Source: a virus. From it: DNA of 48,983 nt. The notes below the pieces were generated by a model. That model was not told the origin of the DNA, made no database searches, and saw only the letters and a list, made by a program, of their open reading frames with translations. The translations under genes and the position numbers were made by a program. Positions 1 through 48,983 of this stretch are shown one piece after another. The stretch is taken from positions 3,543-52,525 of the IMG/VR virus record IMGVR_UViG_3300037963_003291; one strand, written 5' to 3'. The number at the start of each line of letters is the position of its first letter. The first letter of the stretch is position 1.

Positions 1-74
1 ATGTTACCGATACTAAAGGAACGAGTAATGGAACAAATAACGGAGCTACGTTTAGCTCAACAGTACCATCATAA
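1..74 (+). CDS. C-terminal end of an unknown gene cut by the window start
   Basis: The third reading frame is open from the window edge to a TAA at 72-74 and encodes about 23 residues rich in Thr, Ser, Asn and Gly. That composition resembles the end of a beta-rich phage structural protein, but this is inference. Its stop overlaps the ATG of the next gene (TAATG), the coupling used throughout this genome, which supports this frame over the other two. A frame starting at the ATG at position 1 also exists, but it runs through that junction and ends at 81. Confidence 0.4.
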   Translation, partial: VTDTKGTSNGTNNGATFSSTVPS

Positions 75-292
75 TGAATAAGTTTATAATACTAACACCG
101 CAAGATATGGTAGATTGGGGAGGAAGCAATCTTCCTTTTAGTCAAATAAGGGCTATCGGCACTGATGGATCTGGCGTATTTGTTTTTGACACCGTACCAA
201 GTAGATTTAGCTCAAAAACAGTGTACGATAAATCTGAATTTGATGCTATGTTAAGAGATGGCACAAGTGTCTTTTATGTTGAGGGATATTGA
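74..292 (+). CDS. Small hypothetical protein, 72 aa
   Basis: I do not recognise this protein. It is soluble in appearance, with no membrane segment, signal peptide or Cys pair, and reads like one small alpha/beta domain with alternating hydrophobic residues (FIILTPQDMV near the start, FYVEGY at the end). The ATG overlaps the stop of the upstream partial gene (TAATG), so translation is probably coupled. Its 3' end overlaps the 3' end of the convergent regulator gene by 19 bases. It is the last rightward gene before that leftward gene. Confidence 0.55.
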   Translation: MNKFIILTPQDMVDWGGSNLPFSQIRAIGTDGSGVFVFDTVPSRFSSKTVYDKSEFDAMLRDGTSVFYVEGY

Positions 293-711
293 TTATCTAA
301 CTCTCTGTAAACTCTCTGCACTAACAGTCTAGCTTTTTGAGTTAGAGCATATCTTACCCTGTAATTATATTTAGTTTCATCGCGAAACAAATGGTCTTCA
401 TACGTGTCAGACGGTGTAAGCCTATCAAAGTGTTTATATATATACCCCTCTTTAACCAATGGGTATACTGTTCTTTCAGATAGTTTCTTTTTACTAACAC
501 CATACTCTTCAGCAGCGTAGTCTAACGTCCAGAACTCAAGATCGTAAGCCCAGAGCATGAACATTAACTCCTTTTGAAATACGTCTTGAGATTCTTGCGT
601 TGATAAAAGAACGCGTCTAAGATTCTTAAGGTAGTTTCTTTTTACGTATCTTTGATTTAGTCGAGATGACTCTCTAAATAGTTTTTTCTTTGAGACTCTA
701 CTTTTCGGCAT
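274..711 (-). CDS. Winged-helix/MarR-like DNA-binding regulator, 145 aa
   Basis: A very basic N-terminus (about residues 1-35) is followed by a region that reads as a winged helix-turn-helix. Helices near residues 45-75 contain the segment AAEEYGVSKKKLSERT, a turn-and-recognition-helix pattern, then a VYPLVKEGYIYK segment typical of the wing of MarR-like folds, and a closing helix LTQKARLLVQRVYREL. The likely role is transcription control by DNA binding. It is the only leftward gene among rightward ones here and has its own Bacteroidetes-type promoter overlapping the start of the divergent gene at 736, so it could affect transcription on both sides. The target and the direction of control are unknown. 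MarR-like is a fold-level call made by eye. Confidence 0.55.
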   Translation of the reverse strand: MPKSRVSKKKLFRESSRLNQRYVKRNYLKNLRRVLLSTQESQDVFQKELMFMLWAYDLEFWTLDYAAEEYGVSKKKLSERTVYPLVKEGYIYKHFDRLTPSDTYEDHLFRDETKYNYRVRYALTQKARLLVQRVYRELDNQYPST

Positions 712-728
712 TAAAATAAATTATTTTA

Positions 729-736
729 CAAATATA
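729..736 (-). promoter_or_regulatory. TATATTTG -7 promoter box for the leftward regulator
   Basis: Read on the minus strand this is TATATTTG, an exact match to the Bacteroidetes sigma-A -7 consensus TAnnTTTG, 18 bases upstream of the ATG at 711. Its upstream end touches the ATG of the divergent gene at 736. No convincing TTTG -33 element is seen at the usual distance. Confidence 0.6.
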
Positions 737-1038
737 TGGAAGAGCAAGCTTTTTTCTTAGAATTACAAAGATTATCTTTGAAAATAGATGATCTAGTCGA
801 TAAGTATAACATGAGAGAAAGAGTTGTGTCAGTTATGGTGACTGGAATAATAGATGAAAACATATTTGGAGATACTAGGCTGAAATGCTTATATAGCTAC
901 AGTTTAGAATCTCAAGAAGAATTAGATAATATAATAAATTTTATTGATACTACGTGGAGAATACCAACAGACGAAAAGGATGGTTATAAGGATATAGATG
1001 ATCTGCTGGACGGCACGGGTATAGAATTAGAAGATTAA
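736..1038 (+). CDS. Acidic hypothetical protein, 100 aa
   Basis: I do not recognise a function. The protein is acidic, with a helical N-terminus (FFLELQRLSLKIDDLVDKY), a central strand-like VVSVMVTGII segment and an Asp/Glu-rich tail ending in GIELED. It has no Cys, signal peptide or membrane segment. It starts a run of closely spaced rightward genes leading into the packaging block and lies divergently from the winged-helix gene with only 24 bases between them. Small acidic proteins in this position are common in marine phages, but their role is not known to me. Confidence 0.55.
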   Translation: MEEQAFFLELQRLSLKIDDLVDKYNMRERVVSVMVTGIIDENIFGDTRLKCLYSYSLESQEELDNIINFIDTTWRIPTDEKDGYKDIDDLLDGTGIELED

Positions 1039-1043
1039 ATAAA

Positions 1044-1280
1044 ATGGACGGACTTATTAGAAAAATTATTGTCGGGAAAGACCCGAAAGATGCCATGGCT
1101 TATTATGTCGGCATGAGAGCAGGTGGAGGTAAAGTATCCACTATAATACTAGATGAAAGACATCTTGCGCATTGGAATAAAAAAAGATATCTAGTCTACA
1201 CAGATTTAGAGGGATCTCAAGTATTGTGGAAGGCTATTGATGACATGCCATGTATTGTAGAATTTGATTTAGATTTTTAA
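1044..1280 (+). CDS. Conserved-looking phage hypothetical protein, 78 aa
   Basis: This small alpha/beta protein has a clear strand and loop pattern: IRKIIVGKDPKDAMAYYVG, then KVSTIILDERHL, then RYLVYTDLEG and a Trp-containing segment ending in DMPCIVEFDLDF. I recall similar proteins in uncultured marine phages upstream of the terminase genes, without assigned function. The start is preceded by TTAAATAAA, the A/T-rich leader used by other genes here. Its stop overlaps the next ATG (TAATG at 1278-1282). Confidence 0.6.
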   Translation: MDGLIRKIIVGKDPKDAMAYYVGMRAGGGKVSTIILDERHLAHWNKKRYLVYTDLEGSQVLWKAIDDMPCIVEFDLDF

Positions 1281-1423
1281 TGAAAACTAAAAAGAGCAAA
1301 GGATTAGGAGATACAATAGCTAAAGTAACAAAAGCTACTGGACTCGATAGGCTTGCCCCAAAGGGATGTGGGTGTAAGCGACGTCAAGATAAATTAAATA
1401 AAATGTTCCCTTATAAAAAATGA
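1280..1423 (+). CDS. Small basic Cys-containing protein, 47 aa
   Basis: This short gene begins at the ATG overlapping the previous stop (TAATG) and ends in a TGA overlapping the next ATG (ATGA at 1420). Coupling at both ends strongly supports it as real. The product has a helical part (KGLGDTIAKVTKATGLDRLA), a GCGC motif near residues 29-32 and a basic end containing KLNKMFPYKK. The two cysteines might help bind a metal, but there are too few ligands to be sure. I recall similar short proteins in Bacteroidetes phages near the packaging genes, with no known function. Confidence 0.6.
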   Translation: MKTKKSKGLGDTIAKVTKATGLDRLAPKGCGCKRRQDKLNKMFPYKK

Positions 1424-2004
1424 AAAGTTTAAGTAAGTTTGTCGTAAGGCTTCCTAAGAAGTTTAACGACAGTGTAAAGATCGGTGATTCTGAAATTTAT
1501 ATAGAAACTAAATACGACGAATTCCGACACAGAGTTATGGAGGGCGAGGTTGTTTGCTGTCCTCTAAAGTATGATACGCCTGTTAAACCTGGAGATACCA
1601 TGTATTTTCATCACCATGTTGTTGTGCAAGGCGGTACCCCGATAGACGGACTAGAAGATTGCTATCTAGTTACGTATGATCCTGAGATTTCTATGAACTC
1701 GCAAGCCTTTGCATACAAATGTAAAGACACAGGAAAAGTAGAACCGCTTTCAAACTGGTGTCTTCTTGAACCTGTAGAAGAGAACCTAGGTCTGAAGTCT
1801 GACATTATTGAGATTGTAGAGCATAAAAAAGAAAACCCCACTCAGGGAAGAATTATTTATGCATCTAAAATGTGTGATGAACTAGGAGTTAAGGAGGGAG
1901 ATGTTGTTGGTATAGGCAGAAACAGAGACTACCGCCTCATGGTTGACGGTACAGAGTATTACAGAACTAGAGCAGAAGATTTTTTATATGTCATCGAAGA
2001 ATAA
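1420..2004 (+). CDS. GroES-like co-chaperonin with two GroES-type domains, 194 aa
   Basis: The second half, about residues 110-194, follows the GroES pattern closely: a WCLLEPVEE strand, a loop with SDIIEIV where GroES has its mobile loop, GRIIYASK, then VKEGDVVGIGRN and a final DGTEYYRTRAEDFLYVIE, matching the GroES end (dg-ey-hydrophobic-r-e-dil-vie). The first half, residues 5-100, shows a similar barrel order (VMEGEVVCC, VKPGDTMYFHH, CYLVTYD) with no obvious mobile loop, suggesting a tandem or Cpn20-like protein. A phage co-chaperonin would cap host GroEL while capsid proteins fold, as T4 gp31 does. It sits in the head-gene operon, and its end overlaps the next gene by 17 bases. The domain calls are by eye. 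Confidence 0.68.
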   Translation: MKSLSKFVVRLPKKFNDSVKIGDSEIYIETKYDEFRHRVMEGEVVCCPLKYDTPVKPGDTMYFHHHVVVQGGTPIDGLEDCYLVTYDPEISMNSQAFAYKCKDTGKVEPLSNWCLLEPVEENLGLKSDIIEIVEHKKENPTQGRIIYASKMCDELGVKEGDVVGIGRNRDYRLMVDGTEYYRTRAEDFLYVIEE

Positions 2005-2281
2005 GTTTACAACAATAAGCGCTGCTAAAAGATTAATGGCTAGCATGGAGACCGCTATAGATAACATGATTGACGAAATAAAAAAACCCGTTGATCCTGA
2101 GATAAACGGTAGCGCTAGAAAAGCTGAACTTCAGTCTATAAAACAAACAGCAACAGACTGCAAAGAACTTATAGTTGAAAGACAGCGTTTAGAACAGATG
2201 ATTAAAGATCTAAAAACAAGCGGAGAGATAGGTGGAGACAAAGATTATTCGGGTGGATTTGCGGAAAGGTTTTCTAAGTAA
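1988..2281 (+). CDS. Helical hypothetical protein, 97 aa; possible small terminase candidate
   Basis: The protein is almost entirely helical with heptad-like stretches (AAKRLMASMETAIDNMIDEI; ELIVERQRLEQMIKDLKTS) and ends in a conserved-looking GGFAERFSK tail. I chose the ATG at 1988 because it overlaps the co-chaperonin end by only 17 bases and gives a natural MSSKNKF start; an in-frame start at 1943 would lengthen the overlap to 62 bases. A helical oligomer upstream of the large terminase could be the small terminase, but no helix-turn-helix is evident and the call is speculative. Confidence 0.5.
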   Translation: MSSKNKFTTISAAKRLMASMETAIDNMIDEIKKPVDPEINGSARKAELQSIKQTATDCKELIVERQRLEQMIKDLKTSGEIGGDKDYSGGFAERFSK

Positions 2282-2286
2282 CTTTG
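2258..2286 (+). promoter_or_regulatory. Possible Bacteroidetes-type promoter (TTTG-N17-TAACTTTG)
   Basis: TTTG at 2258-2261 is followed after 17 bases by TAACTTTG at 2279-2286, which fits TAnnTTTG. The ATG of the next gene begins only 4 bases after the box, so a transcript from here would be leaderless or nearly so. The spacing is slightly shorter than the usual 19 or so, hence moderate confidence. Confidence 0.4.
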
Positions 2287-2290
2287 CGTT

Positions 2291-2518
2291 ATGCGAGTTA
2301 AAAAAAGAAACTACAAAAAAGAGTACAAAAAGTACGGTGCTGGAGGTAAAGCCAAAAAGTACCGAGCTCGCTTAAATAAGATTAACAGAAGAAAAGGCAA
2401 CTACGGTAATGGAGACGGCATGGACGAAGCTCACTACGGTAGAGGCGGTAATACAAGACTGCAATCTCAATCAAAAAACAGAGCTAACAATAGGCCTAAA
2501 GTAAGAAGAAGCAGATGA
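2291..2518 (+). CDS. Very basic HNH-like small protein (degenerate), 75 aa
   Basis: The N-terminal half is extremely Lys/Arg-rich (RNYKKEYKKYGAGGKAKKYR). The middle carries NYGNGDGMDEAHYG followed by NTRLQSQSKNR. This order (GDG, D, H, N, then SKNR) resembles the small phage HNH proteins whose core reads GDGKDVHHKDGNP...NL...SRSKNR, which I recall from many marine phages near terminase genes. Here the first metal-site His appears replaced, so nuclease activity is doubtful, although a His and Asn remain. It may help DNA packaging or simply bind DNA. Its TGA overlaps the next ATG (GATGAAG). Confidence 0.5.
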   Translation: MRVKKRNYKKEYKKYGAGGKAKKYRARLNKINRRKGNYGNGDGMDEAHYGRGGNTRLQSQSKNRANNRPKVRRSR

Positions 2519-3561
2519 AGATAAAAAAGAAATATCAAGATGGAGGCATTTTAAGTGAGATGGTAGATCGCATGAGAAATAGGAGGGAAAAAATAAAAGC
2601 AGCTAAGGAGTACTATAAAGAAGAGGCGGAAAACCCAACGATGTACTTAAATGAAGAGGGTAAAATAATGATGCCAGGTGTTAGTTATGATACTGGAGAG
2701 CCAGTATATTATGAAGAAGAGTTAACCCCAAGACAATACAAAAGGTTTAATAGGGCACAGCTTAGAAATTACAAAAGAGATTTAAGAAGGGCAGATAGAG
2801 AAGCTAGACAGCAAGAAAGACAAGAAAGACGAGACGAAAGAATAAAAGAAAGAGGTTATAGAAGAGTTGGTAGGGCTGACATACTTCCTTTTGATACAGA
2901 AGATATATTAGATTATTTAGCTGGAGAGAGTAATGCTGGTTATTATCTAGGTCCTAAAATGTTAGGTAGATTAACAAGCAGAAGATTTAGAGATAAAGTT
3001 GGAAATATCTCTATGAATCCTGTAAGTGATAACACGGGTTTAATATCAAGCGTTGAAAAGGGAGCTGACGATAGCGTTGTAGATCATGAGTTAATACACA
3101 AAAGTCAATATGGGCCTTTACAAATGCTTGCGTCATACTTTGGGCTACCAGGTGCTGGAAGAATACAAGACAAAGGCACTAGAAAGGCATATAAAAACTT
3201 AATGAAGTCTATAAGAAAAGAAGGTACTGTGTTAGACGAAAAAGGACTTGGAACTCAGGCTGATTATATGACTGGAGAAAGAAGCAGAGATATAGAGTTT
3301 GATGCAATCCTTAAGTCTGGACTTTCTTCTGCATCCGCTGCAGGGTATAATTTAGAAGGTAAGAGTTTTGATGAAATTATGGATATTCTTGATAAAGCTG
3401 AAAAAGATAAAAAAGCATCAACAAATATGGGGCATTTAAATAGATTCATGCGAGGTACAAATTGGACGAATGAGCAAAAAGGATTTATCATGGATGCAAT
3501 TAAAGCGAACTTAGGTCGTGAAGCGTTTACCGCTGAAGATGCAAGACAAGATTTAAGATAA
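2515..3561 (+). CDS. Putative HELIH zinc metallopeptidase with N-terminal KYxxGG motif, 348 aa
   Basis: The N-terminus reads MKIKKKYQDGG, an instance of a motif found in several other proteins of this window. Residues about 75-115 form a very basic, Arg/Glu-rich helix (ADREARQQERQERRDERIK). Residues 191-195 are HELIH within VVDHELIHKSQYG, the HExxH signature of zincins, and a possible third ligand lies in RDIEFDA (Glu about 261). A protease here could process virion proteins, degrade host material after ejection or cut peptidoglycan; context does not decide. No signal peptide is visible. ATGA overlap with the upstream gene supports the start. HExxH alone is short, but the downstream E-x-D-A element strengthens the call. 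Confidence 0.55.
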   Translation: MKIKKKYQDGGILSEMVDRMRNRREKIKAAKEYYKEEAENPTMYLNEEGKIMMPGVSYDTGEPVYYEEELTPRQYKRFNRAQLRNYKRDLRRADREARQQERQERRDERIKERGYRRVGRADILPFDTEDILDYLAGESNAGYYLGPKMLGRLTSRRFRDKVGNISMNPVSDNTGLISSVEKGADDSVVDHELIHKSQYGPLQMLASYFGLPGAGRIQDKGTRKAYKNLMKSIRKEGTVLDEKGLGTQADYMTGERSRDIEFDAILKSGLSSASAAGYNLEGKSFDEIMDILDKAEKDKKASTNMGHLNRFMRGTNWTNEQKGFIMDAIKANLGREAFTAEDARQDLR

Positions 3562-3577
3562 AACTAATTTAAATAAA

Positions 3578-3769
3578 ATGAAACATTTAATAATTATGGT
3601 GCTAGCAGTAGCGCTAACCTCGTGTTCTTCAGTAAAGCAGCACTACAGATCTCAAAAGAACGACTACAATCAATGTTGGTGTATTGATCCATGGGACGGT
3701 GGCGCGGAATGGTGCTGTAATGGAAAGGCACCAAATTACATGGCACCTTATCACCATAAGCACAATTAA
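3578..3769 (+). CDS. Small lipoprotein, 63 aa
   Basis: A short hydrophobic signal (MKHLIIMVLAVALTSC) ends in the lipobox LTSC, so Cys16 should be lipidated and the mature protein, about 48 residues, anchored to a membrane. The mature part is rich in Cys, Trp, His and Tyr (CWCIDPWDGGAEWCC, ending YHHKHN) and could bind metal or form disulfides. Phage lipoproteins of this size may act in lysis (an o-spanin-like role) or superinfection exclusion; neither is shown. The start has the typical TTTAAATAAA leader. The opposite strand is also open here but shows no coding features. Confidence 0.6.
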   Translation: MKHLIIMVLAVALTSCSSVKQHYRSQKNDYNQCWCIDPWDGGAEWCCNGKAPNYMAPYHHKHN

Positions 3770-3771
3770 TC

Positions 3772-3957
3772 ATGTCAAAGTATAAATGCGATTGTGGAGA
3801 GCATGAAGTAGAGTGCTCTAATGCCGTTATTAGAATAATTGACGGAAAAGCTACACATGATGTTAAATGCCCATGTGAAAAGTACATGAAGCTGTCTAAC
3901 CCTAAAAAAGGCATGCCGTCTCTTGGTAGAATGGATAATTATGGTAGTAGCTACTGA
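3772..3957 (+). CDS. Small zinc-ribbon-like protein, 61 aa
   Basis: The protein has CDCGEHEVEC near the start and KCPCEKYM near residue 42, giving CxC...C...CxC with nearby His residues, a pattern compatible with one zinc-bound ribbon. It ends with MPSLGRMDNYGSSY. Its TGA overlaps the ATG of the large terminase (ACTGATGTC region at 3955-3959), so it is probably co-translated with the packaging motor. A role in packaging is inferred from position only; I know of no assigned function. Confidence 0.55.
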   Translation: MSKYKCDCGEHEVECSNAVIRIIDGKATHDVKCPCEKYMKLSNPKKGMPSLGRMDNYGSSY

Positions 3958-6080
3958 TGTCTGTACTATTAAATTTAAAGGAATATGATGAGCCTGCTAT
4001 CAAGATTTGTCCCAACGGTACGGAAGGTGAGATTGTCGAACTCGGTGGGTTACTCATTTGCCTTCCAAAAAGGCCGCCGAAGAAGCAAATTTTCGGATAT
4101 AAAGAATCAAACTCTATGCAAATGTGGCGAAGGGTATCTATGCCGCAGGAATTGTCTCGTATTAAATCTATGGATGAGTGGGCGGAAATGCCAAGGGAGT
4201 TCAGAGAGAGGTTTCGTCCATATATCGAGGAGGAGTTTAGGCGTAGGCGTGAGGGTTTTTGGTTTTATAACAACGGTACAGCTACATATATTACGGGGAG
4301 GCATTACATGATGCTACAGTGGACCAAGCTAGATATTGGTTACCCGTACTTTCTTAACTTTCAGCGTGAAATCTTTTTACATATGGCTGCGTGCGAAGCT
4401 GATCCACGTTGCATTGGTCAGCTTTATACTAAGTGCCGTCGTTCTGGGTATACTAATATATGCTCTGCAGTGCTTGTTGACGAAGCTACGCAAGTAAAAG
4501 ACAAGCTTATGGGGATACAGTCGAAGACTGGTAAAGATGCTCAAGAGAATATTTTTATGAAAAAGGTGGTTTATATGTTTAGACACTACCCTTTCTTTTT
4601 TAAACCAATACAAGATGGTACTACTAATCCGCGTATGGAGTTAGCTTTTAGAGAGCCATCAAAGCGTATCACCAAGAAGAACAAAACATCTCAAACAGGT
4701 GAAGCGCTTAACACAGTTATTAATTGGAAAAACACAACTAACAATGCATACGATGGTGAGAAGCTACACATATTGTATTTAGATGAGGCAGGAAAATGGG
4801 AAAAACCTACAGACATAAGAGACGCTTGGAGGATTCAGAGGACGTGTTTGATCGTCGGAAGAAAAATCGTGGGAAAAGCGCTAGTCGGAAGCACCGTAAA
4901 CCCGATGGACAAGGGTGGGAAGGAATACAAGGATCTGTGGAAAGATTCGAATCCAGACGAAAGAAACGCAAATGGTAGGACACTTAGCGGTTTGTATAGG
5001 CTGTTTATACCAGCAGATGAATCTCTTGAGGGCTTCTTCGATGTTTACGGGAATCCAGTAGTGGATGAACCAGAAAGTGCTGTTGCTGGTATTGATGGTG
5101 AGGATGTTGTTGGTGGCTCTAGACAGTATTTAAAGAATGAGAGAGATAGTTTGAAACACGATGCTTCTGAACTAAATGAGGTGATCAGGCAGTTCCCGTT
5201 TACAGAAGACGAAGCGTTTAGAGATAGTATTGAAGGTAGCCTGTTTAATGTTGGTAAGATATACGAGCAGATTCAATTTAATGACGAATTGTTTCCCAAT
5301 CCAGTTGTTGTAGGTAATCTAAACTGGAGAAACGGAGAGAGGGATAGTGAGGTTGTATTCTCACCAGATCCAAACGGAAGGTTTAGAATATCCTGGCTAC
5401 CTCCAGCAGAGATTAGAAATAAATCAGCACTAAACAGAGGTAAAAAGGTACCGCCTAATTCACATATAGGATGCGGTGGCGTCGACTCTTATGATCTTGA
5501 TGAAACTGTAGATGGCAGAGGTTCTAAGGGAGCTTTGCATTTATACAATAAGTTTAATATGGAGTACCCGTCTAACACATTTGTTTTGGAGTACGCTTCT
5601 AGACCACCTTTAGCTAAAATCTTTTACGAAGATGTGCTTATGGCTGCTGTGTTTTACGGTTTCCCTATATTAATTGAGAACAATAAGTACGGTATTGCAA
5701 GGTACTTTGAATCAAGAGGTTATGATGGCTATCTAATGGACAGGCCTAAGCATTTGCTAGCGGCTAATTCATCAACCATAAAATCAAAAACAAAAGGTAT
5801 ACCGTCCAACTCTCAAGACGTAATACAGGCTCATGCTCACGCTATAGAGGCGTACATTCATGACTATGTTGGTATAAACTACGACACAGGTGAGTTTGGT
5901 GGGATGTATTTTAATCGTACCTTAGAAGATTGGATTGGGTATCAGATAAACAATAGAACAAAATTTGACCTTACTATTAGTTCTGGGTTAGCTTTATTGG
6001 CTGCGCAAAAAGTAAAACCTAAAAGAAAACCTGCTGATTTTAACGACAAGAAATTCTTTAGACGATTCAAGGTTTATTAA
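3957..6080 (+). CDS. terL: Terminase large subunit (DNA-packaging ATPase/nuclease), 707 aa
   Basis: This is the motor that cuts concatemeric DNA and pumps it into the prohead through the portal. The ATPase half has a deviant Walker A, KCRRSGYT (residues 159-166), in which the usual GKT lysine is replaced by Tyr and an upstream Lys or Arg likely substitutes. Walker B is ILYLDEA (Asp276, Glu277). The nuclease half starts near GCGGVDSYDLDE (Asp510), an RNase H-like metal site, and continues with ENNKYGIARYFESRGYDGY. The length of about 700 aa and the GVDSYD form fit large terminases of crAss-like and other Bacteroidetes phages. It lies directly upstream of the portal gene, with a promoter between them. 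Confidence 0.9.
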   Translation: MSVLLNLKEYDEPAIKICPNGTEGEIVELGGLLICLPKRPPKKQIFGYKESNSMQMWRRVSMPQELSRIKSMDEWAEMPREFRERFRPYIEEEFRRRREGFWFYNNGTATYITGRHYMMLQWTKLDIGYPYFLNFQREIFLHMAACEADPRCIGQLYTKCRRSGYTNICSAVLVDEATQVKDKLMGIQSKTGKDAQENIFMKKVVYMFRHYPFFFKPIQDGTTNPRMELAFREPSKRITKKNKTSQTGEALNTVINWKNTTNNAYDGEKLHILYLDEAGKWEKPTDIRDAWRIQRTCLIVGRKIVGKALVGSTVNPMDKGGKEYKDLWKDSNPDERNANGRTLSGLYRLFIPADESLEGFFDVYGNPVVDEPESAVAGIDGEDVVGGSRQYLKNERDSLKHDASELNEVIRQFPFTEDEAFRDSIEGSLFNVGKIYEQIQFNDELFPNPVVVGNLNWRNGERDSEVVFSPDPNGRFRISWLPPAEIRNKSALNRGKKVPPNSHIGCGGVDSYDLDETVDGRGSKGALHLYNKFNMEYPSNTFVLEYASRPPLAKIFYEDVLMAAVFYGFPILIENNKYGIARYFESRGYDGYLMDRPKHLLAANSSTIKSKTKGIPSNSQDVIQAHAHAIEAYIHDYVGINYDTGEFGGMYFNRTLEDWIGYQINNRTKFDLTISSGLALLAAQKVKPKRKPADFNDKKFFRRFKVY

Positions 6081-6098
6081 TGATAACCATACGTTTAG

Positions 6099-6106
6099 TA
6101 TATTTG
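6099..6106 (+). promoter_or_regulatory. TATATTTG promoter box before the portal gene
   Basis: TATATTTG matches the TAnnTTTG -7 consensus and lies 26 bases before the portal ATG in the 51-base gap after the terminase. It is followed by GCAAAAATGAGATTATATATAAAATA, an A-rich untranslated leader. A weak GTTTA lies about 22 bases upstream where a TTTG -33 element would be expected. Confidence 0.6.
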
Positions 6107-6131
6107 CAAAAATGAGATTATATATAAAATA

Positions 6132-8579
6132 ATGTATAGCAGCAATAAAAAGGGCACAAGTAAAAAAGGGTTTCCAGATCCGTTAGCTCATGCAGAAGAG
6201 AAAGCTATGCAAGAGTACGGGCTTCAGTATGCGAAAGCTATTGAAAATCAGTGGGGTAGTGGAACAGATACGTATTCTTCGCTAAAGACTAAAAAAGAAA
6301 CATTTGCTAGAAGTAGAAAATATGCAAATGGAACACAAGATACGACCCCATATAAAAAGCTATTAACATCTTTAGATCCCAATGGCAACAATGGTACGCT
6401 ACTCAATCTAGATTATACTCCAGTACCAATACTACCGAAGTTTGTAAAGATTGTAGTAAACAATATTCTATCTAGAAACCCTCAACCAAATGTAGAGGCG
6501 ATTGATCCTCTATCTTCTTCAGAAAAAGATTTAGAGAAAAAAAATATTGAGGCTTCTATAATGGCTAAGGCAGAGCTAATGAAGCTTAAGGAAAAGACTG
6601 GTATGGTTATAGCAGAAGATCCTGAGCAAATACCAGATACTTTAGAGGAGGCAGAAATTTTTATGGGGACTAACGTCAAGACAGACGCTGAAGTTGCAGC
6701 ACAGATTGGAGCTATGATGACGTTAGAGTGGAATGATTTCAATGATAACATTTTACGTCGTTGTGTAAACGACTTAGTTGCTTGCGGGATGGCTGTTGTA
6801 AAAAGAAGCAATGACCCAAACTACGGTATTAAAACAGATTATGTAGATCCGTCTAAGTTTGTTCATAGCTACACAGAAGACCCAGGCATGAACGATCTTG
6901 TCTATGCTGGACATATAAAAAGGATTTCAATACATGAGCTTAAAAGAATAGCTGGGGATCAGTTAACTGAGAAGCAGTATGAAAAAATAGCTGCTAAGGT
7001 TTCTGGAAAGTACGGCAATGAAAGCTCTTTACTTAATTACTCTTACTACGATAACGTCAAGAACACAACTCATCACGGTTATGATGAGTATATGGTAGAT
7101 GTTTTAGACTTTGAGTTTTTAGCGGTAGACTGTATACATTTTGAAGAAAAAGAAAATAAGTACGGTAATAGCGGATTTTATTACAAAGGGTATAACTATA
7201 AAGAAAAGCACGGTTCTGTATACAATAGAACTGCGCATCAAATGAATGTTGAAACGGTTTATGGTGGTAGTTATGTTCTGGGATGCGGTTACTTGTTTGA
7301 CTACGGTAGAAAAAAGAATATACCTAAAAACATTCATGACATATCTAAAGCTGAGATGTCATACTCTTGTGTAGCTGTAAACATAATGGAGATGGTTCCA
7401 AAGTCTCTTGTAGACAGCTGTATAGGTTTTGCTGATATGCTACAGATTACTCACCTTAAAATACAGCAAGCTATTGCTAAAGCTAAACCAGATGGTCTTA
7501 TTATAGATATTGAAGGTTTAGAGAATGTGCAGCTTGGTAAGGGTGGAGAGCTTCAGCCGTTAGACCTACATGATATTTATGAGCAGACTGGTGTATTCTA
7601 CTACAGAAGTAAGAATCCAGAGGGAGGTTTCCAAAACCCTCCAGTAAGAGAGATTGGAAACAGTATAAGAAACATTAACGAACTTATAGGTTTATATAAT
7701 CACTACTTAAGATTGATTAGAGATGCGACAGGCATCAACGAGGTTATGGACGCGTCCACTCCTAAGGCTGATGCATTAGTCGGAGTTCGTGAACAGGCTA
7801 TGCAGGCAAGTAACAATGCGATATATAACATTACAAACGCCTCTATGATTCTATTCAAGAAAGTTTGTAAAGATATCGTGAAGTGCTTACAAATATTACC
7901 ACGAGAATCTGCAGTGTATAAGTCTTATTCTAATGCGATAGGTGAGGAAAACATGAATGTTTTAACCTCCTTTGGAGAGTTATCAATGTATAACTTTGGT
8001 GTGAAGGTTATTAAAGAGATGGAGACTCAAGATAAAATGGCTTTAGAACAGATGCTTCAGGTTTCTCTAGGTCAAAAGGAGTTAGACCTCGAAGACGTTT
8101 TAGCGATCAGAGAACTAAAAGATGTTAGCCAAGCTCAAAGACTTCTTATAATTAGAAGAAAGAAAAGAATGGCTGCTCAACAACAACAGCAAATGCAAAT
8201 GCAACAACAGCAGCAACAGGCTGCTATGCAATTACAGCAAGCTCAAGCACAAGCAGAAGCTCAAAAGCTACAAGCTGAAGGACAAGTTGAGCTCCAAAAA
8301 ATTCAAGCTAAAGCTATGGCTGAATTAGAGGTGGGTAAGGTGATGCATGAGTACAGAAAAGAAATAGAGATGATTAAAGCTCAGGCTACGTTAGGATTTA
8401 AAACAGACGATCAGGAGTTTAAGGAAAAGATTGAGGTTTTAAAAGAAAATAGAAAAGACGAAAGAGTAAAAAAGCAGGCCGTTCAACAATCAAAACTTAT
8501 GGCTCAAAGAAAAGGTGAGAGAGGTCAAATGATTGAACCTTTAGCTGCCTTAGTAAAACCGTTAAAAGAACTTGAATAA
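6132..8579 (+). CDS. Portal protein, 815 aa
   Basis: The portal forms the dodecameric ring at the capsid vertex through which DNA enters and leaves. Evidence is its position after the large terminase, its size, and a portal-like core: VPILPKFVKIVVNNILSRN near residue 100, long helices, and ATGINEVMDAS followed by a helical crown region. The last 150 residues are a Gln-rich and then charged coiled coil (from about residue 680), which would form the barrel reaching into the capsid and is common in crAss-like portals. A CAA/CAG run encodes the Gln tract. The stop overlaps the next ATG (TAATGG). Confidence 0.88.
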   Translation: MYSSNKKGTSKKGFPDPLAHAEEKAMQEYGLQYAKAIENQWGSGTDTYSSLKTKKETFARSRKYANGTQDTTPYKKLLTSLDPNGNNGTLLNLDYTPVPILPKFVKIVVNNILSRNPQPNVEAIDPLSSSEKDLEKKNIEASIMAKAELMKLKEKTGMVIAEDPEQIPDTLEEAEIFMGTNVKTDAEVAAQIGAMMTLEWNDFNDNILRRCVNDLVACGMAVVKRSNDPNYGIKTDYVDPSKFVHSYTEDPGMNDLVYAGHIKRISIHELKRIAGDQLTEKQYEKIAAKVSGKYGNESSLLNYSYYDNVKNTTHHGYDEYMVDVLDFEFLAVDCIHFEEKENKYGNSGFYYKGYNYKEKHGSVYNRTAHQMNVETVYGGSYVLGCGYLFDYGRKKNIPKNIHDISKAEMSYSCVAVNIMEMVPKSLVDSCIGFADMLQITHLKIQQAIAKAKPDGLIIDIEGLENVQLGKGGELQPLDLHDIYEQTGVFYYRSKNPEGGFQNPPVREIGNSIRNINELIGLYNHYLRLIRDATGINEVMDASTPKADALVGVREQAMQASNNAIYNITNASMILFKKVCKDIVKCLQILPRESAVYKSYSNAIGEENMNVLTSFGELSMYNFGVKVIKEMETQDKMALEQMLQVSLGQKELDLEDVLAIRELKDVSQAQRLLIIRRKKRMAAQQQQQMQMQQQQQQAAMQLQQAQAQAEAQKLQAEGQVELQKIQAKAMAELEVGKVMHEYRKEIEMIKAQATLGFKTDDQEFKEKIEVLKENRKDERVKKQAVQQSKLMAQRKGERGQMIEPLAALVKPLKELE
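8178..8219 (+). repeat. CAA/CAG codon repeat encoding a Gln/Met tract in the portal
   Basis: Imperfect CAA, CAG and ATG codons encode runs of glutamine broken by methionine. The tract sits where the portal barrel coiled coil begins and could vary in length between related phages by slippage. Confidence 0.6.
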
Positions 8580-8989
8580 TGGCTAATAAAGCAAATTTTG
8601 ATATAGCTCAGCAGCTTGATATAACTATCCGCAGAGGAGATAGCTTTAACTTAACAGTTAATGTTACAGATTCTTCTGGAACAGCAGTAGATTTAACCGC
8701 ATACACATTTAACATGGATGTTAGAACTTCTGACTCTAGAGTAAACAGAGATAATGTTGTTTTAAGTCAAGCTGGAACACAGCCAGGAGGTCTTGCAGTA
8801 TCTGCCACTTCTACCACAGGTGAGCTTGTTATCAAAGGGTTAGGAGAGTTTACAGATCCTGTACCTGAAGGTGAGTATGTGTATGACCTTCAAGCTTCAG
8901 GCACTGACTCTGTAGGAGCTGTAACAGAACAGACATGGTTAAAAGGATTGTTTATTGTTAACCAAGACGTGACCGACAAGCTTCTGTAA
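8579..8989 (+). CDS. Ig-like beta-sandwich structural protein, 136 aa
   Basis: The sequence reads as one beta-sandwich: LDITIRRGDSFNLTVNVTD, then AVDLTAYTFNMDVRTS, a linker, then GELVIKGLGEF and GEYVYDLQASGTDS. The RRGD-F-L-V and V-D-L-T-Y-F-M-V-R pattern resembles the N-terminal domain of baseplate or fibre proteins (BppU-like) seen in many phages. It probably decorates the head or a fibre. It is translationally coupled to the portal (TAATGG) and to the small gene after it (GTAATGA). The domain call is pattern-based. Confidence 0.6.
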   Translation: MANKANFDIAQQLDITIRRGDSFNLTVNVTDSSGTAVDLTAYTFNMDVRTSDSRVNRDNVVLSQAGTQPGGLAVSATSTTGELVIKGLGEFTDPVPEGEYVYDLQASGTDSVGAVTEQTWLKGLFIVNQDVTDKLL

Positions 8990-9102
8990 TGACAACATCA
9001 TTTTCTATACCGAATAACCCTAGCGTGTCTTTTGTCATGCTTTCAACGCAGACAATTTCGCTTCAGCTACAGGCTAACCCAATCGTAAATATTTCAATAT
9101 GA
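8989..9102 (+). CDS. Very small hypothetical protein, 37 aa
   Basis: This short gene starts at an ATG overlapping the previous stop (TAATG) and ends in a TGA overlapping the next ATG (ATATGAG at 9099-9102). It fills the gap exactly, the main reason to believe it is translated. The product is Ser/Thr/Ile-rich with alternating hydrophobic residues (SVSFVMLSTQTISLQLQ), like a two- or three-stranded beta element. Function is unknown; it may be an accessory of the Ig-like protein before it or serve mainly to couple translation to the secreted protein after it. Confidence 0.5.
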   Translation: MTTSFSIPNNPSVSFVMLSTQTISLQLQANPIVNISI

Positions 9103-11303
9103 GAGGATTTATTTTAACTTTATTTTTCTTACCTTCTTTATTGCTTGCTCAAGGAAGCTGGTTAGATGTAGCAGTACAGACAGATAATTATGGTGGTGAA
9201 ACTTCATGGCAAATCCTTGAGGGTGATGATGTTGTGGCAGTAAGCCCTCCGTATCAAAACAATACCTTTCAAAACCATATGGTCTTTTTACCATCAGGCG
9301 ATTATGAATTTGTTATGATGGACGCTTTTGGCGATGGTATATGTTGTCAGTTTGGAGAAGGGTGGTATGGAATAAGCAACACATGTGGTTTAGATACAGC
9401 TGTGTACGACTTTAATTCTGCTACAGACACTATACCCTTTACATTAACCCCGTGTATACCGCCTCTTCCTGGATGTACAGATCCTGTTGCAAACAACTAC
9501 AATCCATGGGCTAATATTGATAACGGTAGCTGCAACGTATTTGAATGTGACTCAGCGGAAACATTAGTATCTATGGATCTTACATTAGATACATGGCCTG
9601 GAGAAACTGGATTTACATTAGTAGATATAGCTACTGGTCAGTTTTACGATCAGGTAATACCTGGTGAGTTTGACTTTGGCGATCAGCTTGTTACTTACAC
9701 TTATAACTTCTGTGTCAGTCTTGGGTTTGAGTTGATATTAGTGGACGAGTTTGGTGACGGACTAAACGGTTATGCCTCAGGCGGTCAGGATGGAGCTTGT
9801 GTCATCACTGCTTGCGATAGTGTATTATGGGAGTTAGAAGATCTAGCGTTTACTACATTTGATGATGGTAATACAATGTATTCTGGAGCTATATTTACTG
9901 AACCTTGTCCGCCAGCACCGCCAATTTACGGGTGTATGGATGATGATTATGTAGACTACAATCCAGAAGCTACGCTTCCAGACACTTGCGAAACTTTTCA
10001 CACTTGGGGGTGTACAAATCCAGAAGCATTAAACTATGATAGCACTGCAACAATAGCAGACCTTGTAGGTCCATGCAGTATACAGATTATTCTTGAAGAT
10101 GACGCAGCTGACGGTTGGGGTAATTCTACTATAGGTATGGTGCAAGGTGAACAGCAGTGGATGTTTACTGTGGGGCCTGGTGAGTTTTCTCAATCATGGA
10201 ATATAATTTTAGACTCTGACGAAGAGGTTGATATATATTATTTCCAAGCTGGTAATCAACAGCAATCGTCTCAAGAGCTTGCTTTCCAAACACTACATAA
10301 CTCAGTGTATGTTCTTAATGAAGCTGGAGACACCTTACTCTCTGAGGGTAGCAATCCGTTCATAAATAATGGTCAGGGAGCTCTACAGCCGTTTACAGGC
10401 CCAAATTGGACGGTGTATCATTTCACTCCTTTCTGTGGAGATGGATGTATACCTTATATATATGGATGCACTGATGAGACTGCATGTAACTACGCTCCAG
10501 AAGCTAACACAAACTCTGATTGTAACTATCCAGTCCAATACTACGATTGTGATAATAGCTGTATCAATGATGATGATAGTGACGGAGTATGTAATGAGTT
10601 GGAGGTTGTAGGCTGCCAAGACCCAACCGCTTTCAATTACAATCCACTAGCAACGGATGCAGGCGATTGCACCCCAGTTATCTTTGGCTGTACTGATCCT
10701 ACGCAATTTAACTACAACCCAGAAGCTAATACAGAAAACGGAGGATGTATACCTTATGTATATGGCTGTATGAATCCATATGCGTTTAATTACAATCCAG
10801 ACGCTAACACAGAACTAGAAGACTCATGTATTGAAGTATTAGTTGATTGTATGGACCCTAATGCTTTTAATTACAATGAGTTAGCTAACACCCCTAATGA
10901 AGAGTTGTGTTTGTATGACGCAGGATGTATTACGGGACCAGGAGAACCCTATTGGTTAAACGATGGTTGTTATGCTTGGATCATAGACATCGACCCATAC
11001 TGCTGCGAGGTTGCATGGGATGAAACGTGCGTAGATCTTTACTCGTACTGCGAGCAAGGGTGGCCGCAAGGAGTGCTAGAAACAACAAGAGATATAACTA
11101 TATATCCTAACCCTGCAAGCATGATCTTAAATGTGCAGGCCCCCGTAGGAGCTGTTACAAGCTTATATAACGCATTTGGACAGCTTGTAGTGGTTGGGAC
11201 TACAGACAAGACAATAGACCTCTCACAGCTCTCTAATGGGGTGTATGAGGTTGTAGTAGAATATAATGGAATAATTATTAACAAGAAAATTATAAAATCA
11301 TGA
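9099..11303 (+). CDS. T9SS-type secreted multi-repeat surface protein, 734 aa
   Basis: The N-terminus is a Sec signal peptide (MRGFILTLFFLPSLLLAQ). The C-terminal 75 residues match a type IX secretion type A sorting domain: ITIYPNPASMILNVQ, then VTSLYNAFGQLVV, LSQLSNGVYEVVVE and a lysine-rich IINKKIIKS end. Between them are FGDGICCQFGEGWY and FGDGLNGY segments typical of Bacteroidetes secreted proteins, eight copies of a Cys-bounded repeat (type GCTDPxAxNYNPxAN...C) near residues 125-600, and a DDDSDGVC Ca-binding-like loop near residue 490. In the host such proteins cross the outer membrane by T9SS and are released or attached to surface lipopolysaccharide. I infer that the phage uses host T9SS to place it on the infected cell. 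It lies in a coupled head-gene operon, so stray host DNA is unlikely unless the assembly is chimeric. Confidence 0.8.
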   Translation: MRGFILTLFFLPSLLLAQGSWLDVAVQTDNYGGETSWQILEGDDVVAVSPPYQNNTFQNHMVFLPSGDYEFVMMDAFGDGICCQFGEGWYGISNTCGLDTAVYDFNSATDTIPFTLTPCIPPLPGCTDPVANNYNPWANIDNGSCNVFECDSAETLVSMDLTLDTWPGETGFTLVDIATGQFYDQVIPGEFDFGDQLVTYTYNFCVSLGFELILVDEFGDGLNGYASGGQDGACVITACDSVLWELEDLAFTTFDDGNTMYSGAIFTEPCPPAPPIYGCMDDDYVDYNPEATLPDTCETFHTWGCTNPEALNYDSTATIADLVGPCSIQIILEDDAADGWGNSTIGMVQGEQQWMFTVGPGEFSQSWNIILDSDEEVDIYYFQAGNQQQSSQELAFQTLHNSVYVLNEAGDTLLSEGSNPFINNGQGALQPFTGPNWTVYHFTPFCGDGCIPYIYGCTDETACNYAPEANTNSDCNYPVQYYDCDNSCINDDDSDGVCNELEVVGCQDPTAFNYNPLATDAGDCTPVIFGCTDPTQFNYNPEANTENGGCIPYVYGCMNPYAFNYNPDANTELEDSCIEVLVDCMDPNAFNYNELANTPNEELCLYDAGCITGPGEPYWLNDGCYAWIIDIDPYCCEVAWDETCVDLYSYCEQGWPQGVLETTRDITIYPNPASMILNVQAPVGAVTSLYNAFGQLVVVGTTDKTIDLSQLSNGVYEVVVEYNGIIINKKIIKS
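9472..10914 (+). repeat. Eight Cys-bounded NYNP protein repeats
   Basis: The repeats begin near residues 125, 278, 304, 456, 505, 530, 556 and 583 of the secreted protein. Each has a start like GCTDP or GCMNP, a centre NYNP (variants NYAP, NYDS, DYNP, NYNE) and a closing Cys 20-24 residues after the first. The last four are nearly contiguous; the first four are separated by longer domains. The DNA copies are diverged, so this is an old protein-level repeat and not a recent tandem expansion. Confidence 0.8.
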
Positions 11304-11488
11304 AAGTGAATTGGATTAACAGTTGGAACTCTTATAACAAAAAAGAGAAATATGAGTTAAGCTTTAGATTAGGTACGATAAGCGTGCTTGAAATTTCGTT
11401 CTGCCCATGCCCAGCATGCGATAAGAAAAAGAAAAAAGCATGCCCAAGATTTAGATTTATGATACTCAACTTTGGATTTGAATTCTAA
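11300..11488 (+). CDS. Small Cys-rich hypothetical protein, 62 aa
   Basis: The protein alternates polar and aromatic residues (KYELSFRLGTISVLEISF, then RFRFMILNFGFEF) around a central CPCPACDKKKKKACP segment. Two amphipathic strands joined by a Cys loop could form a hairpin; four Cys might bind a metal. There is no signal peptide. It is coupled to the secreted repeat protein (ATGA at 11300) and its TAA overlaps the ATG of the beta-barrel gene (TAATG at 11488), so the three form one translational unit. Function is unknown. Confidence 0.5.
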   Translation: MKVNWINSWNSYNKKEKYELSFRLGTISVLEISFCPCPACDKKKKKACPRFRFMILNFGFEF

Positions 11489-12561
11489 TGACACAGAAGA
11501 AAGATTTAACTGTACTTGTCTATGCCTTGATCATGATTGTAGCCTTTATATTAGGTACATCATTTGAGGCAAAAGGACAAACATTAAAGAAAACATTTAA
11601 GTATGCTACATTCTATACTGCTTTTAGTGGTGGTAACTCTGTAGCTGACGACAACATCTATTCTATAACTAACGGTTTACAAACTAATGTTGTTGAAACC
11701 CCATTCGACTATTCTATAACAGCTGGTGTTCGTAAGATTGCTAGGTTTGGATATGAGAACAGGGCTAATGTTTTTTACGACGGTACAGAAAAATCTTACA
11801 GCGATGCCGCAAACATCGGTAAAGTAAAAGGTTTTGAGTTTTTGTTTGAGGCTGACTGGCGCAGACAACAAGGTAGAAACTTTTTAGATCAGGACTATTT
11901 CTTGCGCTATGTAGCAAAAAACTGGATAGCTAAGGTTGAATACCTGCAGGATGGTTTTGCAGATGTAGAATACTTTGAGGGATCTCAGAGGTTAAGACTT
12001 AACGCAAACGACCGCCTCAGTTTTAATATTGGCGTGGCTCAGCGTATATCAGAGCCTTACGGATACGACGCTTTAGAAGAATGGGTGTTATCAAACAATA
12101 ACATACATTACACTAGCCTTGCTTTACAAGAAGGATATACTGTAGACGTACAAGGTGGTGAATACTTTGCTCCAGATGGCACGCTCGTAGCTAACAGTGT
12201 TGATGTTTGGGAGCAAGTTATTATACCTCAAGTTATTGACGACTACGTGGCTAGGAAGAGAAGTGAGCTTCCTAATGTTTGGAACTATTCTTTAGTAGTT
12301 GGGTATGATTACTATAAGTATTCTAAAGAGTTTTGGGTGCATAGTTGGGCTAGTGTAATGCCTTACCACCTTAAGACTGATGATGAGTTTTCTTACTTCG
12401 AAACCACCGAAGGGGGTCAGTGGATAGATTACGGTGCAGGCCTTATCTTTGGGTGGAGATTAAACAAGAGTCTTGGTGTATTCTTAGAAGGTAAATACAA
12501 TAAGTATTGGAATCGAGAATGGCATGATTTCTCTGTCGGACTAAACTATGTAATACTATAA
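11488..12561 (+). CDS. Predicted outer-membrane beta-barrel protein, 357 aa
   Basis: An N-terminal hydrophobic segment (VLVYALIMIVAFILGTSFEAKGQ) looks like a signal peptide ending near an AKGQ site. The mature part has many amphipathic strands with aromatic girdles (WNYSLVVGYDYYKY, WIDYGAGLIFGWRL, LGVFLEGKYNKYW) and a final strand FSVGLNYVIL, the kind of C-terminal beta-signal recognised by the BAM complex. The expected place is the host outer membrane; it may alter phage receptors or accompany the neighbouring secreted protein. It lacks the QFSQYM and NPAYAG motifs of PorP/SprF. I recall related proteins in uncultured marine phage contigs without known function. A virion role cannot be excluded. 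Confidence 0.62.
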   Translation: MTQKKDLTVLVYALIMIVAFILGTSFEAKGQTLKKTFKYATFYTAFSGGNSVADDNIYSITNGLQTNVVETPFDYSITAGVRKIARFGYENRANVFYDGTEKSYSDAANIGKVKGFEFLFEADWRRQQGRNFLDQDYFLRYVAKNWIAKVEYLQDGFADVEYFEGSQRLRLNANDRLSFNIGVAQRISEPYGYDALEEWVLSNNNIHYTSLALQEGYTVDVQGGEYFAPDGTLVANSVDVWEQVIIPQVIDDYVARKRSELPNVWNYSLVVGYDYYKYSKEFWVHSWASVMPYHLKTDDEFSYFETTEGGQWIDYGAGLIFGWRLNKSLGVFLEGKYNKYWNREWHDFSVGLNYVIL

Positions 12562-12563
12562 AA

Positions 12564-12860
12564 ATGCCAAAGTTCAGAATAAAAAAGAAAAGGAAAAAAG
12601 CAAAAGCTTCAGCTAAGGCTTCAAATAAAGCTTTAGAGGGTCTCGGAGTGAAGCTTGACGAAAAAAAACTTTTTAAGCAGGAGTTGCAGGGATTAAAAGC
12701 TGAGCAAGCTAAGGGTCAGGCTAGAGACTTAGAGAAAAAAGCTAGGGGAGCAAGCTCTAGAGAGAACTCAAGGTTTGGAGCTAAAGAAAGATTATTTAGA
12801 AAGGCACAAAGAAAGCGTAAGAAGGCAGATAAGCACACTCAAAAAATGTTTAAAGCATAA
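12564..12860 (+). CDS. Highly basic helical protein, 98 aa
   Basis: The protein is very rich in Lys, Arg, Ala and Glu and seems wholly helical (KKRKKAKASAKASNKALEGL near the start; ERLFRKAQRKRKKADKHTQ near the end). It has no Cys, signal or membrane segment. Such composition suggests nucleic-acid binding, for instance packaging with the genome inside the head, but that is inference. It follows the beta-barrel gene by 2 bases and precedes a cluster of other basic small proteins. Confidence 0.5.
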   Translation: MPKFRIKKKRKKAKASAKASNKALEGLGVKLDEKKLFKQELQGLKAEQAKGQARDLEKKARGASSRENSRFGAKERLFRKAQRKRKKADKHTQKMFKA

Positions 12861-12863
12861 ATT

Positions 12864-13148
12864 ATGGCAAAGCAAATTGGAGAGGATACTAAAGTAACAC
12901 TAGACCTAAAAACAATAGGGATGGGTGTAGCAGGGCTAGCAGCCCTTATTGGGATGTGGTTTGCCCTTCAAGCAGACATAGCTTTAGCCATGGAGTTACC
13001 AGAGCCAGCAGATCCAGAGATTACACGCATGGAGTTTGACATGAAGGACCAGTTAGTACGTCAAACAATTATGACAACACAAGAAGATGTGTCAGAACTT
13101 AAAGAAGATCTTGACCGCATCGAAGAAAAAATAGATAAGCTACAGTGA
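12864..13148 (+). CDS. Single-TM plus coiled-coil membrane protein, 94 aa (lysis accessory candidate)
   Basis: After a short polar N-terminus there is one hydrophobic helix (IGMGVAGLAALIGMWFAL, about residues 18-35), followed by a linker and a strong C-terminal coiled coil (DVSELKEDLDRIEEKIDKLQ). This layout resembles small phage membrane proteins such as inner-membrane spanins or class III holin-like proteins. It overlaps the next gene by a GTGA junction. A 3TM holin is encoded at 42863, so this protein more likely has a spanin-like or accessory role. I recall similar proteins in flavophages, labelled hypothetical. Confidence 0.5.
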   Translation: MAKQIGEDTKVTLDLKTIGMGVAGLAALIGMWFALQADIALAMELPEPADPEITRMEFDMKDQLVRQTIMTTQEDVSELKEDLDRIEEKIDKLQ

Positions 13149-13483
13149 AGAATTTAATCTACATATGTTTGTTTGCAGTCACATCTCTTGGTATGGGTAT
13201 ACCAGATTCAGGAGTATGTGTTGTTGAGTTTAACGCAAGTTTTAACTCTGCTAATAGTGTAGATTGGATTGACGACTTAAGTGATTGCAAGGGTAGGCGT
13301 GTAGATATAGCCGCTGAACCAGACCTACAAAAAGAACATAAGATCGTTGTGGTCCCAACAGTTATCGTATTTAATGACGGGGAAGAGGTAGAAAGATTCC
13401 AAGCAAACATTATGATGCAGCTTGAGGCTACACAAGATGATGTACAAGAGGCGGTTGATGAAATTATAATGAGTGACTTCTAA
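13145..13483 (+). CDS. Thioredoxin-fold protein lacking the CxxC site, 112 aa
   Basis: After a hydrophobic N-terminus (MKNLIYICLFAVTSLG, a possible signal peptide) the sequence follows the thioredoxin order: VCVVEFNASFNSAN where thioredoxin has VDFWAxWCGPC, then GRRVDIAAEPDL, then the cis-proline segment IVVVPTVIVFNDGEEVERF and a C-terminal helix. The CxxC pair is replaced by Ser/Asn/Ala, so it cannot do normal disulfide exchange and is probably a structural or binding variant. The GTG start overlaps the upstream stop (GTGA). An ATG at 13193 would remove the hydrophobic segment, so localisation depends on the true start. The stop overlaps the next ATG (TAATG). Confidence 0.6.
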   Translation: MKNLIYICLFAVTSLGMGIPDSGVCVVEFNASFNSANSVDWIDDLSDCKGRRVDIAAEPDLQKEHKIVVVPTVIVFNDGEEVERFQANIMMQLEATQDDVQEAVDEIIMSDF

Positions 13484-13827
13484 TGAAAGTATGCAAATGT
13501 AAGCACATGAAAGTTAAGAAGTACAAAAAAGGAGGTAGGAAAGGCACAATGCCTAAAAGGTTTTCTGTAAAGAGCGGCGATAAGTCTGCTTCAGGAGGCC
13601 TTACAGCAAAAGGTGTTAGACGTTACCGTGCAGCAAACCCAGGTAGTAAATTAAAAACTGCTGTTACAACAAAGCCTTCTAAGTTAAAGAAAGGTAGTAA
13701 GGCTGCAAAGCGCAGAAAGTCTTTCTGCGCAAGAATGAGTGGAATGAAAAAAAGATTAACCAGTGCTAAGACAGCTAGAGATCCAAACTCTAGAATAAAC
13801 AAAGCGCTTAGAAAATGGAATTGTTGA
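13483..13827 (+). CDS. Basic small protein of a phage family I recall as DUF6321, 114 aa
   Basis: The core reads GGLTAKGVRRYRAANPGSKLK, then TTKPSKLKKGSKAAKRRKSF and CARMSGM, ending with ALRKWNC. This series is widespread in tailed phages; I recall it as DUF6321, a label from memory. It is strongly basic and probably binds DNA or sits in the virion; its biochemistry is unknown to me. The N-terminus has CKCKHMKVKKYKKGG, an example of the KYxxGG motif shared with neighbours; an internal Met9 could also start the protein exactly at that motif. It is coupled upstream by TAATG. Confidence 0.62.
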   Translation: MKVCKCKHMKVKKYKKGGRKGTMPKRFSVKSGDKSASGGLTAKGVRRYRAANPGSKLKTAVTTKPSKLKKGSKAAKRRKSFCARMSGMKKRLTSAKTARDPNSRINKALRKWNC

Positions 13828-13828
13828 T

Positions 13829-14020
13829 ATGAAAGTAAATAAATACAAAAAAGGAGGTAAGTTCTCTATATTAAACAAAAGTATGTCTATAGATCCACCA
13901 AAAGGTTATCACTGGATGGAGGAGTCTGGTAGATACTACCTTATGAAAGGTGATTATAAACCGCATCCTGGAGCTGTAGCTAAAGCTAAGTTCAAGATGG
14001 CAGATCACCCAAAGTCGTGA
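13829..14020 (+). CDS. Small basic protein with KYKKGG start, 63 aa
   Basis: The N-terminus MKVNKYKKGGKF repeats the motif seen in the adjacent genes. The rest contains DPPKGYHWMEESGRYYLMKG followed by KPHPGAVAKAKF, a compact pattern with aromatic residues and a PHPGA turn that I recall from other marine phages. No catalytic motif is apparent. A virion-internal role is suggested only by the shared N-terminus. It follows the previous gene by one base, and its TGA overlaps a GTG start for the next gene (GTGA at 14017). Confidence 0.55.
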   Translation: MKVNKYKKGGKFSILNKSMSIDPPKGYHWMEESGRYYLMKGDYKPHPGAVAKAKFKMADHPKS

Positions 14021-14163
14021 AGATAAATAAAAAATATCTAAAAGGCAGTAAGAATCCTGGACGAAGAGCTCAGCTTATTCGCAGGATCGCTGCTATATAT
14101 AAAAAAGGTAAACCTTATCCAAAGAATCTAGACAAACTAATGAAAGAAAGAGACAAGCTATGA
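14017..14163 (+). CDS. Small basic protein with GTG start, 48 aa
   Basis: A GTG at 14017 overlaps the upstream stop (GTGA), and the TGA at 14161 overlaps the next ATG (CTATGA). Coupling at both ends and a product starting MKINKKYLKGS, a variant of the neighbours' KYxxGG start, make this a real gene despite its size and start codon. The product is rich in Lys and Arg with one helix (RRAQLIRRIAAIYKKGK) and ends in LDKLMKERDKL. It might contact DNA; function is unknown. Confidence 0.6.
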   Translation: MKINKKYLKGSKNPGRRAQLIRRIAAIYKKGKPYPKNLDKLMKERDKL

Positions 14164-14474
14164 AAATAAAAAAATACAAAAAGGGCGGGAAGAAGTTTCC
14201 AGACCTTAACAAAGACGGTAAAATTACTCGTGCAGATATCCTAAAAGGTAGAGGCGTGTTTAAGAAAGGAGGTAAGAAGGGCGGCGGAATGTCTGGTCTT
14301 AGTGGCCCACAAAAAGAAGTGTATCGTAGAGGGCTTGCTGCGTACATGAGTTCTGGTAATAGACCAAAGGTATCTCAACATGCATGGGCTATGGCTCGCG
14401 TAAAGAGTGATTTTGGAAAGCGTGAAGCTGCAAGAATAGCTAGCGGAAAGGGTAAAAAAGGCAAAAAGAAATAA
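14160..14474 (+). CDS. Basic protein with a dockerin/EF-hand-like loop, 104 aa
   Basis: It starts MKIKKYKKGGKK and continues with FPDLNKDGKITRADILKGRG (about residues 13-32), which fits a Ca-binding DxNxDGxI...D loop of the EF-hand or dockerin kind. The second half has YRRGLAAYMSSGNRPKVSQH and AWAMARVKSDF, then a Lys/Gly-rich tail. I recall this arrangement from marine phage genomes, without function. It could be a virion protein whose loop binds calcium. ATGA coupling to the previous gene supports the start. It is the last gene before a promoter. Confidence 0.58.
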   Translation: MKIKKYKKGGKKFPDLNKDGKITRADILKGRGVFKKGGKKGGGMSGLSGPQKEVYRRGLAAYMSSGNRPKVSQHAWAMARVKSDFGKREAARIASGKGKKGKKK

Positions 14475-14478
14475 TAGC

Positions 14479-14486
14479 TATATTTG
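14479..14486 (+). promoter_or_regulatory. TATATTTG promoter box before the head-decoration genes
   Basis: An exact TAnnTTTG match lies 20 bases before the ATG at 14506 in a 31-base gap. It is followed by GCATATAAATAACATTTAAA, an A/T-rich leader. It would start a transcript for the decoration, scaffold and capsid genes. Confidence 0.6.
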
Positions 14487-14505
14487 CATATAAATAACAT
14501 TTAAA

Positions 14506-14919
14506 ATGGCAAGAACACAAGCGACAATAAGTTTAACGAGCGCAGACATTACAGGCGACCCGTTAAATCTTACAAAAACAACTCTTTTAACTAAAGCAGG
14601 AACTGACACTGGTTTAGATGAGTTTACAGGGATAACTAAAAGAATATATCCAGCTGCAGTGACTGACACAGTTATAGCTGCTGACGCTGACTATGCATCT
14701 ACTACTGTAGCGCACAAGGTATATATTGCTAATGACACACCAGATAATTTAACATCTTACATTACAATAGAGTTAGAAGGTAATATTTTACTTGGTAGGT
14801 TGTATCCTGGAGATTTTTGTTTTTTGCCTTGGGCTGGAACACTAGACATTATGGTTACGACAGTTGATCCAGCAGTTTGTATTAATTACGGTGTTTTTTC
14901 ACAGTCAGTAGCATCATAA
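14506..14919 (+). CDS. Head-decoration-like beta protein, paralogue 1, 137 aa
   Basis: The protein is Thr/Ala-rich and beta-strand-like. The core AHKVYIANDTPDN, then YITIELEGNILLGRLYPGDF and CFLPW is shared with the next gene (AHKIYIKNTSS, then IGRLYAGDWAFLPYSA) and more weakly with the third. The N-terminal halves also match (DITGDPLNL versus DLTSDALNL; LTKAG). The likely role is a minor capsid, head-decoration or fibre subunit, inferred from composition and from the position just before scaffold and major capsid genes. Confidence 0.6.
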   Translation: MARTQATISLTSADITGDPLNLTKTTLLTKAGTDTGLDEFTGITKRIYPAAVTDTVIAADADYASTTVAHKVYIANDTPDNLTSYITIELEGNILLGRLYPGDFCFLPWAGTLDIMVTTVDPAVCINYGVFSQSVAS

Positions 14920-14930
14920 TAATATAGAAA

Positions 14931-15332
14931 ATGGCAACAATAACAGCATCATTAACGCTATCTAGCCCAGACCTAACAAGCGACGCGCTAAACTTAAACA
15001 CCAGTGCAACACTTACTAAGGCTGGAACGTCAACTGGATTGTCTCAATCTACTGGTATAGCTAGAAAAACAACAGAGGCTACAGCAACTGTAACTTTATT
15101 TGACGGGGCAGACTACGATAACGACAAAGCTCACAAAATATACATTAAGAATACAAGCAGTACAGCTACTGAGTTTATAACTCTTTTTGTGAATTCAGAA
15201 AAAATTGGTAGGTTGTATGCGGGTGATTGGGCTTTTTTACCTTACTCTGCAGAACCAGATACAAACGACTTTAAGTATGTCCCTAGTGTCTCTACAGCAT
15301 TAACTATTGAATACGCTTTATTTTATGAATAA
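14931..15332 (+). CDS. Head-decoration-like beta protein, paralogue 2, 133 aa
   Basis: This is a paralogue of the previous gene: the N-termini align (SLTLSSPDLTSDALNL against TISLTSADITGDPLNL), then LTKAGTSTGL against LTKAGTDTGL, then AHKIYIKN and GRLYAGDWAFLPY. It is Thr/Ser-rich, without Cys or Met-rich segments, and probably forms a beta-sandwich on the capsid surface. It ends in a TAA overlapping the next ATG (TAATGG). A recent duplication is unlikely because the DNA is well diverged. Confidence 0.6.
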   Translation: MATITASLTLSSPDLTSDALNLNTSATLTKAGTSTGLSQSTGIARKTTEATATVTLFDGADYDNDKAHKIYIKNTSSTATEFITLFVNSEKIGRLYAGDWAFLPYSAEPDTNDFKYVPSVSTALTIEYALFYE

Positions 15333-15736
15333 TGGGTAGCTTAAGAACAACATTAAGACTTGCGTCTACTGACGTACTAACAACGACTATTGATCTTGTA
15401 TGCGCTTCTAGCGTTAATGCAGATGGAGGATCAGTAGGTCGTGCTAAAATTTTAAAAACTGCAGTTCATAACGACGCTCTTGTTGTTTACAAAGCAAATG
15501 ATAAATTAGTTTCTGGATATCTATATGTCAAGAATTTAGCTGCCGAAAAAGAGCAGTATGTTTACTTGTATCAAGATTCAGACAACGATGACGTGTTTGC
15601 TAAGATTGGGGGTGGTGAGTTTGCTTTCATACCAGTTGCGGTGGATAAAACAATTAAAGCATACGCAACTCAAATCGATACGATGGTGGAGTTTGCAGTA
15701 TTTGGTTTAGACAGTTCAGCAGTAACATTATCATAA
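15332..15736 (+). CDS. Head-decoration-like beta protein, diverged paralogue 3, 134 aa
   Basis: The start (LRTTLRLASTDVLTTTIDL) and the later SGYLYVKNLAAEKEQYVYLY and GGEFAFIPVAVDKTI follow the strand order of the two preceding genes (KIYIKN; GDWAFLPYSA) but at low identity, so it is a diverged third member. Beta-rich composition and position again suggest a capsid accessory. It starts at an ATG overlapping the previous stop. Confidence 0.52.
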   Translation: MGSLRTTLRLASTDVLTTTIDLVCASSVNADGGSVGRAKILKTAVHNDALVVYKANDKLVSGYLYVKNLAAEKEQYVYLYQDSDNDDVFAKIGGGEFAFIPVAVDKTIKAYATQIDTMVEFAVFGLDSSAVTLS

Positions 15737-15748
15737 TAGAATAAGACA

Positions 15749-16129
15749 ATGAGTAGATTATCAAAACAAATAAGCACAAACAAAGCATCTTTCGGTCAAT
15801 TTGGAAGTATGCATAGTGCTGCAAGTACAGAAATAGTGGCTCCACGTGGTAGGGTTATAGTTGCTATAACATTTTTAGCTGACACAACTGTTGATGCATT
15901 AGTAGCTGAAGATCCCAACAACTGCATAAATACAGCTACAGCATCTCAAGGTAGATACAAAAACAATGACGATGCTGATCCTACGGCTAACGTAGATGGT
16001 AGTGGAGGTACAACTATTGCAGCTGGAACGTGTGTATTTCCTAAAGGATTAACTATATACGGGAGGTGGTTAAATATTGATATTGACGCGGATGCTGATG
16101 GAGGGGTTATTTGTTACCTAGGAGAATAA
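15749..16129 (+). CDS. Head-fibre or decoration-like protein, 126 aa
   Basis: The core ASFGQFGSMHSAASTEI, then GRVIVAITFLADTTVDALVA and a C-terminal GLTIYGRWLNIDIDADA is a beta-rich pattern I recall from small capsid-associated proteins encoded beside major capsid genes in marine phages. The middle is Asn/Asp/Gly-rich and probably an exposed loop. It is not obviously homologous to the three preceding paralogues. It may trimerise, but this is inferred only from family resemblance. Confidence 0.52.
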   Translation: MSRLSKQISTNKASFGQFGSMHSAASTEIVAPRGRVIVAITFLADTTVDALVAEDPNNCINTATASQGRYKNNDDADPTANVDGSGGTTIAAGTCVFPKGLTIYGRWLNIDIDADADGGVICYLGE

Positions 16130-16152
16130 GATAATAATTAATTAAATATAAT

Positions 16153-17223
16153 ATGAGTGAAGAAACATTTGACAAATTAGAGTTTGTCGACACTCCTGAG
16201 CAACTTCAGGAGGCAATGCAGGCTGACATGCAAGCGCAGCCACAACAAGAAGAAGTAACACAAGAAGCGGTACCGCAGGACGTAGTATCAGAGGAACCGC
16301 CTCTTCAACAAGAAACTGAGCAAGAGATTCAGCCGACGGGCCAAGAAGCTCCTGTTCGATATAGTGATGAGGAAATTGAATCTTCAGTTCTAGAATACAT
16401 AAGCGAAAGGCTTGGTAGGGACTTTAATAGTTTTGATGATCTTAACACAACGCAGGAAGAGACTTATCAATTAGATGAGCGTGTTTCAGCAATAAACGAC
16501 TTTGTAGAAAAAACAGGTCGTCCGCCTAGAGATTGGTTTGCATATCAGTCGCTTAACACATCCGAAATGGATGACGCGACAGCAGTTAGAGTAAATATGG
16601 CTGCAGATTACCCAAACCTAGCTCCTGATGAAATAAACATGCTTATTAACGATAAGTATAAACTTGATGCAGACCTCTACTCAGAGGACGAAATCAAGCT
16701 ATCTAGACTGCAACTTAAAATCGATGCCGACAAATCTAGACGCCAGATCGAGGAGATTAGATCTACTTATCAGGCGCCTGAAAGGGAGGCTCAAAACGAC
16801 GAACCATTTATCGATGACGAATGGGTTAACAGCATGAGTCAAGAGGTTAATGATATGGACGGTCTTGAGTTTGATTTAGGTAATGGAAGAACATTTACTT
16901 ATGGACTTAATGACGCATATAAAAGCAACTTGATAGCTAAAAACACTCGCATTGAGGAATATTTCGACACCTATATTCGAGAGGATGGAAGCTGGGATTT
17001 TGATACTTTAAATTCACACAGAGCTGTGGTAGATAACATAGACGCCATTGTAGCCAATGCTTATAGGCAGGGGTTAGGAGATGGACAAAAAGGTCTTGTT
17101 AACAAAGCAGCAAATGTAAGTATGGAAACAGCATCACAGCCTCAGAATACAAATGTTAACTCTGTTGCTGAGCAATTAAAACAACAGCTTGGTAATAGAG
17201 GACCTTTAACTATTAAAATCTAA
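16153..17223 (+). CDS. Capsid scaffolding protein candidate, 356 aa
   Basis: The protein is strongly acidic and Gln/Glu-rich, especially residues 10-65 (QEAMQADMQAQPQQEEV, then EEPPLQQETEQ), with predicted helices in the middle and a C-terminal disordered tail that ends in QLKQQLGNRGPLTIKI. Acidic helical proteins directly upstream of a major capsid gene are typical scaffolds, which assemble inside the prohead and are removed before packaging. No protease motif is visible. The gene ends 13 bases before the major capsid gene and shares its transcription unit. Confidence 0.75.
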   Translation: MSEETFDKLEFVDTPEQLQEAMQADMQAQPQQEEVTQEAVPQDVVSEEPPLQQETEQEIQPTGQEAPVRYSDEEIESSVLEYISERLGRDFNSFDDLNTTQEETYQLDERVSAINDFVEKTGRPPRDWFAYQSLNTSEMDDATAVRVNMAADYPNLAPDEINMLINDKYKLDADLYSEDEIKLSRLQLKIDADKSRRQIEEIRSTYQAPEREAQNDEPFIDDEWVNSMSQEVNDMDGLEFDLGNGRTFTYGLNDAYKSNLIAKNTRIEEYFDTYIREDGSWDFDTLNSHRAVVDNIDAIVANAYRQGLGDGQKGLVNKAANVSMETASQPQNTNVNSVAEQLKQQLGNRGPLTIKI

Positions 17224-17236
17224 AAACTAAGAAAAC

Positions 17237-18730
17237 ATGGCTATTACACCAAGTAATGCGGCTGATGCAACGCCAGTTTCAGGTGGTATAACTAACTCAC
17301 CAGATAAGTATACTACTGTAGAGGAACTGTTAGCGTACAACAAACCAGACGTAAAAGAAGAGCTTATTAAAGCTTACGGTGACCAGGGTATTACTGGTTT
17401 CCTTAAAATGACAGGAGCTGTCCGTTCAGGCGGTACAGCTGATTTCGTAACATGGTTCGAAGAGGGCCGTCGTCACGACAAATTTACTTTCAGTGGATCT
17501 ACTATTACAGACGCTGATCTTGACGGTATCAAAGGTATCGAGTTAGTTCTATCTCACGTAAATGGAACTGCTGTAGGTTCAATTTCTGCTGGAATGGGAG
17601 GTGCTGTAACTCAGGCTGCTCAAGTGTTTAACGTAGGTGACGTACTTCTATCTAATACGACAGGACACGTTTACATTATTAACAAGCTTGATACAGATAA
17701 AGACGGGTCTACAGGAGAAAACCTTTCTATTCTTGTAAACAGAATGGATGGTACTGACGGAACTTCTTCAATGGAAGGTACAGGAGCTGTTACAATGTCT
17801 CTTATCGGTAGCGCACACCCAGAGGGTCAAGCTGCTGGAGCACGTAGCGCTTTCCAAAAGGCTAACGTAAACAAGCTAAACAACTCATACCTTATCTTAA
17901 AAGACATGTACCAGGTAACTGGTTCTGCTGCTACTAACATTGGTTACATCAACATCGGAAACGGTGATTACCGTTGGTACATCAAAGGAGAGCAAGAGAC
18001 ACGTGCACGTTTTATGGATAAGCGTGAGATGATGATGCTTTTCTCTGCTAAGCAGAATCAAAACGACCAAGGTGGATCAACTATTTCAGGTCTTCCTGGT
18101 GATGTTTCAGGATCTGAGGGATACTTCTCAGCTGTAGCTGCACGTGGTATTACTGCTACAGGAGATTCTACTTCAAGAATCTTTGATGAGTTTGCTACGT
18201 TAGACAACATTATTATCGAGCTAGACAAAGAGGGAGCGCCAGCTGAGTACGCTATGTACTTAGATCGTCGTACTTCTCTAGACATTGATGATATGCTTGC
18301 TGCAGGTATTTCTTCACAGGTTTCTGCTGGCTTACCAGGACAGTTCGGAGCATTCAACAACGATCAAGACATGGCTGTAAAGCTTGGATTTAAGACGTTT
18401 ACTCGTGGCGGATACACATTCCACAAGCACGATTGGAAGCTTATGAACGATCCACAGCTAGCTGGAGCATTAACTGCTGCAGAGTACAGAGGAGCAATGA
18501 TTCCAATGGCTAGTTATGTAGATCCTCAGTCTGGTACTTCTGCACCAGCTCTTGAGATGCTATATAAAGAAACTAACGGGTATTCTCGTGAACTAGAGCA
18601 CTGGGTAACTGGTGGTGCGGTAATCGGCAATAAGACAGATGATTCTGATATTGCTAAGTTCCACTACCGTTCTGAGTGTCAGTTAGTCACTCGTGCTGCT
18701 AACCAGCACGTAGTTCTTCGTGGAGCCTAA
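17237..18730 (+). CDS. Major capsid protein, HK97-fold type, 497 aa
   Basis: Position after the scaffold, size and content support this call. The N-terminal part has TVEELLAYNKPDVKEELIKA and YGDQGITGFLKMTGAVRS followed by a WFEEGRRHDKF segment, a layout I associate with major capsid proteins of crAss-like phages. The C-terminal half has a spine-like helix and ends in AANQHVVLRGA. Codon use differs from its neighbours: Arg is mostly CGT and many codons end in C (AACATCGGA), as expected of the most highly expressed virion gene. The leader ACTAAGAAAACATGG is repeated before the next gene, and a hairpin follows the stop. Confidence 0.88.
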   Translation: MAITPSNAADATPVSGGITNSPDKYTTVEELLAYNKPDVKEELIKAYGDQGITGFLKMTGAVRSGGTADFVTWFEEGRRHDKFTFSGSTITDADLDGIKGIELVLSHVNGTAVGSISAGMGGAVTQAAQVFNVGDVLLSNTTGHVYIINKLDTDKDGSTGENLSILVNRMDGTDGTSSMEGTGAVTMSLIGSAHPEGQAAGARSAFQKANVNKLNNSYLILKDMYQVTGSAATNIGYINIGNGDYRWYIKGEQETRARFMDKREMMMLFSAKQNQNDQGGSTISGLPGDVSGSEGYFSAVAARGITATGDSTSRIFDEFATLDNIIIELDKEGAPAEYAMYLDRRTSLDIDDMLAAGISSQVSAGLPGQFGAFNNDQDMAVKLGFKTFTRGGYTFHKHDWKLMNDPQLAGALTAAEYRGAMIPMASYVDPQSGTSAPALEMLYKETNGYSRELEHWVTGGAVIGNKTDDSDIAKFHYRSECQLVTRAANQHVVLRGA

Positions 18731-18740
18731 TTGTTAATTG

Positions 18741-18778
18741 AGTTATGAGAGTTGGGCTTCGGCCCTTCTCTCCATACT
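18741..18778 (+). terminator. UUCG-capped hairpin after the major capsid gene
   Basis: The stem pairs GAGAG (18747-18751) with CTCTC (18768-18772) and GGGC (18754-18757) with GCCC (18762-18765), with a TT/TT internal loop and a TTCG tetraloop; weaker pairs extend it outward. There is no downstream T-run, so it is better read as an mRNA-stabilising or partly terminating hairpin than a full terminator. No promoter box follows, so the next gene must be read through it. Confidence 0.6.
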
Positions 18779-18796
18779 CTTAAATACTAAGAAAAT

Positions 18797-19654
18797 ATGG
18801 CATATGAAAAATTATTCGGGCTGATTAATAAAAGCACTACACCTGTTGTAGCTACAGCTACAGCTGAGACTCAAGTTCTTACAACTCAAGGAAGTCATGA
18901 GATTGAAGTTCGAGTTCTAACTGGAGTTGAAGGTCTTGCTACTCTTCCTGTACCTTCTACGGTTCCTGGATCAGATGTTGTTCCTGGGCAAATTATAAAG
19001 GTTAAATTTAATAGCGATGCGGTAGATGCTACAGATGGAGTTGAGACGCTTTTTAAACTTACTCCTGCAGGTATGCAAGAGATAACAATGGCAGACTTTG
19101 GGGATAACGTAGTTTTAATAGCTACAGAGTCTTCATACCATCTTTTAGAGGATAACAGACGTTGTAGCACAAGCAACCAGCCAGCAACTATTATGGCTGA
19201 CAACTCAAGTAATGACCTAGACTTAAGCACTGGCCATTACGTATCGGGAGGTACATACACTGTTGCTTTAGCTGGAACAAATTCTGCTAATATCAAGCTT
19301 CCACTGGCTACCATCAACAATACAGGAATGATTATTAGAATTCTTTGCACTAGAGATGTAGCTACTGATGGTACTTGTCACATTGGCTTTGCTAATTCTG
19401 GTTCCACTGTTATGCAAGGAAATGTTACTCTAGTGAGTACTACAGCAAACAAAATAGATACTGCTCCTCTTAGCGCGGCTAAGAGAATAGAATTAGATGC
19501 AGACGACAATGCTCACGCAGGTGGTGCAGAGGGGTCTGTTTACGAATTCTTTTACCTTGGAGCAAACTTTGTGTTTTGTAATGCAAGAGGTGTAACAACT
19601 GGTACTGCTCCAACTCTTGATGGGTCTGAGCAGAGTACCACTGGTATATCGTAA
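18797..19654 (+). CDS. Capsid-associated beta-rich protein (head fibre or decoration candidate), 285 aa
   Basis: The protein is rich in Thr, Ala, Val and Gly with beta-strand alternation and no long helix. The first half (residues 10-120) has EIEVRVLTGVEGLATLPVPS and GQIIKVKFNSD; the second half (about 140-260) has GGTYTVALAGTNSANIKLP followed by GMIIRILCTRD, the latter typical of phage fibre or decoration domains. It follows the major capsid gene, shares its leader (ACTAAGAAAATATGG), and is closed by a strong terminator. A capsid decoration role is therefore likely but not proven. Confidence 0.6.
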   Translation: MAYEKLFGLINKSTTPVVATATAETQVLTTQGSHEIEVRVLTGVEGLATLPVPSTVPGSDVVPGQIIKVKFNSDAVDATDGVETLFKLTPAGMQEITMADFGDNVVLIATESSYHLLEDNRRCSTSNQPATIMADNSSNDLDLSTGHYVSGGTYTVALAGTNSANIKLPLATINNTGMIIRILCTRDVATDGTCHIGFANSGSTVMQGNVTLVSTTANKIDTAPLSAAKRIELDADDNAHAGGAEGSVYEFFYLGANFVFCNARGVTTGTAPTLDGSEQSTTGIS

Positions 19655-19679
19655 CAACTACACCGTTTATACGGAACGG

Positions 19680-19705
19680 AAAAGGCCTTCGGGCCTTTTT
19701 CTTTT
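19680..19705 (+). terminator. Rho-independent terminator
   Basis: AAAAGGCC, loop TTCG, GGCCTTTT followed by TCTTTT gives an 8-bp stem with a UUCG tetraloop and a T-rich tail. It closes the capsid transcription unit 26 bases after the stop of the decoration-like gene. Confidence 0.8.
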
Positions 19706-19709
19706 GTTG

Positions 19710-19717
19710 TATATTTG
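19710..19717 (+). promoter_or_regulatory. TATATTTG promoter box directly after a terminator
   Basis: This exact TAnnTTTG match sits 4 bases after the terminator tail and only 6 bases before the ATG at 19724, so the transcript would have almost no leader. The terminator T-run (TTTTGTTG) may supply the -33-like TTTG element. Confidence 0.6.
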
Positions 19718-19723
19718 TAAAAC

Positions 19724-20014
19724 ATGAGACATTTTATATTTATAAAGTCAAGCACGGAAGTTATATCTGTGCCAGTTCATACGCTAAAGCTAATAACGTA
19801 TACTAGCACTACTACTATAACACTTTCTTTTGAGGGTACTGTAAATCAAGATCTTCACGTTGTGCTTACTGTGGCTTCAGGTAAGACTGCTAATGTTATA
19901 GAGGCTATAACAAATCAAGTGATAAGTGAAAGGATGTCTGTGCTTAAGTACGATGCGGTTAATAGTAAGTTTCCTACTAGCAACGTAACTGGCATCACTA
20001 CAATTTCGATATAA
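19724..20014 (+). CDS. Small beta-rich capsid-region protein, 96 aa
   Basis: Alternating hydrophobic and Thr residues (FIFIKSSTEVISVPVHTLKL, then YTSTTTITLSFEG, then ITNQVISERMSVLKY) suggest a compact beta domain. I recall similar short proteins encoded beside major capsid genes in marine phages. It has its own promoter box and is followed by another, so it may be made as a separate short transcript. Function is unknown; a minor capsid or connector role is inferred from position. Confidence 0.5.
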   Translation: MRHFIFIKSSTEVISVPVHTLKLITYTSTTTITLSFEGTVNQDLHVVLTVASGKTANVIEAITNQVISERMSVLKYDAVNSKFPTSNVTGITTISI

Positions 20015-20023
20015 TATATTGAT

Positions 20024-20031
20024 TATATTTG
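20024..20031 (+). promoter_or_regulatory. TATATTTG promoter box before the gene at 20061
   Basis: Exact TAnnTTTG match 29 bases before the ATG, followed by GCG and an A/T-only leader (TTTAATTTAATATTTAATAA). It lies 10 bases after the previous stop with no terminator between. Confidence 0.6.
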
Positions 20032-20060
20032 CGTTAAGTTTAATTTAATATTTAATAATA

Positions 20061-20921
20061 ATGGAAAAGAAAAGAAGAACTACAGGGCGAGTTAAACCTC
20101 AGCCTAAAGTAGAAACAGCAGTAGAGCAGGTAGAAACAGCACCGCCTCCTGCAGAAGAACCAAAAACAACTAAGAAGGCACCTAAGATTAAGCAGCGCGT
20201 TAAGCAAAGCTCTGGATGTGTTTATGAAGCCTTAACTAATAAAGGCCCAGCGTTTATGCTTATGAGCAGAAAGATCTCTGTATATGATAAAGAGTCTGAT
20301 ACGCTAAGAACTGCTAGATACTGCCCTAACGAAAACTCTATATGGCAAGACGAACAAAGCGATGTAAGTAGAACCGCACCTATTATTTTTAGGGATGGAT
20401 TTTTAACAGTATCAAAAGAGCAGCCTAATCTTAAAAGATTTTTAGATATACACCCATCTAACCAAAGTAACGGTGGTACCGCCTTTAAAATTATAGACAC
20501 GAAGGTAGATAAAGAAAAAGTTGTAGAGAAAGAGTTTGCAATATTTGATGCTATATCATTAGTAAAAAATTCTGACGTAAACGATCTTCTCGCTGTAGCT
20601 TTGTTCTTCCGTATAAACATAGACAGACCTATGGCTGAAATTAAGCATGATCTTTTAATGATTGCTAAGAAAAAACCTCAGTCGTTTGTTCAGTCGTTTG
20701 ACGATCCTATCGTTAAGTGTAAGGCTACTATAAGACAAGCTTTAGATTATCAAATCGTTAAATCGTCAAGAGACGCTATGAGATGGTTTGATTCAAATGG
20801 AATAATTGTTTCTGTACCTCACGGTCAAGATGCAGTTGACGTAATGTCAAGATTTTGTCTAACAGAGAAGGGAGCTTCTGTGTTAGCTACCCTAGAAGAT
20901 CAGTTAGAAAGGTTGGCCTAG
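20061..20921 (+). CDS. Conserved phage structural-region protein, 286 aa
   Basis: Residues 1-50 are a disordered Lys/Pro/Glu linker (PKVETAVEQVETAPPPAEEP). Then comes CVYEALTNKGPAFMLMSRK, a segment ARYCPNENSIWQDEQ, and PIIFRDGFLTVSKEQPNLKR followed by FLDIHP. That central pattern recurs in many marine phages near the capsid genes. The C-terminal half is helical with VDVMSRFCLTEKGASVLATL. No enzyme motif is seen. I cannot assign a function; a head-completion or genome-associated role is a guess. It has its own promoter and terminator, and it is the only gene noted here that ends in TAG. Confidence 0.5.
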   Translation: MEKKRRTTGRVKPQPKVETAVEQVETAPPPAEEPKTTKKAPKIKQRVKQSSGCVYEALTNKGPAFMLMSRKISVYDKESDTLRTARYCPNENSIWQDEQSDVSRTAPIIFRDGFLTVSKEQPNLKRFLDIHPSNQSNGGTAFKIIDTKVDKEKVVEKEFAIFDAISLVKNSDVNDLLAVALFFRINIDRPMAEIKHDLLMIAKKKPQSFVQSFDDPIVKCKATIRQALDYQIVKSSRDAMRWFDSNGIIVSVPHGQDAVDVMSRFCLTEKGASVLATLEDQLERLA

Positions 20922-20947
20922 ATGTCATAAACGCTCATGAAGAAGGA

Positions 20948-20971
20948 GGCCAGCCTAGTGCTGGCCTTTTT
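20948..20971 (+). terminator. Rho-independent terminator
   Basis: GGCCAGC (20948-20954), loop CTAGT, GCTGGCC (20960-20966) and a following TTTTT give a perfect 7-bp GC-rich stem with a U-tract. It ends the transcript of the 20061 gene. Confidence 0.85.
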
Positions 20972-20973
20972 CG

Positions 20974-20981
20974 TATATTTG
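20974..20981 (+). promoter_or_regulatory. TATATTTG promoter box for the tail operon
   Basis: Exact TAnnTTTG match 3 bases after the terminator tail and 17 bases before the ATG at 20999. It starts the tail-protein unit and is the second terminator-promoter pair in this arrangement. The terminator U-tract again lies at the -33 region. Confidence 0.65.
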
Positions 20982-20998
20982 TTATAAATATCGTAAAA

Positions 20999-21703
20999 AT
21001 GATAAGTGTACAATCAGTTTATGAAACAGTAAAGAATTTAGTCAACAAAGACCAGAAAGGCTTTGTGTCTCCTGAGGTGTTTAACTCTTTTGCTAAGGTA
21101 GCTCAGCTCAACATCTTTAACGAGATGTTTGAAGATATCTACAATGGAAACAAGCTTCGCAGGATGAATGTTGATGGAGGCGGTCATTTGTCTGCTGTTA
21201 CTAAGTCTAGATCAGATTTATCTCCGTTTAGAAGAACTGTTACTTTAGAGAAGAATGTAGATATAGAGGCGTTTGAAAAACCTCTTGACTTTTCTACTGT
21301 TGTAAACTGCACTCTAGCTGGAAGAAGAGGTAGGGCTAAAACAAACGTACAGATAGTGCATGAGGAGGAAAAAATAAACCACATCCTATCAAGCAACCTT
21401 TCTGCACCAAGCAGATCTTTTCCTGTAGCTTTGATATCTGAAGATATAGAGGTGTTTCCTACGTCTATTACAAGAATAGATTTTACATATCTAAGATCAC
21501 CATTAACCCCTTCATATCAAGCAACATTTGCAGAGTTCAATGGGGTCTCTGTAGAGGTATTTAATCCAGATGCGAGTCAGGACTTTGAACTTCCTGTACA
21601 CTGTGAACAAGAATTAGTTGCTGAAATAGCTACGATGATGGGTATCAATATCAGAGATAAAGACGTGTATACTCACGGGTCAAACGAAGAAATTAAAGCA
21701 TAA
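20999..21703 (+). CDS. Tail ring/connector protein candidate, 234 aa
   Basis: The N-terminus (SVQSVYETVKNLVNKDQKG, then FVSPEVFNSFAKVAQLNIF) is a pattern I recall for structural ring or connector proteins of crAss-like phages, which begin with a helical domain carrying GyvSpeeFN. Later segments are beta-rich (DIEVFPTSITRIDFTYLRSP) and it ends in a helical VHCEQELVAEIATMMG. I chose the ATG at 20999 because the promoter and terminator lie just upstream; a frame open from 20855 would run across the terminator hairpin. The stop overlaps the next ATG (ATAATGTC). Probable role: ring between portal and tail. Confidence 0.62.
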   Translation: MISVQSVYETVKNLVNKDQKGFVSPEVFNSFAKVAQLNIFNEMFEDIYNGNKLRRMNVDGGGHLSAVTKSRSDLSPFRRTVTLEKNVDIEAFEKPLDFSTVVNCTLAGRRGRAKTNVQIVHEEEKINHILSSNLSAPSRSFPVALISEDIEVFPTSITRIDFTYLRSPLTPSYQATFAEFNGVSVEVFNPDASQDFELPVHCEQELVAEIATMMGINIRDKDVYTHGSNEEIKA

Positions 21704-22545
21704 TGTCTAGAAATACAGTACCATTAAGCCAGATAGTAGGCGATTACATGCTAACGCAAGAGGAGAATGATTTTTCATCAAACTCATCTCATGCTGCTAT
21801 ACACAATATAGCTTTACGTGGAATACGAGAGATAGGTTTTGATATTGGAAAAAAGATAAAGTCTCTAAAATTATCTATAGACTCGTCTAATAATACAGTG
21901 GAGTTGCCTGACGACTTTGTTGATTTGACTAAAATTGGCTCTGTGGGTGAAGACGGATTGGTTCACGTATTTACGGAGAACAAGCATATAAACCAGTCAA
22001 GAGCTTACGCTGATGCATCTGGTAATGCTGTCTCTAACTCATCTACAGCTTACGATAGTGATGGAGATGGTGTGTTTGATAGAGTAGACTCAAAGGGTTC
22101 TACTGTTGGCGACGAAGGCGGTTCCTCTTTAAACGACGTGTTTGAGTCTTATATATTTAGAAACTTTATTCATGGGGTTACGCAAGGTAGGCTGTATGGT
22201 ATAGGCGGAGGACAAAAGGCGGGTATGTATAGATTGAACTTAGATCAAAACAGGATTGAAATAGACACCGATTCTGACATAGCAGAGGTAGTTATCGAGT
22301 ACGTAGCTGATGAAGCTAGATCTTCTGACCCTAGCGTACATGTTTACGCAGAGGAGGCTCTTAGGGCTTATATATACTACAAGCTTATAGAGCGTAAATC
22401 TCAAGTGCCTATGGCGGAGAAAGCTAGAGCTAGATCTGAGTTTTACAACGAAAGAAGAAAAGCCAATGCTAGACTAAGCAACTTCACTAAGCAAGAAGCT
22501 CTTCAGGTAATACAAAAGAACTTTAAGCAGTCACCTAAGGTATGA
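21703..22545 (+). CDS. Head-to-tail adaptor / tail stabilisation protein (P22 gp4-like), 280 aa
   Basis: The segment STVELPDDFVDLTKIGSV (N-terminal Ser here stands for the preceding NN) near residue 65 is characteristic of P22 gp4-like adaptors, and the helical end (YAEEALRAYIYYKLIERKSQ, then ARARSEFYNERRKANARL) is also typical. An insertion around residues 95-145 has YDSDGDGVFDRVDSKG, a calcium-loop-like DxDGDGxxD motif unusual in adaptors. The protein should close the portal and bind tail proteins. It is coupled upstream (TAATG) and downstream (ATGA at 22542). Confidence 0.72.
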   Translation: MSRNTVPLSQIVGDYMLTQEENDFSSNSSHAAIHNIALRGIREIGFDIGKKIKSLKLSIDSSNNTVELPDDFVDLTKIGSVGEDGLVHVFTENKHINQSRAYADASGNAVSNSSTAYDSDGDGVFDRVDSKGSTVGDEGGSSLNDVFESYIFRNFIHGVTQGRLYGIGGGQKAGMYRLNLDQNRIEIDTDSDIAEVVIEYVADEARSSDPSVHVYAEEALRAYIYYKLIERKSQVPMAEKARARSEFYNERRKANARLSNFTKQEALQVIQKNFKQSPKV

Positions 22546-25202
22546 TAGACAAACTAGCCCCACTTAAGCTGCAGACTTCTAGTGACGAAAGATCCATAGG
22601 GCCTACAGAAATGATAGATGCCCTTAATATCACTGTGACAGGTGATGAGGATGGTGATGCAAGCGTAATAAAAAATATAAAAGGAACCATAGCTGTTCCT
22701 GGAGCAACACCAGAGCTTGCACTTCCTCTTGGAGAGAATATGGTTATAGGAAGCACAGAAGACGAGACATTAGGTGTTATATATTTATTTGTTTGGAACT
22801 CTGGGGGAAACCATGGAGTTTGGGCATACAGCTCTAACTCTAGAAACTACAGATTAATATTTCAAGATCCAGATGGCACATATCTAAACTTTGAGAGAAA
22901 TGGATTTGTTAAAGGTGATTTAGTAAGGGTAAGGAGAATAGAGGACGACCAACCTATCGTAATATGGGGTTGCACAAATCCTATTGCTCAAAACTACAAC
23001 CCTCTAGCCACATTAGATGATGGTTCATGTTTTATTCCAACCTTTGATCCTGACGAAGAGGACGTAGGCTTTATAACCTATAAGCTCTCTTCCATTTACT
23101 TTGATTTTTCTATAACGGCTATTATGCAGTCGTTTGGAGGTGCTGGAATATTCGAAAACGTAAGATTTGATGAACATGGTTCCGACTATATAAAATCAGC
23201 AAAAATCATTATAAATGTTCTGGAGGGTACACTATACTCATCTGAAGAGTTTAATGAACAAAGCGCTATCAATTCAGATTCAGACCCTATAGAAATTCCT
23301 TTAGATATAATGCTATGTCCGAACTACCCTTCTTTTGAAGAAGATGGATGTGACTATAATGGATGGGTTTGGGGTAACGAAGATCAACAAAACTTCTTTT
23401 ATCCCGACAATATAAACCCTTCTGACATAATTGTTTCTTATAAAGTACAGATGGACCTTATAAATGGTCCTATCATTACTGAGACCATATCTCGAACAAG
23501 GCAGCTAGTGCCTACTCCTGGTGGAGGCGGTAACCTATACCCTCTTCTTTTTGAAGATTCAAATCTTATATACTCGCCAGGTTCAGGCGGTGCTGATGAT
23601 GGTCACCACCGTTTCCCAGAGTGTTGGAATAAAGATCAGCTTACTTCTAGACACGCTGTTAAGGATAGAGAGGGTCCTGTTCAGGGGGAGGATTTATTAA
23701 GGCCGTTTGCTAACGCAACTGGATCTGTAGATGGATTGAGAACTATAGTTGACTTTAGCGCTCCAATGGCTGCTTGGCAGAGTCAAACTGAGCAGTGGGA
23801 GGAGGACGGCTATGGTGTAGATCCTGAAACTGGAGGTGGAATTTACCCACCTGTGTTTAGCCCTACGTGTTTTTCTTCTACAGCAGCATATATCACTAAT
23901 AACGATTTAGCAACATGGCTGGGTCCTACAGCGTCTATAGAGGGTACTCATTCCCTCAATAATGATGAGGGTATGCTTTCAGGTGATTTTACATTTAGAC
24001 CTACCGCAGCGTATAGTGGACCAGGAACGCTAAGAAACAGAATAAGGGTGCAATATGCAACATACCATAGTGAGATGGATGGCTCCCCTTACCCACCATT
24101 TATGTATCCAAATGTATACGGATTTTTTGGGCACATACCTATTGAATTCCAGCCATTCGGAGACCCTAACATATATAGCAGCAGTGATATGGGGGCTATT
24201 GCTGATGAAGGTTGTGATGTCACTATAGAAAGACAAGTCTTTGGTGCTCCTCAATATAATGGACCTATATCAGAAGATTTATACGACAGCAGATGGGTTT
24301 ATTTGACTGTATCAGGGCCAGGGGGAGCATTTAGTAACTTGCAGCCGTGGTGGGCTACTTCTGCCTTTCAGACAGAGGTTAATAATGGAATTCTTGTAAG
24401 AGAGTTTGAAATTGACTACAGAAATATGATATTCCCAGAATATGCTTTTCCTAATCTTGTTGCTCACTTCTGTTATGAATCTTGTCTACCGTGTATAACT
24501 ACAGACAACCCAGAAGATGATCCAGACATCCCAGACTTTGACATAGAAGGCGATGATTACAATTTAATATTTAACATTTGCGACTATCTCAACCCTGAAA
24601 CAAATGCTATTGATATAGAATATAGCGCTGTTCAATTTAATGCGGACGTATTAGAAAATGATTGGGGTATTGATGAAGTTCAAGCATTTAGTCAATATGT
24701 TGGAATGAGTGCCGAAGAGATAGGTTGCCCTAATGTAGTGACAGATGATGAAGATATTAATGTACCGTTCCCGTATACTGGAAACTTATGTGACTACCCT
24801 AGACTCTTAGATTCGTCTGGTCAGCAGATAACTTTAGAAAGCGCTTCATCTGCATATATTGAAGTTTTGGATGCTATTGCAGAAGGCGGCACTACTAGCC
24901 TTTCCGCTACTTACGATTACCCAGACCTGGACGGAGACGGCTTTATTACTATTCAAGATTTGAATCTTATTTTAGGTATGGCCAATATATTCCCAATAGA
25001 CTGCTCTGGTGGTGGAGCTCCTCCAGAAGGCCCAACACAAGACGATGATGATGTAGTACCAACAGTAAGATCTCAGTCTACTACATCTAGAACTACTAGG
25101 TCTAAAACAGGCTCAAAAGCTTCAGCTAAGAAAGCTGCTAAAAAGACACCTACTTACACATCACCTTCTAAATCAGTTTCTTCTGGTAAATCTAAATACT
25201 AA
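22542..25202 (+). CDS. Muzzle-type tail protein, N-terminal part, fused to host-like repeat and dockerin-like modules, 886 aa
   Basis: Residues 1-125 (EMIDALNITVTGDEDGDAS, IKNIKGTIAVPG, LPLGENMVIGST, VIYLFVWNSGGNHGVWAY, YLNFE) match the start of the large tail or muzzle protein of crAss-like and other Bacteroidetes phages. The normal continuation appears only in the next gene. Instead residues 143-165 form a GCTNPIAQNYNPLATLDDGS repeat like those of the secreted protein at 9099, then a Gly/Trp/Pro/Tyr-rich region of about 600 residues, a dockerin-like DLDGDGFITIQDLNLIL near 795-812 and a Ser/Thr/Lys basic tail. It may be an exposed tail adhesin. It begins at an ATGA overlap and ends 5 bases before the next gene. 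Confidence 0.62.
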   Translation: MIDKLAPLKLQTSSDERSIGPTEMIDALNITVTGDEDGDASVIKNIKGTIAVPGATPELALPLGENMVIGSTEDETLGVIYLFVWNSGGNHGVWAYSSNSRNYRLIFQDPDGTYLNFERNGFVKGDLVRVRRIEDDQPIVIWGCTNPIAQNYNPLATLDDGSCFIPTFDPDEEDVGFITYKLSSIYFDFSITAIMQSFGGAGIFENVRFDEHGSDYIKSAKIIINVLEGTLYSSEEFNEQSAINSDSDPIEIPLDIMLCPNYPSFEEDGCDYNGWVWGNEDQQNFFYPDNINPSDIIVSYKVQMDLINGPIITETISRTRQLVPTPGGGGNLYPLLFEDSNLIYSPGSGGADDGHHRFPECWNKDQLTSRHAVKDREGPVQGEDLLRPFANATGSVDGLRTIVDFSAPMAAWQSQTEQWEEDGYGVDPETGGGIYPPVFSPTCFSSTAAYITNNDLATWLGPTASIEGTHSLNNDEGMLSGDFTFRPTAAYSGPGTLRNRIRVQYATYHSEMDGSPYPPFMYPNVYGFFGHIPIEFQPFGDPNIYSSSDMGAIADEGCDVTIERQVFGAPQYNGPISEDLYDSRWVYLTVSGPGGAFSNLQPWWATSAFQTEVNNGILVREFEIDYRNMIFPEYAFPNLVAHFCYESCLPCITTDNPEDDPDIPDFDIEGDDYNLIFNICDYLNPETNAIDIEYSAVQFNADVLENDWGIDEVQAFSQYVGMSAEEIGCPNVVTDDEDINVPFPYTGNLCDYPRLLDSSGQQITLESASSAYIEVLDAIAEGGTTSLSATYDYPDLDGDGFITIQDLNLILGMANIFPIDCSGGGAPPEGPTQDDDDVVPTVRSQSTTSRTTRSKTGSKASAKKAAKKTPTYTSPSKSVSSGKSKY

Positions 25203-25207
25203 CAGCA

Positions 25208-28200
25208 ATGCCTTTTAACGAACAAGAAAGAATTGATTATGTATACCCTTTTACAGGTAATGACCCTGATATGGATCTTATGTTGTTTTTTACAGACAAC
25301 AGAAATGAGCCTAAAGCTATAAATATACGTAGATGTATACATGAGGATGAAGAATTTACTGGTAATGCTCCAGGATATATTGATCAAGAGCTAGAAGACT
25401 TTACTCAAGCATGCCCTAGGGTTCCTATGGTTCCTATTGAATTTGATTACGAAAATGATCTTAACGATAACGGAGTTGCCATAGACAGTAATTTTAAAGA
25501 AACTGACGGAATGGTGTTTGCGTATCAGAATGTATATAGAAACGGATATGTCAGCGCACCGTCTCTTTATTCTAAGGTTGCATACCCTCCTACCATAGCT
25601 ACTATTGGTGCTGACCCTATTGTATCTGCACTTATAGAAAATAGAATTTCTTTATATATACCTAGACAAAACGCAGAAGTTTATAGAATAAGAATACTTT
25701 TCAAAGAAGGTGACGCTGGAATTTTTAAGTTGATTGATGAGGTTAGCACATCTGTAGACCAACAAAACGATGATTTTACACTGCTGTACAGTTCTGAAGA
25801 CGCAACAGAAGAGCAAGAAGAGCTTGGTTTAGTTAACGATGAGTACGCTGGAGTATACAGATTTAAAAATGATAGAATATACCCAGTTATACCTAAAGAC
25901 GAAGCTGATAAACACTTTGACAAAGTTCCTCAAGTAGCTCAAGCTCAAGGACTTTCTGGTCACAGGATAATGTATGGAAACTACATCGAAGGTTTTGATA
26001 ACATACAAGCTCAAGCTTCAAGCTCTGTTGTATATAAGCCAAGACCTGAAGACTTTGTTTCTTTTAATTTAGATGTAAAACCAACTTTTGTAGACAACGG
26101 TACTGGAAATGCAGCTAGCTCTGCTTTTATTATAGATACTGCAGGTATGTCAGAAGAAATTACTCCAAACTTTTATGAAGTAACAATTAATATAAGGCCA
26201 CAAAGAAATATACACGTATACAGAGTTGGAAGCACAAATTATAGAGGTTCTCAGCAGAGTAGCGATGATGATGGTAATTTAAATTTTGAAGCTAACTTAA
26301 CTGATATAGTTGATGATTTTGGGGCTGTTTTATATGGGCCACAAAGTATAGTAGATGCACCTGATGATGATGCTGGCACAGTTAACACCGTGAGAATGTT
26401 TAGTGGTAATGAAGGTGTGGCAACATTTGGTTGGAAGCAGCCAAATAGCTCGGCTGATACAACACATACTGGAACCACACCAGCCTCACCTCTAATACTT
26501 AAAGTCAATAATATACCTATTACTTTTTCTTTTTCTACAGTAGACTCTGGTGTTACTTTAACTCCATCAGACCTATCAAACGTAATAGATATAATACTTA
26601 CTGGAAGTAGCAATGGAGTACAGACAAACCCAAGTTATAATGCACTTCAATACCTTGACAGTCTTGGAGTTGAACTTTTAGACGCTCCTGGATTTGGTCC
26701 TCAATTTAGTAGATCATCTGTTTCTGTGGGTATTAATTTAGGTTTAGCGAATGGGTCTAAGTTTTTACAAAATAGCTTTCTTTCTGAGCTCATATGTACT
26801 ATGGGTCAGGGTGGATTAGCAAACTCTGTAGATAGTTTAAAACCTGCTGGTTTTTTTATAATAAACAAAGCAACATCTAAGTTTGGTTTTGAAAAGCACA
26901 CTCCTTTAAACGGCACTACCAGAAGAGCTTATAGGCTTAGACTTGATAATCTTATTATACCAGAAACTTTAGATGCAGCTGGCAACCAAACGGGGGTTCA
27001 AGACCCAGAGGCAATTCTCACATGCTTCCCTCTACCTCAGTTTGGTCATGGAACAATAGGGTATTACCCTGATCCAACTTATCAAGCTAATACAAGCATA
27101 GGTGGAACAGGAGATGCTTCAGATCAAACTCAAGGTAACCCTTTATTTTTTGGTCCACCGAATACTATAGCTCCAATTAAACCAAATAGATGGAAGCTTG
27201 ATGCCGAAAGTATAATTAGTCAAACTGGAGCTGGCTCAGGTCCAAAGGAGGTTAGATGGCCTACTATATCTAATGCCATGATTGGATCTAACGGAGGTGA
27301 ATCAGCTCCATTTACAACTGGCATACCTTTAAACCAGAATGGGTCGATTCCAGGAACTGACACAAATGGACAGAGTACAAATAGTCAAAGCGGTTTAGTT
27401 GGGGTTGATCCTGAATCATTTTACGCAGAACCTCAACAAAACGATTACTGCCCAGCACCTATTGGTGAATGGCTTGCGTTAAGCTCAGAAGGTGTGATAA
27501 ACCAACAATTTTGGCCTGAGTATACATACGAAGGAGAAAACCTGTACGGTACGAGTCTAATTAGTGCAGCTGGCTTTTTCAATTGGGGAGATTCTGATAC
27601 TTCTACATGGACAGCTCAAAATAGCCCTGATGGAACTTTAAAAAATGTTATGAAAGGTTTTGGATTTAATTCCGCATGCTGGGAGGGATATGTACAAAAC
27701 TTTCAGTACAATGCTTCATACTTAGATCCAGAAAGTATAGATTACGATCCTATATTTCTCTCTCCGTACGCACTTGTTGATGGTGATGCTGGACCTGGAG
27801 GTAAAAGGGATATAGCTAGACCTTATTCTGATACAGCTATAGCCGCTGATGGAGAGGTAGAAAATTTAACCAGACCTAGCTGGAATGTAGGTGATCAAAA
27901 AAATGGAGACACGGCTGTTAATATAGCTTATGGGGCTGACGGTCCAGATTCATCAAACTTGGATTATGTAATAGAATTTGACGTTGAGTTTCAAGAATTT
28001 GACGCACCTACAGGCGTAGCACCTAAACATAATAGATATGGGTCTATATGGTCTACTACGTTTTTAGGTATTGTAGACAATATGCCTTATATCAATCAAA
28101 TAGGAGAGTATACCTCTGTAACACAGCAAGAGGACGCTGCGTCAACTAACCCGTTTAAAAAGAACGCTTTTGAAAGCTCACCTTTAGAGTTTATTAACGT

Positions 28201-30853
28201 AGTGGCTAATTTTGGTCAACTTGGTGATACATCTTTATCGTTTAAAACAAGGGCGACTCATGATTTTGGTATAGCATATTACGATAAAAGAGGTAGACGT
28301 AGCGCTATAAATAAGCTTGCAAGCGTATACGTTCCAGGTTATTCAGTATCGGAGAGACCTGAGGGTACACCTAGGGGTCCAGTAGCAGTCAAACTTAGGA
28401 TAAATTCCGCAGCTCCTAGTACAAGAGATGCTAACGGAGATCTACTTATTGATAGTTATCGAATATTTTATTCAAACAGAAACGAGTCAAAAAGATTTAT
28501 ACAGTATTCTTCTGGAGGCGCTTACACCGAAAAAGGTTCTTCACCTGTAAAAGGTAAAATATATGTTTCTCTAAATTACCTCCAAGCTAATAACATATCG
28601 TACACAGAAAGTTATGGGGCTAGAGACGCAGATACTGATGAACCTATAATGTACAGATACTCTCCTGGAGATAAACTTAGGGTTATTAGTTATTATAATG
28701 CAGATGGAACTAGAATATTTGCAGAGGATAATGTTGTGTTTACTGTCTTAGGGGTAGAAAAACTCACACCACAACTTGAAGACCATCCATTATACGATAA
28801 TCAACAATTTTCTTTATTAAATCAAGAAATACAACAAAGAAACGGTGATTTTGTAGTTCTTCAGAACAATGAAGATGCATTAGGATTTAACAGTTCTGAT
28901 ATAGACAACGGTAGCACCTTCTGGGATGACAGATGTATATTTGAAATTGTATCTCCAGAAAAAGAAAGCGTTGACGAAATACAGGCTTATTTTGAAACAA
29001 GTTATGGAGGCAGAGTATTAGATACTCCTGATGGCATAGCAATTCATGAGCAACCGCCTGTACCAGAAATATATGCAGAAACTAGCGCCGATTCAGATTT
29101 TGTAGATACAGGTTTTGTAATTGAAGAAGGAGATGTATTTTTTAGAGCCGTTCCTGTAAACTTTAGGGAGTATGACAATGTGTTGGGTTCTTATGCAGAT
29201 TTAATAGTGGTAAATGAAGAGGGTGGAGATGTCTCAGAACCAAACTTTGTACCTTATTACCTTGAAACTGAATCACTTACAGATCTTCACAGAACAAAAG
29301 CTAAAGGGTATGGTAAGGTTAATTATATAGACCCAGATGTTTATAGAAAAAGAAAACAGTCTTCTGTTACGTTTTCACAAAAAACAAACCCTTCTTTCTT
29401 TAAGTTAAAACATAGTTCGTTCCCTCATTACGACGATCAGATGTATTTTGACTTACCAGAAAAACATGGGGAGGTTAACTATATAGTAGGAGAAGATGAA
29501 TACATCACATCTATTCAGCAAAATAAAGCTGCTGTTATTCCAGTTGACAGATCTATTACTGAAACCGTACAAGGAGATACAGCTCTTAACATATCGGAAA
29601 AAGTTTTAAACTCTGCTAAATTTTACATTGGAGAGGGTGGGTGCTCTGGTAATCCAGAATCGGTTGTGCCTATTGATGGTTATGTTTATTTTGTAGACAA
29701 AGCAAATAAAAGAATATCTAGGCTTAATCCAAGCAGTCAAACTGTAGAAAACATATCTGAGCTTGGTATGGAGCAATACTTTAACAGACAGTTAGAGGAG
29801 CTTATGGAGTCGTCTATGGATAGACTTAATTATAGTGATATAAGAATTGTGGGTGGCTTTGACCCTATGGAGAATGAATACATTGTATCGTTCTTAAAAC
29901 CAAATATGATTAATACACCATCTTTTGAAGGTATTGTACAGCCAAATGATCAGCACCCATTTTTATTGCCTTTAGCTCAGCTAGAGTTAAATTTCAGCGG
30001 TGGTCGATCTCATGAATCTTTTGTAAATACAGCTGCTTTTGATCACCAGGGGGGAGAATCTTGGAAAACTAGGTATAGTTATAACTCAACAAATTATGGT
30101 AAAGCCAACAACAGATTTATTTCGTTTAAGCCTCTAAGTCCAGTCAACACAAACGATACTTTTGTTTGGGATCACGGGAGAAACGAAACAAGAAACTTCT
30201 TTCACGGCGTTCAATATCAATCAATGATTAAAGCGGTTTCTACTGCTCAAAAGTCTTTAGGACCATCAGCAACTAAAGTTTACAACGCAATAGGTTTAGA
30301 GGGGACCGCTTCTTGGCCAGCCGTTATAAGAACACAAAATGAAATATGCAAAGTAGGCGATTACAGAGATTATGAAGGTACTAGATTTTCAAACATAAAA
30401 GGGTCTAGATCTGATGCTTCTACGTCAAACACTCTTGCGATAGGTAGAGTATCTAACGCATCTTTTGATGGTGACGCTGGGTTACTTACATTAACTTTTG
30501 AAACTCAAGTTAATAGATACCCTTTAAATCTTGGTGGGTCTGTGGAGACGTTTAGAATGGTTAACAATAGCGTTGTGCCTGTGTTTACTACTGTTTCTCA
30601 AATACAACCCATATCTATAGTAGACGACTTTACCATACTTTATAGCGTCGGATCGCAGGAATTAGTAAATCCACAAGAGGTACAGCAATTAGTAGGTAGA
30701 ATTATTATACATAGATCTAGCGGTAACGGATACGGTGATAGGCCTAGAGATAAGTATGCTATTGTAAGCCTTTACAATAACTCACCTCAAGAAGTAGAAC
30801 TATATTCTATAAATATGGAAGTTTCTAATTCAAATTTAGATTCTAGCGCATAA
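25208..30853 (+). CDS. Large muzzle-like tail protein (C-terminal continuation), 1881 aa
   Basis: The start MDLMLFFTDNRNEPKAINIR, then YPPTIATIGADP, corresponds to the middle of crAss-like muzzle proteins (TDNxNEPKKINI). Later, DFGIAYYDKRGRRSAIN near residue 1020, DSYRIFYSNRNES, and YVYFVDKANKRISRLNP followed by GGFDPMENEYIVSF near residues 1490-1560 are typical elements of the same family. The muzzle closes the tail tip and holds DNA in the virion. The protein is mainly beta with no signal peptide. Its unusual start, without the normal N-terminal domain, fits the idea that the gene at 22542 supplies it. Confidence 0.7.
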   Translation: MPFNEQERIDYVYPFTGNDPDMDLMLFFTDNRNEPKAINIRRCIHEDEEFTGNAPGYIDQELEDFTQACPRVPMVPIEFDYENDLNDNGVAIDSNFKETDGMVFAYQNVYRNGYVSAPSLYSKVAYPPTIATIGADPIVSALIENRISLYIPRQNAEVYRIRILFKEGDAGIFKLIDEVSTSVDQQNDDFTLLYSSEDATEEQEELGLVNDEYAGVYRFKNDRIYPVIPKDEADKHFDKVPQVAQAQGLSGHRIMYGNYIEGFDNIQAQASSSVVYKPRPEDFVSFNLDVKPTFVDNGTGNAASSAFIIDTAGMSEEITPNFYEVTINIRPQRNIHVYRVGSTNYRGSQQSSDDDGNLNFEANLTDIVDDFGAVLYGPQSIVDAPDDDAGTVNTVRMFSGNEGVATFGWKQPNSSADTTHTGTTPASPLILKVNNIPITFSFSTVDSGVTLTPSDLSNVIDIILTGSSNGVQTNPSYNALQYLDSLGVELLDAPGFGPQFSRSSVSVGINLGLANGSKFLQNSFLSELICTMGQGGLANSVDSLKPAGFFIINKATSKFGFEKHTPLNGTTRRAYRLRLDNLIIPETLDAAGNQTGVQDPEAILTCFPLPQFGHGTIGYYPDPTYQANTSIGGTGDASDQTQGNPLFFGPPNTIAPIKPNRWKLDAESIISQTGAGSGPKEVRWPTISNAMIGSNGGESAPFTTGIPLNQNGSIPGTDTNGQSTNSQSGLVGVDPESFYAEPQQNDYCPAPIGEWLALSSEGVINQQFWPEYTYEGENLYGTSLISAAGFFNWGDSDTSTWTAQNSPDGTLKNVMKGFGFNSACWEGYVQNFQYNASYLDPESIDYDPIFLSPYALVDGDAGPGGKRDIARPYSDTAIAADGEVENLTRPSWNVGDQKNGDTAVNIAYGADGPDSSNLDYVIEFDVEFQEFDAPTGVAPKHNRYGSIWSTTFLGIVDNMPYINQIGEYTSVTQQEDAASTNPFKKNAFESSPLEFINVVANFGQLGDTSLSFKTRATHDFGIAYYDKRGRRSAINKLASVYVPGYSVSERPEGTPRGPVAVKLRINSAAPSTRDANGDLLIDSYRIFYSNRNESKRFIQYSSGGAYTEKGSSPVKGKIYVSLNYLQANNISYTESYGARDADTDEPIMYRYSPGDKLRVISYYNADGTRIFAEDNVVFTVLGVEKLTPQLEDHPLYDNQQFSLLNQEIQQRNGDFVVLQNNEDALGFNSSDIDNGSTFWDDRCIFEIVSPEKESVDEIQAYFETSYGGRVLDTPDGIAIHEQPPVPEIYAETSADSDFVDTGFVIEEGDVFFRAVPVNFREYDNVLGSYADLIVVNEEGGDVSEPNFVPYYLETESLTDLHRTKAKGYGKVNYIDPDVYRKRKQSSVTFSQKTNPSFFKLKHSSFPHYDDQMYFDLPEKHGEVNYIVGEDEYITSIQQNKAAVIPVDRSITETVQGDTALNISEKVLNSAKFYIGEGGCSGNPESVVPIDGYVYFVDKANKRISRLNPSSQTVENISELGMEQYFNRQLEELMESSMDRLNYSDIRIVGGFDPMENEYIVSFLKPNMINTPSFEGIVQPNDQHPFLLPLAQLELNFSGGRSHESFVNTAAFDHQGGESWKTRYSYNSTNYGKANNRFISFKPLSPVNTNDTFVWDHGRNETRNFFHGVQYQSMIKAVSTAQKSLGPSATKVYNAIGLEGTASWPAVIRTQNEICKVGDYRDYEGTRFSNIKGSRSDASTSNTLAIGRVSNASFDGDAGLLTLTFETQVNRYPLNLGGSVETFRMVNNSVVPVFTTVSQIQPISIVDDFTILYSVGSQELVNPQEVQQLVGRIIIHRSSGNGYGDRPRDKYAIVSLYNNSPQEVELYSINMEVSNSNLDSSA

Positions 30854-30858
30854 TTTCG

Positions 30859-30866
30859 TAACTTAG
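30859..30866 (+). promoter_or_regulatory. Weak promoter-like box TAACTTAG
   Basis: TAACTTAG differs from TAnnTTTG at one position, lies 14 bases before the ATG at 30881 in the 27-base gap, and is followed by CAAAAATAATATAC, like the leader after the portal promoter (GCAAAAATG). It could be a weak start for the internal virion genes. Confidence 0.35.
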
Positions 30867-30880
30867 CAAAAATAATATAC

Positions 30881-32155
30881 ATGTTAGATTTTTTATTATT
30901 AATACAAAACGTCAGTTCAGACGTAAACGTAGCATATATACCGCTTCTTATAGCTGGTATTACTGCAGCTTCAAGTATAGCTGGAGGGGTTAGCGCAGCA
31001 AACGCTGCAGAGGAACAAGCTATAAGGGCTGGAACAAGAGCAGAGAGGGATAGAAATGAAGCTGCGCGTAGACTTGCAGCACTAAGAAGAGGAGAGCTAG
31101 ATACACCTATACAAAAGCAACTTATGAGTCAAGCTACCATGCAAGCTCTAGGTACTGGATTGTCTCGCGCTGCAGAGGATCAAGCTGCAGAGGCTAGAGA
31201 ACAAGCTCTTGCTACAGCGGCTATGGGTGGTACACCTATGAGCGCTTTGTCTGGCGACGCTTACGGAGACTTCGCTAGAGAACAAGCCATAAAGGGGCTG
31301 ACAGGTAGACAAAAGTCCCTTGCGGATTTTGGAAGCACTCAAGAGGCTATACAGTCTGCAAATGTACAAGACTTTAATACTCAACTCAAGGCAGAGATGG
31401 CGGACGCTAGAAGGTTAGAAAGAATGGGTATAGTAGGTCAGGATATGGCTGAAGACGCGAGATTAGAAGCGGAAAGACAAAAAAACCAAGCTATAGTCCA
31501 AGGGTTAGCTTCAGGTGTGTCAGCTGGGTTGGGTGTTGGATTTGAAGCTGGGTATGATACTATGTTTAGCCGAGGTACCGTTGGTGAAGACGACTTTATA
31601 CAAGGTATGTTTGGGGGAGATCCAAACGCTAGACTTCCTCGTTTTCAAGAAGGTGGTATGTTTGAAGATGCAAGTGATTCAGCAGCGGCAGCTTATAATT
31701 TAGGTAGCTACTACGGAGATCAGATAGCAGCGGCACAAGAGCAAGGTAAGAGTCAGTTTGATGCTATGCTAGAAATGGTAAAGAGCAGATACAATCCTGA
31801 CTCAAGCATTGACGATTACTCACTAGAAGAATTGCAAAATAGAATTGATCAGTTAAAAGAAGAAGATCAACAAGAGGGGGTTAGAGAAACAGAAAAGGGA
31901 GGTAAGTATAAATTCCGTGATGGAGGCGGTGTAATGGTTACTGATGGTGAGTTTGATCACGATACAAATAAAAAAGCTATTGTAGATGAAGAAACTGGCG
32001 TTAAAGAAGGTGAGATGACAGGACAAGAAGCTCTTGTGTTTAACGACAAGCAAGTGGCTATGATAGAAAAATTAACAAATGCTGGTGACCAAAAAGGACT
32101 CATGAAGTTTATGAGAGAGTTGCTTAGCAGACCAGAATTTCAAGGAGAAGCATAA
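30881..32155 (+). CDS. Internal virion (cargo/ejection) protein candidate, 424 aa
   Basis: The N-terminus has a hydrophobic Ala/Ile/Gly segment (IPLLIAGITAASSIAGGVSA), followed by a long Ala/Arg/Glu helix to about residue 210, then two motif copies RFQEGG (about 254-259) and KFRDGG (about 344-349). The C-terminus carries GEFDHDTNKKAIVDEET, then GEMTGQEALVFNDKQ and MKFMRELL, a module I recall from phage virion proteins following the tail gene. The amphipathic N-terminus could insert into the host membrane during DNA entry. Its TAA overlaps the next ATG (TAATGCC). Confidence 0.58.
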   Translation: MLDFLLLIQNVSSDVNVAYIPLLIAGITAASSIAGGVSAANAAEEQAIRAGTRAERDRNEAARRLAALRRGELDTPIQKQLMSQATMQALGTGLSRAAEDQAAEAREQALATAAMGGTPMSALSGDAYGDFAREQAIKGLTGRQKSLADFGSTQEAIQSANVQDFNTQLKAEMADARRLERMGIVGQDMAEDARLEAERQKNQAIVQGLASGVSAGLGVGFEAGYDTMFSRGTVGEDDFIQGMFGGDPNARLPRFQEGGMFEDASDSAAAAYNLGSYYGDQIAAAQEQGKSQFDAMLEMVKSRYNPDSSIDDYSLEELQNRIDQLKEEDQQEGVRETEKGGKYKFRDGGGVMVTDGEFDHDTNKKAIVDEETGVKEGEMTGQEALVFNDKQVAMIEKLTNAGDQKGLMKFMRELLSRPEFQGEA

Positions 32156-34005
32156 TGCCAAATCATACTAATACACAATCTCCTATGTATTCTTTAAAGG
32201 ATTACGGAATACCTACATTTGGAGAGGCTTCCGCAAGGGAGCAGCGTGAAGCGCTTGAAGTAAATCAAGACGCTGTAAATACAGTAGCTAGAAACCTAGT
32301 TGTAAATAGAAGAATCGCCGACCAAGAGGCTGCTAAGCAAGTATATGGAGAGGTTCTTGGTAGTATGTATAAAGGCGATAGAGAAGCTATTGAGTTTATG
32401 CGTAATGATATTATGACTAAGTATAATAGTAGGCAATATGCTAGAAACCCTGCAGCTTTTGCTCAAGCTGTAGCCAATCTTAACGCTCTTATAGAAAACT
32501 CAGAAGCTTTCTACGCAGATTCTTACGGAGATACAGAACACTTAACATCACAGCCACAAGGCTTAGGTACAGGGACGACATTTGTGGATGCTAAGTATAA
32601 CTCTTTGACAAATAATGAAGCTCTTACTAAAATAGGTAAAGAGCCTGCTGTAAATATAGATGGAACTCCAGTAGATTTGTTTGCCGAAGCAAACGGTACG
32701 TTTGAAAAGATAAACAATGGTACAGGATACTATGATGCAGATAGTATGTTTATGAGAGATGGAGAGTTGTATGTTACAGTAAATAATGAAGAGGTTAGAT
32801 ATCAAGATTTAGAATATAGAACATTGGGTGGGTTAAGCTACCTACCAAACTTAAGGGATATAGGTGGTCAGCTAGAAGCACTTGCAAAAGATGCTAATAC
32901 TTGGGCTTACATATCTCACAGAAACGGTAAGTGGAATGAGAAAGACGCTTTAGATTTGTTTGTTGACGGGATGACGAATATGGAGGCTAGTGACAAACAG
33001 TTTAGAGCTGCGGCTTGGAACTCTGTAGCTGAGGGTATGGGGATAAAACCAGAGCTGAGGCAGACTTTTATAGATACAGGTAGTTTTGGAGAGGGTAGAG
33101 AAGAGCTATTTAACTCTTTCTCAGACAAGGTAAAAGAGGTTTGGTTGGATGCAACGAAGAGAGAGGAACCTGTAGTTGTGAAAACTCCAAAACCCAAAAC
33201 CGCTGCTGAAATAAAATTAGAAAATCGCCGACTAGATTTAATAGGTATACGTTATCAAGAGGAAGCACCTGCTGAAGAGGTAGGCGTAAAAGATAGATTA
33301 AGAAACGTCCTTATGGGAATAGGTGAGGAAGACGGATTCCAAGGTAGTCAATATGCTAATCAGATTATGGAGGCGCTTTCCCGCTTCGGTATAAATCCTA
33401 GTGCGGAAGAGTTAGCTGAAGGTTTTCAACCCAAGGTTCAGGTAACATATATTGACGAAAGCGGTGGTGTAAACTCACTGTTAATACATTACCCTAACGG
33501 GGAACTTCCTGACGAAAAGATTGCAGTTGACGATACACAAAATACTAATGATCCAGGAAACATACCTGGAGCTGTTCTAGGTATAATAAACAACCTACGA
33601 GATAGTGGAGCTTTAGTTCCAGAACGAACAGAAACCCCAAATAATCCAACTACAGGTAGGGAGTATGCTATGCCAGGACTATATGAAGACGAAAGAAAAA
33701 TTATAGTGGCATCTAAAGACGACGAAAATATAGACATTGAAATAAAACCTAACAAAGTTGTGTTCTTCCTAGATCAAGATGGAGGGCGTGGCGATATAAT
33801 GATTAAGAACGCCTTTTATGATGACGGAACATCTGCTGGCACCTTCTTAATAAAGAAAGGAAGTAGAAACTACGACACTGCGATCAAACTTCTAAATAGA
33901 GCTATAAAATCAAGCTACGGAGAGGACATGGAGATTGACATGTTCTTTGGACTACAGCCCCTTCCTGACGATGTAGGAGGCGGTGCTAATACCCCAGCTC
34001 CTTAA
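32155..34005 (+). CDS. Internal virion protein candidate, 616 aa
   Basis: I do not recognise a domain. The N-terminal half is helical and charged (REALEVNQDAVNTVARNLVV, AAKQVYGEVLGSMYKGDREA); the middle and C-terminal parts are mixed, with a Pro/Lys linker near 340 (VVVKTPKPKTAAEIKLEN) and beta segments (KVQVTYIDESGGVNSLLIHY; NKVVFFLDQDGG). No Cys-based site, signal or membrane helix is seen. It lies between the two other cargo candidates in one coupled unit, so packaging inside the virion is likely. A small GTDTPAP-like Pro tail ends the protein (GGGANTPAP). Confidence 0.5.
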   Translation: MPNHTNTQSPMYSLKDYGIPTFGEASAREQREALEVNQDAVNTVARNLVVNRRIADQEAAKQVYGEVLGSMYKGDREAIEFMRNDIMTKYNSRQYARNPAAFAQAVANLNALIENSEAFYADSYGDTEHLTSQPQGLGTGTTFVDAKYNSLTNNEALTKIGKEPAVNIDGTPVDLFAEANGTFEKINNGTGYYDADSMFMRDGELYVTVNNEEVRYQDLEYRTLGGLSYLPNLRDIGGQLEALAKDANTWAYISHRNGKWNEKDALDLFVDGMTNMEASDKQFRAAAWNSVAEGMGIKPELRQTFIDTGSFGEGREELFNSFSDKVKEVWLDATKREEPVVVKTPKPKTAAEIKLENRRLDLIGIRYQEEAPAEEVGVKDRLRNVLMGIGEEDGFQGSQYANQIMEALSRFGINPSAEELAEGFQPKVQVTYIDESGGVNSLLIHYPNGELPDEKIAVDDTQNTNDPGNIPGAVLGIINNLRDSGALVPERTETPNNPTTGREYAMPGLYEDERKIIVASKDDENIDIEIKPNKVVFFLDQDGGRGDIMIKNAFYDDGTSAGTFLIKKGSRNYDTAIKLLNRAIKSSYGEDMEIDMFFGLQPLPDDVGGGANTPAP

Positions 34006-34016
34006 TATTATTTATA

Positions 34017-37000
34017 ATGAATCAATACTTAGATGAACTATACGGTTGGATAGCAAGTCAAGATCCAACTTTTAAATCTAGATATCCTAATCAGGACGAC
34101 TGGAATGAAAAGATGCAAGATCCAGAGTATGCTAAAAAAATGCACTCATGGATAAGCTCTATAGATAATACTTTTGCAATTAGGAGACCTGTAGATATGT
34201 TTTTAGAGTCTGTAAAAAAAAAAGATTCAACAGATTTGGATGGAGCTGGGGAGGTGGTTTCTACGGACCCTACTACATCACAAGATCAAGAACCTATTTC
34301 TTCGGAGTCGCAGTTGTCTCCGTTAATGACAAGATTTAACGCATCGTTAGATGAATTTAAAGGCACCACTCAAGGGATGGTGTACATGACTGAGCAAGAG
34401 AGGAAGGATGAGGGGAAAGTAGGAATAAACTGGTTTAAAGAAGCTACTCCTTTTGCAGATAAAAAAGAAGAGGAGGCTGTAATAGAGCTGAACGCTAGGT
34501 TTGGTCAATATGGATTTAAGTTTGAAGAGGCTGTTCCTGGAATGGATTTTATATATGCCACCGCTCCTAATGGAGAAACCATGTATTTTGGAGTTGATGA
34601 AGGGTATGGCACTAACCCTTATGGGCAGGACCGCCTATTTTATAGAGCTAGAACAGAATCTATAAGGAAAGGAATTGATGAGCAACTATTTTCTTTCATA
34701 GGGGAGAATATGGTTGATGATGAGTTTAAGGTTGAAACTATAGCTATGGCTAATGGTGTAGATCGCCATAGAGTTACCATACCTAACGAAAGAGAAGCTC
34801 AACAGAGGATAGATATGTCTAACGAAATGATGCTAACTATAGCAGAAAGACAGTTAGCTCTTGATGCTAAATATGAAGAGTATGAAGAACTAAACAGTCT
34901 TACATTTCTTGAGCCTAGCGAGGAGGCTAGAAGAAACGAACTAGCAGAAGAATTAAGAGTTGAGATACCTAAACACAACCAACACATACAAGATTTTAAT
35001 GGATCTTTAGAAACGCTTGAATATGATTTAGGTGCATTTACACAGTTAAAAGCACAGCAAGGTTCAAGGCTTGGGTATTTTTATAACAAGCTTCTAAAAG
35101 GTATTGATAACATAGCCATGGGTATAGGCGAGATTGGCGTTGATGTATATACAGATTTTGCTTATCATCAATTTGTAAACGCTCAGCAGTATGTAGATGA
35201 ATTAAGAAAGCAACCAGGGTTTGAAGATTTTAAAATACCTGAAAGCTTTTTTATTACAAAAATTGCTGGTCGTGAAGTAAACCCATCCAACATGCCTAAC
35301 GAAGCTGTAGATGGAAGAGTAGTTAACTACCCTGATCTTAGGGCTTATATAAGAAAACAAACATTTAAAAAGAAAGAAGATGCAGGATCTTTTGAATATC
35401 AGTTTGAAGATCTAGACTCTCAAATAATGTCAACCCTCTTAGATCCAGTGAGAAAGAGATTAAAAAAACCGTACATAGGGGCAACACCTCTAACTAATAT
35501 GTTTGGTTCTGACGGTCAAACTCAGGAGTATATTAACGCAATGGACGAAACATGGTTTACTGGATCTTTTGGTGGGGCTGTAGAATCAATACCATCGTTT
35601 GTAGGTAAGAGATTAAGAATGGTTAGGCTTATGCTTTCAACAACAGCTCAGCTTCAAGAGGAGATGTCTGGTGAAGAGTTTGCTGAGGTCAAAGAGGGGG
35701 ATAAGTATAAACTTATAGCGCCAGTGGCTGTAGCGACAGCCGTGTTAGAGAATCTAGGTTTTAGAAACCTTATAAACAAGAAAGGCTTTGTTAGCATGCT
35801 TGTCTATAAATTTTTGAAGAAGTCTCCTGGAGGTAAGTTTACAGCTAAAAGTTTTGCCGAGTTTGTAGAACAAGATGTTAAAACAATGGTGGGGAGAGGC
35901 ACGCTAACTATGGCTGGAGGTTTTGCTGCTGAGGCTGAAACAGGGTTTTTGCAAGAGATTGTTGATATTAACGCAAAAAGGATGTGGAATGCTACATATG
36001 GAGTTCAATTTGATACTCCTGCCGCGTTCTCCGCAGAATACTATTCTCAGGTTACTGAAGCTGCGGTAAGGGAGGGTATAGGATCTTTATTGCTTGGAGC
36101 TCCAACAGTCGTAAGATCTGCCACTAATCCATTTAGCGACAGAGACATGGAGCTTCTCAACATGTACAAAAACACAGCTGTAGTGGACGCCTCTATAGCG
36201 TCAATAAACGGAAAAGTTGCAGCGGGAGAAATAACCCGTGAAGAAGCAGATGAGAAAATACAACAAATAAACGATGCAGCCGCGGCAGTAAATCAAATGC
36301 CAGAAAATCTATCTCTTTCTCAACAGAAGCAAGCGTACCGCCTCCTACAAGAGGAAAAGCAGCTAAAGGATAAAATGAAGGGTAAGGACGAAAGGTTTTT
36401 TAGAAAAGAAGCAGCTAGAATTAAAGAAATATCTAAGGAGTTAGAAGCTCTTGCTGAAGCAGCCCCAGAGGTCACACAGCAGCCCGAAGCAGCCACAGCA
36501 ACTCCTTCTCGTAGTCAGCAGGATATAAGCAATAGATTAGCGGAAATAACTCAAGAGATAGAGGAGATAGATGCTTTAGAAGTCTTAAGCAAAGAAGATA
36601 TCAAAAGAAAGAAAAATCTAGAAATAGAGCAAGAGCAATTAAGGTTTGAGCGAACTCAAGCTCAGCCAGCTCCAGCAGAAACTACACAGACTGCTGAAAC
36701 TCAACGAGATGAGACTGTAGTTGACGATGTTATTGACAGACCTGCTCAATTAAGCGGTTTCGGGGGTGGTCAGTTTGATAGCCCTATCGACGGAGATGTA
36801 TATGTAGAGGGCCAGAGAGTTGTTTTTGAATCGAAAGACGGGCAGATATATGATCTAGGTAATATAGACGATATAAGAAGTGACGGAGTTTCTTCTGTAA
36901 ACCTCATACCTCAAGAATCATTGGTTCAAGTCAATGAGGATGGATCATTAACCGTAGAGGGAGAGAAGATGAACATGCAAACAGAGCTCCCTACACAAGG

Positions 37001-40000
37001 AATAGAATATAACGAAGATGGTAGTATTAAAGCTGTAAGCCTAGTTGATGATAGTGGAAACACTAAGATGTATACTGGGGCTGTAGCTGAAGATTTAGCT
37101 TATCAAATTTTGCTTAATCAAATCCAAACACCAGAACAAGAACAAAGAATTAACGAACAATTAGAACAAGATGAAGAATTTAGACAACTCAGAGAAGCCC
37201 AAATCAGAAGAAGTACAACTGACAAATCTCAAGAGCCTGAAGGCGTTGCCGAAGAGGGACCAGATCAGGATACTGTCGAGACTCCTGCACAACCAAGGGA
37301 AACAGGACGACCAGAAGAAGCAGGACCAACCCAAGAAGTAGATCTAACTGCGTCAGATGCTGAGGCTCAAATAAATGCTTTAGATAATGTAGCCACACCA
37401 CTTAAGAGAGCTATAACAGGTATGCTTAAGAGGTGGAAGAAAGATATAAACAAGTATAAGATGAAGATTGTGCTGTTAAACAGCATGCAAGACTTCGCTA
37501 CTTTGAGGGACTCAAATGGAAATCTAGTTGTAAACGGAGCGAAAGAATTTTTAGATTCTGATGGAATCATAAGGGGGTACCATAAGGATGGAGTTATATA
37601 CCTTCCACCTTGGGAGACTACAAACATGGATGGCACTACAGAGTTTGGGTCTACAAAAGAAAGCGTTCAAGAAGAGTTTCTTCACGGTGTACTTAGGACG
37701 ATTATAGGTCAAGACTCAGCAAGGAGGGCACCGCTTTTTGCTCAACTGTCTAAGCTGGCTAAAAGTAGTGTTAACGCTCTTAATGTATTAAAAGAAAAAC
37801 TAGAGACGTACCTTCCAGAATCGCTTGTTATTAAAGCTGGTAAGGATAAGTTTCATTTAAACATAAACGGTCAGGAAGTAGATGTCACTAATCTAACTGA
37901 GCAGAAGCTTCGTGATCTTGGTCTGTCGGAAGACAAAGCTAAAGAAGTTAGTGAAGAATCTATTGTAGGGTTACTTATAGATTACTCTAATTCTCCAGAA
38001 AAATATGAGTCTGGTATTGTAGCTAAAATAAGAAACTTTATCAACAAACTGTTTGGTAAGTTTAAAGGTGACGTTGTTATAAAAAACAACGACGACTTAT
38101 TGGCTCTTGCTAAAAAGATAAAAGACTCTAGGCAGTTTGAAAAGGCGGTTAGTGTAGAACAATCAGATTTAAACTCCGCTATTAATGAAGATACTAAAGC
38201 TGAAGAGGCTGAGGGTAGAGGTGCATTTAGCGCAAAACAGCAGAAAGTGTTCAATGACATGAAGGATGGAGTAAAGCTTTATTATACTCAAGTTGCTTCA
38301 GTTGGTTACAATGAATTTACAGGTGAAGATAAAATGAGTTATAGGGATTTAACAATGGATGTCCCTAGCTATTTCTATTTCAAGGCAGCTTATAATAATT
38401 CTACAGGAAACGGTGTTGCTCCAGACAGGATGAGAGATATGTATTACTTTGATTCTGATGGAAACAGAGTAGACGTTGCCCCTCCAAGACCTAAGGTAGA
38501 CAATGCTGGGAATGTAATTGAAATGTCAGTCCCTAAAATTAAAACTTATGGGCAGAGATTGATCGAAAAAAGACTAAGAGAGCAAGAGTTGCGTGATGAA
38601 GTTAGAAAGCAAATAAGAGATCTTGATAGTGAGTTATTTGAACTTTTAAGCAACAATGATAAGAATCTCAGTAGTCACACTCAGGTAGATTCATTTAGCC
38701 CTATACAAAGAGATGAGTTTGATGTTCCATCGTTTGCATCAACAACCGTAGAGGATGAGATGGAAAAGCTTCAAGAGCTTATAATAACAAAAGCTAACAT
38801 TAAAGCCCTAATAGAATCCGACATAACGGAAGAAGATCTTATTGCCTTAAAAGGTAGGGGTAGTATTGTATTTAGATCACAACACCCTTCTATATTTACT
38901 ATGAGTAATTTAGAAATTATAGGGCCAAGTGAAATAGATACAACACCTCAAAACATTGCTGAGTTGGGTATGGAATCAAACCCTGATGCCGAGGGAGGTA
39001 GATTTGCAAAAAGCAGAGTTACAAGAGAGGGTATCAAGAGAAGAAAATTAGACGCCCTTAATGAAAAAGGTGAGCTTGAATATCCAGACCTGAAGATCCA
39101 GGTTAACAGCTACAAGAGTAAGCCAAAAGAGTTTACTAAAGAAACATGGAAAAACGTAAGCGACCGCTTCAAAAGAGGTAGGGTTCTGCACGTTGGTTGG
39201 GACCAGGTAGCTGCAGCAAATTTTAGATTTAAAGGAAACCCTAACACATATTCTACAAGCAGTGGTATCGAAGAGCTTTCTATTGCGGGAAAAGAGGGTA
39301 AGTCTGTGTCTTTCCATAATGCTGCTATGCAGAGACAGTTTGAGAAAAAGTTAGTTGAAAACGGCATGACTGACGGCAAAATTCACGTGGTTGTTACTCT
39401 TAATGGGGCCAAAGCAAGAAATCTTGCTGGTAACCCACTACTGTTTTCTGCAATAATGGATAATGTGTTGTACCAAGCGGATCAAGGTAATCTAGGAAAA
39501 AAAGATGTGGTCGATAAAGCAAATGAGGCTTTCAATGACAGAAGAACAGATAAAAGTAGAAGCACGTTTGAATCTATATTAAGATCTCCTGAGTCATCTC
39601 AGTTTGAAGAATTAATCGTAAGAAATGAAGACGGTAGTTTTGGCTGGAAAGATTACAGATCTTTTAAAAAGGGGTACGATTTATTCATGAATATTGAAGG
39701 TAAAACTTTGGGCATGTATCAAAGGGTAGGTGAGAAGTTTATAGCTATAGGCTGGGCTGGGCCACGTGGATTACCTACTCTACAAGATATAAGAAATTCT
39801 TTGATATTACCAGAGTACATGGATGGAACTGATGCGCCTGAAGCTGGCACGGTGGCGGCTGTGTTGGAGATAGATTTAGGTGAGATGAAATCAAAAGTTG
39901 GTGATGGATTTAAAAAGCGTATTGATAAGGGATCAGCATTTCCTTACGCGTTTGAAGGAGGGTTAAAAGAAGTTGTAGTCGTAACGGATAAACCTTTAGC

Positions 40001-42863
40001 GCAGGATGCCTTTAGAAGTTCTACGATGCCTGTGACTCAAATGGGTCCTGGAGCTACAGTTAGAGCTACACCAGCAGTTGTTGGAACTGGACTTGGTTTT
40101 GTTACTGAGCAGGATATGATCATAGGTGAAGATGGTAGGTTTAGCAGATCTAGAAAAGGGACGAAAACTGTAAATACAAATCAAGGAACCTTCGAGGTTC
40201 CAGAGAAATCTTTCTGGCAGTCAACTAGAGATTTATGGATTATTAGACTACAAGAGAAGTATCAGGGTGTATTCAACATACAGAAAGCTGTTGCTGGATC
40301 AAAAGCTAATTTCAGAGTATCAGACGAAGAAAACTTCTTTATGTCTGAAAAAACGATGTATGGTAAAGCTGCACTTGATCTAGAAAATATTGAGAAAGAA
40401 GTAGATAGACTTGCAAAAACTCTAAAAGAAAATGGAATTACATCTGAAGAGCTTGGTGATTACATGTATAATCTACACGCAGAAGAGAGAAATAATGTTA
40501 TAAGAGAAAGAAACGGATCTGAAAGTGGTAGTGGTAGAACTACAGACGCAGCTAAAAAAGCACTAGCTGCCATCCCAGCAGCTAAAAGAAAATCTCTTGA
40601 AGCAGCTGCTGATATTGTCAGAGACATGATGAAGAAGAGCAGACAGACTATGGTTGAGTTTGGGTTAGAATCTCAAGAGACAATAGACATATGGGAGAGT
40701 ATGTTTGAAAACTACGTGCCACTACAGGGATTTGCTGACGCAACGATAAGCGATCTTCTTGGAGATAAACTGCCACCAGAGTCAGGTAGAAGATACGGAA
40801 CAGGCGGTGCTGGTATTGCTGTTACTGGTCAAACTGCAAAGAAAGCAAAGGGTAGAAAAACAGAAGCTGCTAATATAATACCTCAAATCATAGCTAACGC
40901 GACATCTAGAATCATTAAGGCTAGGTCTAACGAAGCTATGCAGGCTTTATACAATTTAGTTAGCAACAATCCTAACTCTAAAGTATGGAGGGTCATAGAC
41001 TCTCCTGGAGTAGGTAATAATCCTAACATCAGTGACGCTCACATGGTTGGTGTTAGAATCAATGGTAAGCAGGTTGGTATTTATTTTGAAGATGCAAGTA
41101 ATGCTGAGGTGCTAAAAGGAATGGGGCTAGCTCAACAAAGCTGGATAACTAAAGTGCCTTTTGTTGGAAGCATAACTAGATACTTACGCAGATCTTTTAC
41201 TACACTAAACCCAGAATTTATAATTTCAAACTTTGCACGTGATATACAGTCAGCTATCTTTAACGCATCTGCTGAAGCAGATATAGAAGGAGGACTGCTC
41301 AACTCTCAAAGGACCGTAAAGGAAATTATGAGGTTAGTATTCCCTGCTACTAAAGCATTGGTTAAGGGACAGTTCGGTGGTAAGATGGACCCACTAATTG
41401 AAAGATACTACCAAGAGTTCCAAGAGGATGGAGGTAGGACTGGATGGGCTTACAACAAGTCTTTACAGAAGATTGCTCAAGAGTTAGAAGCTAAGTCAAC
41501 AGATAAAACGTCTTGGCAAGAGATACTTGGTAAAGGAAATAACGCTCTTGAGTTTATCGAAGGTGTAAACGATGCTTTCGAGAATGGTATACGTTTGTCA
41601 GCATACATAGCTGCAAGGGAGGCTGGTATGTCTAGAAGTAAAGCAGCAATGCTTGCTAAAACAATAACAGTAAACTTCAACGCTCACGGAACGTGGGGGC
41701 AAGCTCTAAACTCTGTTTACTTATTCTTTAACGCTTCCGTACAGGGTACGGCTAGATTAGGTAGGTCTCTTTTAGGGAGCAAGCCAGTGCAAGCGCCAGA
41801 CGGATCAGATAGAAACTGGTGGCAAAGAAGAACAGGAGCTCAAAAGATGGCTGCAGGTATGGTTGTATTTAATGCTATGCTTGCTGCAATCAATATCGGA
41901 ATATCTGACGAGGATGAAGACGGAGAGTTGTTTTACAATAAAATACCTGACTACATAAAGGAGCGCAACATGATTATCATGATGCCTTTTGGTACAGGTG
42001 CAGGTAGAGATTACTGGAAGATACCTTTACCATACGGGTATAACATTTTTGCAAACCTTGGTACAGTCATGACAGAGGTTTCTTCTGGAGACAGAGAAAT
42101 CGATTCTGCTTTATGGTTCTTAGCAAACTCTACGTTAAGCTCGTTCTCTCCTATCTCAGGGGGTCAATCTAAAGATTTATCTACGTATGTTGCAAAAGCT
42201 ATTGCCCCATCACCAGTTAAACCTTTAGTTGAAATGGCTGTAAATGAAACATACTTCGGAAATAAAATAGAACTAGAACCGCTTCCTTTCGGTGTAAAAA
42301 GGCCAGACTCTCATATGTCGTTTAGATCTCCTGAGTCTGTTAAGGATTTCTTTCAGTGGGTAAATGAAGCTACTGGTGGGTCTGAGTATAGGGAGGGCAC
42401 TATAGATGTAAATCCAGATAAGGTTTGGTATCTCTTTGAGTACATGATGGGTGGTGCAGCCAACTTCGTAATACGAAGCGGTGAGACCACTTATAAACTA
42501 TTCCAACCTGGTGTAGAGCTTCAGTACAATGACATTCCTTTCTTAAGGAAGCTATATGGTGAGCCATCTAAGTACTACGATTACGAGCTGTACAAAGACA
42601 ATACGCTTGAAGTAGGTCAACTTGCAAAAGAAATGAAAGAGGCGCCTAGGCTTGGAGATACGCAAAGATATAAAGGCATACCTTTGCTAAATAAATTAAT
42701 GAAGACTTACGAGAAGAGATTGAAGAAAATAAGAAAGCAAAAGAAAGAAGCAAGACAAATTAAAAACTTTAGAGAAAGAACTATACGTATGCAAGAGTTA
42801 ATGGATCAAGAAAGAAGAATCTTGATGGAGTTTAACCAGAAGTACGAACAATACAGAGACTAA
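34017..42863 (+). CDS. Giant polyvalent internal virion protein with LPD38-like region, 2948 aa
   Basis: The N-terminus (LYGWIASQDPTFKSRYP) and residues 130-195 (KKEEEAVIELNARFGQYGF; APNGETMYFGVDEG) look like the start of large ejection proteins. A Gln/Glu/Pro-rich linker spans about 820-915 and 1090-1120. Around 1215, VQEEFLHGVL resembles the helix of minimal phage metallopeptidases, but the first His of HExxH is Glu. About 2225-2590 reads like the LPD38 large-polyvalent-protein domain: FENYVPLQGF, TTLNPEFIISNFARD, AREAGMSRSKAAMLAKTITV, NF, VYLFFNASVQG. Possible linker motifs GRFAKSR and GRFSRSR recur. It is likely carried in the capsid and injected with DNA. No DxDxD polymerase motif was found. 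ORF coupling to the holin (TAATGAG). Confidence 0.65.
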   Translation: MNQYLDELYGWIASQDPTFKSRYPNQDDWNEKMQDPEYAKKMHSWISSIDNTFAIRRPVDMFLESVKKKDSTDLDGAGEVVSTDPTTSQDQEPISSESQLSPLMTRFNASLDEFKGTTQGMVYMTEQERKDEGKVGINWFKEATPFADKKEEEAVIELNARFGQYGFKFEEAVPGMDFIYATAPNGETMYFGVDEGYGTNPYGQDRLFYRARTESIRKGIDEQLFSFIGENMVDDEFKVETIAMANGVDRHRVTIPNEREAQQRIDMSNEMMLTIAERQLALDAKYEEYEELNSLTFLEPSEEARRNELAEELRVEIPKHNQHIQDFNGSLETLEYDLGAFTQLKAQQGSRLGYFYNKLLKGIDNIAMGIGEIGVDVYTDFAYHQFVNAQQYVDELRKQPGFEDFKIPESFFITKIAGREVNPSNMPNEAVDGRVVNYPDLRAYIRKQTFKKKEDAGSFEYQFEDLDSQIMSTLLDPVRKRLKKPYIGATPLTNMFGSDGQTQEYINAMDETWFTGSFGGAVESIPSFVGKRLRMVRLMLSTTAQLQEEMSGEEFAEVKEGDKYKLIAPVAVATAVLENLGFRNLINKKGFVSMLVYKFLKKSPGGKFTAKSFAEFVEQDVKTMVGRGTLTMAGGFAAEAETGFLQEIVDINAKRMWNATYGVQFDTPAAFSAEYYSQVTEAAVREGIGSLLLGAPTVVRSATNPFSDRDMELLNMYKNTAVVDASIASINGKVAAGEITREEADEKIQQINDAAAAVNQMPENLSLSQQKQAYRLLQEEKQLKDKMKGKDERFFRKEAARIKEISKELEALAEAAPEVTQQPEAATATPSRSQQDISNRLAEITQEIEEIDALEVLSKEDIKRKKNLEIEQEQLRFERTQAQPAPAETTQTAETQRDETVVDDVIDRPAQLSGFGGGQFDSPIDGDVYVEGQRVVFESKDGQIYDLGNIDDIRSDGVSSVNLIPQESLVQVNEDGSLTVEGEKMNMQTELPTQGIEYNEDGSIKAVSLVDDSGNTKMYTGAVAEDLAYQILLNQIQTPEQEQRINEQLEQDEEFRQLREAQIRRSTTDKSQEPEGVAEEGPDQDTVETPAQPRETGRPEEAGPTQEVDLTASDAEAQINALDNVATPLKRAITGMLKRWKKDINKYKMKIVLLNSMQDFATLRDSNGNLVVNGAKEFLDSDGIIRGYHKDGVIYLPPWETTNMDGTTEFGSTKESVQEEFLHGVLRTIIGQDSARRAPLFAQLSKLAKSSVNALNVLKEKLETYLPESLVIKAGKDKFHLNINGQEVDVTNLTEQKLRDLGLSEDKAKEVSEESIVGLLIDYSNSPEKYESGIVAKIRNFINKLFGKFKGDVVIKNNDDLLALAKKIKDSRQFEKAVSVEQSDLNSAINEDTKAEEAEGRGAFSAKQQKVFNDMKDGVKLYYTQVASVGYNEFTGEDKMSYRDLTMDVPSYFYFKAAYNNSTGNGVAPDRMRDMYYFDSDGNRVDVAPPRPKVDNAGNVIEMSVPKIKTYGQRLIEKRLREQELRDEVRKQIRDLDSELFELLSNNDKNLSSHTQVDSFSPIQRDEFDVPSFASTTVEDEMEKLQELIITKANIKALIESDITEEDLIALKGRGSIVFRSQHPSIFTMSNLEIIGPSEIDTTPQNIAELGMESNPDAEGGRFAKSRVTREGIKRRKLDALNEKGELEYPDLKIQVNSYKSKPKEFTKETWKNVSDRFKRGRVLHVGWDQVAAANFRFKGNPNTYSTSSGIEELSIAGKEGKSVSFHNAAMQRQFEKKLVENGMTDGKIHVVVTLNGAKARNLAGNPLLFSAIMDNVLYQADQGNLGKKDVVDKANEAFNDRRTDKSRSTFESILRSPESSQFEELIVRNEDGSFGWKDYRSFKKGYDLFMNIEGKTLGMYQRVGEKFIAIGWAGPRGLPTLQDIRNSLILPEYMDGTDAPEAGTVAAVLEIDLGEMKSKVGDGFKKRIDKGSAFPYAFEGGLKEVVVVTDKPLAQDAFRSSTMPVTQMGPGATVRATPAVVGTGLGFVTEQDMIIGEDGRFSRSRKGTKTVNTNQGTFEVPEKSFWQSTRDLWIIRLQEKYQGVFNIQKAVAGSKANFRVSDEENFFMSEKTMYGKAALDLENIEKEVDRLAKTLKENGITSEELGDYMYNLHAEERNNVIRERNGSESGSGRTTDAAKKALAAIPAAKRKSLEAAADIVRDMMKKSRQTMVEFGLESQETIDIWESMFENYVPLQGFADATISDLLGDKLPPESGRRYGTGGAGIAVTGQTAKKAKGRKTEAANIIPQIIANATSRIIKARSNEAMQALYNLVSNNPNSKVWRVIDSPGVGNNPNISDAHMVGVRINGKQVGIYFEDASNAEVLKGMGLAQQSWITKVPFVGSITRYLRRSFTTLNPEFIISNFARDIQSAIFNASAEADIEGGLLNSQRTVKEIMRLVFPATKALVKGQFGGKMDPLIERYYQEFQEDGGRTGWAYNKSLQKIAQELEAKSTDKTSWQEILGKGNNALEFIEGVNDAFENGIRLSAYIAAREAGMSRSKAAMLAKTITVNFNAHGTWGQALNSVYLFFNASVQGTARLGRSLLGSKPVQAPDGSDRNWWQRRTGAQKMAAGMVVFNAMLAAINIGISDEDEDGELFYNKIPDYIKERNMIIMMPFGTGAGRDYWKIPLPYGYNIFANLGTVMTEVSSGDREIDSALWFLANSTLSSFSPISGGQSKDLSTYVAKAIAPSPVKPLVEMAVNETYFGNKIELEPLPFGVKRPDSHMSFRSPESVKDFFQWVNEATGGSEYREGTIDVNPDKVWYLFEYMMGGAANFVIRSGETTYKLFQPGVELQYNDIPFLRKLYGEPSKYYDYELYKDNTLEVGQLAKEMKEAPRLGDTQRYKGIPLLNKLMKTYEKRLKKIRKQKKEARQIKNFRERTIRMQELMDQERRILMEFNQKYEQYRD

Positions 42864-43300
42864 TGAGTAAGAAAAAAATTAAAGACACCAAGCTTGGATC
42901 TTGGTTAGCAGAAAAAGCACCACAAGTATTGGGTGTTGTTGGGGACCTTCTACCAGATAGCGGTGGATTAGGCGTAGTAAAAAACCTTATAGATAAAGAC
43001 GATACTGTTGACTCAGCTGAGGCTCAACAAAAAATAGATGCAGAGGTTAGGTTTCAGGAGAATGTAACAGAGCGCTGGAAGGCTGACATGGGCAGCGATG
43101 TTAAGCTGGCTAAACTTATACGCCCTGTTACACTCATATGCCTTATGGCTATGTTTATGGTTACCATGATGATCGACAGCATGGACAACGTAGCCTTCAA
43201 CGTGAAGGATTCATATGTATCCCTACTTGAGCTGTTAATGTTGACCGCTTTCGGTGCATACTTTGCAGGGCGTACTATCGAAAAGAAGTCTAAAGGATAA
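42863..43300 (+). CDS. Holin of the 3TM / GTA-holin type, 145 aa
   Basis: Residues 60-90 have FQENVTERWKADMGSDVKL, followed by AKLIRPVTLICLMAMFMVTM (membrane helix 1) and a second helix YVSLLELLMLTAFGAYFAG ending GRTIEKKSK. RW-D-...-RP-hydrophobic, then a helix ending in F-GR--EK, is the signature order of the 3TM holin family. It forms lesions in the inner membrane to time lysis. It is the last gene of the structural unit and is coupled to the giant virion gene (TAATG). No endolysin is recognisable in the window; it may lie outside. Confidence 0.78.
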   Translation: MSKKKIKDTKLGSWLAEKAPQVLGVVGDLLPDSGGLGVVKNLIDKDDTVDSAEAQQKIDAEVRFQENVTERWKADMGSDVKLAKLIRPVTLICLMAMFMVTMMIDSMDNVAFNVKDSYVSLLELLMLTAFGAYFAGRTIEKKSKG

Positions 43301-43331
43301 TCAAGGGCACGTTATTTGTATAATAGGTAGT

Positions 43332-43349
43332 GACTTTAGGGCACCAACC
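43332..43349 (+). repeat. Copy A of an imperfect repeat, GACTTTAGGGCACCAACC
   Basis: It lies in the 90-base gap between holin and hsp20 and matches copy C (inverted, after hsp20) in all but one substitution and one missing base. A shorter look-alike, TCAAGGGCACG, lies at 43301-43311. The likely nature is an operator or a recombination or boundary element. Confidence 0.6.
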
Positions 43350-43363
43350 TTATTTTTAACCGT

Positions 43364-43382
43364 CACCTTAGGGGACACAAAC
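43364..43382 (+). repeat. Copy B of the repeat, CACCTTAGGGGACACAAAC
   Basis: A diverged direct copy of repeat A placed 14 bases after it and ending 8 bases before the hsp20 ATG. Shared core: TTAGGG(G/-)-A-CAC-AAC. Tandem copies so close to the start suggest a regulator-binding site on the hsp20 leader. Confidence 0.45.
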
Positions 43383-43390
43383 ATAACAAT

Positions 43391-43816
43391 ATGACACATT
43401 TATTATTCAAGGACATGCAACGCAGTCCGCTAGACATTCTTGTAAAGAATTTCTTTGACAAAGATTCCGTTTTTGACAGACCTACAAGACAGGTTGTCAC
43501 ACATCCAATAGACGTTTACGAAACAACAGATGGGCTCACCTTTGAGGTTGCCTGTACAGGTCTCGATAGAGACGACGTAGAAGTAAAGATAGAGGGGGAT
43601 ACGTTAAGGGTATCTCACGAAGCTGAGGTAAAAGAATCCGACGGATTCCATCACACCTACCATTCAGGCATAAGGCGTAGTAGCTTTAACTTAGGGTGGA
43701 AGATATCACGTAGATTTAATTTAACCGACATAAAAGCGGAAATGAAAAACGGACTGCTTACGCTGTCCGTTCCATACTCCGAAGAGTCAAAACCTAAATC
43801 AATTAAAATAAAATAA
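43391..43816 (+). CDS. Hsp20 / alpha-crystallin small heat-shock protein, 141 aa
   Basis: The alpha-crystallin domain spans about residues 40-135: HPIDVYETTDGLTFEVACTG, then LDRDDVEVKIEGDTLRVSHE, a loop, RRSSFNLGWKISRRFNLTDI and the closing KAEMKNGLLTLSVPY, matching the A-x-x-x-NGLL-L-P end of the family. It ends with SKPKSIKIK, like the I-x-I tail. Hsp20 binds unfolding proteins without ATP; phage-encoded versions occur in cyanophages and may protect virion assembly or host proteins during infection. The gene lies alone between repeat copies A/B and inverted copy C and converges with the replication block, as expected for an added cassette. Confidence 0.88.
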   Translation: MTHLLFKDMQRSPLDILVKNFFDKDSVFDRPTRQVVTHPIDVYETTDGLTFEVACTGLDRDDVEVKIEGDTLRVSHEAEVKESDGFHHTYHSGIRRSSFNLGWKISRRFNLTDIKAEMKNGLLTLSVPYSEESKPKSIKIK

Positions 43817-43826
43817 TTTTTCTATA

Positions 43827-43845
43827 GGTTGGTGTCCTTAAAGTC
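43827..43845 (-). repeat. Copy C of the repeat, inverted, GACTTTAAGGACACCAACC
   Basis: It fills the gap between the convergent hsp20 and DnaA-like genes. On the minus strand it matches copy A (GACTTTAGGGCACCAACC). The pair A and C forms an inverted repeat about 480 bases apart that brackets hsp20. Weak TATAG/CTATA ends (43823-43827, 43844-43848) give it a small hairpin potential but no terminator-like T-run. Confidence 0.6.
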
Positions 43846-44246
43846 TATAATAATTCTAACCTCTTTTTTTCGAGCTGTAGCTCTTCTATTTTCTTTTGGT
43901 ATTGAGATATACGCCTGTCTATAACTGACATGTCGTAGTCTTTAGCTACGTTGGTCATATACATTTCACATATACCGCGTGCAGTATTGTACTTCTGAGC
44001 ATAACCTTTCCAGTGAGTCATATTGTTTTCGTGGTTTCTAACGTAATAGCAAACCGTACTTCTGTCCCTACCCAAAACTTTTGATGTGTTTGTATCAGAC
44101 ATGTAGCTGCGTAGAACAGTTCCAATGGCTGCTCTTGTTTGCGTTTGCTCTGGATTTCTTCTGTTTGTAGGCTCAATGTTAAGAGCCTTGTAAATTTCTT
44201 GAGCGGCTATCGCACCCATCTTTTGTAGTTGTGTTGACTTTCTCAT
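43845..44246 (-). CDS. DnaA domain IV-like DNA-binding protein, 133 aa
   Basis: The central segment AAIGTVLRSYMSDTNTSKVL, then GRDRSTVCYYVRNHE matches the DnaA C-terminal domain (R-x-x-A-hydrophobic ... GRDHSTVxxA), the helix-turn-helix that reads DnaA boxes. There is no AAA+ domain, so this is a free-standing DNA binder, perhaps for origin recognition or transcription control. The C-terminus is a coiled coil (YQKKIEELQLEKKRLELL). I prefer the ATG at 44244-44246 because it overlaps the reductase stop (ATGA); a frame starting at 44273 would overlap it by 31 bases and add nine residues. It is the last gene of the leftward block. Confidence 0.68.
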   Translation of the reverse strand: MRKSTQLQKMGAIAAQEIYKALNIEPTNRRNPEQTQTRAAIGTVLRSYMSDTNTSKVLGRDRSTVCYYVRNHENNMTHWKGYAQKYNTARGICEMYMTNVAKDYDMSVIDRRISQYQKKIEELQLEKKRLELL

Positions 44247-46135
44247 CGTACTGGACATGCACCTGTTGCGCAATCTTGAATATCTATATCCTCCATGTTA
44301 ATGTCGTGTATAGATGTGATTGGCGTGCATTGTGATTTAATTTTATTATACGTTTTCTTATCTATTTCTTCAAGCGGAGCTTGATCAAATCCATGCTCGT
44401 TATGTAATAGGAACGATACTGATTTTACATTTACGTAGTTCTCGCGTAACCACGCTTTAATTTCATCTAATTCTTCTTTCCTATAGTAAACGGTCACTGA
44501 CACTGAGTTATCGCTCCATTCGGCCTGTAATCGCTTTATAACGTCTAGTTGATCTACTGCTGACATGTCGGCAGCAAACTTAGTACCTTTTGGGAACTTG
44601 CATGGGAACTCTACAACGACTGTCGAGTGATCCTCTGTGCCGTCAAAGTTTCTTACATACTCTATGCGAAAGCCATTGTTTCTGCACACATTGACCAGCT
44701 CGCTATCAGCAGACATTCGTATTCTCCTAATGTAGTGTTCGGAATATCCAGGGTGTGCTCCTGGTGTAACGCCAGCAAGTAAACTAAGCGTTCCTGATGG
44801 TTTAACTGTTGTAAGTTTAATAGATGTTGGGAATCCTGCATCTCTAGAGTAAGTTCTATCGTATTCACGAAGGTAAATATAACAACTTTCGAGCCAACGG
44901 CGTTGCTCCTCGGTTGCCTGTAAATAACCTGTCACACCTATACCCATTCTCATATGCCTGTGAACAATATCTTCTGTCTCTTTGACAGCGCACTTGATAG
45001 ACAGGCTATGTTTGTTGATGCGGTACAGGTAGACGGCCACCTTCTTAAGTTCTCTTTCTGACTCTATGTTTGGTAGATATATCTCAGCTAAACAACATGT
45101 CTCAAACGGAGCGAGAGATTGTTCTGCACATGGGTTGTACCCCATTACATCTGGATCAGGGTATTGCATTTCACCCGTTCTACCCATACGTCTTGACGCT
45201 TCTAGGTTGATCAGGCCATACGGCTCTCCGTTACCCTCGTAACCACCCCAGAACTCATCTGGTAGTTGATCTATATCATCACACACCACTGAGTTATTTG
45301 ACATTGCTCTCCAGTTAGGGATACCGCCTAGGTCCCAGCGCTTAGCACGTAGGTATTCTAAATCATCATGGTCTCCTAATGCAATCTGAGCTGATCGTCT
45401 TACATTACCAGCCACAACTATTTTGCCTATGATGTTCATAATGTCCAGACAATCAATAGGTTGCAGCCTTCTATTAGAGCGATTGTTTAAGATGCTGTTG
45501 ATCTCTTGCATACCCCAAATAAGATCTTGACTACCAGATGCGGTACCTCCGAAACCTTTGATAGGAGATCCAGCTGGCCTGATGAGATGTGTTGCATATG
45601 TAAATCCTTCACCTGTAACAAAACTAGCTTCGAGCACACGCTTGAGTAGCTCTGTCCATCCCTCACGAGAATCAGGCACAATAAAGTCAGCACCGTTGTC
45701 GTTCACGTTCTCTATCTTTACTTTGCGCTTTACTTTTGGTAGCTGATATACATGCTCTCTCTGTATGTTGTAACCAACACCAGATCCGAGCATCAGCATT
45801 TCAAATGCCCAAGTAAAAGGACGTATAGGTTCGTCAACCACAGTAAATGCACAGTTCTGTAGAGAAGGTAAACCTAACCTATCCACAGTTTTTGTGCCGA
45901 GCTGCCATAAGAATCTACCAGCAACAGTGCCTTTAAGATTCATCATCATGTCTTTTATTTCACCTTGTTCGTACTTATTGAAGTCACATCCTAGTTGTTT
46001 ATTACACGCTTCGACAACCCTGTCAACCGTGTCTTCCCACTCTTCTGAGCCTTCTTTCATTGGTCTTGCATACGTTCTTTTATAGGTAGCGTATCCCACC
46101 TCCCCCCAAGGGATGTCTTCTGATTTGTACTTCAT
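44243..46135 (-). CDS. nrdJ: Adenosylcobalamin-dependent (class II) ribonucleotide reductase, monomeric type, 630 aa
   Basis: This enzyme makes deoxyribonucleotides for phage DNA by a B12-derived radical. The active-site residues can be placed: NPCAE (thiyl Cys336, Glu338), the partner Cys347 eleven residues later, Cys95 in SLQNCAFT, and a C-terminal CxxxxC pair (Cys622, Cys627, in CATGACPVR). These spacings match the monomeric Lactobacillus-type triphosphate reductase (Cys408, Glu410, Cys419, Cys731/736), though the protein is about 100 residues shorter. Class II enzymes are common in marine phages and need host cobalamin. A promoter-like site lies just upstream. It overlaps the DnaA-like gene by ATGA. 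Confidence 0.9.
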   Translation of the reverse strand: MKYKSEDIPWGEVGYATYKRTYARPMKEGSEEWEDTVDRVVEACNKQLGCDFNKYEQGEIKDMMMNLKGTVAGRFLWQLGTKTVDRLGLPSLQNCAFTVVDEPIRPFTWAFEMLMLGSGVGYNIQREHVYQLPKVKRKVKIENVNDNGADFIVPDSREGWTELLKRVLEASFVTGEGFTYATHLIRPAGSPIKGFGGTASGSQDLIWGMQEINSILNNRSNRRLQPIDCLDIMNIIGKIVVAGNVRRSAQIALGDHDDLEYLRAKRWDLGGIPNWRAMSNNSVVCDDIDQLPDEFWGGYEGNGEPYGLINLEASRRMGRTGEMQYPDPDVMGYNPCAEQSLAPFETCCLAEIYLPNIESERELKKVAVYLYRINKHSLSIKCAVKETEDIVHRHMRMGIGVTGYLQATEEQRRWLESCYIYLREYDRTYSRDAGFPTSIKLTTVKPSGTLSLLAGVTPGAHPGYSEHYIRRIRMSADSELVNVCRNNGFRIEYVRNFDGTEDHSTVVVEFPCKFPKGTKFAADMSAVDQLDVIKRLQAEWSDNSVSVTVYYRKEELDEIKAWLRENYVNVKSVSFLLHNEHGFDQAPLEEIDKKTYNKIKSQCTPITSIHDINMEDIDIQDCATGACPVR

Positions 46136-46167
46136 GTTTAGTTGTTTTTTTTAGATGAAAAGGACGG

Positions 46168-46198
46168 CTAAGATAGCACTAAATATCCTTTTTGTCAA
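46168..46198 (-). promoter_or_regulatory. Promoter-like site upstream of the reductase (TTGACA ... TATCTTAG)
   Basis: On the minus strand TTGACA (46193-46198) is followed 17 bases later by TATCTTAG (46168-46175). The first half is a perfect classic -35 hexamer and contains the TTG of Bacteroidetes -33 elements; the second fits TAnnTTTG with one mismatch. It overlaps the 3' end of the upstream gene and lies 33 bases from the reductase ATG, so the reductase could be transcribed separately. Confidence 0.45.
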
Positions 46199-46682
46199 GC
46201 GATTTAGGATCAATATACCAGTCTCTGTAACGCACTATCTCATAGCTATTTAGCTCTTTTAGATCATGCAAAGCAAGCAGTGTTATCTGATCTTGCCTGT
46301 CTTTTCTCTGATATATTTTACGGTATGCATCTTTCTTCCATACCTTCTTACTAAAATCTACGTTTTTTTTACACCACTCAAGTAGCTCTTCACGTTCAAC
46401 GCGAACATAACCACCGACTTCAGCCATTTCAAATGCTATCCATTTGGCCTTACCAAGAAGCCAGCCTGCATCGCCTCTGACGTTCTTGAACTCAACCCAT
46501 ATCTCGTCGGGCAGATTATTACCCTTGACATCAACACCGTCTTCACCGTGCCAATAATCAACGTGCATTTTTATATCTTCATCTCTCGATGATTTTACCG
46601 CATCTGGACAAGCCCTTTCATATCGGGTTGCAGAGACACCGCCGTCCCTCCAGGACCGCCTAAGTCTACCTTTGCTCACCAT
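46179..46682 (-). CDS. PD-(D/E)XK-like nuclease candidate, 167 aa
   Basis: Residues 38-70 contain KMHVDYWHGEDGVDVKGNN, then IWVEFKNVRGDAGWLLGKAK. The D-V-K and V-E-F-K segments with a following G-W-L strand resemble the active-site strands of PD-(D/E)XK proteins (D ... ExK), a pattern I recall in marine phage proteins of this size that read DVKG ... IWVEFKN. A DNA repair, recombination or restriction role is possible. The C-terminal half is basic with ITLLALHDLKELNSYEIV. No recognised partner is adjacent. The start is the ATG at 46680-46682, four bases after the gene upstream. Confidence 0.55.
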   Translation of the reverse strand: MVSKGRLRRSWRDGGVSATRYERACPDAVKSSRDEDIKMHVDYWHGEDGVDVKGNNLPDEIWVEFKNVRGDAGWLLGKAKWIAFEMAEVGGYVRVEREELLEWCKKNVDFSKKVWKKDAYRKIYQRKDRQDQITLLALHDLKELNSYEIVRYRDWYIDPKSLDKKDI

Positions 46683-46686
46683 AGCG

Positions 46687-46902
46687 TTACAGGTTTTGTC
46701 TTTCCTTTGCAGCTTCTCTAATTAGATCAAGCTCAATGTTCATTGCTTGCCTTAGCTCAAGTATTGCCCTGTTTATTTTGTCCGTATCTGTAATTGGCTC
46801 ACCGTCTTCGTCATGCATGAACTCATCATAATAGGCGGTTATATGCTGTCGCATGCGTGTACATGCTTTGCAATACTGCCAGCTAAGTTCATCCTTTGTC
46901 AT
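46687..46902 (-). CDS. Small acidic helical protein, 71 aa
   Basis: The product is helical: LSWQYCKACTRMRQHITAYY, then an acidic loop (DEFMHDEDGEPITDTD), then a helix NRAILELRQAMNIELDLIRE. CxxC near residues 11-14 is a single pair and not enough for a zinc finger. I cannot assign a function. It overlaps the upstream nuclease gene by 14 bases and precedes the PD-(D/E)XK gene by 4, so it is part of the replication operon. Confidence 0.5.
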   Translation of the reverse strand: MTKDELSWQYCKACTRMRQHITAYYDEFMHDEDGEPITDTDKINRAILELRQAMNIELDLIREAAKERQNL

Positions 46903-47338
46903 TTTGAATGGATTTTAGTATTTCGTCAACCGCTTGGTCGACCTGTTGTTTATTTCTAGCAAGGTACACATCGTACCCTAAATCATTACTCATTATATAA
47001 TTCAAGAATATCTTCCATCGCATAGGGAAATCATGGTGAGACGGTAGATATCCTTTAGTTTCTATTATCCACTTATGATCCTTACCCACAAAATCAGGAG
47101 TGTACCGAATCGGTTGCTGCACTGAGTTGCTGCGATCAGACATAAGTTTCTTCTTTGCAGTCATCTTAAAATACTTATTCGTAAATCGAAAAGAATCCAT
47201 GAGAGTGAACTGCGTTTCTTCATAGGTAAACTTCAGGCCTGATTCACGAAGCTTGTCTGAACAATACTTCTCAATCGCGGACTTAAACTTACCTAATGAT
47301 TTTTTTTTAGGGGCGCGTTTGCGCTTATTCCGTTTCAT
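46889..47338 (-). CDS. T7 endonuclease I-like nuclease (Holliday-junction type), 149 aa
   Basis: After a very basic N-terminus (MKRNKRKRAPKKKSLGKFK) the sequence shows the endonuclease I core: GLKFTYEETQFTL, then RYTPDFVGKDHKWIIETKGY, with Asp in PDF and E-T-K as the catalytic PD-(D/E)XK residues, then FPMRWKIFLNYI and a closing DVYLARNKQQVDQ strand. T7 gp3 resolves branched DNA and helps digest host DNA and mature concatemers; the same role is likely here, next to the helicase gene. Length is close to T7 gp3 (149 aa). Confidence 0.72.
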   Translation of the reverse strand: MKRNKRKRAPKKKSLGKFKSAIEKYCSDKLRESGLKFTYEETQFTLMDSFRFTNKYFKMTAKKKLMSDRSNSVQQPIRYTPDFVGKDHKWIIETKGYLPSHHDFPMRWKIFLNYIMSNDLGYDVYLARNKQQVDQAVDEILKSIQNDKG

Positions 47339-47344
47339 TGGAGG

Positions 47345-47377
47345 GCAAGTTACACCTCATGATACTATACTTCCAAA
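47345..47377 (-). promoter_or_regulatory. Weak promoter-like site upstream of the endonuclease I-like gene
   Basis: On the minus strand TTTG (47374-47377) is followed after 21 bases by TAACTTGC (47345-47352), one mismatch from TAnnTTTG. It lies in the 40-base gap between the helicase stop and the nuclease start. Confidence 0.3.
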
Positions 47378-47378
47378 T

Positions 47379-48983
47379 TTATTTTAATAAAATTTCAGAA
47401 AAATTTATTGCAGATTGTGTATCTCCTTCAAAATGAATAGGTTGGAATAATTTCTCTCTGCTTTCCCATGATGTAAATCCAGTGTGAGATAGATTCATTA
47501 GTAGATTATACGGCTGATCAAATGGTGTCGGCTGACCGCCCGTCTCTACCTCACGCACTTTACGCACATGGAACTCACTGAGTTTGCGTATGTTATGGTC
47601 AGGCGCTTGAACCTTTCGGTGAATAGTAATAAAGCAGTCAGCACGGTTTACAAACTTACCGCCTCCCTCTGTATCCTCAGCAAATGGTGCAACTGGCAAG
47701 CCATCTGGTCCTTTGCGTCTCTGTGCCTCTGTCACAGCATGCATGTTTAGCCACACAGCTACGTTGTTTGCTGTCGAGTATGTAAGGAACTCACTAGCAG
47801 CCTCGTAGTGGTAGTCATGTACACCTATACTTGAATTCTTCATATCTAACTTCAATGAGTTATAAGGGTCTACGAAGACAGCATCTATGTGTTGCTGAGC
47901 CTTAACCTTCTCCATGAATACGATGATGTCACTGTAGCTGTATACCTGGTTGTTGTTGATAATAGTGAAATGCTCTTGTACCCACTTGTAAGCCTGTTTA
48001 CGCTGAGCGTACGTCATATCACCAACCTTACGGTCTGCTGCAAACTGCATGAGCTGCATCTTCACTGATGCGGTTCTATTCTCTGATGAGTATATCAACC
48101 ACTTCCAGCCATGACGTATAGCAGAGTTAGCGATCAGGTACAACGCTGTGGTTGTCTTACCCACATTGCTGTGACCATTCATGATTACAAACTCTTTTTT
48201 GTATCTGAAGTATTCATCTAGTTTTGCATCACCTGTATCTAGACCTATCTCAATGTTACCCTGAGAGAAGTCATCAATCCACCTGAAGTCTTCATCATCT
48301 GATGATATAAATGACATATCACCATCATTGATAAGCATACTACGTTTAGCTTGTTTTTCTTCATCTATGATCTCACGTATAGGTGTGTTCTTTCCATTCT
48401 GAATCATGTCCACTATGGTATTCATAGCGTGATCTTCTGAATCTAACTCACGTTTAGTAATCTCTCTAAACAATACGCGGACCGCCTCATCCTCCTCCAT
48501 ACGTCCAGCTGCAATGTAACCGCCACACAATCTAGCTGCCTTAACAAGAGCTGTATGTTTGTCACCGTCCTCAGCAGATCGTATGATACGTGCTGCAAGG
48601 TTTAGCTTCATGTAATCCGTATACTTATAAGTATCGTTTATGGGTGTCTGTGCTTCAGCAAACTCTGTAGAAAAAGCACCAAACTTTTTCCACTCATCCT
48701 TAATGATGATTTCAGGATCGTATGACTCAAAGCATGCACGAGATTCGTTTATGCCTGACTCGTCAACCTCAAGTGTGTATTGTTTATTGAAGTATGTGCA
48801 TAGCGCACGGAAGTGATCTCTGTGCCTCTCTGGGTTTGTTACCTGAACAAGCGCTTTAACGCCATCACCAGACGGTGACACCCAGCAAGAATGGACATAC
48901 TGATCTGTAGCCAGCGCCGTCTTCGTTGCACTAACATCAACGTGATCGAAGTCCAGAACAATGTATCCGCTATGCTCGAATAA
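47379..48983 (-). CDS. Primase-helicase: BT4734-like N-terminal region plus DnaB-type helicase, 5'-truncated (at least 534 aa)
   Basis: The frame stays open to the window edge, so the true start is outside; a GTG at 48881 is only internal. The visible N-terminus reads FEHSGYIVLDFDHVDVSATK, then WVSPSGDGVKALVQVTNP, the pattern of BT4734-like primase domains. The C-terminal half is a RecA/DnaB-type helicase: Walker A MNGHSNVGKTTTAL, Walker B HIDAVFVDPYNSL, a LNMHAVTEAQRRKG motif and RADCFITIHR before the end. It would synthesise primers and unwind phage DNA. It leads the leftward replication operon; the next gene starts 40 bases on. Confidence 0.85.
   Translation of the reverse strand, partial: LFEHSGYIVLDFDHVDVSATKTALATDQYVHSCWVSPSGDGVKALVQVTNPERHRDHFRALCTYFNKQYTLEVDESGINESRACFESYDPEIIIKDEWKKFGAFSTEFAEAQTPINDTYKYTDYMKLNLAARIIRSAEDGDKHTALVKAARLCGGYIAAGRMEEDEAVRVLFREITKRELDSEDHAMNTIVDMIQNGKNTPIREIIDEEKQAKRSMLINDGDMSFISSDDEDFRWIDDFSQGNIEIGLDTGDAKLDEYFRYKKEFVIMNGHSNVGKTTTALYLIANSAIRHGWKWLIYSSENRTASVKMQLMQFAADRKVGDMTYAQRKQAYKWVQEHFTIINNNQVYSYSDIIVFMEKVKAQQHIDAVFVDPYNSLKLDMKNSSIGVHDYHYEAASEFLTYSTANNVAVWLNMHAVTEAQRRKGPDGLPVAPFAEDTEGGGKFVNRADCFITIHRKVQAPDHNIRKLSEFHVRKVREVETGGQPTPFDQPYNLLMNLSHTGFTSWESREKLFQPIHFEGDTQSAINFSEILLK

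Follow-up and report, generated by a model that had tools for sequence, protein, structure and literature searches.

The window (the whole 48,983-nt stretch of DNA that was analysed) carries two adjacent open reading frames on the same strand, ORF1 (886 aa, 22542-25202, +) and ORF2 (1881 aa, 25208-30853, +), which lie in different reading frames and are separated by a spacer of 5 nt. The start of ORF1 overlaps by 4 nt the 3′ end of the ring-protein gene directly upstream; the ring-protein gene was found directly upstream of the muzzle gene in all of the loci compared, and the same holds for crAss001. The features of the locus are as follows.

21703..22545 (+): ring (tail barrel) protein gene (PHROG 13977, E 1.5e-66)
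22542..25202 (+): ORF1, putative muzzle N-subunit plus C-terminal tail, 886 aa
22542..22943 (+): muzzle N-part (aa 1-134), reaching from the N-terminal segment through propeller blade 1 to the first strand of blade 2 (aligned by profile with fused muzzles)
22944..25202 (+): variable tail of ORF1 (aa 135-886)
22968..23030 (+): single GCTNP motif of ORF1 (aa 143-163)
24438..24758 (+): NICDYLNPET domain of ORF1 (aa 633-739; matches L128 aa 2033-2134 at 72.7 bits)
24750..25031 (+): LCDY unit of ORF1 (aa 737-830), containing the EF-hand-like loop YPDLDGDGFITIQDLNLIL (matches to L128 and L132 score 39.9 to 54.8 bits)
25077..25202 (+): basic, Tyr-terminated C-terminus of ORF1 (aa 846-886) and stop codon
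25200..25210 (+): ORF1/ORF2 junction, TAA-cagca-ATG
25208..30853 (+): ORF2, putative muzzle main subunit, 1881 aa
25208..25279 (+): ORF2 aa 1-24, a new N-terminus kept in the split clade (PF.G.D...D)
28235..29947 (+): second body block of ORF2 (aa 1010-1580; body model B2)
30008..30841 (+): C-terminal muzzle part of ORF2 (aa 1601-1878; model C; PHROG 18548, E 1.2e-7)

The GCTNP motif of ORF1 also occurs in other muzzle tails and in the product of a gene near the portal gene (window 9099-11303, +), a 734-aa protein with several GCTNP motifs and a T9SS type A sorting domain (TIGR04183; PF18962 at 35.4 bits against a cut-off of 27), which looks from its sequence as if it is destined for the type IX secretion system of the host. 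Similar GCTNP motifs are also found in ORFs upstream of the structural genes of L024, L006, L076, L081 and L084. Elsewhere, the window encodes two chaperone-like proteins, namely a weak Cpn10 (GroES) match (1420-2004, +; 23.9 bits, cut-off 21.1) and an HSP20 protein (43391-43816, +; 53.4 bits), as well as a 2948-aa protein with an LPD38 domain (34017-42863, +), a B12-type ribonucleotide reductase (44243-46135, -) and a DnaB-type helicase with a BT4734-like N-terminal domain (47379-48881, -).

Both proteins matched the virion protein family PHROG 14478 (1474 positions), profile positions 8-139 aligning with ORF1 aa 8-143 and positions 130-362 with ORF2 aa 19-297, and both matched fused, single-gene relatives by profile alignment. 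A profile of 30 such relatives matched crAss001 gp44 on both sides, with E values of 1.8e-27 (C side) and 6.8e-16 (N side). The Pfam model crAss_MUZ_C was found in 30 of the 30 relatives and crAss_MUZ in nine; ORF2 alone scored 15.3 bits against crAss_MUZ_C, under the 27-bit cut-off, so that its muzzle membership rests on the intermediate fused relatives. The AlphaFold model of aa 1-380 of the fused relative L025 (mean pLDDT 77, about 88-92 around the break) contained the N-terminal propeller blades and the IG1 fold, of which the model of ORF1 showed blade 1 only. The best PDB fold matches of this model were the crAss001 muzzle entries 7qol (E 2.5e-9) and 7qok (E 8.5e-9); unlike the fold search, searches of the PDB by sequence, queried with a single protein or with profiles of 4 and 30 rows, gave no muzzle match. 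In the elemo phages, Gundel_1 and ctfjg026, the N-part and the body lie inside one gene. Taken together, these comparisons support the view that ORF1 and ORF2 jointly represent a crAss-type muzzle divided over two genes, as the sequence-only reading had proposed. The motifs that it had named in the two proteins were all present, and the profile alignments confirmed that the two proteins cover complementary parts of one family.

The known counterpart, crAss001 gp44 (7QOK, 7QOL; PF25731, PF25729), is homologous to both sides of the break, has the same N-terminal fold as L025 and has the ring-protein gene directly upstream, as here. However, gp44 is a single 1371-aa protein, whereas here the muzzle comes as two proteins with the cut in the blade-2 hairpin, and the ORF1 tail has no counterpart in gp44. 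PMC10172136 presents the crAss muzzle as a single protein with a probable role in gating ejection and contacting the cell; the length variation that it reports lies in the crass and IG2 regions and not at the two sites seen here. According to the same work, the T7-type nozzle, like gp44, combines a ring-joining domain with a seven-bladed propeller.

The position of the break was defined by profile alignment to the single-gene muzzle. ORF1 aa 1-130 aligned with residues 2-129 (E 8e-44), and the alignment of ORF2 started at residue 131 (E 2e-54), bearing out the earlier claim that an N-terminal part is missing from ORF2. In the L025 model, residues 67-113 form the four strands of blade 1, and the next strands are 125-130 and 136-141. 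As the break falls between two high-confidence strands of this model, the cut maps to the first hairpin of blade 2, close to residues 123-136 of gp44; in gp44, IG1 lies between blades 2 and 3 and starts at residue 163 (PMC10172136, from which the blade numbering used here was inferred). The AlphaFold model of ORF1 itself showed one complete four-strand blade at aa 66-109 (pLDDT 93-96) and was uninterpretable beyond it, the tail having a pLDDT of about 30.

IMG/VR was searched with the capsid protein, the ring protein and the N-part, and a phage tree of 106 rows including the window was built from ring proteins only, with Crassvirales left out. The results showed that the N-part and the body share one frame in 94 of these rows and that the muzzle is split at the same point in six contigs with a complete junction, namely the window, L007, L010, L018, L024 and L063. 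Two further contigs that end inside ORF1 (L016 and L062) group with these six. A single branch sets the eight contigs apart from the other rows, with an SH-aLRT support of 99 when three long-branched rows were excluded and 90 when they were included. They represent a small group of uncultured phages akin to the crAss-like phages. The single frame in 94 loci, the exact break point and the eight-contig clade uphold the proposal that the muzzle gene has been divided. The N-part of ORF1 is kept across the split clade, and the ORF1 stop and ORF2 start overlap in L007, L010 and L018. No close relative of the whole of ORF2 was found in IMG/VR by exact-peptide search, and a search of the record from which the window was taken gave no second N-part.

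The N-part, body and C-part were scored with separate models, and the names NBC, NB|C and N|BC are used here for the corresponding gene divisions. The first locus set contained 54 NBC loci (single gene), 22 NB|C loci, in which the C-part is a separate downstream gene (L003, L013, L072, L103, L128, L132 and 16 others), and the window clade as N|BC. Among the matches listed for the second locus set, partly from the same contigs as the first, at least 17 were NBC and at least 30 were NB|C; these matches included no further split, nor were the known split contigs among them. Mapping of the three states onto the tree required three changes (minimum two), compared to a mean of 24 after shuffling. 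NBC muzzles, found in uncultured relatives, the elemo phages and Gundel_1, share the order of N-part, body and C-part seen here, but in one frame and with no tail on the blade-2 hairpin. NB|C muzzles (e.g. L103, L128 and L132; also ctfjg026) consist, as here, of two genes with a variable tail ending the upstream gene, which runs on for 23 to 832 residues past the body, and some of these tails are homologous to split-clade tails; they break, however, before the C-terminal part, which is thus a gene of its own and in the window belongs to ORF2, whereas the split clade breaks at residue 130. In the split genomes with a complete ORF2, 19-27 residues lie between the body and C-part models and there is no tail there. 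A longer linker between body and C-part as a scar of refusion was considered and dropped, the counts being too uneven. Since a variable tail ends the NB gene in many relatives, the family has two alternative break points, with a tail at either.

The tail of ORF1 was compared with 3700 ORFs from the loci. The result showed that ORF1 aa 600-886 match three of them, in each case at the end of an NB gene (L128, 1e-34; L132, 2e-31; L157, 2e-20), where the homologous tail forms the C-terminus of a muzzle gene not split at the blade-2 hairpin; the reversed ORF1 tail matched none. The elements common to the ORF1 tail and at least one of these three genes are the NICDYLNPET domain, LCDY units with the EF-hand-like loop (repeated in L157) and the basic Tyr-terminated end, and GCTNP motifs come before these elements in L128 and L157. 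No relative of ORF1 aa 170-600 was found among the loci, and none of the ORF1 module in the viral contigs or the bacterial contigs searched. Of the features that the sequence-only reading had listed for this region, the basic tail is real (it ends in GKSKY), and the GCTNP "repeat" proved to be a single copy. The dockerin-like loop stood in part: one EF-hand-like loop is present, where a dockerin has a duplicated calcium-loop motif, and no Pfam dockerin match was obtained at E 1.

Within the split clade the tails range from about 85 to about 840 residues and are often non-homologous. L024 is the nearest relative of the window (ring protein 75%, ORF2 48% identical), and residue identity between the two ORF1 proteins is 45-85% per block to about residue 120 and at background after about residue 140. 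The L024 tail, which has two loops (EF-hand models score below their cut-offs), is not homologous to that of the window and matches the NB-gene ends of L133 and L137. A third tail type is common to L007 and L010 and a fourth to L018 and L016, and L063 keeps the split with only about 85 extra residues. Basic Tyr-terminated ends also occur on ORF1 of L007, L010 and L018 and on the NB genes of L107, L128 and L157; the tails of L063 and L024 are without one. The ring proteins of about 45 loci end in KNFKQxPKY, resembling the basic Tyr-terminated muzzle tails, and the ring protein of the window ends in PKV. Because these tails are homologous to NB-gene tails, either the tail position has moved or tails have been swapped between the two break points. 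Judged from these alignments, the ORF1 tail appears to occupy a position that the family already had, moved or exchanged between break points.

Several other explanations for this arrangement were weighed. That the division is a sequencing or assembly error, a pseudogene, an intron or a programmed frameshift restoring one protein has next to no probability. Such a case does exist in L112, where a single in-frame TAA (11440-11442), elsewhere than the split point, breaks an otherwise continuous muzzle gene and looks like an error or lesion. However, the six contigs with a complete junction come from different metagenomes, and purifying selection acts on the N-part (dN/dS about 0.03 for L018/L016, with dS near saturation). 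As the same break is found in other IMG/VR contigs and all eight contigs form one clade, the split is no error. A programmed frameshift was rejected because ORF2 lies in another frame with an offset that is not conserved, that of L063 being unlike that of the window, and an intron was rejected because no Rfam match was obtained in 20000-34000. On the sequence-only reading, the muzzle gene had been divided by the insertion of a receptor- or glycan-binding module of foreign origin. The variability of the tail, the lack of relatives of ORF1 aa 170-600 among the loci and the occurrence of GCTNP and EF-hand-like motifs in the T9SS-type protein of the same genome speak for such an insertion, but the homology of the last third of the window tail, and of the L024 tail, to NB-gene tails of relatives speaks against it. 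The shared split, the differing tails and the short tail of L063 imply that the break is independent of any one insert. An inserted module is thus improbable and not the best account.

It is quite improbable that ORF1 is an accessory protein anchored by a muzzle-like N-terminus, with ORF2 alone forming the muzzle. The conserved new N-terminus of ORF2 is a point against a two-subunit muzzle, as it could supply a replacement strand and might replace part of the contribution of ORF1. However, ORF2 would then be without blade 1, the record holds no second N-part, the N-part stays conserved, and the upstream neighbour and gene order are those of fused muzzles. An alternative that keeps both subunits in one muzzle, and that we regard as unlikely though deserving of some weight, gives the tail an internal or docking role, as barrel lining or ring mimic, in place of host contact. 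The basic Tyr-terminated ends, present on four of the six split tails and on several NB tails, look like the ends of the ring proteins in about 45 relatives, which fits internal docking and is a point against display. Nevertheless, the wide size range and the replacement between near relatives would be unusual for an internal part, and two split tails lack the basic end. Variation in length together with replacement suggests a surface module that meets the host.

We consider it likely that the window encodes a two-subunit muzzle in which ORF1 bears an exchangeable, probably host-contacting tail. ORF1 would give the N-terminal segment, blade 1 and the first strand of blade 2, and ORF2 the remainder; the subunits, made from adjacent or overlapping genes, would join non-covalently to complete the propeller of the muzzle, which would act as the gate at the tail tip. 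The break would free the C-terminus of ORF1, so that the tail would hang from the blade-2 hairpin as an exchangeable module akin to the tails that end NB genes before a separate C-terminal part. Its variability suggests that it most likely projects outward and helps in contact with the host surface. A candidate role in receptor or glycan binding is hinted at only by this variability and by the GCTNP and EF-hand-like motifs.

No report of a divided muzzle was found in the open-access literature searched, a weak negative as most subscription papers lay outside that search. The locus would provide a muzzle naturally divided within a propeller blade, a two-part form that is offered for structural work, and would add variable tails at two fixed sites to the crass and IG2 regions, thereby naming two positions where the muzzle tolerates breaks and fusions. 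More tentatively, the gate may be built by two genes that share one blade, with a host-contact tail that could be mounted on either loop by moving the break; if true, display modules would change without touching the gate itself. The tails are thus candidate host-contact modules in phages without known receptors.
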